Part shown: positions 1-51,435 of the stretch, in pieces | Layout of the letters: every line of letters starts with the position of its first letter | Numbering within the stretch: position 1 is the stretch's first letter | Assembly (NCBI GenBank): GCA_018677555.1 | Contig: JAHHOT010000130.1 | Coordinates: 1 to 51,435 of the forward strand | Reading direction: 5' to 3' | Length of the DNA stretch: 51,435 bases | Origin: Gammaproteobacteria bacterium | Lineage (GTDB): Bacteria > Pseudomonadota > Gammaproteobacteria > Steroidobacterales > Woeseiaceae | Notes under the pieces: model-generated | What the model was told of the DNA's origin: nothing | The model's database searches: none | What the model saw: the letters and a program-made list of their open reading frames with translations, nothing else | Program-made: the position numbers and the translations under genes

Positions 1-1
1 A

Positions 2-133
2 GGTTATGACGCCGACATGATTGTCGTGCCGGCGAATCCGCTTACCAACATTGGGGCGCTGCATGACGTGCTGCTGGTCATGAGCAACGGCCGCATCGCA
101 TTGAAACGAATCCCCTTCGCGGTCACCGACTGA
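2..133 (+). CDS. Amidohydrolase family protein, C-terminal end (partial)
   Basis: Open from the left edge, giving the last 43 residues of a protein. The visible pattern, ADMIVVPANPL followed by LVMSNGRI, is the closing beta-sandwich of imidazolonepropionase/prolidase-like metal-dependent amidohydrolases, which usually reads ADLVVLDxNPL...V..V...G. The catalytic metal ligands lie upstream of the window, so substrate cannot be judged. The stop is one base before the next gene's ATG, suggesting co-transcription with it. Confidence 0.75.
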   Translation, partial: GYDADMIVVPANPLTNIGALHDVLLVMSNGRIALKRIPFAVTD

Positions 134-134
134 A

Positions 135-1160
135 ATGTCGTCAGATTGTCGTTACCTGGCCGGCAAGAACTGCGCTACTGGCGCGGTCGAGTTCATCGTG
201 AGAATCGCCTGGATATTTCTGATCGCCGCGATAACGAGCGTCCCGGGCGCGGCAGATCAGCTCGTAGCAGCCGATGCCAGAATCCGGGTCGTTTCCTGGA
301 ACATCTCGGACGATGCCTTCGTCTCCGAGCCACAAGCGTTCCAGTCTTTGCTTCGCTGGGCCGACCCGGATGTCCTATTGCTTGACGAAGTTCACCCGTC
401 GACGGACCCGGGGCAGCTGGTGAAGCTGCTGGTGGCCCTCCGGCCGGGCGAAACAGCTACCTGGCACGTCGATGTTGGCGAAAGCGGAGGCCGTCAACGA
501 GGCGTTATCGCCAGCCGCGCGCCGCTCGACCCGCTGCCGGAATTCTCGTCGATCGTGCCGTACCCCGCGCCTGACAAACGCCGCATACTCGGCGCCATGT
601 CGCCGTCTGATCGTGCAAACCCGGACTGGAGCATGGAAGGCGGCATTCCCGTGCACGGTGCGGTGATCAACGCAGGCACGCGGCGGCTGTTGGCGGTGGT
701 CACTGACCTGCAATGCTGCGGTGATGGTCCGGAGAGCTGGCAGGAATTCCGCCGCCGGGTCGAGGCGCGTGAAATTCGACGGCTCATCCGCCTGGCTCTG
801 GAAAAGAACCGGGTAGATGGCGTCGTTCTTGCTGGCGACTTCAACATGGTGAACTCCACTTTCCCTATGGCGCTATTGACCGGACCTTACCCCATGCCGC
901 ACGCCGCGCTGATTCCTGCAGAGCTTTATCACGCGGATGGCGTCACCACCTGGACGTGGGACGGCCGCCGCACGCCGTTCCCGTCCAATACGCTGGACTA
1001 TCAGCTATACGGTCCGCAGGGACTCTCGAGGCAATCCGGATTCATCCTCGATTCGGAAGGAATTTCGCCCGATATGCGCGAGCAACTCGGCCTCAAAACC
1101 GAATCCATGTCGCGGACTGGCCGTCACCGCCCGCTTGTGGTTGAGTACGAATGGAATTGA
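135..1160 (+). CDS. Endonuclease/exonuclease/phosphatase-fold protein, exported
   Basis: The 341-residue product has the EEP (DNase I-like) fold signatures in order: VVSWNI near residue 53, DVLLLDEV near 79 with a metal-binding acid, GDFN near 237, and a final GRHRPLVVEY. The last motif usually reads SDHxP; here an Arg stands where the Asp is expected, so catalysis may be altered. A hydrophobic stretch (residues about 22-40, ending PGAADQ) looks like a signal peptide. ATG 135 sits one base after the upstream stop but leaves a long n-region; an in-frame GTG at 198 would place the signal peptide at the very N-terminus and is a credible alternative. Neither start has a strong ribosome-binding site. 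Substrate (nucleic acid, phospholipid or phosphoinositide-like) cannot be told from sequence. Confidence 0.8.
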   Translation: MSSDCRYLAGKNCATGAVEFIVRIAWIFLIAAITSVPGAADQLVAADARIRVVSWNISDDAFVSEPQAFQSLLRWADPDVLLLDEVHPSTDPGQLVKLLVALRPGETATWHVDVGESGGRQRGVIASRAPLDPLPEFSSIVPYPAPDKRRILGAMSPSDRANPDWSMEGGIPVHGAVINAGTRRLLAVVTDLQCCGDGPESWQEFRRRVEAREIRRLIRLALEKNRVDGVVLAGDFNMVNSTFPMALLTGPYPMPHAALIPAELYHADGVTTWTWDGRRTPFPSNTLDYQLYGPQGLSRQSGFILDSEGISPDMREQLGLKTESMSRTGRHRPLVVEYEWN

Positions 1161-1203
1161 TCGTGGATCTTCAGGCGCGGCATTACCTCGTGGTAAATCA
1201 GTA

Positions 1204-1614
1204 ATGGTCAAGCAAATCAGCGGCGAGTGCTTTTGCGGTGAAGTCAGCTACGAATTCGGTGGAAAGCTGCGCGATGCCCGGTCCTGTCACTGCTCGCGCT
1301 GCCGCAAGGCGTTCAGCGCTCAGGCCTCGGCCTACGCCGAGGTCGATGCGGCAAAATTCAACTGGGTCAAAGGCGAGCATTTGCTGACGACCTATGCGAC
1401 CGGCAACGGATTCGGGCTGCAGTTCTGCAGCCGATGCGGCTCGACGCTGTGCGGCGTGTACGAGGGTGCCGTGCACGGCGTTACGCTGGGTTGCGTCAAC
1501 GGCGACCCGGGCGTCGAGATCGGGCGGCACATCTTCGTTGGATCGAAAGCCGCATGGGAGGTTTTGCCCGATGGGGTGCCGATGTACGATGAGGCGCCTC
1601 CTGATAATCGTTAA
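1204..1614 (+). CDS. GFA family (CENP-V type) zinc protein
   Basis: A 136-residue single-domain protein of the glutathione-dependent formaldehyde-activating enzyme family. It shows GECFCGEVSYEF at the N-terminus, then SCHCSRCRK, then FCSRCGS, the three cysteine clusters that bind two zinc ions in this fold. Length is typical. Many members are annotated as binding S-hydroxymethylglutathione, but most have no proven activity, so only the fold is secure. The start is ATG 1204, because GFA homology begins at residue 5; the reading frame stays open upstream without family similarity. It is convergent with the next gene, and a REP-like repeat lies between them. Confidence 0.88.
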   Translation: MVKQISGECFCGEVSYEFGGKLRDARSCHCSRCRKAFSAQASAYAEVDAAKFNWVKGEHLLTTYATGNGFGLQFCSRCGSTLCGVYEGAVHGVTLGCVNGDPGVEIGRHIFVGSKAAWEVLPDGVPMYDEAPPDNR

Positions 1615-1648
1615 CGATGTCAAGGTGATGATCAGCTGCACATCCCGG

Positions 1649-1674
1649 TGTCGCGGCGGGGGCGCCGCTCCTAC
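1649..1674. repeat. REP-like palindromic repeat, copy 1
   Basis: The 25-base core at 1650-1674 runs from GTCGCGG through GGCGCC to CGCTCCTAC and matches the copy at 20029-20053 except for one base (G for A in the middle). Both copies lie between convergent genes. It resembles the GTAGGAGCGGC...GCCGCGAC dispersed repeats seen in several gammaproteobacteria. Confidence 0.7.
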
Positions 1675-1687
1675 GAGATCGAGCGAT

Positions 1688-2794
1688 TCAATCCCTGACC
1701 AGGTCGTTCTTGTCCAGTCTTGGCAATACGTTGCCGAACAGTGTCGACAGGTAGATCGCGTCGCGGGTTTCCATCACGCCCGTGATGGCAGGATAGCTGG
1801 CCGCCGTATCCTGCAGGTTCATCAGGACCACGCCATCGCCGGTGATCGCGATCGCGTGTGTCGACGGCACGGCCTTCGGTTTTACGAACGCCGGCATGCG
1901 CTGTACGGCTTTTCGAAGAAACGGTTTGTCCGACAGCTTGTCCAGAATGGCAACGCGCGGTGCCACCAGCCCGATCCAGAACCGTCCCTGCATGCCATTG
2001 TTCACGTTGTCAGGAAAGCCGGGCAGGTTGTCGAGAATGACTTCGCTTTCTTCGGCCCGGTCGCCGGCCAGCCAGTGGCGCCAGATACGATAATGGCCGG
2101 TTTCGGCAATGATCAGGTATTGCTGGTCCTCGCTGATCGCCACGCCGTTGGCGAAGTTGAGCCCGTCCATCAGGACATCCGTGCTACCGCTCTTCGTGTC
2201 ATGACGCAATACTCGGCCGTGGCCGCCGTGTTCGAGGATATCGATGAGGCTGGCGGGGTAGGTGCCGCCGTGAGCCTCCGCGCCGAACTTGCTGCTTGAA
2301 TCGGAAAAATAGACGATGCCGTTCGCGCCGGCAGCAACGTCGTTGACGTAGGCCAGCTGCTTGCCGCCGACCTCGTCGACCAGCAAATCAATACGACCCT
2401 CCGGGGTGACCCGCTGCAGGCCCAGGTAGGCGTTTGCCACCAGCAGATTGCCGTCGCTGTCGAAATCGATGCCGAGCGGGCGGCCCCCCAGGTTCGCGAA
2501 TACCTCCAGCCCGGAACCGTTCGGGCGGAAACGAATGATCTTGCCGTCGGCCGTGGACGCGTAAAAAAATCCGTCAAACGGTGTCGCGACGTCTTCGGGA
2601 CCGTCGTGCCCCGGGAGCTCGATTGCGCGCGCACGCCCCAGGATGTCGTTGGTTGCGAAAGGATCGACCAGGCCCCTGTCGCCGGGCGCTGACCACGCGA
2701 CCGGGTCGACCGGCACCGGCCACAGCAAGAGATAGCCGACAAGCATCAACGCAATTGCGATGACGAGCGTTGCAGGAGTGCCGGGTCGCTTCAC
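1688..2794 (-). CDS. SMP-30/strictosidine-synthase-like beta-propeller protein
   Basis: A 368-residue protein with one N-terminal transmembrane or uncleaved signal segment (residues 8-26, ending LLLWPVP) followed by a six-bladed propeller. GPEDVA near 65, GRPLGIDFDSDGNLLVANAYLGL near 103-125, NDVAAGANGIVYFSDSSSKF near 150-169 and GLNFANGVAIS near 210-220 are characteristic of the strictosidine synthase/adipocyte membrane-associated protein branch. Members hydrolyse lactones or esters, or are of unknown function; true strictosidine synthase activity is not expected in bacteria. The start codon is GTG. It lies 33 bases downstream of folE on the same strand, but no functional link is evident. 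Confidence 0.82.
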   Translation of the reverse strand: MKRPGTPATLVIAIALMLVGYLLLWPVPVDPVAWSAPGDRGLVDPFATNDILGRARAIELPGHDGPEDVATPFDGFFYASTADGKIIRFRPNGSGLEVFANLGGRPLGIDFDSDGNLLVANAYLGLQRVTPEGRIDLLVDEVGGKQLAYVNDVAAGANGIVYFSDSSSKFGAEAHGGTYPASLIDILEHGGHGRVLRHDTKSGSTDVLMDGLNFANGVAISEDQQYLIIAETGHYRIWRHWLAGDRAEESEVILDNLPGFPDNVNNGMQGRFWIGLVAPRVAILDKLSDKPFLRKAVQRMPAFVKPKAVPSTHAIAITGDGVVLMNLQDTAASYPAITGVMETRDAIYLSTLFGNVLPRLDKNDLVRD

Positions 2795-2827
2795 GGTCAG
2801 GCGGGTCGTCGATGCGTGTCGTCCGAA

Positions 2828-3442
2828 CTACGGATTGTTGCCTATCATGCGCAGGAACTCAGCGCGTGTTCGTGCGTCCTTGCGGAACAGGCCGAGCATC
2901 TGGCTGGTGACCATCGATACGCCAGACTTGTGAATTCCTCGCGTGGTCATGCATTGGTGCACCCCCTCGATGACGACCCCAACGCCTTTCGGGTTCAGCA
3001 CGTCCTGTATGCAATTTGCGATTTGCGCCGTCATTTTTTCCTGCACCTGGAAGCGCCGCGCAAATGCCTCGACGACACGCGCGAGCTTGCTGATACCGAC
3101 GACTTTGTGGTCCGGCAGGTAGCCGACATGCGCCTTGCCAATGATCGGCGCCATGTGGTGCTCGCAATGCGATTCAAAATCGATGTCGCGCAACACGATC
3201 ATCTCGTCATAGCCATCGACTTCCTCGAAGGTTCGCTTGAGGTAACGGACCGGGTCCTGGTTGTAGCCGCCGAACCAGTCGCGGTAGGCGGTCGCGACGC
3301 GCATCGGTGTGTCCACGAGGCCCTCGCGATCGGGATCCTCGCCGGCCCACAGGAGCAACGTGCGGATCGCCTCTTCGGCTTTCTTCTGGTCGGGTCGTGC
3401 GGGTTTCTTGCGGCTTGTACGCTTTTTCTTCCTGGCGGCCAC
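2828..3442 (-). CDS. folE: GTP cyclohydrolase I
   Basis: Catalyses GTP to 7,8-dihydroneopterin triphosphate, the first step of tetrahydrofolate (or queuosine-type pterin) synthesis, in the cytosol. The zinc ligands are visible as C93 and H96 in SHCEHH and C164 in HQCMTTRG. The [25 protein letters not shown] and RTRAEFL motifs are all present. From GTG 3442 the protein has 204 residues, matching the family; the frame extends further upstream but only as overlap with the neighbouring glycosylase gene. A moderate AGGAC ribosome-binding site precedes this GTG. The N-terminus carries a Lys/Arg-rich extension ([12 protein letters not shown]), common in gammaproteobacterial versions. It follows the Fpg-family gene by 68 bases. 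Confidence 0.95.
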
Positions 3443-3510
3443 GTTTTGTCCTGTGCGGGTGAATCGAGCGTCGATACTAGCAGCCCGCCATAGCCCGGAC
3501 CAATTCCCGA

Positions 3511-4389
3511 CTACTCCTCCAGGCGTCGCGGCCAGTTGTCCTTCAGCAAGCGCGACAACGAGCGGTCCGCCAACACCTTGCCGCCGGTCTGGCAGTTGGC
3601 GCAGTAGTTGGTTTCGTTGTCCTTGTAACGAATCCGCTGCACGGGCGCCTTGCAGACCGCGCAGGGCTTGCCGAACTTGCCGTGCACCGCCATTTCCTTG
3701 CGGAACGCCGTCACTTTGGCAGGGAATGCATCGCTGGCTTCCTGCCTGAGTCGCTCGCACCATTCCCGCAACACGCGCTGCGTTGCGTCGAACAGCCGGT
3801 CTGTTTCATCGGCCGACAGCTTGCGGGTCAGCGCGATCGGGGACAACCGGGCCGCATGCAGGATTTCATCCGAGTACGCATTGCCGATGCCGCTAAAGCT
3901 CCTGGGATTGGTCAGCGCGCGCTTCAACGTGCGGTTTTCGGCAAGCAGGCGCTCCGCGAACGCCCTGCGATCGCAGGCCAGCGGCTCGAGGCCCCCGGGA
4001 TCGTGCTCGGCAAGGCCTTTCTCTCCGCGAACCAGGAAAAGCGATGCGCGTTTTTTCGTGCCGGCCTCGGTGAGCAGCAATGTCCCAGCGGAAAAATCAA
4101 ACGCGGCAAGTTGCTGTTTGCCTTTCAACATGACACGTTCGTCGCGCCAGTGCAGCCGTCCGGCAACCATCAGGTGAAGTACGAGCCAGCAGTCGTTGTC
4201 CAGACCGAACGCGATTCGCTTGCCAATGCGACGAATTTCCGTGACCGTTCGTCCGAACGCATCCGAAAGCGGTGGGTCCACGCTGCGCAGCAAGAACGGC
4301 GCACGTATGCGGATCGTTTCGAGAGTGCTGCCGGCGACGCGTTCGTCGAGTTTTTCGACGTAGACCGTGATGTCAGGCAGTTCCGGCAT
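3511..4389 (-). CDS. Fpg/Nei family DNA glycosylase
   Basis: A base-excision repair glycosylase/AP lyase of 292 residues. The mature N-terminus is PELPD, giving the catalytic Pro and adjacent Glu. [11 protein letters not shown] near residue 168 is the helix-two-turn-helix, and CAVC...CANCQ near 243-267 is the zinc finger. In classical Fpg the finger contains GR.T before the second Cys pair, where the Arg contacts DNA; here the stretch is DNETNYC, so that Arg is replaced. This fits a divergent subfamily rather than canonical MutM, so lesion preference (8-oxoguanine or oxidised pyrimidines) is uncertain. ATG start. It is followed by folE on the same strand. Confidence 0.9.
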
Positions 4390-4423
4390 GCGCTACCGGC
4401 AGTTCACGCGCTGCGGGCGAGAC

Positions 4424-5005
4424 TTACGCGGTTTGCAATCCGACCGGGCAGCTCACGCCGGTGCCGCCGAGGCCGCAATAACCGCCGGGATTTTTCGCGA
4501 GATACTGCTGGTGGTAATCCTCCGCATAGTAGAACTCGCCGAGGTCGGCGATCTCGGTCGTGATCTCGCCGTATCCCGCTTGCGTCAGCACGTCCTGGTA
4601 GCGATCGCGTGACGCTTTCGCCGCTGCGAATTGTGCCGGATCGTCGCTGTAAATCGCAGAGCGATACTGGGTGCCCACGTCGTTACCCTGGCGCATGCCC
4701 TGGGTCGGATCGTGATTTTCCCAAAAGATCTGCAAAATGGCGTCGAAAGAGATTACGTCCGGGTCGAAGACGACGAGAACGACTTCCGTGTGCCCGGTCC
4801 GGCCGCTGCAGACTTCCTGGTAGTCGGCATTCGGTGTGCTGCCGCCCGAATAGCCGACTGCGGTGGTATACACGCCGTCGGTTTCCCAGAAACAGCGTTC
4901 GGCACCCCAGAAGCAGCCCATTCCGACGACGATCTGCTGCAGCTTGCCCGGGAACGGGCCAGTCAACGGATTGCCATTGACGAAGTGTTTATCCGGTACG
5001 GGCAT
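4424..5005 (-). CDS. msrA: Peptide methionine-S-sulfoxide reductase A
   Basis: Reduces the S-epimer of methionine sulfoxide in proteins using thioredoxin. The catalytic Cys is C31 in GCFWGAE; the resolving cysteines are in the tail [14 protein letters not shown], as in E. coli Msr[14 protein letters not shown] and [23 protein letters not shown] (family motifs) are intact. The start is ATG 5005, with a GGGAGG Shine-Dalgarno sequence five bases upstream; the reading frame is open 69 bases further but without support. The length of 193 residues fits cytosolic MsrA with a short N-terminal extension. No signal peptide is seen. Confidence 0.95.
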
Positions 5006-5087
5006 TGCATCCTCCCTGCCTGGCAAGGCGTCGGCCGCTGCGGGCAACGTGGTTTTGCGGTGTTTCGCAAGCATTGGACTGTTAACG

Positions 5088-6029
5088 CTAGAGCGTCGCT
5101 TCCTGGCTAGAGAACTGGTACACAGACGGTATATTGCCGTATTTGCGGTTCGCCTGCTTGAGCGAAATCGCCTGGTAGCGCCCGCCGCGGCGCGGCCGGT
5201 CGATTATGCCGTCCGCGCTGATGAATCTTACCGGGATCGACTGGTAACGGCCCCAGCTCTCCGCGCGGTAAACGCCGAAATGCAGGTGCGGCATTGTCGT
5301 GTGCCCGGTGTTGCCGGACAACGCAACCTTTTGCCCGGCCTCGACGCGCTGACCCCGCTCGACCAGTACGCCGTTCTGCAGCAGATGGTAATACTCCCCG
5401 GTCGTGCCGTCGTCGTGCGCTATGACGAGAAAGTTGGCGAAATTGCCGCAATGGTCTTCCCAGCAGCCAATGGAGTTGGATTCCTCGTAGTCAGCCACGA
5501 CGCCCGCACGTGCCGCCATTACCGGCGTGCCTTCCGGCATGTTGAAATCCACCGAGTAGCGTTCGCGCCCGGTATGGCTGAAGCGCGAACCGTAGCCCTG
5601 CAATACGCCATAACTCTTGCCGGTTGCGTACGGAAAACGGTAGATGTGCTCATCGTCGTGTTCGGCATCGAGATCGCCGATCGTCGATCGATAGTTGTAA
5701 CAAAATTCGCCTTGCCGACCGTTGCCTCGCGGCTCGAACGCGAACACTGTTTGCGACTGGCGCGGCGCCAGCGTATCCGTAATTACCTTGTCACGCCGTC
5801 CGCGGTGATGCGAGGCGCTTACTTTCAGTGTGAATGTGATCGGCGCATCGCCTCGATTTTCGGCGTGGCACTCGATGCCGTCCGTCGTGCGCACGTCGCT
5901 GATACAAAGAAGCTCGTCAGAGCAGCCGGTCGATGCCATCGTTGCGGTCGACGGCCAGCCCGTGAATACAAGCAGTAAAAACGTTGCGCTGAAGGCTGAC
6001 AGTGGGCTTCTGGACAACGCCCGCTTCAC
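5088..6029 (-). CDS. M23 family metallopeptidase (LytM/LysM-type), exported
   Basis: A 313-residue protein with an N-terminal signal sequence (residues 1-32). It has a cysteine-containing N-terminal domain of about 100 residues and a C-terminal peptidase domain. Zinc and catalytic residues are visible as H152 or nearby in [12 protein letters not shown] with D161, H215 in EYYHLL, and H248/H250 in PHLHFGVY. The full set suggests an active peptidoglycan endopeptidase rather than a degenerate LytM activator. The N-terminal domain resembles a small Ig-like region and contains four cysteines that could form disulfides in the periplasm. The start is GTG 6029. It is downstream of the TPR gene on the same strand. 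Confidence 0.88.
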
Positions 6030-6056
6030 TGCTTGCCGTTGCCGCCTGAGAGCGGT

Positions 6057-7586
6057 CTAGTTATCTGAATTTTCGGCTGCAACTTCCGTTCCCTCGATAG
6101 AGATAAGGTCCGACGGTCGATAGAAGAACTCGTGCGTGTAAACCAGGTTGTGCGTCTGCACCATCTCGCCTTCCTCCATGCGTGGCCGCCGCATCAGGTA
6201 GCGCATTTCACGCTTGAGCGCATTCTCCATCGATTCAATGGGCGGCTCCGACTCGACGATTTTGACGTTCGAGGTTTCGCCGCGGGCCGTAATGGAGTAT
6301 TCGACGGCCACTCTGCCGCGCTCGAAACTTTCCGGGGCGCGCGAGCCGTCGTCGACGCGATCGCTGTTGTAGTATTTCGGCGGGTAGATGTTCTGCAACG
6401 TCACAAGCGACTGCAGGTGCTCACGACGATTGTTGTACCGGGACGGGTCCTCGGACAGCAACTCCCAGGTTTCCGTGTAATAGCGCTTGGCCCGATTCGG
6501 CCGTGACGACAGCGTGTAGTAGTCCGCCAGCGCCAGTTTTGTCGATTCAGCCAGCTGCCAGTTCGAATCCGGATTGCGCTCGGCAATTCGCATCGCACGT
6601 TTCAGGTAAATCTCGCCGGAGACGATGGGGGAGTCGGGGTCATGGTCGAGCCCATACGAGCCGATAAACAAATAGGATTTGCCGAGGCTGGTCAGCGGCG
6701 GGATCAACGATAAATCGTCGTCGCCGAGATTCACTTCGATGATGCGCAGTATCTTGCGCCAGTTGTTACGTTCTTTGTGGTAGAGGCGCAGGCGATGCAG
6801 CCAGGTGGCCTGACGTTCGAGCGCCGGAACGATCTCCAGGCTGCTCGTGTCGACGCCGCGCGACTCTACGTTGTAAATGCTTTGCTGCACATCGAGCGCC
6901 TCGTCAACCTCACCCAGCGCGATATAGGTTTCCGCGACCGAGTTCAGCACGTCGACCTGTTCCTTGTTGTGCGGGCCGTCGTTCACGTGACTTACGTGTT
7001 TGGCGCGCGAGAATGTCTGCAATGCAAGATCCGGCCGGCCTGACTGAAGTTGCGATGCGCCCAGGCCTTTCAACGGATTGACGAGATCCTTGTGCAGGCG
7101 GTCTTCAATGCGCTCGATGATGTCGATTGCCGCGACGAAATTGAGTTGCGCCGACTCGTATTCCTGGTTCTTGTTTTGTACCAGCGCGAGATTTGTCAGC
7201 GCTTTGGCGGACTCGTGGCTGTCGAGCCCATTGAGTTTAATCGACAATTCGACGATGCGCTTGGCCAGTGTGTCGGCCTCCTGAAATTCGCCGTTCTCGA
7301 TCGCCGACTTGTAATTTTCGAACGCGTCCCTGAGCTCCACGATCTCGCGCTCGCGTTCTGACGGCTCGTGTTCCCACAGGTCATTCAGATCGTCGTCGTA
7401 GACCGGATCGCCGTGCATCTTGATGCCGTCGGCTTCCAGTTCCTCGAGTCCGTCCGTCTGCTCCAGCGTCACGGCCTCGGGAGCAGGGGCCGCTTCCGCG
7501 TCCTCCTGGGCCAGGGCGACGTGCGATACGCCGAGAGCGACTGTCGTGGCGGACAGAATCAACGATGTCCGGATAGCTTGCTTCAT
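6057..7586 (-). CDS. Exported TPR protein with TonB-like C-terminal domain
   Basis: A 509-residue product from ATG 7586, chosen because a signal peptide (MKQAIRTSLILSATTVALG, ending ALAQ) starts there; the frame is open to 7670 but that adds 28 polar residues. Acidic linker residues follow. Helical repeats of TPR type fill about residues 70-390 (for example LTNLALVQNKNQEYESAQLNF). The last 100 residues match the TonB C-terminal fold: VAVEYSITARGETSNVKIV, then a run ending in RRPRMEEGE. Such proteins are common in gammaproteobacteria and are presumed to be periplasmic scaffolds. Actual energy transduction is doubtful, since no N-terminal TM anchor remains after cleavage. Confidence 0.75.
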   Translation of the reverse strand: MKQAIRTSLILSATTVALGVSHVALAQEDAEAAPAPEAVTLEQTDGLEELEADGIKMHGDPVYDDDLNDLWEHEPSEREREIVELRDAFENYKSAIENGEFQEADTLAKRIVELSIKLNGLDSHESAKALTNLALVQNKNQEYESAQLNFVAAIDIIERIEDRLHKDLVNPLKGLGASQLQSGRPDLALQTFSRAKHVSHVNDGPHNKEQVDVLNSVAETYIALGEVDEALDVQQSIYNVESRGVDTSSLEIVPALERQATWLHRLRLYHKERNNWRKILRIIEVNLGDDDLSLIPPLTSLGKSYLFIGSYGLDHDPDSPIVSGEIYLKRAMRIAERNPDSNWQLAESTKLALADYYTLSSRPNRAKRYYTETWELLSEDPSRYNNRREHLQSLVTLQNIYPPKYYNSDRVDDGSRAPESFERGRVAVEYSITARGETSNVKIVESEPPIESMENALKREMRYLMRRPRMEEGEMVQTHNLVYTHEFFYRPSDLISIEGTEVAAENSDN

Positions 7587-7743
7587 TGCGGTTGCTGAGT
7601 GCGTTTCAGACAGTTTTTCAGACTGCTGTTCTGTCAAATAGTTCGTCCCTGAAGGGTCGCTGTCGTGCATATAACACTATACACAACCCGCCGCTTCGGG
7701 GTCCCGGGATTGTGTCAAATAGCGGCCGGAAAAATGTGTCAAA

Positions 7744-8808
7744 TCAATTAAAATCAAGACCCATCTGCTGCGGCCCCGGGCGGCGGAACTGGCTTGAATC
7801 CAGCGCAATTCGCTGTCTGCCGCTGCTCAGCCCGTTCTTCTTGCAGGCGACCCGGAAGCGATCGCGAATCATTCGGGCGTAGGGGCCGCGGCCGGTCTGC
7901 CGGACCCCGAAGCGATTGTCATAATCCCGGCCACCCGACGCCTGCCGGACCAGGCTCATCACGTGTCCGGCCCGTTCCGGAATATGGTTGTCCAGCCACT
8001 CCCGAAACACCTGTTTCAATTCGTGCGGCAGGCGCAGCAGGATATAGGAGGCGTGGTCGACGCCGGCAAGGGCTGCACGGCTCACTATCGATTCGATCTC
8101 CGCATCGTTCACGGCAGGTATCACCGGCGCCAGCATCAGGCTCACCGGTATATTTCGGGCCCGCAGTGCGGAAATCATGTCAAATCGTGCCGAGGCCGCG
8201 GGCACGCGTGGCTCGAGCAGGCGTTTCAGCGCGTTTTCCGCGGTCGGGATGCTGATCGCGACGGAACAAAGCTTGCGTTCGGCGAGTGCTTCGAGCAGGT
8301 CGATATCGCGCAACATCAGTGTGCCTTTGCTGATAATGCTGACCGGATGCCGGTGTTCGAGAAACGTTTCCAGCAAACCGCGGGTAATCTGCAGTTTTTT
8401 CTCGGCAGGCTGGTAGGGGTCGGTGTTGGCGCCGATACAGATGGGCTCACAGCGGTACCCGGGCTTTTCCCACTCGGCAAGCAGCGTGGCGCGGGCCTGC
8501 GGCTTGTAGAACACCTGTGTTTCGAAATCCAGCCCGGGCGACAGGTCGAAATACGAGTGTGTGGGACGTGCGTAGCAGTAGACACAGCCGTGCTCGCAGC
8601 CCTGGTACGGATTGATCGAATGATCGAACGGAATATCCGGCGAGCTGTTGTGACTGATGATGCTGGCGCTTCTGAGCGGGCGCAGCTCGGTGGGTGGCGC
8701 GCGGTCATCCGCCGCGCGCTCCTCCGGTGACAGGACCGTGGACGTTTTCTCGAAACGATGGCGCGTTTGCGATACGGCCCCTCGGCCTTTGTGTGCTGTG
8801 TTAGTCAT
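7744..8808 (-). CDS. PA0069-family radical SAM protein (spore photoproduct lyase-related)
   Basis: A radical SAM enzyme of 354 residues. The 4Fe-4S cluster motif CEHGCVYC supplies C71, C75 and C78, preceded by SINPYQG and followed by YARPTHSY. The distal part (GRGPYARMIRDRF) is also typical of the PA0069 group. Biochemistry of this family is not established; relation to spore photoproduct lyase suggests nucleic-acid or repair chemistry. ATG 8808 is chosen; a longer frame to 8961 exists but would run through the LexA operator at 8820-8839, so translation must start downstream of it. That operator, 12 bases upstream of the ATG, strongly suggests SOS induction. Confidence 0.88.
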   Translation of the reverse strand: MTNTAHKGRGAVSQTRHRFEKTSTVLSPEERAADDRAPPTELRPLRSASIISHNSSPDIPFDHSINPYQGCEHGCVYCYARPTHSYFDLSPGLDFETQVFYKPQARATLLAEWEKPGYRCEPICIGANTDPYQPAEKKLQITRGLLETFLEHRHPVSIISKGTLMLRDIDLLEALAERKLCSVAISIPTAENALKRLLEPRVPAASARFDMISALRARNIPVSLMLAPVIPAVNDAEIESIVSRAALAGVDHASYILLRLPHELKQVFREWLDNHIPERAGHVMSLVRQASGGRDYDNRFGVRQTGRGPYARMIRDRFRVACKKNGLSSGRQRIALDSSQFRRPGPQQMGLDFN

Positions 8809-8819
8809 GCTGCTTCGCC

Positions 8820-8839
8820 AACTGTATAAACATACAGTA
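8820..8839 (-). promoter_or_regulatory. LexA (SOS) box
   Basis: CTGT-N8-ACAG at 8822-8837 with an AT-rich centre (ataaacat) matches the gammaproteobacterial LexA operator CTGT-N8-ACAG exactly in both half-sites. It lies just upstream of the radical SAM start. Repression by LexA and induction by DNA damage are inferred. Confidence 0.85.
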
Positions 8840-8920
8840 TCACAGGAATTTAACCTGTGCGCGGTGCTGTGCTGACAACGGCGCTCAAAGGGTGTTTCGT
8901 CGAACCCGACAACAAAGATT

Positions 8921-8950
8921 GAGAATAGGCCGCGCCAGGCGGCCTTTCTC
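8921..8950 (-). terminator. Hairpin terminator of the sirtuin-MscS operon
   Basis: An inverted repeat with AGGCCGC/GCGGCCT arms (8927-8933, 8939-8945) and outer GAGAA/TTCTC pairing, with a 5-base loop. It lies 20 bases past the mscS stop. The T-tract on the minus strand is weak (interrupted), so efficiency is uncertain. Confidence 0.55.
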
Positions 8951-8970
8951 GTGTTGTCCAACGCGCAGGG

Positions 8971-9825
8971 TCAGGCGTTTTGCTGGTAGAGGTGCACGTC
9001 CTGCTGCGGGTAGGGAAAGGAGATGCCGACCTTGTCGAATTCCTTTTTGACGGCTTCCGTGAGGTCGAAAAACACGTTCCAATAGTCGGGAGTATTGACC
9101 CACGGGCGCACGTTGAAGTTGACGCTGCTGTCCGCCAGTGCGCTGACGGTTATCTGGCAGGCCGGATCCTTCAGGATTCTGTCGTCCGCGTCCACCAGCC
9201 GCTGGATCGTCTCGCGAACCTTGTCGATGTCGTCGTCATACCCGACGCCGAACACCATGTCGATGCGCCGCGTGTCGTTGGCGGAGTAGTTGGTGATGAT
9301 GCTTCCCATGATCTGACTGTTGGGCACGATGACTTTCTTGTTGTCGCCCGTCTTGAGAACCGTGGTCAGTATCTGCACCTGCTGAATGGTGCCGGATATG
9401 CCGGCTGCCTCGACGAAATCACCGACCTTGTAGGGGCGGAAGACCACGATCAGCACGCCGGATGCGAAGTTGGACAGCGATCCCTGCAATGCCAGGCCGA
9501 TCGCCAGGCCGGCGGCGCCCATGATGGCGATCAACGACGTGGTCTGTATACCGATGCGATCGATAGCGGCGATGACGACGAATACCATCAGAATCCAGAA
9601 GATCAGGTTGGTGACGAAACTCTCGAGGATCCTGTCGACTTGCTGGCGCTGCATCATCTTGCGCACCGCATTCGTGATCATGCGTGCGACTATGCGGCCA
9701 ATGACAAAAATGGCCACGGCGATCAGCGCGCGGCCGCCGAATTCAATGGTTTGTATGCCTGCCTGCTCGGCAAGTTCCATCCAGTCGATTCCCTTCAGCA
9801 ATTCGAGATCTGTGAGCTCATCCAT
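8971..9825 (-). CDS. mscS: Small-conductance mechanosensitive channel, MscS family
   Basis: A 284-residue inner-membrane protein, the same size as E. coli MscS. Three TM segments occur at about residues 30-50, 68-90 and 98-120. The pore helix reads GAAGLAIGLALQGSLSNFASG, with the Gly/Ala packing pattern and LQGSLSN hinge. VFRPYKVGDFVE begins the cytoplasmic beta domain, and VIVPNSQIMGSIITNYS follows. It releases solutes during hypoosmotic shock. It is the last gene of a leftward operon and overlaps the DMT transporter gene by 8 bases. Confidence 0.93.
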   Translation of the reverse strand: MDELTDLELLKGIDWMELAEQAGIQTIEFGGRALIAVAIFVIGRIVARMITNAVRKMMQRQQVDRILESFVTNLIFWILMVFVVIAAIDRIGIQTTSLIAIMGAAGLAIGLALQGSLSNFASGVLIVVFRPYKVGDFVEAAGISGTIQQVQILTTVLKTGDNKKVIVPNSQIMGSIITNYSANDTRRIDMVFGVGYDDDIDKVRETIQRLVDADDRILKDPACQITVSALADSSVNFNVRPWVNTPDYWNVFFDLTEAVKKEFDKVGISFPYPQQDVHLYQQNA

Positions 9826-10735
9826 CGGAGGTGTCCCCTGTCTTGTCGTTATCGAGTGATCGTTGCGGCAGCCGCGTCAGCGCGAGCCAGTTGCCGACCA
9901 TTGCGCAGGCGATGCCAGCAATGGCCAGCGTGGTCCACTGGTAGTCTTCGAGCCAGGTCGACCAGGTCAGCGCGACGATCGGGAATAATACAGAAGCGTA
10001 GCCGGTGCGGGCAGCTCCAATTGTCCTGATCAGCGCCAGCAGGCAGGCAAACGCCACGGCCGATCCGAACACCGCAAGGAATACCAGCGATGCGATGTAA
10101 TCGGCTTGGAAGGAAAAATTCACCGGCCGGCCCAGGCCGAGTCCGAGCATCAGGGCAAACAACGCTCCCCAGGCCATCGCATGAGCGTTCAACGCCACCA
10201 GGCCGGTCGCGCGACCCATGTTGGATATCGCCGCCATGTTGCCGAGTGATGCGAGGACCACGCTGGCGGCGGCGAGCAGAAGACCGGCGACCGATTGGTC
10301 GGCAAGGCTCAGCACCGAGATCTCGGGCCAGAAGATCAGCCCGATGCCGACCATGCCAAAGCCGGCTGCGACGACCAGCCGCATCTCCAGCGGCGTGCCG
10401 AAGAAAATCCGTTCAAACGCGCCATTTGCAAGGACGATCAGGCTGAACACGACGGCGATGAGGCCGCTCGTAATCAGTTCGGATGCGTAATAGACGAGGA
10501 AGTAGTTGCCGGAGAAAAGAAAAATGCCCTGCACAACGACCATGTAGTAGCGATCCGTCGGCAATGCGAGACTGCGGCCGGTAAGGAGCGCATAAACGAA
10601 AAGCAGCAGTGACGCAGCGCCGAAGCGGTAGGCAATCGACATTTCCGGGGCGACCTCCCCGAGCTGGTAAGTGATAGCGACCCAGGTCGAACCCCAGATC
10701 AATACCAGGGCGGCATAGAGGAAGAGTGTTCGCAA
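9818..10735 (-). CDS. EamA/DMT-superfamily transporter
   Basis: A 305-residue protein with about ten hydrophobic segments in two EamA halves. It starts with IWGSTWVAI (the ALIWG.T signature) near residue 14. The second half begins near residue 155 and ends in VGNWLALTRL. Substrate cannot be predicted; relatives export amino acids, metabolites or nucleotide derivatives. It lies 8 bases after the rhomboid gene and overlaps mscS, so it is part of the same transcript. Confidence 0.87.
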   Translation of the reverse strand: MRTLFLYAALVLIWGSTWVAITYQLGEVAPEMSIAYRFGAASLLLFVYALLTGRSLALPTDRYYMVVVQGIFLFSGNYFLVYYASELITSGLIAVVFSLIVLANGAFERIFFGTPLEMRLVVAAGFGMVGIGLIFWPEISVLSLADQSVAGLLLAAASVVLASLGNMAAISNMGRATGLVALNAHAMAWGALFALMLGLGLGRPVNFSFQADYIASLVFLAVFGSAVAFACLLALIRTIGAARTGYASVLFPIVALTWSTWLEDYQWTTLAIAGIACAMVGNWLALTRLPQRSLDNDKTGDTSDG

Positions 10736-10743
10736 CTAGCGCC

Positions 10744-11643
10744 TCACCACGCCCATAGCCCGAAGGCGCGGGTCCAGGCAGCGACAATGAGCCCGCATGC
10801 CGCGATGCCGCTGACAATTTGCAGCCTGCGGTCGGGCAGGAATGTCGAAACGCGCGTCAGCAACATGCCCGCGGCGAAGCCGCAAACAAAGCCGAACAGG
10901 TGCGCCCCGATGTCCGTGTTGCTGCCAGCCTCGCCGGTTCCGGTGAACGCCAGCAGGGCGATGCCGCCCACGATCGGGCCGAAACGGTAGGCCCAGCGGT
11001 CCTGCGCCATCAGCTGTGCCTTCCAGGAGAAACCCGCCACGACGCCGAGCGCTGCGAATACGGCGGTGGAGGCGCCAATCGACCTGTGCGCCGATTCGAG
11101 CAGGACGGTATTCAGCGCGTTGGCGAAACCGCTTGCGATGACGATCGCGAGCCAGCTTACGCCGGAACCGACTATGCTGCCTGCAAGAAAGCCGAACAGG
11201 ATGCCGAATCCGATGTTGCCCATAAGGTGTTTCAGGCTGCCGTGCAGCGTCAACGCGGTTAGCGTGCGCCACCACTCGCCAGCACGAATGAGTTCGCCAT
11301 CCACACGGCCCGCGGCCAACCAGTCCAGGCCGAACGCTCCTTTGCCGGCCAGCCAGGCGACCACGCAGACGATCAGAACGTAGACCGTGATGCCCGGCAG
11401 GCTGTTCTGGTGCACGGGCTGGAATGCCGGCTTCGGTTTCGGCGCGGCGACGTTCTCCTGGTCGTATTGCCAGATCTCGTACTTGGCTTTTTCGACGAAC
11501 GAGGCCGGCGTAACCAGCGCGTGCATGCCCAGGTTGCTGACGATTTCGGCGGGGATGCTCAACGACTGCAGGACCAGCAAGCGGTCGCGACACTTTTGCA
11601 AATGTGCATGCTCGAAAACGACGACCCAGTTCTCATCCATCAT
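10744..11643 (-). CDS. Rhomboid-family intramembrane serine protease with N-terminal cytoplasmic domain
   Basis: Six predicted TM helices follow a soluble N-terminal region of about 80 residues. GEWWRTLTALTLHGSLKHLMGN (residues 123-143, family motif) is the L1 loop/TM2 with the HxxxN-like oxyanion residues. The nucleophile is S192 in GAST, and the general base is H248 in GAHLFGF. The usual GxSG is GAST here, a tolerated variation. The N-terminal region resembles the short domain found in several proteobacterial rhomboids. Substrates are unknown. The start overlaps the sirtuin stop, indicating translational coupling. Confidence 0.9.
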   Translation of the reverse strand: MMDENWVVVFEHAHLQKCRDRLLVLQSLSIPAEIVSNLGMHALVTPASFVEKAKYEIWQYDQENVAAPKPKPAFQPVHQNSLPGITVYVLIVCVVAWLAGKGAFGLDWLAAGRVDGELIRAGEWWRTLTALTLHGSLKHLMGNIGFGILFGFLAGSIVGSGVSWLAIVIASGFANALNTVLLESAHRSIGASTAVFAALGVVAGFSWKAQLMAQDRWAYRFGPIVGGIALLAFTGTGEAGSNTDIGAHLFGFVCGFAAGMLLTRVSTFLPDRRLQIVSGIAACGLIVAAWTRAFGLWAW

Positions 11644-12470
11644 GCGGCAATGCGCTCGACGAAAGCGGGCAATACCTTGGTGCAGTCTTCGCGGATCTTC
11701 AGGTTCGCCATGTCGTCGGCCCGGGTGACGCCGCGATTGACGATGGCTATCGGTTTGCCGAGTTCCCGCGCAATTCGTGCGAACCGAAAACCGGAGAACA
11801 CCATGAGCGATGATCCCACCACGAGGAGCGCGTCGGCGTTGCTGACCGCATCGCTGGCCTCCTGCACGCGGCGCGCCGGAACGGATTCACCGAAGAAAAC
11901 CACGTCCGGTTTCAGGATTCCGCCGCAGTTCGGGCACTCCGGAACGACGAATGACGAGAAATCAGATCGCGACAATGCTGCGTCGCCGTCCGGCGCGACG
12001 GCTGTTACCTCGGCAACCCATTCAGCATTCACATCCTGCAGCCGCCGCTGAAAACCCGGGCGCCCGGTGATCAGATCGCAATCGAGGCAGCGCACCTTAT
12101 CGAGCACGCCGTGCAGGTCGATGACGCGGCGACTGCCAGCCCGACGATGCAGGTTATCCACGTTCTGGGTGATCAGCCGCTCGACGAAGCCATGCTCCTC
12201 GAGCGCAGCCAGTGCGGTGTGCGCAGCGTTGGGTCTGGCGCTCGCGATGCGCCCCCAGCCTGCAAAGCTTCTCGCCCAGTACCGTTTACGAACATCTGCG
12301 TCACGCAGGAAATCGGCGAATTGCACGGGCTTCGCGTGCTTCCATTCGCCGTTGTCGTCGCGATAATCCGGAATGCCGGACCCGGTGCTGCAACCCGCGC
12401 CGGCCAGCACCGCGAGGCGAGGGTGAGTGCTCAGGAAGCGTTCCAGTTGGCGGTGTCCCGGCTGTGACAT
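11640..12470 (-). CDS. Sir2-family NAD-dependent protein deacylase, class II (SIRT4-like)
   Basis: A 276-residue cytosolic sirtuin. The NAD site GAGCSTGSGIPDYR lies at residues 24-37. TQNVDNLH lies at 101-108, the catalytic base is H120 in DLHG, and the zinc ligands are CLDC (128-131) and CPNC (near 179). GSSLMVFSGFRF and IVNRG complete the Rossmann part. The PDYRDDNGEWK segment marks the class II group. Targets are not inferable. As first gene of the four-gene operon, it is likely read from a promoter in the AT-rich 12471-12520 region, where no convincing -35/-10 pair could be fixed. Confidence 0.93.
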   Translation of the reverse strand: MSQPGHRQLERFLSTHPRLAVLAGAGCSTGSGIPDYRDDNGEWKHAKPVQFADFLRDADVRKRYWARSFAGWGRIASARPNAAHTALAALEEHGFVERLITQNVDNLHRRAGSRRVIDLHGVLDKVRCLDCDLITGRPGFQRRLQDVNAEWVAEVTAVAPDGDAALSRSDFSSFVVPECPNCGGILKPDVVFFGESVPARRVQEASDAVSNADALLVVGSSLMVFSGFRFARIARELGKPIAIVNRGVTRADDMANLKIREDCTKVLPAFVERIAA

Positions 12471-12623
12471 GGTCGGATCGATTATTCTCTAAAAATCAAT
12501 AAGTTATTAAGTTTCAGCTGACACCGGCGGCAGGCGGCGCCCGGCCGCTCGCCGCTTTCAGCTGCCATTCAGCCACGATGATCGATCATTGCAGCCAGGC
12601 TGGAGATTGTAAGGGACGATGTC

Positions 12624-12713
12624 GTGTCCACATGGAAAAAGATCTATTTCGCACTGGCGGTGGTGAGCCTGCTGTTCCTGCTCGAGACCTTCCTCCCGGT
12701 TCAGCTTTTGTAA
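12624..12713 (+). CDS. Putative 29-residue single-TM membrane peptide
   Basis: A GTG-initiated frame encoding (M)STWKKIYF followed by a continuous hydrophobic run to FLPVQLL and a TAA stop. It has a charged KK before the membrane segment and so fits an inside-N small membrane protein. AAGGGA at 12611-12616 ends seven bases before the GTG, an ideal ribosome-binding site. It stands alone between the divergent sirtuin and SRPBCC genes. No family is recognised. Coding status rests on the Shine-Dalgarno sequence and hydrophobicity only. Confidence 0.45.
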   Translation: MSTWKKIYFALAVVSLLFLLETFLPVQLL

Positions 12714-12811
12714 CGGAAGTCACAGTGGTTGGGCCGCTGTCATCCGAATTCAATCCTCTGCTGCCGTAGGTTAAGCTTGTCCGCCCCATTTTGGTGTTGG
12801 ATGACGACGCG

Positions 12812-13354
12812 ATGAAATCCCTGATCAGCGGCACAGCCGCCGTCCTGCTATTGAGCATGACCCATTATTCGGTCCGTGCCGAAGTGATCGATGCAGCCGC
12901 GCATGGATTCTCGAGTTCCAACAGCGTGGTCGTTCCGACGGATCGATTCACGGCTTTCGAAGCGACGGTGAACGACGTGGCTCACTGGTGGAGCGACGAT
13001 CACACGATGTCAGGATTCGCGTCGAATCTGTACATCGAGCCTGAACCACTCGGTTGTTTTTGCGAAAAGCTGCCGAATGGTGGCGGCATGGTCCACATGA
13101 CCGTCACCTTCGTTAATCGGGGCGTCATGCTGCGCCTGACAGGCGGACTGGGGCCGCTGGGCCTTATGGGCACGAACGGCAACCTCACCTGGGAGTTCGC
13201 CGAGCACGATTCGGGCACGCAAATCACGCTCAAATACGCGGTTGGCGGCTACCTGGATGGCGGACTCGATGCGGTGGCCGCGGCGGTCGATAGCGTTTTG
13301 CTACAGCAGCTGCAAAGCCTCAAGACACACATCGAAGCACTGCCACGCGACTGA
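12812..13354 (+). CDS. Exported SRPBCC (START/Bet v1-like) domain protein
   Basis: A 180-residue protein from ATG 12812, with a signal peptide ending SVRAEV. The remaining region shows the START/AHSA1-like pattern: TDRFTAFEATVNDVAHWWSDDH (family motif at about 42-63), hydrophobic beta-strands, LTWEFAEHDSGTQITLKYAVGGY, and a long C-terminal helix ending LKTHIEALP. The ligand is unknown. A frame-continuous TTG 21 bases upstream is less likely, because the signal sequence begins at the ATG. It lies 12 bases before the Nudix gene and probably shares its transcript. Confidence 0.82.
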   Translation: MKSLISGTAAVLLLSMTHYSVRAEVIDAAAHGFSSSNSVVVPTDRFTAFEATVNDVAHWWSDDHTMSGFASNLYIEPEPLGCFCEKLPNGGGMVHMTVTFVNRGVMLRLTGGLGPLGLMGTNGNLTWEFAEHDSGTQITLKYAVGGYLDGGLDAVAAAVDSVLLQQLQSLKTHIEALPRD

Positions 13355-13366
13355 CACGGACGGGCA

Positions 13367-14155
13367 ATGACGCAAGCGCAAGAGGACTTCGTCACGCCAC
13401 AACCGGCGGCGACTGTCGTGGTCGTTCGGCAGGACTGCGACGGACCCGAGGTCTTCATGGTGAAACGCCGCGCCCGTGGTGCGTTTGCGTCCATGTACGT
13501 TTTTCCCGGTGGGGTGCTGGAACCGGACGACGACTGTGCAGATTCGTTTTGCGACGGCATTACCGCGCAGCAGGCGAACGCCAACCTGGACCTCCACAGC
13601 GGCGCGCTCTGTTACTACAGCGCAGCCTTTCGCGAGGTACTCGAGGAAACCGGCATTCTGCTGGCTCACGGAGAACGTTCGTCAAATATCGATACCGCAG
13701 CGGCCCGCGACGGCTTGAATGACGGCTCGCTGCGGTGGGTCGATTTCCTGGAGCAACACGAACTGCGACTGCCCTGCGACCAGCTGTATTACATTTCCTA
13801 CTGGGTGACGCCACGCAGCGAGCCGCGACGCTTCTCGACGCGATTTTTCCTGGCCATTGTGCCTGAGGGGCAGTCGGCCAGGCACGACGGCGCGGAACTA
13901 ACGGACAGCTGCTGGATGAGGCCCGCCGAGGTACTCAAGGCCGGCAGCGAACGCGACATGATTCTGCCGCGTCCGACCCGAACGACTTTGCGGCACATTG
14001 CAGAATTCGAAGATGTTGACGGCGTCGTCCAATGGGCGCGCTCGCGGCTGGAATCCGGTATTGCGCAACAGCTGCCTGCCTTCGTGACCGTGAACGGCAA
14101 GAACATGGTCGTCATGCCAGGCAGCCCCTACTACCCGGAGGACTTCGATCGGTGA
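13367..14155 (+). CDS. NUDIX hydrolase, NUDT19/RP2-like
   Basis: A 262-residue Nudix protein. The box is split by an insertion: FPGGVLEPDD at residues 46-55 and AAFREVLEETGILL at 86-99, the arrangement of the NUDT19 (CoA diphosphatase) branch. The REVLEETG metal-binding helix is intact. VVVVRQ and VKRRARGAFASMYVF are also typical. A CoA- or acyl-CoA-pyrophosphatase role is plausible from family knowledge but not shown. Its stop overlaps the GTG start of the MBL-fold gene, and MBL-Nudix neighbours (LACTB2-like/NUDT19-like) are a recurring pair. Confidence 0.88.
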   Translation: MTQAQEDFVTPQPAATVVVVRQDCDGPEVFMVKRRARGAFASMYVFPGGVLEPDDDCADSFCDGITAQQANANLDLHSGALCYYSAAFREVLEETGILLAHGERSSNIDTAAARDGLNDGSLRWVDFLEQHELRLPCDQLYYISYWVTPRSEPRRFSTRFFLAIVPEGQSARHDGAELTDSCWMRPAEVLKAGSERDMILPRPTRTTLRHIAEFEDVDGVVQWARSRLESGIAQQLPAFVTVNGKNMVVMPGSPYYPEDFDR

Positions 14156-14988
14156 GCAGCGGCGTCGTAACGGGCGGTATGGCAGAGCTGGCACCGCAGG
14201 TCCGCCGGGTAACCGCGCCGAATGCCGGCATGATGACCGGGCCAGGCACCAACACGTATATCGTTGGCGTGAATGAAGTCGCCGTTATCGACCCCGGGCC
14301 GCGCATCGAGGCGCACCTCGAGAAAATACTGAACGATGCACCGGGCCCCATACGCTGGATTCTGACGACCCACACCCATCCGGATCACTCGCCCGCCGCG
14401 GCGCCACTGGCGCAACGAACCGGTGCCGAGTTGATCGGCATGCCCGCCCCTGACGGGACGCACCAGGACAAGACGTATTCACCGCATCGTATCCCGAGCG
14501 ACGGCGACGTGCTGGAAACGCCGGAGTTCAGGCTGCAAATGATCCACACGCCGGGACATGCGTCCAATCACGTCTGTTATCTGCAGGAGCAACCCAACTG
14601 GTTGTACACCGGCGACCACATCATGAACGGCTCGACCGTCGTCATCGATCCGCCCGACGGCAACATGGCGGATTACATTCGCTCGCTCGAAAAACTGAAA
14701 CAATTCCCGATCGATGCCATTGCGCCAGGCCACGGCGACCTTTTGCATGAGCCGTTTGCCGCGGTTGACTGGCTTATCGCCCATCGCTTCGAGCGTGAGG
14801 AAAAAGTAATCGAAGCGCTGGCCGAACATCCCGAAAGTACCTCGGTCGAACTCGTGCCGTTCGCCTACCGGGAGGTCGATGAAAAGTTGTATGGATGGGC
14901 AGAGCGGTCACTGCTGGCGCATCTCGGCAAACTTGAAGAAGAGGGTCGCGCCAGGTTTCGTGACGGCCGCTGGCAGCTCGTGAGCTAG
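14152..14988 (+). CDS. MBL-fold hydrolase, LACTB2-like
   Basis: A 278-residue metallo-beta-lactamase-fold protein from GTG 14152, which overlaps the upstream stop (GTGA) and has GGAGG ten bases upstream; ATG 14179 is an alternative. THTHPDHSPAA at residues 73-83 holds the zinc ligands, followed by HTPGHASNHVCY, TGDHIMNGSTVVIDPP and PGHGDL. The C-terminal winged-helix-like tail contains HRFEREEKVIEAL, characteristic of the LACTB2 branch, whose human member is an endoribonuclease. Substrate here is unknown. Probably co-translated with the Nudix hydrolase. Confidence 0.9.
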   Translation: MSSGVVTGGMAELAPQVRRVTAPNAGMMTGPGTNTYIVGVNEVAVIDPGPRIEAHLEKILNDAPGPIRWILTTHTHPDHSPAAAPLAQRTGAELIGMPAPDGTHQDKTYSPHRIPSDGDVLETPEFRLQMIHTPGHASNHVCYLQEQPNWLYTGDHIMNGSTVVIDPPDGNMADYIRSLEKLKQFPIDAIAPGHGDLLHEPFAAVDWLIAHRFEREEKVIEALAEHPESTSVELVPFAYREVDEKLYGWAERSLLAHLGKLEEEGRARFRDGRWQLVS

Positions 14989-15046
14989 TGTTACAATAAA
15001 GCCATGTGTTCCTCGAAGCCGACGACGATCGGCAGGGAAAAGCATC

Positions 15047-15637
15047 ATGGAGCAGGCGCGAGTTTCCGCAGCGGCAATCGCGTTCTTTCTGATTACGACA
15101 GACATCGGTGCTGTCGAAGTTTTCCGCTGGACAGACGCCGATGGCGTCGTGCACTACAGTGACGAAAAGCCGGCCGCCGACGACGCGCAGGTGACGCACT
15201 TCACGATCACGCGAAGCAACCCGCTCGACTACGATCCGGCCGGCGACGAGTACTCGATCCGCAATCAGGCGGCACGCACTAACGAGTACTACCGGAAAAT
15301 CGAGGAACGCCGCGAGGAGCGCGCCAAAAAGCGCGCGGAAGCGGCTGCCCTGGCGGCGCAACCGCCGCAGCAATTCACCCGCATCTACGATGCGCCGGTA
15401 CGTAGCTATTTCGTTCCACTGCGCAGGCCCTTCCATCCGCCCGCAATGCTTCACAAGAATCATCATTTTCCGAATCAGCAGCACAACCCTCGGCGTCCGT
15501 TCGAAGAACCGCGACATGATCGTCCGCCACCTGTGCCCCGCCGACCGCCGCCAGGCCGAGTCGCGCCGCCTCCCGTTACGCCACAGTCCATTCCTTCGCG
15601 GCCGGTGCGCTGGGCGCCGTCGCGCCATCCACGCTGA
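15047..15637 (+). CDS. DUF4124-domain exported protein with Pro-rich tail
   Basis: A 196-residue protein. The N-terminal hydrophobic segment (residues 8-21) is a likely signal sequence. VFRWTDADGVVHYSDEKP, residues 25-42, is the DUF4124 signature. A Glu/Arg/Lys-rich coiled-coil-like helix follows (about 80-105), then a Pro/His/Arg-rich low-complexity tail. GGCAGGGA precedes ATG 15047 at a good distance. Function is unknown; DUF4124 proteins are periplasmic and often carry cell-wall-binding or structural partners. Confidence 0.8.
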   Translation: MEQARVSAAAIAFFLITTDIGAVEVFRWTDADGVVHYSDEKPAADDAQVTHFTITRSNPLDYDPAGDEYSIRNQAARTNEYYRKIEERREERAKKRAEAAALAAQPPQQFTRIYDAPVRSYFVPLRRPFHPPAMLHKNHHFPNQQHNPRRPFEEPRHDRPPPVPRRPPPGRVAPPPVTPQSIPSRPVRWAPSRHPR

Positions 15638-15710
15638 GCGTGCAACGCCGGCAACGCGTCCGGCGAAAAAAAACGGGAACCTCCCGGGCCAAACCTGCAT
15701 CTCTTAGGGT

Positions 15711-16421
15711 ATGAGGGACGTGGCGCAGGAAAAAACCAGTTACACACCACCTGACGGCTGGGCCCGCTGCGCCCTGACGGACCAGGAGATAGTGGCCCTC
15801 GTCACTGGCGGCAATGAAGCGGCGTTCGAGGGGATCATGCGGCGATATAACCGTTTGTTATTTCGCCTGGCGCGCAGCATCGTGCCGAACGATCAGGATG
15901 CAGAAGATGCCGTCCAGGAAAGTTATGTACGTGCATACTTCAACCTGGGCCAGTTCAAGGGTCCTGGTGGCTTCGCGAGCTGGCTATCGCGCATCACGAT
16001 CAACGAAGCGTTGTCGCGGGCGCGCAGGAAATCGCGTATTTCTGCGCTCGACGACTGTGGCCTCGATGCTGACGGCATCGCAACCGATGCGCGCTTGCAA
16101 CCGGACAGAGTGGCAATGAGCGACGACATACTCGGGCTGATCGAGTCTGCCGTCGATACGCTGCCGCAAGACTTCCGGCTGGTGTTCATGCTGCGCGCTG
16201 TTGAGGAGCTTTCCGTTCAGGAAACCGCGGATATCCTCGACCTCAAACCTGCCACGGTAAAAACGCGCTTCCATCGTGCGCGCGGCTTGATGCGCAAGAC
16301 GCTGACACGCCGCCTCGGCAGCGTCGTACCGCGATCTTTTTACTTCGCCGGGGAACGCTGCAATCGCATCGTGGAGATGACGTTCCGGAGAATTGCAGGT
16401 CGCGACGACGAGGCGCAGTAA
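15711..16421 (+). CDS. ECF-type RNA polymerase sigma factor
   Basis: A 236-residue sigma-70-family factor with region 2 (AFEGIMRRYNRLLFRLARSI, then DAEDAVQESYVRAY, WLSRITINEALSRAR at about 85-100) and region 4 (LPQDFRLVFMLRAVEELSVQETADIL, TVKTRFHRARGLMRK). Both domains are complete, and the linker is short as in ECF groups. The C-terminus is about 35 residues longer than usual, ending RIAGRDDEAQ. No anti-sigma gene is adjacent; a di-heme cytochrome begins 28 bases downstream and may be a target or a co-transcribed partner. The start ATG 15711 has a poor ribosome-binding site, so a GTG three codons later is possible. Confidence 0.92.
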   Translation: MRDVAQEKTSYTPPDGWARCALTDQEIVALVTGGNEAAFEGIMRRYNRLLFRLARSIVPNDQDAEDAVQESYVRAYFNLGQFKGPGGFASWLSRITINEALSRARRKSRISALDDCGLDADGIATDARLQPDRVAMSDDILGLIESAVDTLPQDFRLVFMLRAVEELSVQETADILDLKPATVKTRFHRARGLMRKTLTRRLGSVVPRSFYFAGERCNRIVEMTFRRIAGRDDEAQ

Positions 16422-16449
16422 GCGATGAACAACTCTGTGGGGAAATATA

Positions 16450-17772
16450 ATGAGAATCGTACTACGAATACTTGCAACACTCGCTTGTGTGTCCATTACC
16501 CTGCTGAATGCGACTGACGTAGGCGCTGAGCATAATCGCAAATCCGCCAATCCCGTCGTTGACGCCATAAAAATGGTGCGTGAAGGTCGTAAGACTTTCC
16601 GTTACGACACCTTTGGCAACGAGGATTTCTGGGGCGGAGCGCTGGGCCTGCATAGCGCCATCGCGGGCAGTGCAAACGGCGGCATTGGGCCCGGCGTCAG
16701 TCCGGCAACGGCACTGGCCGTTGGTCTCAAGGTCGATAGCAGCGCGCTGCCGAAGGACGTAAAAAAGGCGTTGGCGCGCGGCGAGGTGGACTTGAACGAC
16801 CCCGCGACGACGCTGACGCTGCTGGCACTGGACGCAGTGGTCGGCGTGCAAGGTCGCTTCGACGACAGTGGCGCGATAAGGTCGATTGGTATTACCTGCG
16901 CGCTCTGTCACAGCACGGTAGACGACTCGTTCGCGCCCGGTATTGGCAGGCGCCTGGACGGCTGGGCGGCACGCGACCTCAATGTCGGTGCGATCGTGGC
17001 CCTGTCGGAAAGCGTGGCGCCGTTCGCGCAGCTGCTCGGTGTCGATGAGGCCACGGTGCGAGCCGTGTTGAACAGCTGGGGCCCAGGCAAATTCGACGCG
17101 GCGCTGTTTCTCGATGGACAGGCGTTCACGCCCGGCGGGAACACGGCGGCGACATTGATCCCGCCAGCCTTCGGCCTTGCTGGAGTGAACCTGCACACCT
17201 GGTCAGGCTGGGGCTCGGTAACGCACTGGAACGCGTTTGTCGCAGTGCTTGAAATGCAGGGCAAGGGTACTTTCTACGACCCGCGGCTGAAGGACGCTGG
17301 AAAATTTCCGGTCGCTGCCGCCAACGGTTTCGACAACGTGCGCAATGATCCCGACCTGGTTACACCGAAGCTTGCGGCACTGCAGTTCTATCAGCTTGCG
17401 CTCAAGGCACCGGCGCCACCGAAAGGGAGCTTCGACCGAAAAGCAGCGCAGCGCGGCAAGAAACTTTTCGCCGCGGACGGGCAGGCCGGTTGTGCCTACT
17501 GTCACGTACCGCCGATCTTCACGGAGCCGGGCTGGAACGTTCACACCCCGGAGGAGATTGGCATAGACGGTTTCCAGGCAAACCGCGGCCCGGAGGATCG
17601 ATACCGCACGTCGCCGCTAAAGGGGCTCTGGTCGCACGCCAAGGGGGGCTTCTACCACGACGGGCGATTCGCAACGCTGTATGACGTGGTGAATCACTAC
17701 AACGACTTTCAGGGACTCGGTCTCAATAAAGGGCAGAAACGCGATCTCGTCGAATACCTGAAGTCGCTGTAG
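16450..17772 (+). CDS. Di-heme c-type cytochrome, exported (peroxidase-like C-terminal half)
   Basis: A 440-residue protein with a signal peptide (residues 1-26, ending VGAEH). Two heme c motifs are present: CALCH at 150-154 and CAYCH at 348-352. The C-terminal segment has FAADGQAGCAYCH, then YRTSPLKGLWSHAKGGFYHDGRF with a likely distal Met/His region, and LNKGQKRDLVEYLKSL, as in the MauG/cytochrome c peroxidase-related group. The N-terminal part is not a standard MauG domain. GGGGAAATAT before ATG gives a ribosome-binding site. Its close placement after the ECF sigma gene suggests shared regulation. The substrate is unknown. Confidence 0.85.
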   Translation: MRIVLRILATLACVSITLLNATDVGAEHNRKSANPVVDAIKMVREGRKTFRYDTFGNEDFWGGALGLHSAIAGSANGGIGPGVSPATALAVGLKVDSSALPKDVKKALARGEVDLNDPATTLTLLALDAVVGVQGRFDDSGAIRSIGITCALCHSTVDDSFAPGIGRRLDGWAARDLNVGAIVALSESVAPFAQLLGVDEATVRAVLNSWGPGKFDAALFLDGQAFTPGGNTAATLIPPAFGLAGVNLHTWSGWGSVTHWNAFVAVLEMQGKGTFYDPRLKDAGKFPVAAANGFDNVRNDPDLVTPKLAALQFYQLALKAPAPPKGSFDRKAAQRGKKLFAADGQAGCAYCHVPPIFTEPGWNVHTPEEIGIDGFQANRGPEDRYRTSPLKGLWSHAKGGFYHDGRFATLYDVVNHYNDFQGLGLNKGQKRDLVEYLKSL

Positions 17773-17801
17773 ACGTTGATAAGACCGATTCGTGGCCTGC
17801 T

Positions 17802-18362
17802 TTAGAAGAACCAGCGTGCGCCGACCGAAATTACGTCGGTATCGCCGGCCACTTCCAGCGTAAGTCCGGCAGAAAATACGTCGGTAAAATGGTAGTCGCC
17901 CGCGATCTCGAGGAAGGTGTCACTGTTGTCGAGATTGATGTGGTTCACGGAGCCGCGCACTTCGAACTGGCTCGTGATCAAACCGCGTGTCCCGGCGGAA
18001 ATCGCAAAGCCGGTTTCGTCGTCGCTGCCGAACGGGGTATCTACTTCGACGCTGACGATCCGTGCCGTTGCGAGCAGGTCGAATTCGTTCGTGTATGACC
18101 AGACGTAGCCGCCGCCGAGTTCGATAGTCAGCGAATCGACGTCGAAGTCGAAATCGACCGACGAGACTCCGCCGACGATCAGCCAGTTGTTGTTGAGCTG
18201 GTAGGAACCGTTCACCCGCAGGCCGCTGCCGTCGGCGACGTCCACGTCGACAAAGCGCAGTTCCGCGTACGTGTAATCGAGTGCGGTTGTGCGGTGTTCC
18301 TGGGCCTGCGCAAATGCGGCGCCGGACAGCAACAGGACTGCAATAATAAAGCGATTTTTCAT
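17802..18362 (-). CDS. Small outer-membrane beta-barrel protein
   Basis: A 186-residue protein with a signal peptide (ending AQAQE). Alternating amphipathic strands with aromatic ends give about eight strands, and the last residue is a Phe (GARWFF), the BAM recognition feature. Family resembles OmpA/OmpX-like or opacity-type barrels. A GGGAGAG ribosome-binding site precedes ATG. It is convergent with the cytochrome gene. Confidence 0.8.
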   Translation of the reverse strand: MKNRFIIAVLLLSGAAFAQAQEHRTTALDYTYAELRFVDVDVADGSGLRVNGSYQLNNNWLIVGGVSSVDFDFDVDSLTIELGGGYVWSYTNEFDLLATARIVSVEVDTPFGSDDETGFAISAGTRGLITSQFEVRGSVNHINLDNSDTFLEIAGDYHFTDVFSAGLTLEVAGDTDVISVGARWFF

Positions 18363-18447
18363 AACGCTCTCCCGTATACGTTAGAAAATAGCGTAGAGGC
18401 GTGAAGCAGGATTAGGCGTGACGACGATCACATTTCGCCAGTATTCG

Positions 18448-19434
18448 TTATTCCGATTGATCGGCCACCCGGATGGCGACGTTGCCCTGGATTCGCCCGG
18501 AATCGACATAGCGATGAGCCTGTACGATTTGCTCCAGGGGATACTGGCGGTCGATGAGCGGCGTTAACTTGCCGTTGTGTACAAGCGATCCGAGGAACTT
18601 GAGATCCTCCGATTCATAGGCGGCGAATCGAAACAATACCTTCTTGTCGGTGGTTCTGGTTACCAGCACGCCGCGCAGCATCGTGCTGATACGCGGGTTG
18701 GCGATGACGAAACGGCCGCCGCTGTTGAGCGAGCTAACGCTGCGTGAAAACGGCGCTTTGCCGACGACGTCGAGGATTACGTCGTAGCTTTCGGCAGATC
18801 GCGTGAAATCCTGCTGTCGGAAGTCGATGACCCGATCCGCGCCGAGCGTACGAAGCGTTTCCAGTTTGTCAGCACTGTCGACGGCGGTAACGATGGCGCC
18901 GTAGTGTTTGGCCAGTTGCACCGCGTAGCTGCCGATGTTCCCGCAGGCGCCGTTGATCAGGATCTTTTCGCCGGCAACAACTTTTGCCAGTCGAAGATAG
19001 TGCAGGGCGTTGAGTCCCCCGGTGGGAATGACGGCGGCTCGTTCGAAGGAGACGTCGTCATGCTTGAACGCGATGGCCTTGTCAGCGTCAAGACAAATGT
19101 ACTCGGCGTAAGCGCCCATGCTGACCTCGGTCGCCGCAAATATCGCGTCGCCTTTTTCAAAACGTGCGGCGCGGCCGCCAGCTTCCTCCACGACGCCGGA
19201 CAGCTCCTGGCCAAGTATCTTCACCCGCTTCGGGCGAAGAATGCCGGCGTATACACGCAGCGGTAGCCAGAACCAGGCAGGAAAGTCGAAACGTCGGAAC
19301 TCACAGTCACCGGCGATCACCGAGGCGGCGTGCACGCGAACCAGAATTTCGTTGTCGCCGGGCACGGGTTTCGGGACGTCCTCGATCCGCAGCACGTCCG
19401 GTGGGCCATAATCGTTGAAGACAACTGCTTTCAG
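18448..19434 (-). CDS. Zinc-independent MDR dehydrogenase (quinone oxidoreductase-like), apparent CTG start
   Basis: A 328-residue medium-chain dehydrogenase. It opens [15 protein letters not shown], where relatives start MKAVVFNxYGPPDVL. GHCGNIGS-type Rossmann motif reads [19 protein letters not shown] near residue 150-168, followed by [13 protein letters not shown]. The structural zinc lobe is absent, so it belongs to the QOR/NAD(P)-dependent alcohol dehydrogenase group. No ATG, GTG or TTG is found where homology begins; the Leu codon is CTG, with GGAGG exactly five bases upstream (19444-19440). The frame does extend to a GTG at 19542, but that adds 36 residues with no family match. It diverges from fdxA. 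Confidence 0.85.
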
Positions 19435-19587
19435 AGCGACCTCCGCTGTCGGGGTATTTGCGGCATTGCCGTATTTCGCGGCGCGTCCGGGCCCGCTATT
19501 GTAGCCAAGGGCAGCCCGGCACAGGGCTTGATATGGACACACCTTTGGAATAGCTTAGGCTGCCGTCTGCAACAAGGACCTGAGAGC

Positions 19588-19911
19588 ATGACCTTCGTCG
19601 TCACCGAAAGCTGTATCAAATGCAAACTGACCGATTGCGTCGAGGTTTGCCCGGTGGACTGCTTTCATGAAGGGCCGAATATGCTGGTGATCGACCCGGA
19701 CGAGTGCATCGACTGCACGTTGTGTGAGCCCGAGTGCCCGGTCGAAGCGATCTTCTCGGAGGACGAACTACCGGCGGACCAGGAGAAGTTTCTTCAGCTC
19801 AATGCAGATCTCGCGCAGGACTGGCCGGTCATTACCGAGATGATCGACCCGCCCGCCGACGCTGACGAGTGGCGCGAGGTGAAGGACAAGCTGCAGTATC
19901 TCGAACGCTGA
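19588..19911 (+). CDS. fdxA: 7Fe ferredoxin
   Basis: A 107-residue soluble electron carrier. Cysteines C9, C12, C17, C21, C25 and C40, C43, C46, C50 match Azotobacter FdI with a one-residue offset: C9, C17, C50 for the 3Fe-4S cluster and C21, C40, C43, C46 for the 4Fe-4S cluster. The C-terminal extension with [13 protein letters not shown] is typical. The start is ATG 19588, preceded by AAGGA. It is divergent from the MDR dehydrogenase. Confidence 0.96.
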
Positions 19912-19986
19912 CTCGTTTCATAACTATCTGTTTTTTTTATGGCTTTTTGGGAGCGCCGCTCCTTCAGTTGGCGGCAGATTCTTCCT

Positions 19987-20053
19987 GTACGAGCGCCGCC
20001 CCCGGCGCGACTGCGGTGCGCATCGGTTGTCGCGGCGAGGGCGCCGCTCCTAC
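19987..20053. repeat. Inverted pair of REP-like repeats (BIME-like)
   Basis: Two 25-base units face each other with a 17-base spacer. 19987-20011 is the reverse orientation (GTAcGAGCG...GGCGCGAC, three differences from the complement of copy 1 at 1650-1674). 20029-20053 is the forward orientation (GTCGCGGCGAGGGCGCCGCTCCTAC). A shorter perfect palindrome GGAGCGCCGCTCC at 19950-19962 may be a decayed third unit. They sit between convergent fdxA and the dehalogenase, and 20050-20052 supply the dehalogenase stop codon. Confidence 0.75.
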
Positions 20054-20958
20054 CCATTATCGCGCCTCGCCCGGGAAACCACGAAGCGAATAACGATCTC
20101 GGCCAGTTCCTGGCCTTTTTCCTCCTGCAGGAAATGCCCGGCATTCCTGATCGTCGTGTGTGGCTGGTGCTTTGCGCCGGGCACGCGCTCCAAAAATGGC
20201 TTGTCGGCGCCCCGTGTTATCGGATCGCGATTGCTGAACGCCGTCAAAAACGGCTTCTCCCATCGGCTGAAGGTCTGCCAGGCGGCCCGATTGGCGGGCG
20301 CGGCGGGGTCGTCCGGTACAGCAGGTACCAGCCTCGGAAAAGCGCGTGCACCCGCCTTGTAGGCGCGTGACGGGAAAGGCGCATCGTAGGCAGCGACGAC
20401 CGCGGGCGGCAGCTTCCGGATCGTGCCGGACTGGATGATCCGACCGATCGGAAACCACGGGCTGTAGCGGGCGAATGCGCGCCACACCCGAAAAGCCTTT
20501 GGCATCTCCTGGTCTCCGGTGGGCAGGCCGCCGTTGGCGAGCACGATGCGCGCGAAGCGCTGCTCGTTTTCGGCGGCGACGCGCAGGCCGATGAGCGAGC
20601 CCCAGTCCTGGCACACGAGGGTAATGCCGCGCAGGTCCACGATCTCCAGAAACGCTTTCATCCACGCGACGTGGCCCGCATACGAGTAAGCGTGTTGCGC
20701 TGCCGGCTTGTCCGAACGGCCGAAGCCGATCAGGTCGGGGGCGACGGCGCGCAAGCCGGCGGCAACCAGCGGAGGAATCATGTGGCGATACAGATACGAC
20801 CAGCTCGGTTCCCCGTGCAACAGCAGGACGACCTCGCCGTCGCGCGGGCCCTCGTCAACGTAGTGCACGCGCATGCCGTCGACCTCGGTGTAATGCGGGG
20901 CGAAGTCATAGTCCGGCAGATTCGCGAATCGCGCGTCGGGTGTCCTCAATACTTGCAC
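20050..20958 (-). CDS. dhmA: Haloalkane dehalogenase, type I
   Basis: An alpha/beta hydrolase that cleaves carbon-halogen bonds by hydrolysis; 302 residues from GTG 20958. Nucleophile D118 is in CQDWGS, with the halide-holding W119 beside it. HGEPSW near 48-53 holds the oxyanion residue and second stabilising position. Acid D245 in NRDPITRG and base H275 in NAGHFLQEE complete the triad of the HLD-I subfamily. GAGGA precedes the GTG by five bases. The last codon TAG lies inside a REP-like repeat, so the C-terminus (RARRDNG) has been set by repeat insertion or drift. It follows HupE by 16 bases. Confidence 0.92.
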   Translation of the reverse strand: MQVLRTPDARFANLPDYDFAPHYTEVDGMRVHYVDEGPRDGEVVLLLHGEPSWSYLYRHMIPPLVAAGLRAVAPDLIGFGRSDKPAAQHAYSYAGHVAWMKAFLEIVDLRGITLVCQDWGSLIGLRVAAENEQRFARIVLANGGLPTGDQEMPKAFRVWRAFARYSPWFPIGRIIQSGTIRKLPPAVVAAYDAPFPSRAYKAGARAFPRLVPAVPDDPAAPANRAAWQTFSRWEKPFLTAFSNRDPITRGADKPFLERVPGAKHQPHTTIRNAGHFLQEEKGQELAEIVIRFVVSRARRDNG

Positions 20959-20974
20959 GGTTTCCTCGCTGCCC

Positions 20975-22177
20975 TTACACGCCGATGCTGCGGCCGACGA
21001 ACCAGAATACACCAATGCCGCACAGGGCCGCGGCTGCTGCCTGCTTCAGTGGCTCCCGAACGAGCGGATGAACCGCCCGGGCAAGCAACAGCGCAGCGGC
21101 AACCAGCAGAAGCTGACCCAATTCAACGCCGAGGTTAAAGCCGAGGAGCGGTTTCAGCAGTGACGCCCCGGCAATGCCGGTTTCCAGCAGGAAGCCGGCA
21201 AAGCCGAATCCGTGGATCAGGCCGAATGCGGCGGTTGCGACAAACAGCAGGCTGCCGCTGCGATCGTCCGGTACCCGGCGCGACAACATCAGGTAGCAGA
21301 AAGCGAATACGCCGATTCCGAGGTACGCGATAACGGCCTGCGTACCGATACGCTCAAACAACAGGGCGACAGTACCTGCGATCCAGGCCACCGGGATTAC
21401 GCCCAACGCCACCAGGTCAGCCTGTTTGTGCCGCAGCACGAAATACTCGACGGCGACCAGGGCAACGGTGAAGCCGATGAATGCTTCCACGAGACCGGCT
21501 TCGGCATGGACGTACCCGAGCACGGCAGCCGCAAGGCTGACGCTGTGGCCGATCGTGAAGCCGGTTACCGCGACAACGCTGTTGCGCAGCGTGCCCGCAA
21601 CCAGTAGCAGCCCGAACAGGAATGCGATGTGATCCAGGCCGCCGGCAATGTGTTCGAGGCCGAGCTGCAGAAATGGCAGAAAGCCATGTGGCTTGCCGGA
21701 ACCGCCGCGTGGAATGTCCCATGCGTAGTTTGTGTCCGTGAGCAGCAGCTCCGCGTGCAAAGAACCCTCGACGTAATAGCGCGCGTAGTGGACGTGCGAC
21801 GGGGCGGCGTCGAACAGGCCGCGATAGTAAATACGTTGTGGCGACTGCTCGCCACAGTGAAACATGAGCTCTACTTTCGTAAACCCCGCGGCCGCTTGCA
21901 GTGCCTGAACGCGGGACTGCTCGCAGGCACCGTTTGCCCGATAAACCGCTGTATGTTTGCGTAAATGATCGGCCAGAACGTCCCCCGCGGACGTATCCTG
22001 CGCCGCGATAGCCGCCAGTCGCGTTACCTCGCGCGCTGGCACCGTTACCGTCACGGTTACGCGCTGGCCGGACTGTCGCCAGTGCGAATAACTTTCGCTT
22101 CTTGTATGTGCCTCAACGCCTTGCGCCAGCAACAAGACCAGCAGCATCCCGACGAACCCTGTCACACGCCGCGTCAT
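20975..22177 (-). CDS. HupE/UreJ family membrane protein
   Basis: A 400-residue protein with a signal peptide (ending GVEAH), a periplasmic N-terminal domain of about 130 residues and then at least six TM helices. HGFLPFLQLGLEHIAGGLDHIAFLFGLLL (family motif) with the HxxxGxDH pattern is the putative nickel-binding site, and FGLIHGFGFAGFLLE is the second half. Family members are linked to nickel permeases for hydrogenase and urease, yet no such enzymes are visible here. The ATG start overlaps the PPIase stop by four bases, indicating coupled translation. Confidence 0.88.
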   Translation of the reverse strand: MTRRVTGFVGMLLVLLLAQGVEAHTRSESYSHWRQSGQRVTVTVTVPAREVTRLAAIAAQDTSAGDVLADHLRKHTAVYRANGACEQSRVQALQAAAGFTKVELMFHCGEQSPQRIYYRGLFDAAPSHVHYARYYVEGSLHAELLLTDTNYAWDIPRGGSGKPHGFLPFLQLGLEHIAGGLDHIAFLFGLLLVAGTLRNSVVAVTGFTIGHSVSLAAAVLGYVHAEAGLVEAFIGFTVALVAVEYFVLRHKQADLVALGVIPVAWIAGTVALLFERIGTQAVIAYLGIGVFAFCYLMLSRRVPDDRSGSLLFVATAAFGLIHGFGFAGFLLETGIAGASLLKPLLGFNLGVELGQLLLVAAALLLARAVHPLVREPLKQAAAAALCGIGVFWFVGRSIGV

Positions 22178-23007
22178 GGCGCGACTGTCGTCACATCGGA
22201 CTGATCTTTGAGGCTGTCCAGGTAGTCGCGCAGCGAGCGGTCGGCCAGGTCGCGCCGATAGTCGTTGAGCACCCGCGTGCTGACCGTTGCAAAGTCCGCA
22301 AGCGTTGCCTCCTGTCGGCCATTGAGCCGCACAACGAGCCAGCGACCCTGGCGCGCGAATATCGCACTGCTATCGGCCGGCATTTGCGCCGCGGCAGCGG
22401 TTATTGCCGGCCCGAGATAGTCCCGCAACTTGTCGATCGGAACCGGTCCGGCGGGTATAGACGGCAACCGCCGTGCCGTTTCGTCAATAATGGCGCCCTG
22501 CTGCAACTGTTGAAGCAGGGCGCGGGCGGTTGTTTCGTCGTCGACGGACCAGACATCGACCGCCAGGGCGGCAAAAAAGCTGTAGCGCTCCGGATTCTGT
22601 TCGTAAAACCTCTGCAGTGTTTGTTCGTCGGGATTTGCGGCGTCGGCCTCTGCCGTGACGGAAGCAATCAGCGACTGCACGATGGCGTTCCGCACGTTCA
22701 GTTCCGACCGGGCCATGCCGAGCTCGAGGCCACGCTGAACGAGTAGCTCTTCCTCGACCAGTCGCTGCAAAACCCAGTTCGCGTCGTCACCGTCTAACGG
22801 ATCGCGCGAATCGGCGCGCAGTCGTTGCAGTGCGCGCTCATAGTCATCGCGCAGAATCAACCGGTCATTGACACGGGCGACGGCATTCTCCGGCAGCTCG
22901 CCACCGGGCCCGCCCTGGCGCAATGCGCCAATGCCGACTGCGATGAGCCCGGCCAGCGCGCCAAGCACCAGCCAGCGCAGATTTGCCCCCCTGTGCGTGT
23001 CGCTCAC
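22174..23007 (-). CDS. Membrane-anchored peptidyl-prolyl isomerase-like protein (SurA/PpiD N-domain type)
   Basis: A 277-residue protein with an N-terminal TM anchor (residues 11-29). VARVNDRLILRDDYERAL near 43-60 and LVEEELLVQRGLELGMARSELNVRNAI near 87-113 match the SurA-type chaperone N-domain. The rest resembles a parvulin domain, but the usual HI..S/AxAR active-site signature is not obvious, so isomerase activity is uncertain. GTG start at 23007. It precedes HupE by overlap and may assist its periplasmic domain; that is inferred from context. Confidence 0.8.
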   Translation of the reverse strand: MSDTHRGANLRWLVLGALAGLIAVGIGALRQGGPGGELPENAVARVNDRLILRDDYERALQRLRADSRDPLDGDDANWVLQRLVEEELLVQRGLELGMARSELNVRNAIVQSLIASVTAEADAANPDEQTLQRFYEQNPERYSFFAALAVDVWSVDDETTARALLQQLQQGAIIDETARRLPSIPAGPVPIDKLRDYLGPAITAAAAQMPADSSAIFARQGRWLVVRLNGRQEATLADFATVSTRVLNDYRRDLADRSLRDYLDSLKDQSDVTTVAP

Positions 23008-23080
23008 CCGCGGACCCTGTATACCACCGCCAAACGGCTATGCTACCTTGACGCGCATTCGAGATCAGTGCGCGGGCGAA

Positions 23081-23875
23081 ATGTCGGAGTTAAACGGCGC
23101 GGTAGTACTCCTTACGGGTGCGGCAGGCGGGTTCGGCAAGGAATTAACGGTCCAGCTGATGGCCGCCGGCAGCCGTTTGATCCTGAGCGATCAAGGGGAG
23201 CAGGTCGCCACCCTGATGGCCGCCTACGAGCAAACGCCAGCGGTCGTCGGAATATTCGCCGCGGATCTCGGCCGCACGGACGAATGCGACGGTCTCTACG
23301 AGGCTGTGCGTGATCTCGGCACTTCGCCGGACATACTTATAAATAATGCCGGCGTTGCGTTTTACGGTCGACCGGACCATGTGCCCGGTTCCCGCATTGA
23401 CCAGCTCATGCGCATCAACCTGCAGGCACCCATGCGACTGAGCCAGCTGTTCTTGCCGCACATGATCCAGCGAGGGCACGGGCACATCGTCAACATCTCC
23501 TCGGTGGCCGGCTGGATCGGTAGCGCGGGCCTGTCGGCGTATTCCGCGTCCAAATTCGGTTTGCGCGGATTCGGCGAGTCACTGGCGGTGGATCTCGAGG
23601 AGCATGGTATCCGCGTGTCGACCGTGTACCCGTGGTTCAGCCGCACGCCGATTCTGGATTCGGACCAGTTCGGCGATGAGGAGGTTCGCAAGATTCCGGA
23701 TGACTGGGTGACCGAACCGGGGGACGTCGTCGAAAAGATGTTGCGCGGCATCCGCGCTGACAAGAGAGAAATATATCCCGATGCGATGTCGCGCCGCGTG
23801 CACTTGATGAAGCGGTATTTTCCATGGCTCATTCCTGCCATGCAAAAACGAATGGAGCGAAAACTCCGGTCCTGA
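23081..23875 (+). CDS. Short-chain dehydrogenase/reductase
   Basis: A 264-residue classical SDR. LTGAAGGFG (residues 10-18) is the NAD(P) site, NNAG near 88 is present, and catalytic S-Y-K are seen as SSVAGW..., then YSASKFGLRGF. PWFSRTPI replaces the usual PG..T motif. The C-terminal tail is basic and rich in MKRYFPWLIPAMQKRMERK, possibly membrane-associated. ATG 23081 is chosen by alignment to the family start. It diverges from the PPIase operon and converges with the next gene. The substrate is unknown. Confidence 0.9.
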   Translation: MSELNGAVVLLTGAAGGFGKELTVQLMAAGSRLILSDQGEQVATLMAAYEQTPAVVGIFAADLGRTDECDGLYEAVRDLGTSPDILINNAGVAFYGRPDHVPGSRIDQLMRINLQAPMRLSQLFLPHMIQRGHGHIVNISSVAGWIGSAGLSAYSASKFGLRGFGESLAVDLEEHGIRVSTVYPWFSRTPILDSDQFGDEEVRKIPDDWVTEPGDVVEKMLRGIRADKREIYPDAMSRRVHLMKRYFPWLIPAMQKRMERKLRS

Positions 23876-23891
23876 CGCGTCGCGAGCTTCC

Positions 23892-25268
23892 CTAGAAGCC
23901 GGACTGGCGCTGCGAGTCGTCGTACATGCGCGTGAGGAAGTTGCGTATGGCCGGCTCCGCCTCCGTCCGCGTCATTAACTTCTGCTGCTCGAACAGCGTG
24001 GCCATGTCGATGATGGAGCGTTTGCCGTCGATCAGAGACATGATGAAGGTGTAGATCTGTGTTGACATCGCCTGCGTGCGAAACGACTGCGTCAGCGGCA
24101 CCGGTTCCTTGCCGGTGACAATCCAGTCCGGCAATGCAACATGGCGTTTTGGCGGCTTCATTTTTCGGATCTTGCGCGCGGCAAACGAGAACACCGTTTC
24201 AAAGCGGCCGTGCCGGCTGGCCGGCGAACACATGTAGGGAATGACCTCCTCGTGCGTGACCGGCTTGTCGAAACCGCGTTCGTCGACGATGGCCAGCGCC
24301 TCTTCGGGGCTGTAGCAGCGGGCGGCCTCCGGGTGATCGAACGCCAGCGACCCGAAATTGATCCAGCGGCCACCCTCCGCCAGCAGGTTGCCGATGCGCG
24401 CGGCAAACGTCGCAAAGTCCTCGGAGATGATATCGATCAGCCAGGGTGTAATGACGGTATCGAACGCGCCGGCGGCAAACGGCGGACGCAGCGCGTCGCC
24501 GAGCACGAAGTGCAGACCCGGACCAGCCGCGGCGGGTGCCGCGAGCTGCCGTAATACAGCGTAGTCATCGATCGATTTCGGCGCGATCGGAAATTCGTAC
24601 ATGTCGAGGGTTTTCCCCGCGCTTGCCGCCTGCGCAATCAACAGCAGCAGCGGATTGAAATCGCTCGCAAGCGTTGCAGCTGGCGCGAGCGACGTATGCA
24701 CATCGTAGGCAAGGCGACCGGCACCGGCGCCGAGCACGAGCGTCGTGCCGAGGTCGCGCTCGTCGCCCAGGACTGTTTCGATTTGCCGCAGGGACGCCGC
24801 GTTTTCCTCGTCGCCCCAGGACCAGTCCCTGTGCACGTTCGAGTAGTAGGTATTCAGCCCCTGGTCCGGCGGCAGGCGCGTCCGCAACGCGAGATAGGTC
24901 TCGTAGCTTGCCGGGTCCGACTGCACGTCGAACGGCGCAAGCAGTTTGCGCAGGCGGTCGCGGTGTTCTTCCGTGGCCTTCTTATGCTGTTCCAGCCGCT
25001 GCCGCGTCAGCGCGCCAAGGTCGTCGCGCTCCAGTTCCTGCCCGGTTTTCTGTGCACGGTGGGATAACTGCTGAAGCGCAAAGTGCAGCCGATTGCGCCA
25101 CTCACCAAGCGCTGCCTCCGGTTCGGCGAATAACCACGGCATGCCGCTGACCATCGGATACTGCGATTTGCAGGCTTTGCAATGTAACTCACTGCCACGC
25201 GGCTCGAGCGGCGACTTGTCGCAGCGCGGGCAGGCGAGTAGTTCATGCAAAGCGTCGTCGAGCGGCAT
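23892..25268 (-). CDS. N2227-like (carnosine N-methyltransferase-type) SAM methyltransferase with zinc ribbon
   Basis: A 458-residue protein in three parts. First, a Trm112-like zinc ribbon with C13, C16, C30, C33. Second, an N2227/CARNMT1-type methyltransferase: YYSNVHRDWSWGDEEN, then LVLGAGAGRLAYDV for SAM, FDTVITPWLIDIISED, and WINFGSLAFDH as in the eukaryotic enzyme that makes anserine from carnosine. Third, a C-terminal PqqD-like helical segment with IDGKRSIIDM. ATG 25268 fits where the zinc ribbon begins; a GTG at 25316 would add 16 residues. A carnosine-like substrate in bacteria is not established, so the acceptor is unknown. Confidence 0.8.
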   Translation of the reverse strand: MPLDDALHELLACPRCDKSPLEPRGSELHCKACKSQYPMVSGMPWLFAEPEAALGEWRNRLHFALQQLSHRAQKTGQELERDDLGALTRQRLEQHKKATEEHRDRLRKLLAPFDVQSDPASYETYLALRTRLPPDQGLNTYYSNVHRDWSWGDEENAASLRQIETVLGDERDLGTTLVLGAGAGRLAYDVHTSLAPAATLASDFNPLLLLIAQAASAGKTLDMYEFPIAPKSIDDYAVLRQLAAPAAAGPGLHFVLGDALRPPFAAGAFDTVITPWLIDIISEDFATFAARIGNLLAEGGRWINFGSLAFDHPEAARCYSPEEALAIVDERGFDKPVTHEEVIPYMCSPASRHGRFETVFSFAARKIRKMKPPKRHVALPDWIVTGKEPVPLTQSFRTQAMSTQIYTFIMSLIDGKRSIIDMATLFEQQKLMTRTEAEPAIRNFLTRMYDDSQRQSGF

Positions 25269-25344
25269 GGTCGTTCCAGCGGCATTCAAAGATGCTTCAT
25301 AACCCGCCGGGGGCACGCGGGCAAGGACCTCCGTACACCTGGCG

Positions 25345-25381
25345 AAAAAAAACGGCCAGTCGCGGAGGACGACTGGCCGTT
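25345..25381 (-). terminator. Strong rho-independent terminator
   Basis: Perfect 12-bp inverted repeat (arms 25351-25362 and 25370-25381, core CGGCCAGTCG) with a 7-base loop. On the minus strand the stem is followed by eight T residues. It lies 33 bases past the stop of the Tat-exported protein and ends the left operon. Confidence 0.92.
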
Positions 25382-25413
25382 ACTTCCCGGTATTGACGTT
25401 CTACGATCTGCTG

Positions 25414-27039
25414 CTACGTTGGATTGAGGGGTCCAATAGTGCCGCTCACGATCTGCTCGAATGCCGTCAGGCTGTCCCTGAGATTGGCGTCGCCGAGACC
25501 GTGATTCGGGAAGAGCGTTGCGAAGTTTCCTTCCTCGCCGTGTAAAGCCATGTAGTTCAGGATTACGGTGTTGACGAGAAGGTTGACGTTATTCGCCGCG
25601 GGCGTGGCCGCGCGTTGCACCGAGGCGCCGGCATCGAAGTAACCGATCTGCTGATGCACCGCCTGTTCCTCGGGCGTCGCCCCGCGTAGCAGCGCGCGCC
25701 CGGCAGGGTTGAATACCATGAAGAACCCCGCCGCTGTCGAGGAGTTGTCGCTCACCCACTCGCCCTTGCCGCGACCGTCGACCGAGTTGTCGATAGTGCC
25801 ATCGCTCGACAGCGAGCCGTCACTGAAGACGTACATCATCAATGGCGTGCCGATACGCGCCGCGTATTCGATACAGGCGCCCATGCAGCGGCCGGCGCGG
25901 AAGTCCTTCACTTCGCCCTCGGCCCGCGCGCCGCCGTGATAATCGTAACCGCCCATCTCGATGACCGCGGCGCCGGCAAAACCGTTGATCACCAGTTTCA
26001 TCACTGAAGCGGTCTTGCGGAATTCGCTGCCGTCGCGCCCGCCGCCGTTAAATTCGGCATCGGTGAAGATTCCGGTCGGACCGACGATCATCGGGTCAAG
26101 GCCCGGATCGAGTGGCGTGGCACCGAAGCGGTCCGCGATGTCGGCTGATTTGAGGTAGCCGCAGCGCACCATGTCCTTGACGACATCGCTGGCACCGATC
26201 GTCTGACCGGCGTCGACGTTCGTCATTTTCTCCGCGCTGATGCGATAGATCGATTCCATCACTGCCGTCGCGTCCGATGGCCCGAGAATGCCGACCAGTT
26301 GGCCGGTGTCGACCAGGCCGGTCACGTCGCTGGGCCGATCGACCTTTGTAGGACGCAACTCGGGATCCATCATCGCCGCAGGAATCATCGAGTTGCCGCC
26401 GGAGTCGGTATTCTCGCTGCCTGCGAGCGTCAGTATCGAACCGTCGGCGCCCGCGGTCGCGATGCCGTACAGCGGGTTGTGCGGATTGTTGCCGGTGTCG
26501 TTGTCCGAACGCGCGGGAATGATCGCCCCGTTGAGCTGCGCGCCGCGCCCGGCTGACATGCTGGCCTCCATGCCGCGTTTGAATGCGCTGTCGGAATGAA
26601 ACGCGAGGCCGAAATCGGTGTTCGCATAGGGCAACCCGGTAAGCGGGTCGTTGAGGCCCGGCACCATGTCGCCTGGCAGGCCGACTTTCTCGTATCCCGC
26701 GGTACTCAGGAAATCCATTTGTCCGCCCTGCTGGCCGACGAGCACGTTGGAACCGGCGATGTTTGCGCCGCCTGCGAGGTCGAATGCGATGAACGGGATC
26801 TTGCCGGCGCCCGACGTCGCAATGTTGCAGGGATTGGCCAGGAGTGGCTGCAGGTCGCTGGACAGCGCCGCATGGGCCGCGCGCGGATTCGAGAACAGGC
26901 TCAGAATTCCGCCGCCGAGCGTCAGTGCGGAGCCGGTCAGGAAGCCCTGCGAAACGAAGTCTCTGCGAGTAATGGGACGTGCATGATCCGCGTGCCGCAA
27001 CGGGTCATCGTATTTGCGGACGTTTCTTTTCTTAGCCAT
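25414..27039 (-). CDS. Tat-exported DUF1501-like protein
   Basis: A 541-residue protein with a twin-arginine signal: RPITRRDFVSQGF near residues 22-34 followed by a hydrophobic stretch ending in AHAAL. Folded export across the membrane is therefore expected. In the mature part, FIAFDLAGGANIAG, VIEMGGYDYHGG, and MMYVFSDGSLSS resemble the DUF1501 (alkaline-phosphatase-like superfamily) pattern, in which Asp/His residues may bind metal. No CXXCH is present. It is last in a three-gene operon with CXXCH proteins, 28 bases after the LamG gene; this pairing echoes planctomycete cytochrome-DUF1501 pairs. Enzyme function is unknown. Confidence 0.75.
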   Translation of the reverse strand: MAKKRNVRKYDDPLRHADHARPITRRDFVSQGFLTGSALTLGGGILSLFSNPRAAHAALSSDLQPLLANPCNIATSGAGKIPFIAFDLAGGANIAGSNVLVGQQGGQMDFLSTAGYEKVGLPGDMVPGLNDPLTGLPYANTDFGLAFHSDSAFKRGMEASMSAGRGAQLNGAIIPARSDNDTGNNPHNPLYGIATAGADGSILTLAGSENTDSGGNSMIPAAMMDPELRPTKVDRPSDVTGLVDTGQLVGILGPSDATAVMESIYRISAEKMTNVDAGQTIGASDVVKDMVRCGYLKSADIADRFGATPLDPGLDPMIVGPTGIFTDAEFNGGGRDGSEFRKTASVMKLVINGFAGAAVIEMGGYDYHGGARAEGEVKDFRAGRCMGACIEYAARIGTPLMMYVFSDGSLSSDGTIDNSVDGRGKGEWVSDNSSTAAGFFMVFNPAGRALLRGATPEEQAVHQQIGYFDAGASVQRAATPAANNVNLLVNTVILNYMALHGEEGNFATLFPNHGLGDANLRDSLTAFEQIVSGTIGPLNPT

Positions 27040-27067
27040 AACTATTGCCTCGTATCCTTACTCTGGT

Positions 27068-29566
27068 CTACTGCACCAGCGTCACTGCGCTGCCGGTGAC
27101 AGCGGCACATACCGCCTTCGCAATTGCGCGTGTGTCCGGGTTGTCCGGGCTCGACAGCAATCGGTCGATCAGGTTATCCGGACGAACTCCGTTGGTCGTG
27201 AAGAAACCGAGTTCGTCCTGCACCGTCACGAAGTCCGGCTGTGTCTGAATCGCGATGCCCATCGCGCTGTCGATCAGCGGTGTGATGATCTCGTTTCGCG
27301 CTGCGCCGGCATAAGCGGCAGCTGGCGCCTGGTTGAAATCGAAATTGTTGAAATACGCCGCCGCCATCGCCGCGTCCTCGACCAGCGCGTTGCAGTACTC
27401 GATAGCGAGTTGCGCAACGGCAACCTGGTGCGATGACAGGAACGCCTGAGGGTCCTCGATAGCGGGCAACGACTGACGCAGATTCTGAAAGGTCATGTCG
27501 ACAGCAGTCGTCTCCGGATCGACACCGGTAACGGCGGCGAGCGTGGCATTGATCTCGTCGAACGTCCGGATACCGATGCGCTGTGCCTGCGGCAGATCCG
27601 ACGCGGTAATTACCAGCGGCGGATCGTCCGTGCGCACGTACGATGCAGTGCCAAGCAGGTCGAAGGTCAGGAAGAACTGGTCGTCGTCCGGGCCCTGCTC
27701 GAGCGGCACGATGGTGCCGAGGTCGGACAGGGGCTGGCCCAATTCAGCGAACAACGATGCGCTCAGCGTCTGGTCCAGATTCGCATAGGCCTGGCTGATC
27801 GGCACTTCCGCGCCGTTGATGCCGATTCGCATGCCCTGCAGCGGAATCCCTTCCGGTTGCTGCGCAGCGTCCAGCGTAATGAAATGCGGCTTGTCGAAAA
27901 GGTAGCTGTAGCTGTCGTACTGCGCTACCTCGAACAGGATGTGCGCAGACGGCACATTGATGATGTCTTCGATGCCGAACAGCAGGTAAAACTTCTCGCC
28001 AACGCCGACGTCGAAGTTCTGCACGATCTGTGCCGGTGTCAGCGCGCGATTGTGTACGGCGACCAGGCGCAACGTGCCTGCAAACGAACCGTCGTTGGAT
28101 GCCTCGTTGCCCAGTACCAGGGCAAACGTATCCTGCCAGTCGACCAGCGAACCGGTCGGAATCGGATCCGTTTGCGTGACCAGCTGGCCATTGACGTAAA
28201 TGCTGCGGCCTTCGACCGGGCTGTACACCGCGACGACATGCTGCAAGGTTGCCTGCAGGACTTCATCAGCGTCCGGCGTAGACAGCTGCGGATCGCCGTT
28301 CAGTCCGGTTTCCGTGCTGCGGTGCCGGAAGTCGTAGTTGTAAAGCGTTTGTTGCAGCGTGAAGTTCCGCGCGGTGTCGCCCGCCGAGTAGCTGACGATA
28401 CGCGCCATCTCTTGCGTGACATTGGCTGGCGCAACCCAGGCTTCGATCGTGTACTCGCCGGTCGCCTGGACCAGGTCGTGCAACTTTTTGCTGGCGGAGG
28501 TTGTGCCCTGTGCCTTGCCGTCACCGATATTGATGCCCCAGCCGCCGACCCACTCGACTTCGCCCGACAGTGTCAGGTCGATAGCAGGTTCGACACCACT
28601 CGTGTCGAATGCCGTGAGGCCGGTTCCGGTCTTGAATTCCCACAACGCGATCTGTGAGGACTCGAAGCGATTGCCGCCGGATGCGACCGTCCCATCGATG
28701 ATGCGCAGCGCCTTGCTGTTCACGAGGGTCGGATCGAACGGCAGCAACGGAATGGTTGCGGCGAAATCGGTGATTGCCTGCTGCATGTCACCAGCGTCGG
28801 TCGGGCAGCTGTTGGTCCAGCAGTTGTGGAACTCGTCGCGCAGACGGACGACAAAACGCGAATCCGCCGGGGTGTTGATGTCCATCCTCGACTTCGCAGC
28901 GTCGAAAGCCACATTGGCGTCCGCTTCACCGAAGAACGGGCTCTGAGCCGTCGGTGCCGACGATGAATGGCAGCCTGCGCAGTAAGTTGTGAGGTATGGG
29001 CCGTGCACCATGGCGGCAAAGTTCGCAACGTCCGCGTTCACGTAGCTCAGGCTCGCGCCGGGATCGACCGGCGTCGGTGCCTCGAGCGCGATCTGGCGGC
29101 CACCGCCCGCAGCCGATCCGGACCAGTTTTCGATCCAGGTCGTCATGATGTCGGCGCAGGCCGCGTCGTCGGTCAGCCAGCAGTTATGTCCGCTGCCGAC
29201 CTTGGAAACCAGCCGGGAATCGGATGGTTGTGTGAGATCGACGACGCCGTTCGCTGCTTCGTAGGCAAGGTTGATGTCGTCGTTACGCGCGAACATCGGA
29301 TTCTGGCCGGTGGTGTTGTTGTGGCAGCCGCCGCAGCGGTTGCTGGCCTGCACGTTGTCCCAGACGTTCAGCTTGAACGCCTGTATGTCACCTGTCAGCG
29401 CCGGCGGACCGTTGTAGTTCGCTGTGGGCGTCACGCTGGTGACCGGGTTGTCGGCCGTCTGCGCGCCGCCGCCGCAGGCGGTCAGCACGATTAAACTCAG
29501 TCCGGTGCCGAGAACGATTTTCATGTTACGGGCCCCGGTCATCACACAATTCATTAGCTTGTACAT
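27068..29566 (-). CDS. Lipoprotein with two cytochrome c-like modules and a LamG domain
   Basis: An 832-residue protein. The start ATG 29566 has GGGAGG eight bases upstream. Lipobox LTAC gives lipidated C31. Two similar modules follow, each with CXXCH (CGGCH 78-82; CAGCH 196-200), a shared SRxVxKxxxxHNCW-like segment and a closing cysteine; HNCW may supply a sixth heme ligand. A LamG/concanavalin-like jelly-roll spans roughly 310-490 (ASKKLHDLVQATGEYTIEAWV, IYVNGQLVTQTDPI). The C-terminal 300 residues are predicted beta-rich then helical and are not recognised. This suggests a surface or periplasmic heme protein that binds a carbohydrate or polymer. It lies between a CXXCH protein and the Tat-exported protein. 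Confidence 0.78.
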   Translation of the reverse strand: MYKLMNCVMTGARNMKIVLGTGLSLIVLTACGGGAQTADNPVTSVTPTANYNGPPALTGDIQAFKLNVWDNVQASNRCGGCHNNTTGQNPMFARNDDINLAYEAANGVVDLTQPSDSRLVSKVGSGHNCWLTDDAACADIMTTWIENWSGSAAGGGRQIALEAPTPVDPGASLSYVNADVANFAAMVHGPYLTTYCAGCHSSSAPTAQSPFFGEADANVAFDAAKSRMDINTPADSRFVVRLRDEFHNCWTNSCPTDAGDMQQAITDFAATIPLLPFDPTLVNSKALRIIDGTVASGGNRFESSQIALWEFKTGTGLTAFDTSGVEPAIDLTLSGEVEWVGGWGINIGDGKAQGTTSASKKLHDLVQATGEYTIEAWVAPANVTQEMARIVSYSAGDTARNFTLQQTLYNYDFRHRSTETGLNGDPQLSTPDADEVLQATLQHVVAVYSPVEGRSIYVNGQLVTQTDPIPTGSLVDWQDTFALVLGNEASNDGSFAGTLRLVAVHNRALTPAQIVQNFDVGVGEKFYLLFGIEDIINVPSAHILFEVAQYDSYSYLFDKPHFITLDAAQQPEGIPLQGMRIGINGAEVPISQAYANLDQTLSASLFAELGQPLSDLGTIVPLEQGPDDDQFFLTFDLLGTASYVRTDDPPLVITASDLPQAQRIGIRTFDEINATLAAVTGVDPETTAVDMTFQNLRQSLPAIEDPQAFLSSHQVAVAQLAIEYCNALVEDAAMAAAYFNNFDFNQAPAAAYAGAARNEIITPLIDSAMGIAIQTQPDFVTVQDELGFFTTNGVRPDNLIDRLLSSPDNPDTRAIAKAVCAAVTGSAVTLVQ

Positions 29567-29579
29567 TGTCGATGCCTCC

Positions 29580-30806
29580 CTACTGGCCCATGCAGTAGAC
29601 GGCCGCCTCGGCGAACGTCTGTTTCATGCGGTAACCGGCCTTGAATGAGGTGACCATGGTCGTGACCTGGTCGCGATCGGCCTGGTTCTCGGGTTCGCGC
29701 AGGCAGACCGCGCGAAAGACCTTCTTCACCTGGCAGTTGGCGAACGCGTCGCTGTTGCCGAGTTCCTCGCCGAGCGACTTGGCGCCAGCGCCGCTGCCCG
29801 GCAGCGTCGGATCCCAGCCGAGGAACTGGTTCTGTCCCGAACGCCAGTAATTGCTCCAGCTGTCGTCCGGCGTGCGGAAACCCGGCTCGAAGTTGGCGTC
29901 GTTGTTGAAGTACTTCGGCTGCACGGTGCCCTGCGTGTATTCGATCGAGCCCGTGGTCTCATTGAAGTTGTAGTACGCGAAGGCCTGTGCCATCGGGTCC
30001 ATGCCGCTGTGGCAGCCAATGCAGTTGTTCAGGAAAAGGCGGCTGTCGCCGCCGGGGCTGCGGCTGACGTCCTGGCGAATTCGATCCGGCGGCCGCTTCA
30101 CGTCATGCACCTGCTCCATGTCGTTGCACAGGTGGTTCAACATCGTGAAGCGGAACATCGCCCGGTTTGTGCCGGCGACGAAAAACGCCTCGGCGGCGGC
30201 GCGCGTGGTCATGGCGCCGGCCGTAGCAGTCGATGGCAGGCCGGTTACGGCCGACTGGGTGGTTCGATTCAGCCCCGTCAGCATGTCCAGGCCGTTGGCC
30301 TCGAGCTGCTCAAAGTGATCGTTGTTGTTGTTCGAGTACGCGGGCAGGCCGAGCGAAGCGTCACCTACGTACAACAGGTCAGCGGACAGCAGCGTGTTGA
30401 AAGGCTCGTCATCGCGAACCATGCCGACGACCAGCGCAATGTAGTCGTTCAGTGGTACGAACACGTTCTCGTCGCGGTTGGTCCACGGCGCCGCGAAGTT
30501 CTTCAGCGTCACGTTATAAAAACTGGGGTTGTCCATGGCCGTGAACGCAGCCGCCATCGGGTTGTTGTTCTGACCCGGATCGACGTCCGCCTCCATCGAT
30601 TGCAACACGGTCTCGGTCGGCGGTACGCCCGCCAGCCGGTCGTGAATGCGTTTGGCCTGTTCCCTGGGCCCGGCTTCGGCAACCGAAATCGCTCCTGCAC
30701 AAAGAAAACCCAGTGCGGCAAGCCGGAGAATCCATCCAGGATTCTCACGCTGGCTCGCGCTTTTCGTTATTGTCCACGTCCTGTTTTCCATAACACTTCT
30801 GCTCAT
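29580..30806 (-). CDS. Exported mono-CXXCH protein
   Basis: A protein of about 408 residues. The N-terminus contains a hydrophobic stretch (LRLAALGFLCAGAISVAEAG), so it is exported. One heme-binding motif, CIGCHSGMDPMAQAF, lies at 262-266, with CXXCH followed by MDP as in DUF1588/DUF1592-type cytochromes. Downstream cysteines (NCQVKKVFRAVC) may form a disulfide. The exact start is uncertain: ATG 30806, ATG 30791 or an upstream TTG (30821) are all possible and no ribosome-binding site is convincing. It is first in the left operon, with the next gene starting 13 bases downstream. Confidence 0.72.
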   Translation of the reverse strand: MSRSVMENRTWTITKSASQRENPGWILRLAALGFLCAGAISVAEAGPREQAKRIHDRLAGVPPTETVLQSMEADVDPGQNNNPMAAAFTAMDNPSFYNVTLKNFAAPWTNRDENVFVPLNDYIALVVGMVRDDEPFNTLLSADLLYVGDASLGLPAYSNNNNDHFEQLEANGLDMLTGLNRTTQSAVTGLPSTATAGAMTTRAAAEAFFVAGTNRAMFRFTMLNHLCNDMEQVHDVKRPPDRIRQDVSRSPGGDSRLFLNNCIGCHSGMDPMAQAFAYYNFNETTGSIEYTQGTVQPKYFNNDANFEPGFRTPDDSWSNYWRSGQNQFLGWDPTLPGSGAGAKSLGEELGNSDAFANCQVKKVFRAVCLREPENQADRDQVTTMVTSFKAGYRMKQTFAEAAVYCMGQ

Positions 30807-31962
30807 TGCCAATACAATCAAACAACGTGCTAAAAAACTGCGGCCGGGCAGCGGTCTACTAACCGATACTCGTCGCGTGAGAACTGGAGGGGATAGAGTG
30901 TTCGCGTAGATACGCTACGACTTGTCCACCTTACTCCTGGCAGTTCTGCTGTCTCTTAGCGGGTGACAAAGTCACCGGCCCAAGATCGGTTGCCATGCGT
31001 GGCCGCTGAATACCCTGTCGGCGACCATGCCTTTTCAGACGTCCGTGTTGTTAGAGGTTCTTCCCTGAACAATCTGCAACTGTCAGCAGGTGGACTATCT
31101 TCCAAGCTAGTGTGCACTCAGTTCGCATAGAAGTCCGTGAAAACACTCACATTCGTCAAGAACTTCGAGAACGTCGTACACGTTCGCATTCGATCTGCCA
31201 GTGATAAAGCAAGTGCTGTGCCAGCCTGATCCAATAATCGATTTTTGTTCAGAATTGTTAGGCCGGTCAAAACCTTACGTGCAAGAACCGCCGCCGGTTA
31301 AATCACGATATATGTCAAGCACTTGTCGGTGCATTCGTACACTTGTGGGCGTAATTGACCTGAAACGCTGACCAGGCGCGGCTTCTGCCATGTCGCGGAA
31401 AGCAGACACAATCGCTTCATTGCGACACCGCGAAAAAATTTTCTGAATTTTTTTGTTGGAACGCGTCACAAAATTTCCTTGCAGATTAATGCCGAAACGT
31501 GCGCGCGTTGTTTTTTGGCAAACGCGATGGAACAAAATTGCGCGCGCGATCGTTTTCAAACACGCGAAAACATTGAGTGTGGCAGCGTAGTTGACATATC
31601 GGATGTTTAGTTAAATGGATTTCAGCGTCTCGTGGCGTACTTTGTCGTACTTTCGAGACATTACATTGCAAATTTATATTTCCTAGACTGATGCTCAGGT
31701 TAATGCAGCATGTGTGCGCGCGACGATGAGTGAAGCGTCGCAGAGACAAAGGCCGGATCCAGCCAGTGGCTTCGCCCGACCCTCCAGCCACTGCCGGTTT
31801 AGTGTGATCGCGTTAACGGTAAGAAGTGTGCGTTAAGTTCAATATTGCTGGCTACTCAATAGTGGAGTGATGCGCACTGATTTTGTGGGACGTCTGCAGG
31901 GCATGGAGTTGCTGCAGCGGGTAGGGATACCCGCAGCTCACACAGGAATTGAGGTGCAGGTC
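30807..31962. other. 1.15-kb noncoding divergent promoter region
   Basis: No convincing gene is present. Composition is visibly richer in A and T than the flanks, with runs such as GAAAAAATTTTC (31431-31442) and TTTTTTTG. Several small inverted repeats occur: GGTGAC-AAA-GTCACC at 30962-30976 and AGTGGCT/AGCCACT at 31765-31792 with a 14-base loop. A TTGACA at 31591 is a possible -35 for rightward transcription, but no matching -10 could be fixed. GAGGTG at 31951 is the ribosome-binding site of the right operon's first gene. The length suggests several regulators or a nucleoid protein acting on two divergent operons. Confidence 0.5.
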
Positions 31963-34677
31963 ATGGATATGTTTTCACGGCAGGTCATGGATGAATGTCT
32001 GCGGGCAGCGGCGCGATGGACTGCGCCGCTGCTCGCGTTTGTGCTGGTTGCGGGCTGCTCCAGCGGCGAGGGCGTGCAACTGGGGACCGGACAGGATCCT
32101 GATCCGGTCATCGTCGATTTTCCAATCGCTTACGTCAAGGCACCGTTGCCGGTCGATGACAACGGGGATGTCATCCAGACGGATGCGCGCGAATTGATCA
32201 CCTTCAATTTCGGCGCGGATCTCTATTATCGCGACCGGGCGTCGCCGAGTTCCGAGGACATCAATGTCACCGAACGGGTCACCGGCGGCCTGGGCGCCAT
32301 TCGCGACGTCGAGATGTCATACGACGGCAGCACTGTCTTGTTCGCCATGCGTACCCCGGTCGACCTCAATCTCGATCTCGATGACGAGGATCAACCGACC
32401 TGGAATGTCTGGGAGTACGTATTCGAAACCGATACGTTGCGCCGCGTCATCTCCTCGGACCTGTCAGCCGAGATCGGCCACGACATCGGACCCCACTACC
32501 TGCCGGATGGCCGCATCATTTTTTCCTCGACCCGCCAGGTCCGCTCAAACGCGGTGCTGCTCGATGAGGGCAAACCGCAGTTCGAGGCGCAGGACGAGGA
32601 CGAGAACGAGTCCGCATTCCTGTTACACGTGATGAACGCCGACGGTACCGGCATAGAGCAGGTGTCGTACAACCAGAGTCATGACTACGACGCGACGGTG
32701 CTGGACAACGGCCAGGTCGCATTTTCCCGCTGGGATAATGCTGTCGCCAACGACGCGATCAATCTCTATCGCATGAACCCGGATGGGTCCAACCTCGAAT
32801 TGCTGTATGGCCAGAACAGTCACGACACCGGCACGAACGGCGAGACCATTCAGTTCCTGCAGCCGCGACAGCTCGAGGACGGCAGAATAATGTCGATTAT
32901 CCGGCCGTTTACCGACACCTTCGGCGGCGGCGACATCGTCGCGATCGATACGCCGGTGTACGTGGAAAATACCCAGCCGAACATGGACAACCCGGGTATG
33001 AGCGGCCCGGCGCAGGCGGCAGCAACGATCAATGCGGTTTCGACGGAAACCGGCGTGCCGTCACCCGGCGGGCGCTACAGCTCGGTTTACCCGATCCAGG
33101 ACGGCACCGGACGGCTGATGGTCAGCTGGAGCCAGTGTCGGCTGACCGATCCGCCGGATCCTAATGCAGATCCGAACAACCCGCCGCAGCCCGTGTACTA
33201 CCCGTGTACGAGCGAGAATCTCGCCGATCCGTTGCTGATCGAGGCCGAACCGCTATATGGCATCTGGATTTACGATCCCGCCGACCGCACGCAGCAGCCG
33301 GTCGTCGTTGCGGAACAGGGGTTTATCCATCCGGAGGTTGTGTCGGCAGATCCTCGCGCGCTGCCGCCGGTGATCCTGGATTCGCAGGACCAGTTTGACG
33401 ACGATCCGAACCTGGTCGCGGAAAATGCCGGCGTCATCAGCATTCGCAGCGTCTATGATTTCGATGGCGGCGCTGTCGCCGATATCGCGGCGCTGGCCGA
33501 TCCGGCGCAGACCATGGCCGACGAACGCGAAGCGCGCTTCCTGCGGATCGAAAAAGCCGTATCGATGCCCGACGACGATGTGCTGGATTTCCGGGACACC
33601 GCCTTTGGCCGTATTCGCGCTCTTGGAATGCGCGAGATCGTCGGCTATTCGATGATCGAGCCTGACGGCTCCGTGATGGTGAAAGTGCCGGCCAACGTAG
33701 CGCTGGCGATCAGCGTGCTCGATGCCAGCGGCCGCAGGATTTCGCCGCGGCACAATAACTGGTTACAGCTGCGTCCGGGACAGCTCCTGAAATGCAACGG
33801 TTGCCACGACCCGGCGAGCGGCATGTCGCACGGACGCTACGACGCGTTCGCCAGCGCCTGGGCCGGCGCAGCAACGGCATCGATCCCGTTCCCGAATACC
33901 GACCCGGCGTTGTTTGTCGGGGAAGTGGGCGAAACCATGGCCGAAGTCCGCGCGCGCGTAAGCTGTGCCACGGACAACTGTTCTTCCATCGACCCGTCGG
34001 TCGATCTCGAATACGACGACGTGTGGACCGATGAAGTCGCCGCCGGACGTGCCGCCGATGACAGTTTCGATTACTCGTATGTCGACCTGACAACGGCGCC
34101 GCCGACTACGACGGGCTGCATGACCCAGGGCTGGTCTGCGAACTGCCGCATCACGCTCAACTACGAGACGCACATACACCCGCTCTGGGCAGCAGAGCGG
34201 CCTGTTCTGGACCCGGTAACGGGGCTGCCGGTCATCGACCCGGTGACCATGTTGCCGGTAACGAACAACTGCACCAATTGCCATACACCGGTTGACTCTG
34301 CAGGCGCTGCGATGGTGCCTGCCGGTCAGCTGGATCTCACGGATGGAATCTCGCTGGACGAAGCAGATCATTTCAAATCGTATCGTGAGCTTCTGTTCAC
34401 AGATTTCGAACAATTTGTTGACGCTAACGGGGTGTTACAGGATGTAATGGTGCAAACCGGCGTGGATGTCGATGGAAACCCGATTTTCTCGCCGGTTGAC
34501 GTGAATCCCTCTATGAGCGCTGCGGGCGCTAACGCATCGCCTGTCTTTCTCGACAGGTTCGAAGCCGGTGGGACGCACGACGGGTATTTATCTGACGCGG
34601 AGAAAAAATTGATTGCGGAATGGTTAGATGTCGGAGCGCAGTATTACAACAATCCCTTCGACGCTCCGATTAATTAG
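31963..34677 (+). CDS. Hydrazine-synthase-alpha-like propeller lipoprotein with two CXXCH motifs
   Basis: A 904-residue protein from ATG 31963, which has GAGGTG six bases upstream; the frame is open to GTG 31867 without support. Lipobox VAGC gives lipidated C32. The first 550 residues contain TolB/PD40-type propeller repeats: IRDVEMSYDGSTVLFAMR, HYLPDGRIIFSSTRQ, VMNADGTGIEQVSYN, MNPDGSNLELLYG, typical of the HzsA-like middle domain. Two heme c motifs, CNGCH (611-615) and CTNCH (770-774), lie in the C-terminal part. Real hydrazine synthase is not implied; HzsA-like domains are widespread. First gene of the right operon; the next gene starts inside its 3' end. Confidence 0.78.
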   Translation: MDMFSRQVMDECLRAAARWTAPLLAFVLVAGCSSGEGVQLGTGQDPDPVIVDFPIAYVKAPLPVDDNGDVIQTDARELITFNFGADLYYRDRASPSSEDINVTERVTGGLGAIRDVEMSYDGSTVLFAMRTPVDLNLDLDDEDQPTWNVWEYVFETDTLRRVISSDLSAEIGHDIGPHYLPDGRIIFSSTRQVRSNAVLLDEGKPQFEAQDEDENESAFLLHVMNADGTGIEQVSYNQSHDYDATVLDNGQVAFSRWDNAVANDAINLYRMNPDGSNLELLYGQNSHDTGTNGETIQFLQPRQLEDGRIMSIIRPFTDTFGGGDIVAIDTPVYVENTQPNMDNPGMSGPAQAAATINAVSTETGVPSPGGRYSSVYPIQDGTGRLMVSWSQCRLTDPPDPNADPNNPPQPVYYPCTSENLADPLLIEAEPLYGIWIYDPADRTQQPVVVAEQGFIHPEVVSADPRALPPVILDSQDQFDDDPNLVAENAGVISIRSVYDFDGGAVADIAALADPAQTMADEREARFLRIEKAVSMPDDDVLDFRDTAFGRIRALGMREIVGYSMIEPDGSVMVKVPANVALAISVLDASGRRISPRHNNWLQLRPGQLLKCNGCHDPASGMSHGRYDAFASAWAGAATASIPFPNTDPALFVGEVGETMAEVRARVSCATDNCSSIDPSVDLEYDDVWTDEVAAGRAADDSFDYSYVDLTTAPPTTTGCMTQGWSANCRITLNYETHIHPLWAAERPVLDPVTGLPVIDPVTMLPVTNNCTNCHTPVDSAGAAMVPAGQLDLTDGISLDEADHFKSYRELLFTDFEQFVDANGVLQDVMVQTGVDVDGNPIFSPVDVNPSMSAAGANASPVFLDRFEAGGTHDGYLSDAEKKLIAEWLDVGAQYYNNPFDAPIN

Positions 34678-35416
34678 AGGGATCGCGGTGCTGGTCGCGT
34701 TGCTCGCCCAGTCCGCCATGCCTGCGACGGCCTATGCCGCCGGCGAATACAGGACGGTGTCCGTAGCGGATCCGTTTCTCGAACTGCGCACGGGGCCGGG
34801 CCGCGGCTACCCTGTGTTTCACGTCGTCGACCGTGGCGAAACCGTGGAAGTCATCAAGCGTCGCACCGATTACTTCCTGGTGCGCACCGACCGCGGCAAG
34901 GAAGGCTGGGTGGATCGCGACCAGATGGAGCTCACCATCGGACCCACCGGTGTGCAAACCGTTTTCGCTGCCGCGACCCAGCAGGATTTCACCAACGCGC
35001 GGTGGGAAATGGGCCTCCTCGCGGGCGATTTCGGTGGCGCGAACATCGTTTCGCTGTACGGCGGGTATTCGCTCAACCCGAATGTCTCCGTAGAGGTATG
35101 GGGTTCACAGATTTTGGGAAATTTTTCGAACGGCTGGATGGGCAGTGTTAACGTCGTTCATGAGACCTGGCCGGAATGGCGGATTTCCCCGTTTTTTACG
35201 CTCGGCACCGGAGTAATACATACCCAGCCGAAATCCACCATCGTTCAGGGTGAAGACAGGACCGATCAGATCGCTCACGTAGGCGCCGGTTTCCGCATTT
35301 ACGCAACGCGCCGTTTCATACTCAGGGCGGAATACAAAAGCTACGTGGTGTTCACGAGCCGCGACGACAACGAGGAAGTAGAGGAATGGAAAGCCGGTTT
35401 CGCTTTCTTCTTTTAG
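34628..35416 (+). CDS. Exported SH3b domain plus outer-membrane barrel-like protein
   Basis: A 262-residue protein overlapping the previous gene by 50 bases. A signal sequence (about residues 14-38, ending TAYAAG) is followed by an SH3b domain: VADPFLELRTGPGRGYPVFHV and VRTDRGKEGWVDRDQME. The rest, about 110-262, is strand-rich and ends in Phe (AGFAFFF), resembling an eight-strand outer-membrane barrel. SH3b domains often bind peptidoglycan, so this may link the barrel to the cell wall. GGAATGG precedes ATG 34628. Overlap with the next gene is 31 bases, indicating coupling through the operon. Confidence 0.75.
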   Translation: MSERSITTIPSTLRLIRGIAVLVALLAQSAMPATAYAAGEYRTVSVADPFLELRTGPGRGYPVFHVVDRGETVEVIKRRTDYFLVRTDRGKEGWVDRDQMELTIGPTGVQTVFAAATQQDFTNARWEMGLLAGDFGGANIVSLYGGYSLNPNVSVEVWGSQILGNFSNGWMGSVNVVHETWPEWRISPFFTLGTGVIHTQPKSTIVQGEDRTDQIAHVGAGFRIYATRRFILRAEYKSYVVFTSRDDNEEVEEWKAGFAFFF

Positions 35417-36072
35417 CAGTACTGCTGCAGGCGTTCGCGCTGAGCGGTTGTGCGGCTACGAAGAACCTGTTCGGCATGGGCAAGAAGGAATCTGCACCGG
35501 CGCCGATAGAGGTCCCGGACCAGGTGATCGATCCCCAGGTCGAGCGGCGCGACATCAAGGAGCCCGCGATCGACACCGAGGACTTCGAGATCGGTGCCTT
35601 CGCCGGCATCCTGTCCATCGAGGATTTCGGCAGCGATGCCGTTTACGGCATGCGGCTCGCTTATCACGTCACCGAGGGGTTTTTCGTGGAAGGCACTGCG
35701 GCACAGTCGGAGGCCGGGCTTACCAGTTTCGAGATTCTGAGCGGCGGCGCGCCAATTTTGTCTGACGACGAACGAACCTATACCTACTACAACCTCAACG
35801 TCGGCTATAACGTGCTGCCGGGTGAATCGTTTATCGGGGACCAGCGAGCCTACAACAACAGCCTGTTCCTGATCGCCGGCCTGGGGTCGACCCGGTTCGC
35901 CGGTGACGACCGGTTCAGCGTGAATTTCGGCTTCGGCTACCGGTTCGTGCTCAACGATTCTGTCAGCTTGCGGCTCGATTTCCGCGACCACCTGTACGAC
36001 ATCGATCTTCTGGGAGAGGAAAAGACCGTGCACAACCTCGAAGGAACGCTGGCGCTATCGGTTTTCTTCTGA
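35386..36072 (+). CDS. Outer-membrane beta-barrel lipoprotein
   Basis: A 228-residue protein. A lipobox at ALSGC gives lipidated C22. An acidic linker (about residues 35-66) leads to a barrel-like domain from EIGAFAGILS through LAYHVTEGFFVEGTAA, YNLNVGYNVLPGE, FGFGYRFVLND and a terminal VFF. The pattern matches the outer-membrane beta-barrel (TIGR04565-like) family often found beside SH3b-barrel proteins. The start overlaps the previous gene by 31 bases. It likely acts in the same envelope complex; the exact job is unknown. Confidence 0.75.
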   Translation: MESRFRFLLLAVLLQAFALSGCAATKNLFGMGKKESAPAPIEVPDQVIDPQVERRDIKEPAIDTEDFEIGAFAGILSIEDFGSDAVYGMRLAYHVTEGFFVEGTAAQSEAGLTSFEILSGGAPILSDDERTYTYYNLNVGYNVLPGESFIGDQRAYNNSLFLIAGLGSTRFAGDDRFSVNFGFGYRFVLNDSVSLRLDFRDHLYDIDLLGEEKTVHNLEGTLALSVFF

Positions 36073-36121
36073 GGCAGCAATCACGGAAGAGGGCGCATTG
36101 CGCCAGGCTTGGAGAATGGAC

Positions 36122-36358
36122 ATGAACACAAGCAAATTTTCACGGATGTTACTGGCTATGGCAGTCCTGGCGAGCCTGTCGGCTTGCAGCGGCATCGAGC
36201 CCTGGGTCAAGCCGTACGAACGGGACCGGCTGGCAGACCCGATCATGTTCCTGGACGGGGACCCGGTGTCGACGGCTTATATTCAGCACGTATTCGAAGC
36301 CCGTGAAGGCGCACGAGGCGGCGAGGGTGCGGCAGGAGGCGGCTGCGGTTGTAACTGA
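36122..36358 (+). CDS. DUF4266 lipoprotein
   Basis: A 78-residue protein with signal and lipobox (LSAC, lipidated C22). WVKPYERDRLADPIM and YIQHVFEAREGARGG followed by a C-terminal GGGCGCN are the DUF4266 signature; the terminal Cys pair may bind metal or cofactor. GGAG is seven bases before ATG 36122, so it is preferred to the earlier ATG 36116. DUF4266 genes are usually followed by DUF3570, as here. No thioredoxin-like or ApbE gene is adjacent. Confidence 0.87.
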   Translation: MNTSKFSRMLLAMAVLASLSACSGIEPWVKPYERDRLADPIMFLDGDPVSTAYIQHVFEAREGARGGEGAAGGGCGCN

Positions 36359-36375
36359 GCCGCAGGTTTGTCGCG

Positions 36376-37512
36376 ATGCACTGCTATAGCAAAAAGACCA
36401 TTCTTCTCCTGGCGCTGCTCCTGGGCGGGCAGTCCGCGGTGGCCGGCGTATTGCCCGATGACCGGACGGACTTTTTGTATCACCGCTACGAGGGCGGCGG
36501 CGTGCTTATCGACGGCCCGTCGGTACTGGTGCGCAAGAAAGTCGGCAAGAGTGTTTCCTTCGTCGGCAACTACTACGTGGATAGCGTGAGCTCGGCGTCG
36601 ATTGACGTGGTAACGACCGCCAGCCCGTACAGCGAAGAGCGCAAGCAACACTCGCTGGGTATGGATTACCTGCGAGGCAACACGACGATGACACTGGGTT
36701 ACACGAGCAGTGTCGAGAGCGATTTCGATGCGACCACGTACAGTATCGGCATCAGTCAGGATATGTTCGGCGACCTCACCACCCTGTCGCTCAGCTATGC
36801 TTACGGTGACGACATCGTCGGGCGATCCGACGACCCGTTGTTCGAGCGTGAGAACACCCGCCAGCACTACGGCGTCGGGCTGACGCAGATCCTGACCCGC
36901 AATCTCATTACCTCGCTGAACTTTGAGACCATTACCGACGAGGGATTCCTGAACAATCCGTACCGCTCCGTGCGCTACCTCGATTCTTCGACCCCGATCG
37001 GCTACAGCTTCGAACCGGAATTGTACCCGGGCACCAGGACAACCAACGCGATCGGGCTGCGTGCGCGGTACTACCTGCCGTGGCGCGCCGCACTGCAGAC
37101 CGAATACCGATTTTTCGATGACACCTGGGACATTCGCTCGCATACCGCGGCGATTTCCTACACGCATCCGTGGCGCGACTTCACCTTCGAAGTGAAATAC
37201 CGCTGGCACGATCAAACCGGCGCGCATTTTTTCAGCGACCTTTTCGACCGCGCGGAAGCCACCACGTTCCGCGGCCGCGACAAGGAACTGAGCCCGCTCA
37301 CCAGCCAGACCGTCAAAATGTCGGCTGCCTACGAGTTTCTCGACGATGGCTGGAGCTTCCTCGACCGGGGGTCGGTCACACTGGCGGTAGATCTTCTGCA
37401 CGTCGACTACCACGACTTCCGCGACATCCGCGGCAGCGAGCCACCCGGCACGGAGCTGCTGTATCAGCTTGATGCGTACGTCTTCCAGCTGTTCTTCTCC
37501 TTCTGGTACTAG
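36376..37512 (+). CDS. DUF3570 outer-membrane protein
   Basis: A 378-residue protein with a signal peptide (residues 6-23, ending SAVAG). VLPDDRTDFLYHRYEGGG at the mature N-terminus, strand-rich repeats and aromatic-terminated strands (LFFSFWY) support a beta-barrel of DUF3570 type. It starts 17 bases after the DUF4266 stop and closes the right operon. The family is often paired with DUF4266 and predicted to work at the outer membrane; function is unproven. Confidence 0.87.
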   Translation: MHCYSKKTILLLALLLGGQSAVAGVLPDDRTDFLYHRYEGGGVLIDGPSVLVRKKVGKSVSFVGNYYVDSVSSASIDVVTTASPYSEERKQHSLGMDYLRGNTTMTLGYTSSVESDFDATTYSIGISQDMFGDLTTLSLSYAYGDDIVGRSDDPLFERENTRQHYGVGLTQILTRNLITSLNFETITDEGFLNNPYRSVRYLDSSTPIGYSFEPELYPGTRTTNAIGLRARYYLPWRAALQTEYRFFDDTWDIRSHTAAISYTHPWRDFTFEVKYRWHDQTGAHFFSDLFDRAEATTFRGRDKELSPLTSQTVKMSAAYEFLDDGWSFLDRGSVTLAVDLLHVDYHDFRDIRGSEPPGTELLYQLDAYVFQLFFSFWY

Positions 37513-37610
37513 TGTCACCCGCCATCTGAATCCGCTATTCCGTCTGCATCGCGACCTTGCGGCGCTGCTGCGACTATAATCACACCCGTTCTGGTCATCA
37601 GGGGAGTGGC

Positions 37611-38054
37611 ATGGGTCGGCTGGTCGGCATTGCGCGTCGCGAGACAAAGCGTGCACCAATGGATGAATTGGAGGTCGCGGAAATCAGCACCGAGACCGGT
37701 GTAGCCATGGATTCCCGCGGCAAACGGGGCAATCGCCAGGTGACCGTACTGTCCGCCGATGTGTGGAGCACGGTCTGCAACGAACTCGATAGCGAAATTC
37801 CCTGGACCATCCGCCGTTCCAACCTGCTGGTACAGGGCATCGGGCTGCCGCAGCGCGCCGGTGACCTTATCGACATTGGCGATGTGCGCCTGCAGGTAAT
37901 GACTGAAGTCGATCCCTGCTCGCGTATGGACGAGCAGTGCCCGGGTCTCACGGCCGCGCTGGGTCCAGACTGGCGCGGCGGTGTCGGCTGCAAGGTGCTG
38001 TCGGGTGGCACCGTGCGTATCGGCGACAGGGTCTCCGTGCACAGCGCGGAATAA
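37611..38054 (+). CDS. MOSC-domain protein
   Basis: A 147-residue protein with the MOSC (molybdenum cofactor sulfurase C-terminal) domain. NRQVTVLSADVW, RRSNLLVQGIGLP and the sulfur-carrying Cys in VDPCSRMDEQCPG are the typical elements. GGGGAG lies five bases before ATG 37611. It starts just after the DUF3570 gene and is followed by lemA two bases after its stop. A TATAAT at 37575 is a possible -10 element, but no -35 was found. Sulfur carrier or cofactor-related function is presumed. Confidence 0.86.
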   Translation: MGRLVGIARRETKRAPMDELEVAEISTETGVAMDSRGKRGNRQVTVLSADVWSTVCNELDSEIPWTIRRSNLLVQGIGLPQRAGDLIDIGDVRLQVMTEVDPCSRMDEQCPGLTAALGPDWRGGVGCKVLSGGTVRIGDRVSVHSAE

Positions 38055-38056
38055 TC

Positions 38057-38614
38057 ATGTTTGCGCTGTCGGCAGTTCTCGTTGTCGTGGCCGTCGGGCT
38101 GGCGTTGATGTACAACCGGCTGGTGCGCGAGCGCAACCGCGTCGACTCCGCATGGAGTGACATCGATGTGCAGTTACAGCGACGCTACGATCTTATTCCG
38201 CAACTCGTGACGGCCGTCGACCAGTATGCCGACTACGAACGCGCAACGCTGGAGGCGGTCACGTCATTGCGAGCGAGCGCTGCCGAACTCACCGGTGTCG
38301 CCGCCCGCGGCGAGGCAGAGAACGAGCTGGCCAGCGGCGTTTCCCGGCTCATTGCATTGGCCGAAAAATACCCCGACCTGAAGGCCAGTCAGAACTTCCT
38401 GCAGCTGCAGAAAGACCTGATAGAAACCGAGAATTACCTGCAGTTTGCGCGCCGTTTCTACAACGGCTCCGTGCGCCAGTACAACACACGGGTGGAATCG
38501 TTCCCGGACAATGTGATCGCCGGCCTTTTCGGATTCGGTCAGCGTGAATTTTTCCAGAAATCCTCCGATGATGTTGCCAACGTGCCGCTGGTCGACCTGG
38601 GCAGCGTCGAATGA
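38057..38614 (+). CDS. lemA: LemA family protein
   Basis: A 185-residue protein with one N-terminal TM helix (residues 2-19) and a four-helix bundle. NRLVRERNRVDSAWSDIDVQLQRR is the family hallmark, with RRYDLIPQLV and ENELASGVSRLIALAEKYPDLK (residues 90-111), NYLQFARRFYN and FPDNVIAGLFGF. LemA proteins are widespread with no established biochemical role. It overlaps the DUF2207 gene by four bases, a common pairing. Confidence 0.94.
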   Translation: MFALSAVLVVVAVGLALMYNRLVRERNRVDSAWSDIDVQLQRRYDLIPQLVTAVDQYADYERATLEAVTSLRASAAELTGVAARGEAENELASGVSRLIALAEKYPDLKASQNFLQLQKDLIETENYLQFARRFYNGSVRQYNTRVESFPDNVIAGLFGFGQREFFQKSSDDVANVPLVDLGSVE

Positions 38615-40305
38615 AACGTGTTGCCGCGTTGTTGCTCGCCGTGATCCCCACCGCGGGACTGGGCGACGAACGCATCCTGGATTTTCACAGCGATATCGTC
38701 GTCATGCAGGACGGAACACTAGAGGTCACGGAGTCGATTCGCGTGCGCGCCGAGAACCGGCAAATTGTTCATGGCATCTATCGCGACTATCCGACGCGCT
38801 ATACCGACAGGTTCGGCAATACCGTGGAAGTCGAGTACGAACCGCTTGCAGTTCTGCTGAACGGCCAGCCCGAGCCGTACCACTCGGAGAAGCGTGGCAA
38901 CGGCGTGCGTACCTACTTCGGCTCCGAAAACAAGGTCGTCGGCTATGGCGAAAACACCTACCAGTATCGCTACCGCGCCGGCCGCATGCTGGGTTTTTTC
39001 GACGAACACGACGAGTTGTACTGGAACGTGACCGGCGTCGGCTGGGGATTCCCGATCGACAGCGCAAGCGCCGCGGTGAGATTGCAATTTGCAGTCGAGC
39101 CTGAGGACATCGAAGTCGTTGCCTACACCGGTCCCGAAGGAAGCAGGGGCCGGGACTACGAAGCACGCGTCGGCAATGACGGCACGGCAGTGTTCCGCAG
39201 CACGGAGGGTTTGCCGCCGTTTGCGGGGCTCACGATCGTCGTGATGTGGCCCAAGGGTTTTGTGCAGGCACCGACCGCGTCCGAGCGGTTCGCGTGGCTG
39301 CTGTCGGACAACGTCAATCTGCTGTTTGCGCTCGGCGGACTTCTCGGGCTGTTCGGCTGGTACATCCCGGTGTGGAAACGCTACGGCAAGGACCCGGCGC
39401 CGGGGGTCACGTTTCCGCGCTACGAACCGCCGCGCGGATTTTCGCCGGCATCCCTGCGCTACATCGACAGGATGCATTACGACAACACGGCGATGACGGC
39501 CGCCGTCGTCAATCTTGCGGTCAAAGGCTATCTGTCGATTACGGAGGCCGATGGCGTGCATACCCTGCGAAAAACCGACCCGGGGCCGCAGGCCGCGGAA
39601 CTGGCGACGGGCGAAAGGCAGTTGTACAAAGGTCTGTTCCGCAGCGGCGCGGAAATCGCCCTCGAGAACGAGAATCACAAGGTGCTGGGCGGCGCACGCA
39701 GCGCGCACCGGAGGTCCCTGCGGCAGGACTACGCAAATCGCTATTTCATCACCAATGGGAAGCTGAATTTTCCTGGCGTGCTGATCGCTCTCCTGGCGTC
39801 GATCATTGCCGTCAACGTCGGTGGTGGCGCAACTTTCCTGGTGATTGCCTCGATCGTTGCGATGGTCATCGTGGTTGTCGTGTTTGCCTACCTGATGATG
39901 CGACCGACCGGCCTCGGACGGAAGGTGCTCGACGAAATGGCCGGGTTCACGGAATACCTGGAAATCGCGGAAAAAGACGAGCTGAACCTGCGCAACCCGC
40001 CGGAAAAAACGCCCGAATTGTTCGAGAAATACCTGCCGTTCGCGCTGGCAACGGGCGTCGAGCAGCAATGGTCGGAGCGTTTCGAGGCGGTTCTTGCTGC
40101 CGTTCGCGGCGAAGATGGTCGCGGCTACCGTCCTGCCTGGTACAGCGGCAACTGGGACAACCAGAGCCTCGCGGCTACGACCAACAGCCTCACCAGCGAC
40201 CTCGGCGGCGCCATCAGTTCGTCCGTGTCGCCGCCCGGTTCCTCCTCCGGCGGCGGCGGTTCGTCGGGCGGTGGTGGTGGCGGCGGCGGTGGCGGTGGCT
40301 GGTAA
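38611..40305 (+). CDS. DUF2207 membrane protein
   Basis: A 564-residue protein. A signal peptide (residues 1-17) is followed by the DUF2207 domain: RILDFHSDIVVMQDGTLEVTE, IYRDYPTRYTDRFGN and YWNVTGVGWGFPI. A TM segment near 230-250 and a pair at about 390-430 separate a cytoplasmic part. The C-terminus is a Ser/Gly-rich low-complexity tail ending GGGW, normal for the family. The role is unknown, but it is regularly encoded with LemA. The ATG start lies within the lemA stop (ATGA). Confidence 0.9.
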   Translation: MKRVAALLLAVIPTAGLGDERILDFHSDIVVMQDGTLEVTESIRVRAENRQIVHGIYRDYPTRYTDRFGNTVEVEYEPLAVLLNGQPEPYHSEKRGNGVRTYFGSENKVVGYGENTYQYRYRAGRMLGFFDEHDELYWNVTGVGWGFPIDSASAAVRLQFAVEPEDIEVVAYTGPEGSRGRDYEARVGNDGTAVFRSTEGLPPFAGLTIVVMWPKGFVQAPTASERFAWLLSDNVNLLFALGGLLGLFGWYIPVWKRYGKDPAPGVTFPRYEPPRGFSPASLRYIDRMHYDNTAMTAAVVNLAVKGYLSITEADGVHTLRKTDPGPQAAELATGERQLYKGLFRSGAEIALENENHKVLGGARSAHRRSLRQDYANRYFITNGKLNFPGVLIALLASIIAVNVGGGATFLVIASIVAMVIVVVVFAYLMMRPTGLGRKVLDEMAGFTEYLEIAEKDELNLRNPPEKTPELFEKYLPFALATGVEQQWSERFEAVLAAVRGEDGRGYRPAWYSGNWDNQSLAATTNSLTSDLGGAISSSVSPPGSSSGGGGSSGGGGGGGGGGGW

Positions 40306-40394
40306 CCGGGCAATTAATGGTGGCAGGGGACGCCGAGGAACAATAAGATTTCGCTTCTGTCCGAGAATCCAGACCCCGCGAAAATGAGCGCCCT

Positions 40395-41036
40395 TTGAAT
40401 CGACCTGCTTACAGCCGCCGCCCGCAAGGCAACGGTGCCATCCCGAACATTATTTTCATATTGCTGGTCATCAACGGCCTCGCTTTTGCAGCGCAGTCGA
40501 TGGAGCCGGGCATCATGGAATATCACCTGGCGCTGCATTCCGTCGGCTCGCCGTACGGCAAATTCATGCCGTGGCAGCTCCTCACCTACGGTTTTCTGCA
40601 CGCCACCGGCACGCTGACGCACATTTTTTTCAACATGTTCGCGCTGTGGATGTTCGGCCGCGACCTCGAACGCATCATGGGTTCGCGCCGTTTCCTCACC
40701 TACTACCTGACCTGCGTGGTTGGTGCAGGCCTGGTGCAGTTGCTCGTCGCCGGCTTCACCGGCGTACCAACGGTAACGGTAGGTGCATCCGGCGGCGTGT
40801 TCGGCATATTGCTTGCGTTTGCGATGGCGTTTCCGAATCGCATGATCATGCTGATCTTCCCGCCGATCCCCATGCGCGCCAAATATTTTGTCTTCTTCTA
40901 CGGATTGCTCGAGCTGTATCTCGGCGTGAGCGGCGTAAATCCTGGTGTCGCACACTTCGCCCATCTTGGCGGCATGTTGTTCGGCTATATGTTGCTGCGT
41001 TACTGGCGGAACCATCGCGGCGCCCGCCGGCATTAG
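40395..41036 (+). CDS. Rhomboid-family intramembrane serine protease
   Basis: A 213-residue protein of basic six-TM type. The catalytic Ser is in GASGGVFG near residue 134 and the His in HFAHLGGMLFG near 192; PWQLLTYGFLHA and HIFFNMFALWMFG carry the L1-loop and oxyanion residues. The canonical GxSG motif is intact, unlike the other rhomboid in this window. No ATG lies before the first TM, so TTG 40395 is the probable start; its ribosome-binding site is weak. LysE follows with one base between. Confidence 0.9.
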   Translation: MNRPAYSRRPQGNGAIPNIIFILLVINGLAFAAQSMEPGIMEYHLALHSVGSPYGKFMPWQLLTYGFLHATGTLTHIFFNMFALWMFGRDLERIMGSRRFLTYYLTCVVGAGLVQLLVAGFTGVPTVTVGASGGVFGILLAFAMAFPNRMIMLIFPPIPMRAKYFVFFYGLLELYLGVSGVNPGVAHFAHLGGMLFGYMLLRYWRNHRGARRH

Positions 41037-41037
41037 C

Positions 41038-41637
41038 ATGGACTCTCTCCTCGCGCTCGTGCTCGCGACCGCAATACTTGTCGCGGTTCCCGGACCGAAC
41101 GTCGCGCTGATCGTCGCGCTAAGCCTGAAGAGCGGACCTCGCGCCGGGCTGCTCACCGTATGCGGCACCACCGCCGGACTCGCGCTGCAGCTGGCGATCG
41201 TCGTTGCCGGGCTTGCCGCATTCATCGAATTGGCGGCTTCGGCCCTGTCCTGGATACGCTGGTTGGGTGTTATCTATATAATTTTATTGGGTATTTATAC
41301 CTGGAGCTCGGCGCCGCGAGCGGCCGCAAGCCCGGCCGGCGAGGCCACGTCCGTCAGCTTCTGGCGCGGGCTTCTTTTTGCCGTCGTGAACCCGAAAACG
41401 CTCATTTTCAATGCGGCGTTTTTGCCGCAGTTCCTGGGTTCCACGGATGCGGCAGCAGCGCAGCTGCCGTTGCTAGCCGCCGTCTACCTGACTGTCGTGC
41501 TGATCGGGGATTGTTGCTGGGCGCTTTTCGCCAGTGCGGCGCGGCGCTGGCTCCGGCGATTCGGCCACTGGCACAACCGTCTTACCGGCGGTGTGCTGAT
41601 TGGCGCCGGCGCTGGTCTCGCACTGTCCGATCGCTAA
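41038..41637 (+). CDS. LysE/RhtB-family amino-acid exporter
   Basis: A 199-residue inner-membrane protein with six hydrophobic segments. VPGPNVALIVALSLKSGPRAGL at residues 17-38 is the family PGPN signature, with a second motif VVNPKTLIFNAAFLPQF near 118. LysE exporters pump out lysine, arginine, homoserine or threonine; the precise substrate cannot be assigned. ATG 41038 directly follows the rhomboid stop. Confidence 0.9.
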   Translation: MDSLLALVLATAILVAVPGPNVALIVALSLKSGPRAGLLTVCGTTAGLALQLAIVVAGLAAFIELAASALSWIRWLGVIYIILLGIYTWSSAPRAAASPAGEATSVSFWRGLLFAVVNPKTLIFNAAFLPQFLGSTDAAAAQLPLLAAVYLTVVLIGDCCWALFASAARRWLRRFGHWHNRLTGGVLIGAGAGLALSDR

Positions 41638-41646
41638 ACCGGGCAG

Positions 41647-41666
41647 CCGCTGCCGCGAGGCAGCGG
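41647..41666 (+). terminator. GCGA-loop hairpin after lysE
   Basis: CCGCTGCC/GGCAGCGG arms (8 bp) closed by a GCGA tetraloop, ten bases past the lysE stop. There is no T-tract, so it may be a weak terminator or an RNA stabilising element rather than a true intrinsic terminator. Confidence 0.4.
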
Positions 41667-41716
41667 GCTATACTGGCTGCCGGTCAATCATCTGAAGCGG
41701 AATTCCAGGAGGCTTT

Positions 41717-42055
41717 GTGAACATGCAGAATCGCGGCGGCATCATCCTCAGCAATACCGAGACCGTGCCGGGAAAACGCATTGTCGAGTTCTATGGTGTC
41801 GTCACTGGCAATACGGTGCGCGCGAAGCATCTCGGCCGTGACATCATGGCCGGCCTGAAGAACATCGTTGGCGGCGAACTCGTCGGATACACGGAGCTGT
41901 TGCAGGAATCGCGCAACGAGGCGACTGACCGCATGGTCGAGCAGGCGCGCTCGATGGGGGCCAACGCGGTCGTCAACGTGCGTTTCGCCACGAGTTCCAT
42001 CGCGCAGGGCGCCGCCGAACTGTTTGCCTACGGCACAGGCGTGCGCGTCGAGTAA
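41717..42055 (+). CDS. YbjQ/heavy-metal-binding-domain protein (DUF74)
   Basis: A 112-residue protein of the YbjQ family, an alpha/beta fold forming decameric rings. IVEFYGVVTGNTVRAKHLGRDI, GGELVGYTELLQESRNEATDRM and GANAVVNVRF follow the conserved order. AGGAGG at 41707-41712 precedes GTG 41717 by four bases and ATG 41723 by ten, so either could initiate. The next gene encodes a second, membrane-anchored copy of the domain, so a two-component assembly is possible. Function is unknown. Confidence 0.9.
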   Translation: MNMQNRGGIILSNTETVPGKRIVEFYGVVTGNTVRAKHLGRDIMAGLKNIVGGELVGYTELLQESRNEATDRMVEQARSMGANAVVNVRFATSSIAQGAAELFAYGTGVRVE

Positions 42056-42064
42056 TCCTGCGCC

Positions 42065-42544
42065 ATGGGGCTCGAGACCATACAGCTCGTCAACTTCCTG
42101 CTGCCGCTGGGCCTGCTCGTGTTCGCCTACTTGCTCGGGGCCTGGATCGAGCGCCGTCATTACCGCGATATCCTCGCGCGAGAGGCAGGGCTGCGGAGTT
42201 TTCCGGTGGTGACGTTCGAGACTTTGCCCGACAACTGGCAGGTCGAGTCGGTCGAACTCGTGAGTGGGAGCGTCGTCATCTCGCTGGATTACTTCAAGCG
42301 CGTCATCGCCGGACTGCGTGCGCTCGTGGGCGGTCGCGTGAAAACTTACGAGCCACTGCTGGACCGTGCAAGACGCGAAGCCGTGTTGCGCATGGTCGAA
42401 CATGCACAGGCGAACGGTTACGACGCGATCGCAAACGTCCGGCTAGAAACCTCGCGACTCGCCAACTCGCGTGGCGACGGCAACGGCACTGCCGGCATCG
42501 AGATGCTTGCCTTCGGCACGGCGCTCAGTCTGTCGCGCCGCTAG
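42065..42544 (+). CDS. Membrane-anchored YbjQ-domain protein
   Basis: A 159-residue protein with one N-terminal TM segment (residues 9-26, then WIERRHYRDIL) and a divergent YbjQ domain from FPVVTFETL to EMLAFGTAL. Its SLDYFKRVIAGLRALVGGRVKTYEPLL and ANGYDAIANVRLETS match the soluble paralogue upstream by position. It starts nine bases after it and precedes an M48 peptidase gene by 16 bases. Anchoring suggests it may recruit the soluble paralogue to the membrane. This is inference. Confidence 0.82.
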   Translation: MGLETIQLVNFLLPLGLLVFAYLLGAWIERRHYRDILAREAGLRSFPVVTFETLPDNWQVESVELVSGSVVISLDYFKRVIAGLRALVGGRVKTYEPLLDRARREAVLRMVEHAQANGYDAIANVRLETSRLANSRGDGNGTAGIEMLAFGTALSLSRR

Positions 42545-42560
42545 CGAACGCCGCAACGAC

Positions 42561-43373
42561 ATGAGATACGTTCCGCGGTCGCCGCGCGAAGGCATCAATG
42601 TCAGCGACGAACATCCGCTCAAAGAGGCCGCTGTCCTGGTGGTCGGCTTGTCTTTCCTGTTTGCGATTGTGATGCTGTCGCTGGTATTCATAGTAGACCT
42701 CGTCGTTGTGGCAGTTTCGCCCGAAACAGAGGCCAGGATTTTTTCGGGCTGGACGCCCGGCGGCATCGTCGAGCTCGTGGACGACGACAGTCGCCAGCGA
42801 GCGGTTGCCGGGGTCCTGCAGCGTATCGAAACCGGGTGGCCGGATTCACCCTACGACTTTCGCCTGCTCGTAGCCGATGATGACGAGCCGAACGCGCTGG
42901 CAGTGCCGGGTGGCGTTATCGTCGTCACCACGGGGCTGCTGGATAAAGTCGGGTCGGAGAACGAGCTGGCATTCGTGCTGGCTCACGAACTCGGCCATTT
43001 CCGCAATCGCGACCACCTGCGCGGCATCGGCCGAGGGGTCGCGCTGGCAATTTTCTATGCGGCCATCAGCGGCGGCAGTGGCGGCGCGGATATAGGCATT
43101 GCCGTGGCCGACCTGACGCTGCGGCAGTTTTCACGCGACCAGGAAGCCGCGGCGGACCGTTTCGGGCTGGAGCTTGTGCAGGCAGAGTACGGCCACGTGG
43201 CTGACAGCTGGCGCTTCTTCGAGCGCCTGCGGGATACCGAAGCGCAACCGGGGATCATGGCCGCTTACCTGTCCACGCATCCTGATACGGGCGATCGTAT
43301 AGAAGACATCCGACGCTACGCGCGAGATAGTGGCTGGTCGACGGTGGGCCGCACGACCCCGCTTGACTGGTAG
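42561..43373 (+). CDS. M48 family zinc metallopeptidase
   Basis: A 270-residue protein with an N-terminal TM segment (residues 25-51) and a C-terminal M48 domain. HELGH at 142-146 with E143 as catalytic residue, and Glu in QEAAADRFGLELV near 198 as third ligand, form the active site. STHPDTGDRIEDIRR is the C-terminal family motif. It resembles HtpX/Oma1-type membrane peptidases, though with a single TM. ATG 42561 is the only plausible start. It lies beside YbjQ proteins and downstream of LemA and rhomboid genes, consistent with membrane-protein quality control; substrates are unknown. Confidence 0.9.
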   Translation: MRYVPRSPREGINVSDEHPLKEAAVLVVGLSFLFAIVMLSLVFIVDLVVVAVSPETEARIFSGWTPGGIVELVDDDSRQRAVAGVLQRIETGWPDSPYDFRLLVADDDEPNALAVPGGVIVVTTGLLDKVGSENELAFVLAHELGHFRNRDHLRGIGRGVALAIFYAAISGGSGGADIGIAVADLTLRQFSRDQEAAADRFGLELVQAEYGHVADSWRFFERLRDTEAQPGIMAAYLSTHPDTGDRIEDIRRYARDSGWSTVGRTTPLDW

Positions 43374-43394
43374 AGAAACGAAGGAGTCAACGAC

Positions 43395-44534
43395 ATGCGC
43401 ACATTTGCTCTCGAAGCGTATTTTTCGCAGTGGGAATTCACGGCAAAGCACAATATGACCGCGTCGGACGTGCAGAGCATGACGATCGAAGACTTGCTGC
43501 GTCACGCCAGCGATGACGATCGCCGGGCGTACGAGACAGCATGGCTCGGTTATTCCCAAACCTGGGGCATGCCGGAGCTGCGGGACCAGATCGCCGGGAC
43601 CTACGACACGCTGTCGGCGGAAAACATTCTCTGCTTTGCCGGCGCGGAAGAGGGCATTTACGCCGCGATGCGGGTGATGCTGACCGCGAAAGACCACGCA
43701 ATCGTCGTCGTGCCGAACTACCAGGCGGCGGAGACGATTCCACTCGATATTTGCGACGTAACCGGCGTCGGACTCGATGAGCAGAACGACTGGCGGCTGG
43801 ACCTGAACAAGGTCGAGGCCGCGTTTCGCGACAACACATCGCTGGTGTCGATCAATTTTCCGAACAATCCGACCGGCGCGTTGATGCCGCGTGAGGATCT
43901 GCAGGAACTCATCAGTTTGTGCCGTCACCATGACTGCTACCTGTTCAGTGACGAGGTCTACCGGCAGCTGGAGCGTCGCGAGGAGTGGCGCTTGCCACAG
44001 GTGGCCGATGAGTATGAGAAAGGTTTGTCGCTGAACGTGTTGTCCAAGGCGTACGGCCTGCCGGGGCTGCGAATCGGCTGGGTTGCCGGCAAGGACACTG
44101 GCCTGTTGCAGCGCATGGAGCGATACAAACATTACCTGTCGATATGCAACACCGTGCCGGGGGAGCGGCTGGCACTGATCGCGCTGAAAGCAAGGGACGC
44201 CATTCTTTCGCGAAATCGCGCGCTGATTGCGGCGAACCTGGTCAAACTCAACGCATTTTTCGACGACTATGCCGAAATGTTCGACTGGAGCGAGCCGCGT
44301 GGGGGCTGCATCGGCTTCCCGCGATACAAAGGGACGCCGGCCGTGGATGAATTTTGTGAATCGCTGGTAAAGGACGAGGGCGTGTTGTTGCTGCCCGCCA
44401 GCCTGTACCGGTCGGAATTGATGGCGACGCCGCCGGACCGCTTTCGCATCGGTTTCGGCAGGGCTAATATTGACGAAGGATTACAGGCCTTCCGTCATTA
44501 CCTGGACAGGCATGCAGGCGAGCATGCGGCCTGA
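43395..44534 (+). CDS. PLP-dependent aminotransferase, class I/II (capreomycidine-synthase-like)
   Basis: A 379-residue fold type I enzyme. SQTWGMPELRDQIAG, FPNNPTGALM, SDEVYRQL and NVLSKAYGLPGLRIGW with the PLP lysine K218 are intact. Sequence resembles the VioD/capreomycidine synthase branch, which also contains ordinary aminotransferases, so the substrate cannot be named. AAGGAG lies nine bases before ATG. It is followed 24 bases later by a class II aldolase gene, and the pair is likely co-transcribed. Confidence 0.87.
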   Translation: MRTFALEAYFSQWEFTAKHNMTASDVQSMTIEDLLRHASDDDRRAYETAWLGYSQTWGMPELRDQIAGTYDTLSAENILCFAGAEEGIYAAMRVMLTAKDHAIVVVPNYQAAETIPLDICDVTGVGLDEQNDWRLDLNKVEAAFRDNTSLVSINFPNNPTGALMPREDLQELISLCRHHDCYLFSDEVYRQLERREEWRLPQVADEYEKGLSLNVLSKAYGLPGLRIGWVAGKDTGLLQRMERYKHYLSICNTVPGERLALIALKARDAILSRNRALIAANLVKLNAFFDDYAEMFDWSEPRGGCIGFPRYKGTPAVDEFCESLVKDEGVLLLPASLYRSELMATPPDRFRIGFGRANIDEGLQAFRHYLDRHAGEHAA

Positions 44535-44558
44535 TTAAAAAAGCACAGGAGCGACGCA

Positions 44559-45314
44559 ATGCCCGTCTCACTTGCGGAAAGCGACAAGAACCTGCACATC
44601 CGACAGCTCCGCATCGATCTTGCGGCGGCATTTCGCTGGTTCGCGCGGCTCGATTGGAACGAGGCCAACGCGAATCACCTCAGCGTTGCCGTTGACGACG
44701 AGGGCTCGCGATTTCTCATCAATCCACGTGGCCGGCACTTCGCCAACGTACGCGCGAGTGAACTATTGCTGCTGGACGCCAACGACCCGGCGACGATGCG
44801 CAGGCCGGACGCGCCGGACCCGACGGCATGGTGCATTCACAGTGCCATGCATCGCAACCTGCCGCAGGCGCGTTGTGTCATGCACCTGCATTCGCCCAAA
44901 GCCCTGGTACTGGCATGCCTCGAGGACAAAACGCTGCCGCCCATTGACAACAACACGGCGCGCTTCTTCAGACGTGTGGCCGTGGACGATGCTTTCAACG
45001 GCATGGGCCTCGGCGACGAGGGCGAGCGTTACTGCCGCTGCATCGGCGACAAAAACGTCCTTCTCATGGGCAATCACGGCGTCATCGTTGTCGGCGAAAC
45101 GGTCGCGGAAGCGTTTGATCGCCTCTACTACTTTGAACGTGCCTGCGAGACCTACGCGAACGTGCTTTCGACCGGCTGCGAGTTTGCGGTCATGAGCGAC
45201 GCGGTTGCCGAGAAGACCGCACAGCAGTGGGAGAATTACGACGGTTTCGCCGACTCACACTTCAACGAAGTGAAGGAAGTACTAAATCGGGAGCAACCAG
45301 ATTACCGGGACTGA
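44559..45314 (+). CDS. Class II aldolase/adducin family protein
   Basis: A 251-residue protein. RWFARLDWNEANANHLSVAV at the N-terminus carries the phosphate or substrate-binding part. The zinc-binding histidines are in VMHLHSP and NHGVIVVG. Family enzymes are aldolases (fuculose phosphate, ribulose phosphate) or epimerases. AGGAG precedes the ATG. With the aminotransferase, it could act on an amino acid side chain, but this is speculation. It is convergent with the TonB-dependent receptor, with only 14 bases between. Confidence 0.88.
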   Translation: MPVSLAESDKNLHIRQLRIDLAAAFRWFARLDWNEANANHLSVAVDDEGSRFLINPRGRHFANVRASELLLLDANDPATMRRPDAPDPTAWCIHSAMHRNLPQARCVMHLHSPKALVLACLEDKTLPPIDNNTARFFRRVAVDDAFNGMGLGDEGERYCRCIGDKNVLLMGNHGVIVVGETVAEAFDRLYYFERACETYANVLSTGCEFAVMSDAVAEKTAQQWENYDGFADSHFNEVKEVLNREQPDYRD

Positions 45315-45328
45315 TCCGGCGCGGTCAC

Positions 45329-47617
45329 TCAAAGACTGAAACGAACGCCGACGCTGGCGGTCCTGTCCAGCGCTGGACGCGCACCGTAAGGATGGCGTGC
45401 GACGATGGCCTCTTCATCGGCCAGGTTGTCGATTCGCGCGTACAACATCATGTGTTCGTTGACGTTGAACTGCGCCGACAGGTCGAGGATAAGGAACTCG
45501 TCGGTCACCTCGAACGTAGCACAGGACGCCGCCACGCAGGTTTCGTCCACGTAGTTGGCGCTGAGGTAGGTCGCCCAACGCTGCGCCTCCAGCCCCACCG
45601 ACACCAGGAACTGATTCTCCGGAATATAGGGGAGCGGATCGCCTTTCGATACGTTGCCAAAGAAAGCCGTGTCCGCGATATCGCTGTCGAACGTTGCGTC
45701 GAGCCAGGTGTAGCTGAACATTAGCGGAAGCGACAGGTCTGCACCCAGCGTGAAGCTGTGGCTCAGCAGCCCCTCCACGCCCAGCACACTTGCGGCATCG
45801 CCGTTGAACGCATCGCCAACTTCACAGTCGGAGCCGGACGACGATGTACATTCGCCGAGGATATTGTCGTAGTCCGTAAAGAAGACGGCGGTGTCGAGAT
45901 AGGTGGCGCTGGTGGAGTAACGCAGGCCGAACTCGTAGTTGATACTTTCTTCCTCGCCGACATCCGGCGCATTGCTCGGCGCGGTAAAGCCCTTGTGCAC
46001 GCCGCCGTAAATGGCGACCTTGTCGTTGACGGCATACAGGGCGCCCATGCCCGGAATCCAGACGCGGGTCCGGTTTTCGCGGGAATCACGCAGGTTGGAC
46101 GAATCGCGGCTCGAGGGATCGGTCGTCAAGCCTGTGCGGGTCTCCCAGCGCGTGCGTTGCTGATCGATGTCTTCGTAGCGCACCCCCGGCGTCAAAACGA
46201 GATTGCCGATCGCTATCTCGTCCTGGACAAAAAGCGAGGCGGCCCGCGCTTCCTGCACGCGATTACCGGCATTGCCGAGCAGGCCAAGATCGTCGAGCAC
46301 GAGGTCGCCGTTTTCCTGGTGGTAGGAGCTGTTGCGCTGCAGGCGATCCTCCTCGTCCTCGTGGAATCGAACGCCGGCTTCGAACTTGTGTTCACTCTCG
46401 CCGAGTTCGGCCGACCAGCTCAGGCCAAGCTGGATGCCGCGCGAGAAGTATTCTCGCGCATTGCTGCGCAGCTGAATGCTGCCGATCGGCGTGTCGCCGC
46501 CGTCGAGGATGGATTGCAGGTCAGCGGCGCTCAGATTGCCGAGCGATTCACCGCGGTTCACCGCCTGGATGGCGTTGAACCAGCTGGTCCGCGAAAAGTC
46601 TTCTGCCGAAGTACTGCCGTCCGGGTCGATACCTTCTGTCTTGAACCAGTCGCGCTCGTGATTGTTGGAATACGCCGTCGCAGTAAAGGTGAATTGCTCG
46701 TTGAAATTGACGAGGTAGCGGGCGATGACCTGATCGTGTTCCGTTTCGATATTGTCGAAGCGCGAAGCACCATAGCGGCGCAGCGGCGCGGCGTCGAAGT
46801 CGCTGTCGACGAGGCCGAGGTAACTCTGCTCGGACGACTCCCTTGCATACTGAAATTTCACGTCGAACTGATGGTAGACGGAGTTTCCGCGGTCGCTGTT
46901 GAAACGGAATTTCAGCATCCAGTCGTCCTTGTCGAGACCGGTCGTGTCGTCCGTAAAGTCGATATTCTGAAAGCCATCGCTGTTCCACAGGTGCCCCTCG
47001 ACCAGCCAGCCGAAGTTGTCGCCGCTGTTGCCGTAGACGCCGTGCAGGCGTGACGTCTGGTTCTGGCCGTACTCGATGTTGAGCGTGCCGGTCTGCTGTT
47101 CCGGAATCAGCGTCGAGACGAAGTTCATGGAACCGCCGACGGTATACGGGCCCTGCTTGATGGACGACGAGCCCTTCAAAACCTCGACACGGCTCATGCG
47201 TCCGGCCGTCGGAAAGTAATAGGCGGAAGGCGCGGAGTAGGGTGCCGGGGCGACCAGGACATTGTCCTCCAGCAACGTAATGCGCGAGCTGCGCTCGCTC
47301 GCCGTGCCGCGAATGCTGAGGTTCGGTCGCAGGCCGTACCCGTCCTCAATCTGGATTGAAACACCGGGTACCTGGCGCATCATGCGCTGCACGTCGGTGT
47401 ACTTGAACTGCTCCAGCGCCTCGCTGTCGATGACCGCCGCGGATCCCGCGGTCCGGGTGACGTCATGCGGGTCACCGAAGATGGTAATTTCGTCCAGCGC
47501 GTCGCTGCCGGGCTCGCCCGGCGTCCGATCCTGGGCGGCGGCAGGCAGTGCGAGCAGGAGGGTCGCCGCAGCGGGTGCCCAGCGCATCGCGGCCTGGCTC
47601 GAGCGAGATAAGGTCAT
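45329..47617 (-). CDS. TonB-dependent receptor (FecA/siderophore-type)
   Basis: A 762-residue outer-membrane receptor from ATG 47617, chosen because the signal peptide (SSQAAMRWAPAAATLLLALP, ending AAAQD) starts there; the open frame to 47722 passes through the Fur box. LDEITIFGDP is the TonB box region. The plug follows, with IRGTASERSSRITLLEDNVLVAPAPY (46 residues later) and VEVLKGSSSIKQGPYTVGGSMNFVS. The barrel is 22-strand-like and ends VGVRFSL with terminal aromatic-hydrophobic residues. Plug resembles the FecA-type iron-citrate group. Iron limitation is the probable inducer (Fur box upstream). Confidence 0.92.
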   Translation of the reverse strand: MTLSRSSQAAMRWAPAAATLLLALPAAAQDRTPGEPGSDALDEITIFGDPHDVTRTAGSAAVIDSEALEQFKYTDVQRMMRQVPGVSIQIEDGYGLRPNLSIRGTASERSSRITLLEDNVLVAPAPYSAPSAYYFPTAGRMSRVEVLKGSSSIKQGPYTVGGSMNFVSTLIPEQQTGTLNIEYGQNQTSRLHGVYGNSGDNFGWLVEGHLWNSDGFQNIDFTDDTTGLDKDDWMLKFRFNSDRGNSVYHQFDVKFQYARESSEQSYLGLVDSDFDAAPLRRYGASRFDNIETEHDQVIARYLVNFNEQFTFTATAYSNNHERDWFKTEGIDPDGSTSAEDFSRTSWFNAIQAVNRGESLGNLSAADLQSILDGGDTPIGSIQLRSNAREYFSRGIQLGLSWSAELGESEHKFEAGVRFHEDEEDRLQRNSSYHQENGDLVLDDLGLLGNAGNRVQEARAASLFVQDEIAIGNLVLTPGVRYEDIDQQRTRWETRTGLTTDPSSRDSSNLRDSRENRTRVWIPGMGALYAVNDKVAIYGGVHKGFTAPSNAPDVGEEESINYEFGLRYSTSATYLDTAVFFTDYDNILGECTSSSGSDCEVGDAFNGDAASVLGVEGLLSHSFTLGADLSLPLMFSYTWLDATFDSDIADTAFFGNVSKGDPLPYIPENQFLVSVGLEAQRWATYLSANYVDETCVAASCATFEVTDEFLILDLSAQFNVNEHMMLYARIDNLADEEAIVARHPYGARPALDRTASVGVRFSL

Positions 47618-47650
47618 TACCCGGATTCCGCAAAAATGGTATTCAGAATG

Positions 47651-47672
47651 CAAATGATAATGATTCTTATTT
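47651..47672 (-). promoter_or_regulatory. Fur box
   Basis: AATGATAATGATTCTTATT at 47653-47671 closely follows the Fur operator built of GATAAT-like hexamers. It lies 36 bases upstream of the TonB-receptor ATG and probably overlaps its promoter. Regulation by Fur and iron is inferred. Confidence 0.75.
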
Positions 47673-47810
47673 AGATCGATGTCAATACGTAGTCGCCGAA
47701 GTTGTGAACCCGGTGTCGGCATTTAGTCAAATGAGACCCCCGTGGGGTTTTCCCGCAGATTGCCGTTGCTATACTCCGCCGCACGTTGTTCTTCGACCTG
47801 GGTGAATGCA

Positions 47811-48179
47811 ATGAACACGAAAATCCTGTTGGCAGTTCCTTCGCTGCTCCTGTCTGGCGCGGTACTCGCTGAAGATGGCGGGCCCTTCTATTGTTCGCAT
47901 GGCGACCTCGAACGGCGCGTGGAAATTGTTTACGAGACCGGCGGGGCGATGCCCTGCGAAGTGCAGTACCACAAGGACACCGAGGCGCCGGGCGAGCACC
48001 AGGTGTTGTGGACGGCGCAGAACGAACTGGGCTATTGCGAGGAGCGGGCCAGCGAATTCGTCGGCAAGCTCGAAGAGTGGGGCTGGGATTGCGCGGCCAT
48101 GGCGGCGACCGGCGACGAGCTCACCGAACCCGAGGTGGACGACACCGAGGAACTCGCCCCGGCCGAGGAAGCGGAATAG
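47811..48179 (+). CDS. Small secreted protein of a conserved cysteine-containing family
   Basis: A 122-residue protein with a signal peptide (ending GAVLAED). Four cysteines remain in the mature part: FYCSHG, MPCEVQYHKDTEAPGEHQVLW, YCEERASEF and WDCAA, so disulfides are likely in the periplasm. The pattern CEVxYxKDTEAPGE...QNExGYCE is one I recognise from hypothetical gammaproteobacterial proteins, with no known function. An acidic tail ends in EEAE. GGTGA lies six bases before ATG. It is divergent from the TonB receptor. Confidence 0.75.
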   Translation: MNTKILLAVPSLLLSGAVLAEDGGPFYCSHGDLERRVEIVYETGGAMPCEVQYHKDTEAPGEHQVLWTAQNELGYCEERASEFVGKLEEWGWDCAAMAATGDELTEPEVDDTEELAPAEEAE

Positions 48180-48193
48180 CCGATACGTTTTAG

Positions 48194-48230
48194 CCGGTCC
48201 CGCCGCGTGTCAGGACTGCGCCGGGACCGG
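48194..48230. terminator. Possible bidirectional hairpin between convergent genes
   Basis: 9-bp inverted repeat CCGGTCCCG/CGGGACCGG (48194-48202, 48222-48230) with a 19-base loop, in the gap between the secreted protein and the methyltransferase. No T-tract on either strand, so termination would be inefficient. Confidence 0.35.
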
Positions 48231-48279
48231 TCGACACGTTCGCGACCGCGGCAGTCTGGAGCAGACCGCCGCCGCCCCT

Positions 48280-49047
48280 CTAACGCCTTGCCAAAAACGA
48301 CACGCGTTTCCTCGTGTAATAACGCAGCTCGAGGCCGCTCTTGCGTGGCCGGATGATTTCTACCGTCGAAAAGCCGAGGAATTTGAGCAGCTCGATGACG
48401 GCTTTGGCATTCGGTTTGAACTGACAGCGCTGCTCGCTCCGCCAGAGGGCCGTCGTCGATTTGTCCTCCGACTCGACGACTTTGGGTACGTTCATCTTCC
48501 ACATGGCACGTGGGTTGAGCGGCGTTTTGATGACGCTCGCGTCGACCAGCATGATATCGCTCGTGACGGAGGCCAGCTGCTTCATTGCAAAGACGGGATT
48601 CTCGAGGTGGTAGAGAATGCCGAAACAAAACGCGACGTCGTAGCTGCCGATGCTTTCATCGCTGCAGTCTTCCATCGCCATCTTTCGAAATTCGACGTTG
48701 TCGAGTTCCAGCGCCTGCTTGATGAAGTTTGCCTGCTCCAGGTACCGGTCGGCAACGTCGAAACCGAGGACGTAGTCGGCGCCGAGTCTCGCGGCTTCCA
48801 CGGAAAACCCGCCGCAGTTGCAGGCCACGTCGATGACGCGTTTGCCCTCGAACGAGCCGCCGCAAAGCTCGAGCAAGCGGGGGAAGGCGTGCCGGGTGAG
48901 CGCGTCCAGCCGGGTTTTCTCACGGCGACGCAAGGACGATGCCGCATCGTAGGTGCTGAGCCCGTGGGGCAGTGCGACGCGATGGTGAAACGGCGCAAGT
49001 TGCTTGATCTCGCGCTCCATGTCCGCTTTGGTCATGCTGCTGGACAT
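48280..49047 (-). CDS. CmoB-like (DUF1698) SAM-dependent methyltransferase
   Basis: A 255-residue class I methyltransferase. VIDVACNCGGFSVEAARLGADYVLGFDV is the SAM-binding part (motif I with NCGG), with CFGILYHLENPV as motif near 150. The Trp/Arg-rich C-terminal part, with WKMNVPKVVESED and WRSEQRCQFKPNAKAVIELL, resembles CmoB/DUF1698 relatives acting on tRNA. It is shorter than CmoB (about 320), lacking its N-terminal extension. Alternative starts lie at 49035 and 49020. The substrate is unknown. Confidence 0.8.
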   Translation of the reverse strand: MSSSMTKADMEREIKQLAPFHHRVALPHGLSTYDAASSLRRREKTRLDALTRHAFPRLLELCGGSFEGKRVIDVACNCGGFSVEAARLGADYVLGFDVADRYLEQANFIKQALELDNVEFRKMAMEDCSDESIGSYDVAFCFGILYHLENPVFAMKQLASVTSDIMLVDASVIKTPLNPRAMWKMNVPKVVESEDKSTTALWRSEQRCQFKPNAKAVIELLKFLGFSTVEIIRPRKSGLELRYYTRKRVSFLARR

Positions 49048-49298
49048 TCGAATTCCAGTGGGTCTTCTTTCTTGTTGTTGTAATGGCGCTCTGCGAGCGA
49101 CGGCGCGTAACGAAATTCGGTGGGCACCCCGGTTTTCCGGTCTGCAGAAACCTGCAGTTGCGCTTCACCTTATAATACCCCAACGACTGGTAAGTGGCCC
49201 ATGGGGTGGCAGGTTGCTGGCCGGCGGCTACTGACCCATTGTTGGGGACGCAACAAGGAATCATTTCACCGTAATTTCAAGTCCCGATATACGAGTAA

Positions 49299-49766
49299 AT
49301 GCCTTCAGATTCTGTGAATTGTGTTATTCAGCAAGCCTCGGTTGAACATGCGCATGCACTGATTCCGCTGATGCAGGAACTCGGGTACGAGACTTCGCTA
49401 GAAACCATGCGAACGCAGCTTCGCCGCTACCTTACCGATGAGCATTCAGAGATATTCGTCGCAGTGATCGGCGGCGACCTGGTTGGCGTGGTAAGCGGGC
49501 ACCTGATCCCGGCGCTTCACGAGCCGGGAAATATCGGTCGAATTACAGCGCTGGTCGTTGCAAAAAAAGCCAGATCCAGGCGCATTGCTTCGAGACTGGT
49601 CAACGAACTGGAAAAGTGGTTTCTGAAAAATCGTTGCCTCCGATTCGAAGTCACCAGCGGCAAACACCGTAACGCAGCACATCTGTTCTACGAGTCGCTG
49701 GGATATGCACCCGCTGCGAGTCGTTTCCTGAAGGCTCCGCAACACAATGAGGACCGCCTATGGTAA
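49299..49766 (+). CDS. GNAT-family N-acetyltransferase
   Basis: A 155-residue protein. IFVAVIGGDLVGVVSGHLI, RITALVVAKKARSRRIASRLVNELEKW (beta4 and acetyl-CoA loop, variant R.....IAS) and HLFYESLGYAP are the GNAT parts. The Q/RxxGxG/A motif reads ARSRRIA here. It lies in an apparently AT-richer region and overlaps the next small gene by seven bases. The acceptor is unknown. Confidence 0.87.
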   Translation: MPSDSVNCVIQQASVEHAHALIPLMQELGYETSLETMRTQLRRYLTDEHSEIFVAVIGGDLVGVVSGHLIPALHEPGNIGRITALVVAKKARSRRIASRLVNELEKWFLKNRCLRFEVTSGKHRNAAHLFYESLGYAPAASRFLKAPQHNEDRLW

Positions 49767-49882
49767 CCAAAAGACATCAGCACACCGCACTTCAGCTGAT
49801 GTTTGCGTTTTTTCTCGGTTTGATGGTCACTGCCTTCATGGGAGTGGGTGTTTTCACTTTTGAAAGCCACCCGGAAAAATAA
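49760..49882 (+). CDS. 40-residue single-TM membrane peptide, translationally coupled to GNAT
   Basis: A frame of 40 codons, MVTKRHQHTALQLMF followed by a membrane helix (about residues 11-33) and a short polar tail ending ESHPEK. GAGGA at 49749-49753 precedes the ATG by six bases, an excellent ribosome-binding site located in the GNAT 3' end. The ATG lies within the last two GNAT codons in another frame, so coupling is expected. No known family. The basic N-terminus implies N-in topology. Confidence 0.6.
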   Translation: MVTKRHQHTALQLMFAFFLGLMVTAFMGVGVFTFESHPEK

Positions 49883-49970
49883 ATCCGGTACATTATTCGG
49901 TACATTATTCCGATAGCATTTTATCTGGTAGCCTGCTCACTCACTAAGTCGGAGGGGCGAGGGGGTCGAA

Positions 49971-50462
49971 GTGAAGCTTTCTGAGGCAGCGAGCTGGGCG
50001 GAGATTGTCTCCGCAGTGGGTCTGGTGATTTCGTTGATCTACGTTGGGGTTCAGGTTACCGATAACACCAGCGCAATGAGGTCGGAAACGGCTAGCAACG
50101 CTAGCACTGAGTTCATCGATTGGTACACACATCTTTCAGGTGATCCTGAGCTAATGGGCGTTTGGCTGCGTGGGGTTACTGCTCCCGAGACGCTCAACGA
50201 GCAACAAAATCTTCGATTTGTATTTCTTGTGCACATAATCATGTTGCAGTTTCAAAACAACTTTTACCTCGTCGAAGAGGGGACGTTGGACGAGAAAATG
50301 CTTTCCGCGATCAACAATACCCTGGCGACAATAAGGGGAACCCCGGGGTTTGAGATGTACTGGTCGCTCCGCCGGGAACTCTTCTATCCCGAATACCAAG
50401 TCTTCGTGGAGCAGCTCATGTTTGAGAGCGAGGGTCTACCTAATCAGAGTTATCAGCGTTGA
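49971..50462 (+). CDS. Membrane-anchored protein of unknown family
   Basis: A 163-residue protein from GTG 49971, with GGAGGGGCGAGGGGG upstream as ribosome-binding site. A single N-terminal TM helix (about residues 9-27) is followed by VTDNTSAMRSETASNASTEF (residues 29-48) and a helical cytoplasmic domain. Similar short proteins with AxxAEIVSAVGLVISLIYV N-termini are frequent in marine gammaproteobacteria, but no function is established. It stands alone, 88 bases after the small TM peptide. Confidence 0.65.
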   Translation: MKLSEAASWAEIVSAVGLVISLIYVGVQVTDNTSAMRSETASNASTEFIDWYTHLSGDPELMGVWLRGVTAPETLNEQQNLRFVFLVHIIMLQFQNNFYLVEEGTLDEKMLSAINNTLATIRGTPGFEMYWSLRRELFYPEYQVFVEQLMFESEGLPNQSYQR

Positions 50463-50592
50463 AAGTTTCACTGATGTTGATATCAGGAAAGCTGCCGTAC
50501 TGTCCGCGTGTGGCCGAACAGAGCCGCTCAGGTGGTTCGCGCTATAATTTTCGCTAGTGACCCTTTTCTGACGTTGGCATCAAAAGGCTAAA

Positions 50593-50925
50593 TTGGCGAA
50601 TAGTTGGAAGATTCCCGCTTCGCTCGAAAATGAAATTCGAGAGCGAGACACGAGGTGTGTTTATTGTCGTGTGAGGTTTGACGCCGACGGAACAAGAAAG
50701 ACGGCGGCGTCTTGGGAACACATTGTGAATGATGCCCGCATCGTTACGCGGGAGAATATCGCGCTCTGCTGTATTTCCTGTAATGCGAGCAAGGGAACAA
50801 AAGACTTATCGGTCTGGCTATCTTCGGACTATTGCAGGACGCGCGGGATCACACAATCGACAGTAGCTGATGTAGTTCGGCGGGCGCTAATCAAGCCTCC
50901 GACCCTTGACCCAGCCTGTGCTTGA
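50593..50925 (+). CDS. HNH-family nuclease-like protein
   Basis: A 110-residue protein. CVYC near residue 22-25 and CISCNASKG near 60-68 form the zinc clamp, and WEHI with HIV (H43) gives the beta-beta-alpha metal motif with the catalytic histidine; Asn in CNASK completes HNH. Such small free-standing HNH proteins occur in restriction, mobile or housekeeping contexts. The start is TTG 50593 with AAGG six bases upstream. A TATAAT at 50543-50548 is a possible -10 box without a clear -35. Confidence 0.82.
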   Translation: MANSWKIPASLENEIRERDTRCVYCRVRFDADGTRKTAASWEHIVNDARIVTRENIALCCISCNASKGTKDLSVWLSSDYCRTRGITQSTVADVVRRALIKPPTLDPACA

Positions 50926-51112
50926 CCGACTGGTTCTGGCCGATTGCCGCCTGTAAGACTGAGGAGAACCTCGCCATTTGAGCGGCCGCTGCTGGAAAAA
51001 GTTGTCGGTCGCCTGATTGTGGCGCCAGGAGTGGGACCTCGCCACCACCGGTCGTGAGAGATACCTCTCCATGCAGTGGCGTATTGTGACCAACGAACGC
51101 GGCACGAAGTAT

Positions 51113-51423
51113 TGGTGGGCCCGCCAGGACTCGAACCTGGGACCAAGGGATTCACTCAACCCACTCATTTCTGAATGGAGCGGACTATCTCATCACCCTC
51201 GACCGAATCGTTAGGGGCGGGACGCTCTGGCCTGTTATTAAGAACACTGAAGTTCCCAGGTAGTCTCTGCACCTTCCGCGAGTGTACTCGCGGCTTGGCT
51301 CAGGGTTGCCATCAGCCGAACTGATAAGGTTTCCCTGAATTCATCCCGTTCATTTCGCATCTTTCGACACGAACGCACCATTATTGATGAGTCCCCTGCT
51401 CTAACCAACTGAGCTACAGGCCC
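51113..51423 (-). tRNA. tRNA-Ile (CAU, Ile2-type) interrupted by a group I intron
   Basis: The 5' exon (51423-51387, 37 nt) starts GGGCCTGTAGCTCAG and ends at anticodon CAT; the 3' exon (51152-51113, 40 nt) starts AATCCCTTGG, has T-arm CCAGG-TTCGAGT-CCTGG, and ends in an encoded CCA. Joined, they form a 77-nt cloverleaf with acceptor pairs GGGCCTG/CGGGCCC (one G-U). The anticodon stem GGGGA/TCCC closes only after joining. CAT with this stem (GGACTCATAATCC) resembles the Ile2 type rather than elongator Met, but this is not certain. The intron lies directly 3' of the anticodon. Confidence 0.88.
51153..51386 (-). ncRNA. Group I intron (IC3-like) in the tRNA anticodon loop, 234 nt
   Basis: Read on -: the 5' splice site follows T of anticodon CAT, and the intron ends in G before AATCCC. 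Core elements appear in order: P (CAGGGAAACC, 51337-51328), P5 with UUCGG loop, Q (GGCAACCCTGAGCCAAG, 51310-51294), P6 hairpin CCGCGAG-TACA-CTCGCGG (51293-51276), R (GGTGCAGAGACTACC, 51273-51259) and S (GAGATAGTCC, 51191-51182); R and S pair through GACTA/TAGTC as P7. The order and wording match the Azoarcus tRNA-Ile intron. No open reading frame for a homing endonuclease fits inside. Self-splicing is expected but not shown. Confidence 0.9.
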
Positions 51424-51435
51424 ACACAAGGAGCG

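Follow-up and report, generated by a model that had tools for sequence, protein, structure and literature searches.

A predicted bacterial methyltransferase of the CARNMT1 lineage is genetically tied to a Tat-signal protein and co-varies with residues around its GGxDYH motif

Introduction

The closest described relative of the enzyme considered here is CARNMT1. CARNMT1 is an established protein-histidine methyltransferase. Its E229 is a SAM residue whose mutation inactivates the enzyme, and of four CARNMT1 peptides, three required a Phe at position -2 (PMC12275196). Two further papers describe how D316 binds the imidazole, while H347 restrains imidazole flipping and bears on N1 selectivity (PMC6971037, PMC6400499). 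The CARNMT1-type enzymes described in the literature that we searched come from eukaryotes. A branch in bacteria whose genetic partner is defined would offer a simple system in which to test the purpose of histidine methylation, because related lineages with and without the enzyme occur naturally.

Two other kinds of described system resemble parts of the locus analyzed here. Trm112-activated methyltransferases place a Trm112-like ribbon beside a class I methyltransferase, and one of them, Mtq2-Trm112, which acts on the GGQ motif of eRF1, is described as a protein methyltransferase (PMC7708063). Planctomycete-type cytochrome pairs (PSCyt2/PSCyt3 with DUF1552 or DUF1501) combine an exported uncharacterized protein with an adjacent DUF1588/DUF1585-type haem protein and LamG. 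Such pairs have been described in Verrucomicrobia, with their function uncharacterized, and unlike the operon reported below, the cytochrome-pair passages of that paper mention no methyltransferase (PMC5615132).

Here we analyze a methyltransferase gene (MT) within a window of 51,435 nucleotides, by which we mean the whole stretch of DNA that was examined. The nearest named relatives of the genome that carries it are Woeseiaceae MAGs, and the source bacterium is a relative of common seafloor bacteria. The MT sequence is best read as a cytoplasmic SAM-dependent methyltransferase that belongs to the lineage of CARNMT1 (carnosine/protein-histidine N-methyltransferase) and whose activity is predicted. 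The catalytic family, ribbon, and tail that we assign to it are of known kinds, while the bacterial fusion, the genetic partner, and the co-variation between the two appear to be new with respect to the literature searched; this search, made mostly outside subscription papers, found no description of the enzyme or of its pairing with the partner.

Table 1. Coordinates of the methyltransferase gene, its parts, and the neighboring genes within the window.
Feature	Position	Strand	Details
Methyltransferase (MT) gene	23892..25268	minus	458 aa; ATG at 25268, stop at 23892; final gene in operon
Trm112-like zinc ribbon	25155..25259	minus	residues 4-38 (C13, C16, C30, C33); Trm112p PF03966 25.4 bits, cut-off 22
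CARME/N2227 core	24246..24839	minus	residues 144-341; Pfam CARME PF07942 32.9 bits, cut-off 27
D279 codon	24432..24434	minus	equivalent of CARNMT1 D316, from PDB-profile alignment
PqqD-like helical tail	23922..24050	minus	residues 407-449; PqqD PF05402 12.3 bits, under cut-off 23.4
Partner ("DUF"), twin-arginine-signal protein	25414..27039	minus	541 aa
Partner GGYDYHG segment	25906..25959	minus	residues 361-378; invariant D366, H368; co-varies with MT
Second, weaker co-varying partner segment	25750..25809	minus	residues 411-430; adjoins (near-)invariant D407, D431
LAMG, LamG-domain protein	27068..29566	minus	832 aa; Laminin_G_3 E 3.2e-22; two CxxCH haem motifs
PSD, one-haem protein	29580..30821	minus	413 aa; CIGCH; distant DUF1588/DUF1585-type planctomycete cytochrome
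HZSA, HzsA-middle-domain protein	31867..34677	plus, divergent	936 aa; HZS_alpha E 1.9e-13; two CxxCH

Results

A CARNMT1-Like Core Between a Trm112-Like Ribbon and a Helical Tail

The open reading frame of the MT is real and its coordinates were correctly given in a preliminary description of this DNA, which left its strand, the minus strand, unstated (Table 1). That description had placed the central domain in the N2227 family, and profile searches bear it out. The core scores above the Pfam cut-off, CARME is matched in all 33 MT homologues at E ≤ 1 (Pfam, homologue alignment), and a PDB search with the profile of the 33 homologues returns human CARNMT1 (5yf0) as the top match (E 2.9e-8), far ahead of the best generic methyltransferase in the same search (E 0.1).

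The MT shares with CARNMT1 the CARME core, an RDW segment that precedes this core, and the imidazole-binding Asp. This residue, D279, is invariant (33/33 homologues) and aligns with the Asp of the CARNMT1 FFID segment; we assign this Asp and the His of the LLYH segment to D316 and H347, respectively, because of the 31-residue spacing between them. Unlike in CARNMT1, the position equivalent to H347 varies among MT homologues, with an Asp at position 311 of the window MT and a His in two of the 33 homologues. An invariant Asp of the MT, D203, falls in the region of CARNMT1 E229, and since the two stand two columns apart in the alignment, D203 is a candidate equivalent only. The MT further differs from CARNMT1 in its added Trm112-like ribbon and PqqD-like tail, and in being bacterial, operonic, and tied to a Tat-signal partner. 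Structure models of the MT and its partner, each computed from the window protein and two relatives, were too poor for use (mean pLDDT 37 and 31).

The proposal that a Trm112-like ribbon is fused in cis at the N-terminus is also upheld by Pfam, with a window score above the Trm112p cut-off (Table 1) and, at E ≤ 1, matches in 16 of the 33 homologues. The window MT and 26/33 homologues have the complete set of four ribbon cysteines. One of the other seven has no such segment in the alignment, and most of the remainder retain the segment with some cysteines replaced. This incomplete set in 7/33 homologues indicates that metal (zinc) binding looks dispensable to the family. The MT thus differs from Trm112 systems in that its ribbon is fused in cis, its cysteines are partly or wholly missing in several homologues, and its core belongs to another family.

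PqqD and RRE domains use strands to bind leader peptides, and a resemblance of the MT C-terminus to PqqD had been noted. Part of this resemblance holds. PqqD is matched in 27/33 homologues at E ≤ 1 (best 6e-4), and the C-terminal profile of the MT aligns with six PqqD-domain sequences over 42 columns (HHalign 92.7%), but the window tail scores under the Pfam cut-off, the similarity is confined to the helical half (IDGKRSI..MA..), and the leader-binding strands were undetected. The PqqD-like tail is therefore the weakest element of the domain reading, plausible but partial. The further suggestion of a peptide or small dipeptide substrate found no support, as no recurrent short or precursor-like ORF was found in 42 PSD-HZSA intergenic regions, where the largest linked group comprised eight loci of unlike sequences. 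Evidence from gene order, co-duplication, co-occurrence, and residue co-variation instead favors the Tat-signal protein whose gene lies directly upstream.

Operon Organization and the Tat-Signal Partner

The order PSD-LAMG-partner-MT is repeated in relatives, and the source genome itself holds the entire operon in three copies. Other genes replace the divergent HZSA upstream of two of these copies and of one copy in genome G008. The N-terminus of LAMG is lipoprotein-like as judged by eye, and PSD2 is matched in 16 of 19 PSD relatives at E ≤ 1 (best 1.8e-5), with the window PSD itself below the cut-off. Genes in other genomes were predicted by a simple codon-usage script rather than a published gene finder. 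The HZSA cluster has 23 members among the compared loci, divergent from the operon. A second operon type (L035 1-3200, L036 1-4900, L046 1-4200) has a protein of 757-837 aa upstream in place of HZSA, with a C-terminus that appears barrel-like by eye, accompanied by a protein of 145-188 aa that appears lipoprotein-like, also by eye.

No Pfam or NCBIfam family was found for the partner, and its 23 examined members gave no DUF1501 or DUF1552 Pfam match. Motif and context had hinted at DUF1501 (PF07394) or DUF1552 (PF07586). We rejected DUF1501 at an HHalign value of 2-3% and a local match to GGxDxH or the signal only, and DUF1552 at an HHalign value of 0.2% against four sequences. Of 114 partner rows, 109 have a twin-arginine pattern within the first 80 residues. 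Tat cargo folds in the cytoplasm before export, and the twin-arginine pattern therefore makes the partner the sole operon protein that should reach its folded state in the cytoplasm, the expected location of the MT. Three histidines of the partner (H368, H148, and H187) are (near-)invariant both with and without the MT. We read the GGxDYH region as a probable active or metal site because of its invariance and its Asp/His content.

Distribution of the Methyltransferase and Its Partner

Among 246 genomes of the order, searched at E ≤ 1e-30, the MT occurs in 99 and the partner in 133, and presence of the family in so many genomes takes the observation far beyond chance. Both proteins were found in 87 genomes, the MT only in 12, the partner only in 46, and neither in 101, a co-occurrence with a Fisher value of 1.6e-19 in which relatedness and genome incompleteness are ignored. 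In 60 of the 87 genomes with both, the MT lies no more than 600 bp behind the partner and shares its strand; in 12 it lies up to 8 kb downstream, and in 15 it lies elsewhere or across contig ends.

Within a class sample of 274 genomes, the partner was found in 35 and a match to the MT profile in 52. The core is matched in six of these 52 (G000, G009, G271, G102, G262, and G096), and the other 46 matches cover the N-terminal part only. The three-gene module is thus more widespread than the MT, which makes the MT an accessory to the module. PF07942 was matched at E ≤ 1e-6 in one of 398 sampled phylum genomes (the source genome) and in none of 14 controls, a phylum count that is a lower bound because at this threshold the model misses the window's own copy.

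Three genomes from a single genus (G055, G722, and G732) carry an MT, with neither the partner nor PSD detected in them. Here the MT is divergent from a pair consisting of a DUF1552 Tat protein and a PSCyt3 cytochrome (L055 6470-10719, L282 3896-9508, and L283 8549-13901; the cytochrome is DUF1587/1592/1595/1588/1585), which was identified by Pfam in G055 and by similarity in G722 and G732. Because these genomes hold 14, 16, and 12 DUF1552 matches, respectively (one of the 12 short and below cut-off), the single inherited adjacency of MT and DUF1552 is suggestive only. In genome G035 (97% complete), in which the partner and PSD were not found, the 3' part of an MT gene (query residues 231-457) lies inside a contig (L066 8265-9041; contig C38, 203271-203951), an apparent case of decay following operon loss.

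Partner Residues That Change With the Methyltransferase

A first comparison of 28 MT-linked with 19 MT-less partners yielded eight discriminating columns, all of them within residues 361-430 of the 541. The set was then enlarged to 120 partners by the addition of 69 from the order, comprising 49 with a linked MT, 15 with an MT elsewhere, 50 without an MT, and six at contig edges. Linked here means up to ~3 kb apart and includes G778 and G813, whose two genes were placed together by inference over contig ends. The six contig-edge partners (three T and three G at residue 369) were excluded from the counts with (MT+) and without (MT-) the methyltransferase, L034 was omitted as a duplicate of L045 from the same genome, and partner fragments (G776, G788, G881, and G910) and a second copy in G835 were left unused.

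The surroundings of the partner GGxDYH motif depend on the presence of the MT, and this extends to most genomes in which MT and partner are unlinked. Residue 369, which directly follows H368, is Gly or Gln in 62/64 MT+ rows (49/49 linked and 13/15 unlinked) and Thr, Asp, Asn, or Ser in 49/50 MT- rows, or 46/47 when L094, L113, and L116, which lie within ~330 bp of a contig end, are removed. The exceptions are G271 and G262, which have Thr with an MT (the MT match of G262 ends before the tail), and G834, which has Gly and in which no MT was found. At residue 371, 48/50 MT- rows but 2/64 MT+ rows have Asp, Glu, Thr, or Asn. A second, weaker switch is seen at residue 378 (25906-25908), which is Lys in 43/64 MT+ rows and Arg in 48/50 MT- rows.

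To relate these patterns to descent, a partner tree was built without columns 355-436; partners from additional MT+ genomes in the family to which the window belongs are not part of it. We count 14 changes of the MT and 11 of residue 369 on this tree. Seven independent pairs lie on well-supported branches, of which 4-5 are concordant, none is discordant, and 2-3 show no difference (median p 0.0625). One pair is congeneric, with G838 encoding an MT and G369 and G800 encoding no MT and D369. A likelihood scan of dependent vs. independent change, covering 495 of 503 positions, ranks residue 369 first (LR 58.8) and residue 371 second (52.7), followed by 415, 430, 427, 374, and 377, so that the top seven columns all fall within 369-430. 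The same data-driven choice of residue groups was applied to all columns, which keeps the ranks fair but not the nominal p-values.

The adjacent LAMG served as a control on 80 shared taxa, with the partner's own tree used for both proteins and likelihoods computed for columns that differ enough in make-up (33/502 in the partner and 75/800 in LAMG). Partner residues 369 and 371 reached LR values of 51.3 and 45.7, compared with 24.0 for the best LAMG column, and stricter labels (77 taxa) gave 50.0, 44.5, and 26.8, respectively. For the 80-taxon set 30 of 31 LAMG genes were found, the LAMG gene of G839 being the one not found. Only 369 and 371 clearly exceed the LAMG background, with 427, 374, and 430 close to the LAMG maximum. 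An earlier control with ~50 taxa, in which partner and LAMG each reached a maximum of 20.4, had too little power to discriminate.

A scan for a target residue specific to MT+ partners found no His, Lys, Cys, Asp, Glu, Arg, Tyr, or Trp at 80% of MT+ rows, with the exception of a Tyr/Phe preference at 365 and an Arg preference at 448. Since no candidate residue is gained with the MT, a target on the partner would be common to both kinds of partner, with H368 the first to consider.

Discussion

The difference in the exported partner's probable active site according to MT presence suggests that the MT modifies or serves the partner. Judged from these sequence patterns, the partner is probably the main partner of the MT and its probable substrate. 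The protein-histidine activity of CARNMT1, the MT-dependent motif, and cytoplasmic folding together make methylation of the partner near H368 before export the simplest account. We therefore propose, as a tentative reading to which we give slightly less than an even chance, that a cytoplasmic protein methyltransferase modifies the active-site region of the partner before Tat export. The partner would fold in the cytoplasm, and the MT would dock on the folded protein, perhaps via its ribbon and tail, and methylate a conserved residue in or beside the GGxDYH motif, for which H368 is the first candidate. The methylated partner would then be exported and act together with the operon's two haem proteins. 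We infer the active-site role of GGxDYH, the methylation itself, the partner's place as substrate, the modified residue, and the partner's function from these patterns of conservation, co-variation, and gene context.

Several observations count against parts of this proposal. H368 is also invariant in MT- partners, and no Phe stands at -2 before it, the residue that most of the CARNMT1 peptides needed. Most partner genomes of the class sample are without an MT core (35 vs. six), and the MT of G055, G722, and G732 has no detected partner. The exceptions at residue 369, the variable H347 position, the p-value above 0.05 for the independent pairs, and the closeness of columns 427, 374, and 430 to the LAMG maximum also weigh on this side. 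A bolder version of the proposal, which we regard as doubtful, describes a bacterial protein-histidine-methylation pathway in which a ribbon-bearing CARNMT1-lineage enzyme would methylate H368 of a Tat-exported enzyme, and lineages that gain or lose the MT would rebuild the His pocket, from Thr/Asp to Gly at +1 and from acidic to small or basic at +3.

In the main rival to partner methylation, the MT would act on a small molecule or peptide, such as a histidine derivative, whose methylated form the exported partner uses as substrate, ligand, or cofactor, and the partner's active site would have adapted to that methylated ligand. This account explains the operon, the co-occurrence, and the co-variation equally well, accords with the founding activity of the CARNMT1 family on the dipeptide carnosine, and fits the persistence of the MT in a few genomes without a detected partner. 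The methylated ligand would need export, however, and the operon encodes no transporter (wider flanks were compared by clustering only); we consider the account unlikely. Somewhat less probable again is that the co-variation reflects clade history, with residues shared by descent from an MT-bearing ancestor while the MT acts elsewhere. The tree shows strong clustering of the MT and of residue 369 alike, in 2-3 of the seven independent pairs a difference in the MT is not accompanied by one at residue 369, the test on these pairs gives a median p of just 0.0625, and G834 (G369 without an MT) and G271 and G262 (T369 with one) break the pattern. Yet the remaining 4-5 pairs agree and none is opposite, the congeneric genomes G838 and G800 differ as the association predicts, and the adjacent LAMG carries no signal of such strength on the same taxa.

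The accessory domains invite two further explanations. The Trm112-like ribbon would suit an enzyme with tRNA, rRNA, or a translation factor as its target, like the enzymes that partner with Trm112, and the operon link would then be incidental or regulatory. Such a role is hard to reconcile with the patchy occurrence of the MT in the order (99/246 genomes), its linkage to and co-duplication with an export operon, and its co-variation with the partner, and we think it very unlikely. The PqqD-like tail similarly recalls a RiPP-like tailoring methyltransferase whose tail binds a leader peptide, but with the PqqD match spanning the helical half only and the 42 intergenic regions between PSD and HZSA yielding no precursor-like ORF that recurs, this appears the least probable explanation of all.

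The link to the MT also provides a first functional handle on the haem/LamG/Tat module, whose partner protein is widespread in gammaproteobacteria, both in the order and across the class sample. On the 3' side of HZSA the window encodes, at 34628-37512 on the plus strand, two outer-membrane-like proteins, the first of them also SH3-like, and a probable porin of 378 aa with a C-terminal FSFWY, all as judged by eye, and these three proteins and the haem proteins may form an outer-membrane route. Copies like the two outer-membrane-like proteins adjoin HZSA in relatives.

Follow-up and report, generated by a model that had tools for sequence, protein, structure and literature searches.

The window analysed here is a stretch of 51,435 nt from a gammaproteobacterium of the Woeseiaceae and contains a divergent cell envelope locus. 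All eight open reading frames proposed in an earlier sequence-only reading were found, here termed P1 to P8, and every product was read as exported, with export of single proteins called by eye and from lipobox and Tat patterns. The layout of two operons diverging from a 1.15-kb intergenic region was borne out, the strong terminator claimed after P1 was located, and the count of five CXXCH motifs proved correct, with one motif in P3 and two each in P2 and P4. The inventory was right for these eight genes, but a methyltransferase gene (MT) forming part of the conserved left block had been overlooked. The P4 reading frame has candidate starts at 31867 and 31963, of which the ATG at 31963 is the likely one.

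Table 1. Features of the divergent locus, in window coordinates.
Feature	Position	Strand	Basis or remark
MT: Trm112-like zinc ribbon and class I SAM methyltransferase	23892..25316	-	Pfam Trm112p 1e-5, CARME 6e-8
Intrinsic terminator after P1	25351..25381	-	13-bp stem, 8 GC pairs, T8 tail
P1: Tat-exported protein, possibly alkaline-phosphatase-superfamily fold	25414..27039	-	Tat RR; weak fold match
P2: lipoprotein, two CXXCH and LamG domain	27068..29566	-	Laminin_G_3 3e-22
P3: exported protein with one CXXCH, putative distant DUF1585/DUF1588/DUF1549 type	29580..30821 (likely start 30806)	-	
Conserved dyad GTGAAAACACTCAC (GTGA-N6-TCAC), downstream of sigma-54 site	31137..31150	.	Footprint in 14 intergenics
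Sigma-54 promoter TGGCACAGCACTTGCT reading into P3-P2-P1	31208..31223	-	Exact match to TGGCAC-N5-TTGCW
Conserved block ATATGTCAAGCACTTGTCGG, candidate activator site	31310..31329	.	88% conserved, 14 intergenics; function inferred
Dyad TGTC-N10-GACA, upstream activator-like site 1	31391..31408	.	
Dyad TGTC-N10-GACA, upstream activator-like site 2	31643..31660	.	
Conserved block TGTGATCGCGTTAACGG upstream of P4	31803..31819	.	95% conserved, 14 intergenics
P4: HzsA-like lipoprotein; beta-propeller, HZS_alpha middle domain, two CXXCH	31963..34677	+	HZS_alpha 2e-13
P5: SH3 domain and small outer-membrane barrel	34628..35416	+	SH3_3 6e-11, OMP_b-brl 9e-4
P6: lipoprotein with TIGR04565 outer-membrane barrel	35386..36072	+	TIGR04565 2e-46, above cut-off
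P7: DUF4266 small lipoprotein, C-terminal CxC	36098..36358	+	DUF4266 5e-22
P8: DUF3570, predicted 16-strand outer-membrane barrel	36376..37512	+	DUF3570 1e-34
Two flavinylation-like motifs in P8: DSVSSAS (69-75), DVVTTAS (77-83)	36580..36624	+	Predicted outer loop

Profile matches supported the family labels LamG, HzsA-like, SH3-barrel, barrel lipoprotein, DUF4266 and DUF3570 given to these products. The label DUF1501-like for P1 did not hold, as a Pfam search of 28 homologues gave no match of any kind, DUF1501 (PF07394) included (0/28), a sequence search against the PDB likewise gave no match, and P1 was rejected as a DUF1501 member on these grounds. True DUF1501 genes are present elsewhere in the source genome. 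An AF2 model of P1 (pLDDT 76) was matched by Foldseek best, and weakly, to alkaline phosphatase/sulfatase structures (E >= 2e-3, TM ~0.2), with nearly all best matches in the alkaline-phosphatase superfamily, suggesting a weak resemblance to this superfamily, to which DUF1501 also belongs. PSD2 was matched by 24 of 29 P3 homologues at E<0.1 (best 2e-5), the P3 of the window giving a weak match below cut-off (16.3 bits against 25.8). Both P2 and P3 have many conserved cysteines besides CXXCH. Planctomycete-type DUF1549/DUF1585/DUF1588 cytochrome proteins pair with DUF1501/DUF1552 proteins; P3 appears by sequence to be a distant member of this type and is paired with P1, the differences being that P1 lacks a DUF1501 match and that P3 lies far under the gathering scores. 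The left module has paralogues beside a five-heme cytochrome and another outer-membrane protein; paralogous left modules lie behind the five-heme cytochrome and a TPR/SPOR protein, and the same partner set is therefore found with another heme-bearing envelope module.

The same divergent order was observed in 55/55 GTDB loci carrying all eight genes, ruling out chance clustering. These complete loci occur in Woeseiaceae, Steroidobacteraceae, Thiogranum and others, many being marine and sediment bacteria. In a sample of 274 gammaproteobacteria, P1 was present in 35 genomes, P4 in 39 and both in 32 (Fisher p ~1e-31), and together with the strict synteny this supports well the earlier proposal of one system. 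Independent occurrence of the operons, which that reading had named as evidence against one system, was seen in part: the right operon was present without the left in 7/39 P4 genomes of this sample, the left without the right in 3/35 P1 genomes, and the two were unlinked in five genomes. The left operon (P3-P2-P1) and the right operon (P4-P8) are thus separable modules. MT adjoins P1 in 36/57 GTDB loci with enough flank, and a gene of this type also adjoins paralogous P1 genes. Among homologues, the two CXXCH motifs of P2 were kept in 63/63, the single motif of P3 in 73/73 and the two of P4 in 75/81, indicating that these motifs are not due to chance. A Tat motif (RR) was present in 58/60 P1 homologues, an aromatic C-terminus in 75/77 P5 homologues and a C-terminal CxC in 67/69 P7 homologues.

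The sigma-54 site between the operons is exact in 44/46 related intergenics versus 10/4000 shuffles, and the promoter of the left operon appears to be conserved and tightly switched. The GTGA-N6-TCAC dyad usually lies 58-76 nt from this site, a TGTC-N10-GACA dyad lies 182-185 nt from it in 39/44 loci, and an additional copy of the latter is found more than 250 nt away in 37/44. A structured RNA or riboswitch within the 1.15-kb region was rejected, there being no Rfam match and the conserved positions forming short blocks of the kind seen at protein-binding sites. Sigma-70 promoters were also discarded (three found versus four expected). The stretches checked before two of the three left-module paralogues lacked the canonical sigma-54 pattern, with one partial match; the sigma-54/activator pattern also precedes a predicted beta-helix lipoprotein. 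The source genome encodes a prsR equivalog (TIGR02915, 705 bits, cut-off 502.6), and a further copy of this promoter pattern lies near it. A sigma-54/PrsK-PrsR regulon of PEP-CTERM genes has been described (Haft et al. 2006, PMC1569441), and the present locus resembles it in its large intergenic region, exact -24/-12 promoter, upstream conserved sites and the presence of prsR in the genome. The published PrsR motif comprises 17 nt ending in TTTACA and lies 32-92 nt (about 63) before the sigma-54 site (PMC1569441), whereas the best-conserved dyad here is TGTC-N10-GACA at 184 nt. The conserved block at 31310-31329 reads ...TTGACA on the promoter strand, approximately 88 nt from the sigma-54 site.

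To judge from sequence, the P4-P8 operon represents a larger version of a known flavinylation system, that of ApbE/thioredoxin/DUF4266/DUF3570 (Méheust et al. 2021, PMC8238504). DUF3570 has been shown experimentally to be flavinylated by ApbE, and its usual neighbours are DUF4266, thioredoxin and ApbE (Méheust et al. 2021, PMC8238504). Such a canonical set of thioredoxin, DUF4266, DUF3570 and ApbE is present on contig C97 of the same genome. The window cluster itself contains no thioredoxin-like gene and no apbE. A TlpA/ResA-like thioredoxin is encoded between P6 and P7 in 20/68 GTDB loci, the distant ones, and its unlinked orthologue was found on contig C30 of the source genome (52% to the locus thioredoxin, 180 bits versus 85 for the next candidate). 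Similarly, ApbE is encoded within 12 fetched GTDB stretches and in other loci, again distant ones, and an unlinked ApbE on contig C52 of the source genome has 42-58% identity to these locus ApbEs, compared with approximately 27-37% for the other two ApbEs of that genome. The C52-type ApbE was present in 35/36 genomes with P4 versus 3/24 others (Fisher 5e-12).

An AF2 model of P8 (pLDDT 88) is a 16-strand barrel matching porin-type barrels in the PDB (E about 1e-7). The two motifs fall in the low-confidence loop 74-84 of this model, which is predicted from strand parity and counting to be an outer loop. In the window and most loci they read SSAS and TTAS rather than the canonical [ST]GA[ST], SGAS being found in a minority of loci (e.g. 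L071, L136 and L140). Loss of the Gly as a result of ApbE loss was ruled out, because loci with linked ApbE carry SSAS-type motifs too. In another ApbE substrate a Gly-to-Ala change left about 50% flavinylation (PMC12052999), and the variant motif therefore weakens but does not refute flavinylation of P8.

P4 matched chain A of 5c2v, the hydrazine synthase alpha subunit, at 2e-16 by profile, aligning over propeller segments, the middle domain and the C-terminal heme region. In HzsA, Tyr591 (H+4 after the first heme) and Cys303 are the proposed active-site residues. P4 differs at both, with a conserved Ser at H+4 and a residue other than Cys at the position aligned to Cys303. Its partners differ also, since the locus has neither hzsB nor hzsC, and the neighbours of P4 in complete GTDB loci are P3 and P5. 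P4 was accordingly rejected as a hydrazine synthase.

These data suggest, as the on balance probable explanation, that the locus encodes a two-module flavin/heme/thiol electron-transfer complex at the outer membrane. Gene content, synteny, co-occurrence, conserved motifs and conserved promoter architecture were observed directly, and what is inferred is that P8 is flavinylated, that heme is attached, that the proteins form a complex, and how and in which direction electrons move and on what substrate. Periplasmic reductant would be passed by way of the unlinked C30 thioredoxin and the CxC lipoprotein P7 to FMN that the unlinked C52 ApbE has linked to the P8 barrel; from this FMN electrons would reach the hemes of P4, with the barrels P5 and P6 acting as scaffold. 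P1, exported by Tat, would join the heme proteins P2 and P3 as a partner in the periplasm or at the cell surface, trading electrons with the conduit and perhaps acting on a substrate. Expression of the left operon would be turned on by sigma-54 RNA polymerase and an enhancer-binding activator, perhaps PrsR. The flavin partners ApbE, thioredoxin and DUF4266 lend support to the earlier suggestion that the locus moves electrons across the outer membrane. Weighing against the explanation are the small number of hemes (five in three proteins, which alone could not make a long heme wire), the lack of a gene for an inner-membrane electron donor in the cluster, the non-canonical motifs of P8, the separability of the modules, the weak fold match of P1 and the strand counting in a low-confidence loop by which the P8 motifs are placed outside.

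Alternatively, the right module may be a redox-assisted assembly or secretion station, in which thioredoxin, the CxC protein and the barrels mature P1, P2 and P3 and place them at the cell surface. The presence of these components, the numerous additional cysteines of P2 and P3 and co-occurrence of the modules even if unlinked are consistent with this, but we regard it as unlikely, given that the right module stands without the left in seven sampled genomes, that the left module is found with other partners and that thiol-based maturation needs no dedicated ApbE. A periplasmic or surface oxidase or reductase, in which P4, or P1 together with P3, catalyses turnover of a substrate (nitrogen, sulfur or organic) and the remaining proteins only drain electrons, is distinctly unlikely: the changed residues of P4 and the missing hzsB and hzsC argue against it, whilst the propeller, middle domain and C-terminal heme that P4 shares with HZS alpha, the possible hydrolase-superfamily fold of P1 and the proposal that HZS-like enzymes belong to a wide family acting on further substrates (PMC10732223) would fit. 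Polymer degradation at the surface, also raised in the sequence-only reading, with P2 binding glycan by LamG and P1 as hydrolase, is very improbable, since nothing positive was found beyond the LamG fold, with the weak alkaline-phosphatase/sulfatase-type fold of P1 and the promoter pattern before the beta-helix lipoprotein also consistent with it, the conserved block contains no CAZyme, SusC/D or TonB receptor, and five hemes and the flavin and thioredoxin partners would be left unexplained.

Within the electron-transfer reading, a more specific form is possible though doubtful, namely a modular conduit in which ApbE-attached flavin on an outer loop of the 16-strand barrel, at a relaxed D-x-x-[ST]-S-A-[ST] motif, passes electrons to small c-type cytochromes, the HzsA-like one among them, on the outside of the outer membrane or across it. 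If true, such a flavin-barrel conduit would be a route of extracellular electron exchange without a multiheme wire. DUF3570/DUF4266 flavin systems are widespread and without known function; the locus adds to them heme partners that form a stable set, along with a sigma-54 promoter, and points to an outer-membrane barrel as the seat of the flavin, so that function can be tested. HzsA-like proteins, whose presence beyond anammox bacteria has been a puzzle, are also linked by it to a defined gene set in sediment bacteria that are abundant, Woeseiaceae among them.

The view that the locus matches no described pathway stands for the strict combination, a literature search having found nothing on the eight genes together and a single paper that mentions DUF3570 or DUF4266, but the DUF4266/DUF3570 half has been described (Méheust et al. 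2021, PMC8238504). With that ApbE/DUF3570/thioredoxin-like/DUF4266 (DsbD-associated) system the locus shares DUF3570 and DUF4266 with CxC, together with thioredoxin and ApbE in distant members. It differs in the added HzsA-like diheme P4, SH3-barrel P5 and TIGR04565 barrel P6, in the divergent left operon, in the SSAS/TTAS motifs of P8, and in unlinked thioredoxin and ApbE, the ApbE partner being of a separate type (approximately 31% identity to the C97 ApbE). MtrCAB-type porin-cytochrome conduits, reported in sediment Woeseiaceae (PMC12175321), likewise combine an outer-membrane barrel with exported c-type cytochromes, as predicted here. No match to MtrA, MtrB or MtrC was found in the locus, which differs from such conduits in having mono- and diheme proteins only, alongside predicted flavin and thiol carriers.

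The eight genes, five CXXCH motifs and divergent layout claimed in the sequence-only reading were all present in the window, as was the strong terminator. Pfam and NCBIfam searches confirmed the LamG, HZS_alpha, SH3, TIGR04565, DUF4266 and DUF3570 families and gave no family match for P1 (Tat-exported); the best matches of its AF2 model were alkaline-phosphatase and sulfatase structures, with poor scores. Judging by its sequence, P3 (mono-CXXCH) is distantly related to the DUF1585/DUF1588/DUF1549 families. Export signals of the products were assigned by pattern. In its genome, which is 82% complete, the window is part of contig C9; the nearest named relatives of this genome are Woeseiaceae and other gammaproteobacterial MAGs.

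A scan of GTDB genomes with P4 (HzsA-like) produced 80 loci from Woeseiaceae, Steroidobacteraceae, Thiogranum, Thiohalobacter and MAGs labelled Chromatiaceae or Pseudomonadales. All eight genes were found in 55 of these, invariably ordered P1-P2-P3 (minus) and P4-P8 (plus), one locus being listed with P5/P6 swapped solely from sorting open frames by stop-to-stop start. With very few exceptions, the loci retain the number of heme motifs, the Tat motif and the P7 (DUF4266) CxC. Among 274 gammaproteobacterial genomes, the compared MAGs being incomplete, P1 occurred in 35, P4 in 39 and both in 32 (Fisher p ~1e-31), leaving seven with P4 without P1 and three with P1 without P4. P4 seems to have been replaced by a small lipoprotein in genome G093, and the gene run downstream of P8 in the window recurs after P8 in most Woeseiaceae loci.

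The left (P3-P2-P1) and right (P4-P8) modules lie apart in genomes G102, G133, G254, G260 and G271, whilst in G195 all genes are co-directional with ApbE between P1 and P4. Two further sets of P3-P2-P1 with the adjoining methyltransferase gene (MT) were observed in the window's genome (contigs C27 and C197) and another in genome G008, each preceded by genes for a small lipoprotein and a TPR/SPOR protein whose C-terminal half is barrel-like, and on C27 also by a five-CXXCH cytochrome. These paralogous sets represent a second, undescribed envelope gene set and, because they follow the TPR/SPOR module, the left module is a unit with at least two envelope-module partners.

Coordinates of features in the window and in fetched loci (L)
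Location	Positions	Feature
Window	15711-16418	Sigma-70 family (ECF-type) sigma factor
Window	16450-17772	Unannotated 440-aa ORF, after the sigma factor gene
Window	25381-25351	Strong terminator
Window	31137-31150	Strongly conserved intergenic GTGA-N6-TCAC dyad
Window	31803-31819	Strongly conserved intergenic block TGTGATCGCGTTAACGG
Window	37557-41637	MOSC protein, LemA, DUF2207-like protein, rhomboid and LysE-like genes
L208 (C27)	11-8821	Paralogous P3-P2-P1-MT set
L209 (C197)	21-9615	Paralogous P3-P2-P1-MT set
L210		Paralogous P3-P2-P1-MT set
L279 (C39)	2785-4173 and 5977-7353	Sigma-54/TGTC-N10-GACA pattern, predicted lipoprotein gene, prsR nearby
L278 (C15)	3513-4424	Sigma-54/TGTC-N10-GACA pattern before exported methyltransferase-like gene
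L249 (G093)	9281-9793	Small lipoprotein, CSRSGCH motif (CX4CH), between P3 and P5
L109	17000-18009	Second P5-P6-like barrel pair, downstream of complete locus
L116 (C97, window's genome)	9456-12417	Canonical thioredoxin-DUF4266-DUF3570-ApbE locus; DUF3570 motif TGST, not SSAS

Alignment of 14 intergenic regions revealed six short conserved blocks in otherwise unconserved DNA, one being an exact sigma-54 promoter, TGGCACAGCACTTGCT, directed into P3. This promoter was exact in 44 of 46 intergenic regions versus 10 of 4000 shuffles, with a TGTC-N10-GACA dyad 182-185 nt upstream in 39/44 and a second copy further upstream in 37/44. The window's genome holds three copies of the promoter and dyad pair, the reversed control none; on contig C39 the pair precedes a predicted beta-helix lipoprotein gene near a prsR equivalog. 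PrsR is a lead only as activator of the left operon, since its published site differs from this dyad (PMC1569441).

P8, the DUF3570 barrel, carries motifs DSVSSAS and DVVTTAS, and its family follows D-x-x-[ST]-[SG]-A-[ST]-x-D-V, with Gly at the third motif place rare whether or not ApbE is linked. Since another ApbE substrate retained about half of its flavinylation after a Gly-to-Ala change (PMC12052999), the variant motif may by analogy still be used. The AF2 model of P8 (pLDDT 88) has sixteen long strands, and its PDB matches are porin-type barrels. Odd connections (1, 3, 5...) average ~12 residues and even ones (2, 4, 6...) ~4, the pattern expected with odd ones outside; the motif loop (74-84), modelled with low confidence, is connection 3 and, this being odd, probably lies on the outside or folds into the pore.

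In distant loci a TlpA/ResA-like thioredoxin lies between P6 and P7 and ApbE adjoins P4, P8 or P1; neither gene is in the window locus. The thioredoxin's clear match in the window's genome is on contig C30, and an unlinked ApbE on contig C52, which also adjoins a LemA gene, is clearly the counterpart of the locus ApbEs at 42-58% identity (the other two ApbEs, ~27-37%). Among 60 relatives, 35 of the 36 that have P4 also carry a C52-type ApbE, versus 3 of the 24 that lack P4; P8 persists in two of the latter three, G036 and G038. The functional link between P4 and C52-type ApbE is independent of gene order.

The most economical reading, for which our confidence as a whole functional statement is moderate, is that the products would form a complex at the outer membrane that transfers electrons by way of thiol, flavin and heme carriers, heme and flavin being predicted. 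P4 is, on sequence comparison, HzsA-like yet not HzsA: its profile matches 5c2v alone, in an alignment that takes in the first heme motif as well as the C-terminal region, and the residue at +4 from the heme His is Ser across the family. The position aligned with HzsA Cys303, the zinc ligand, is not Cys. The right module is very probably a variant of the flavinylation system of Méheust et al. (PMC8238504), who described the DUF3570 gene set with thioredoxin, DUF4266 and ApbE, remarked on the DUF4266 CxC and demonstrated flavinylation of a DUF3570 by ApbE; the distant-locus gene set with thioredoxin and ApbE is this same set.
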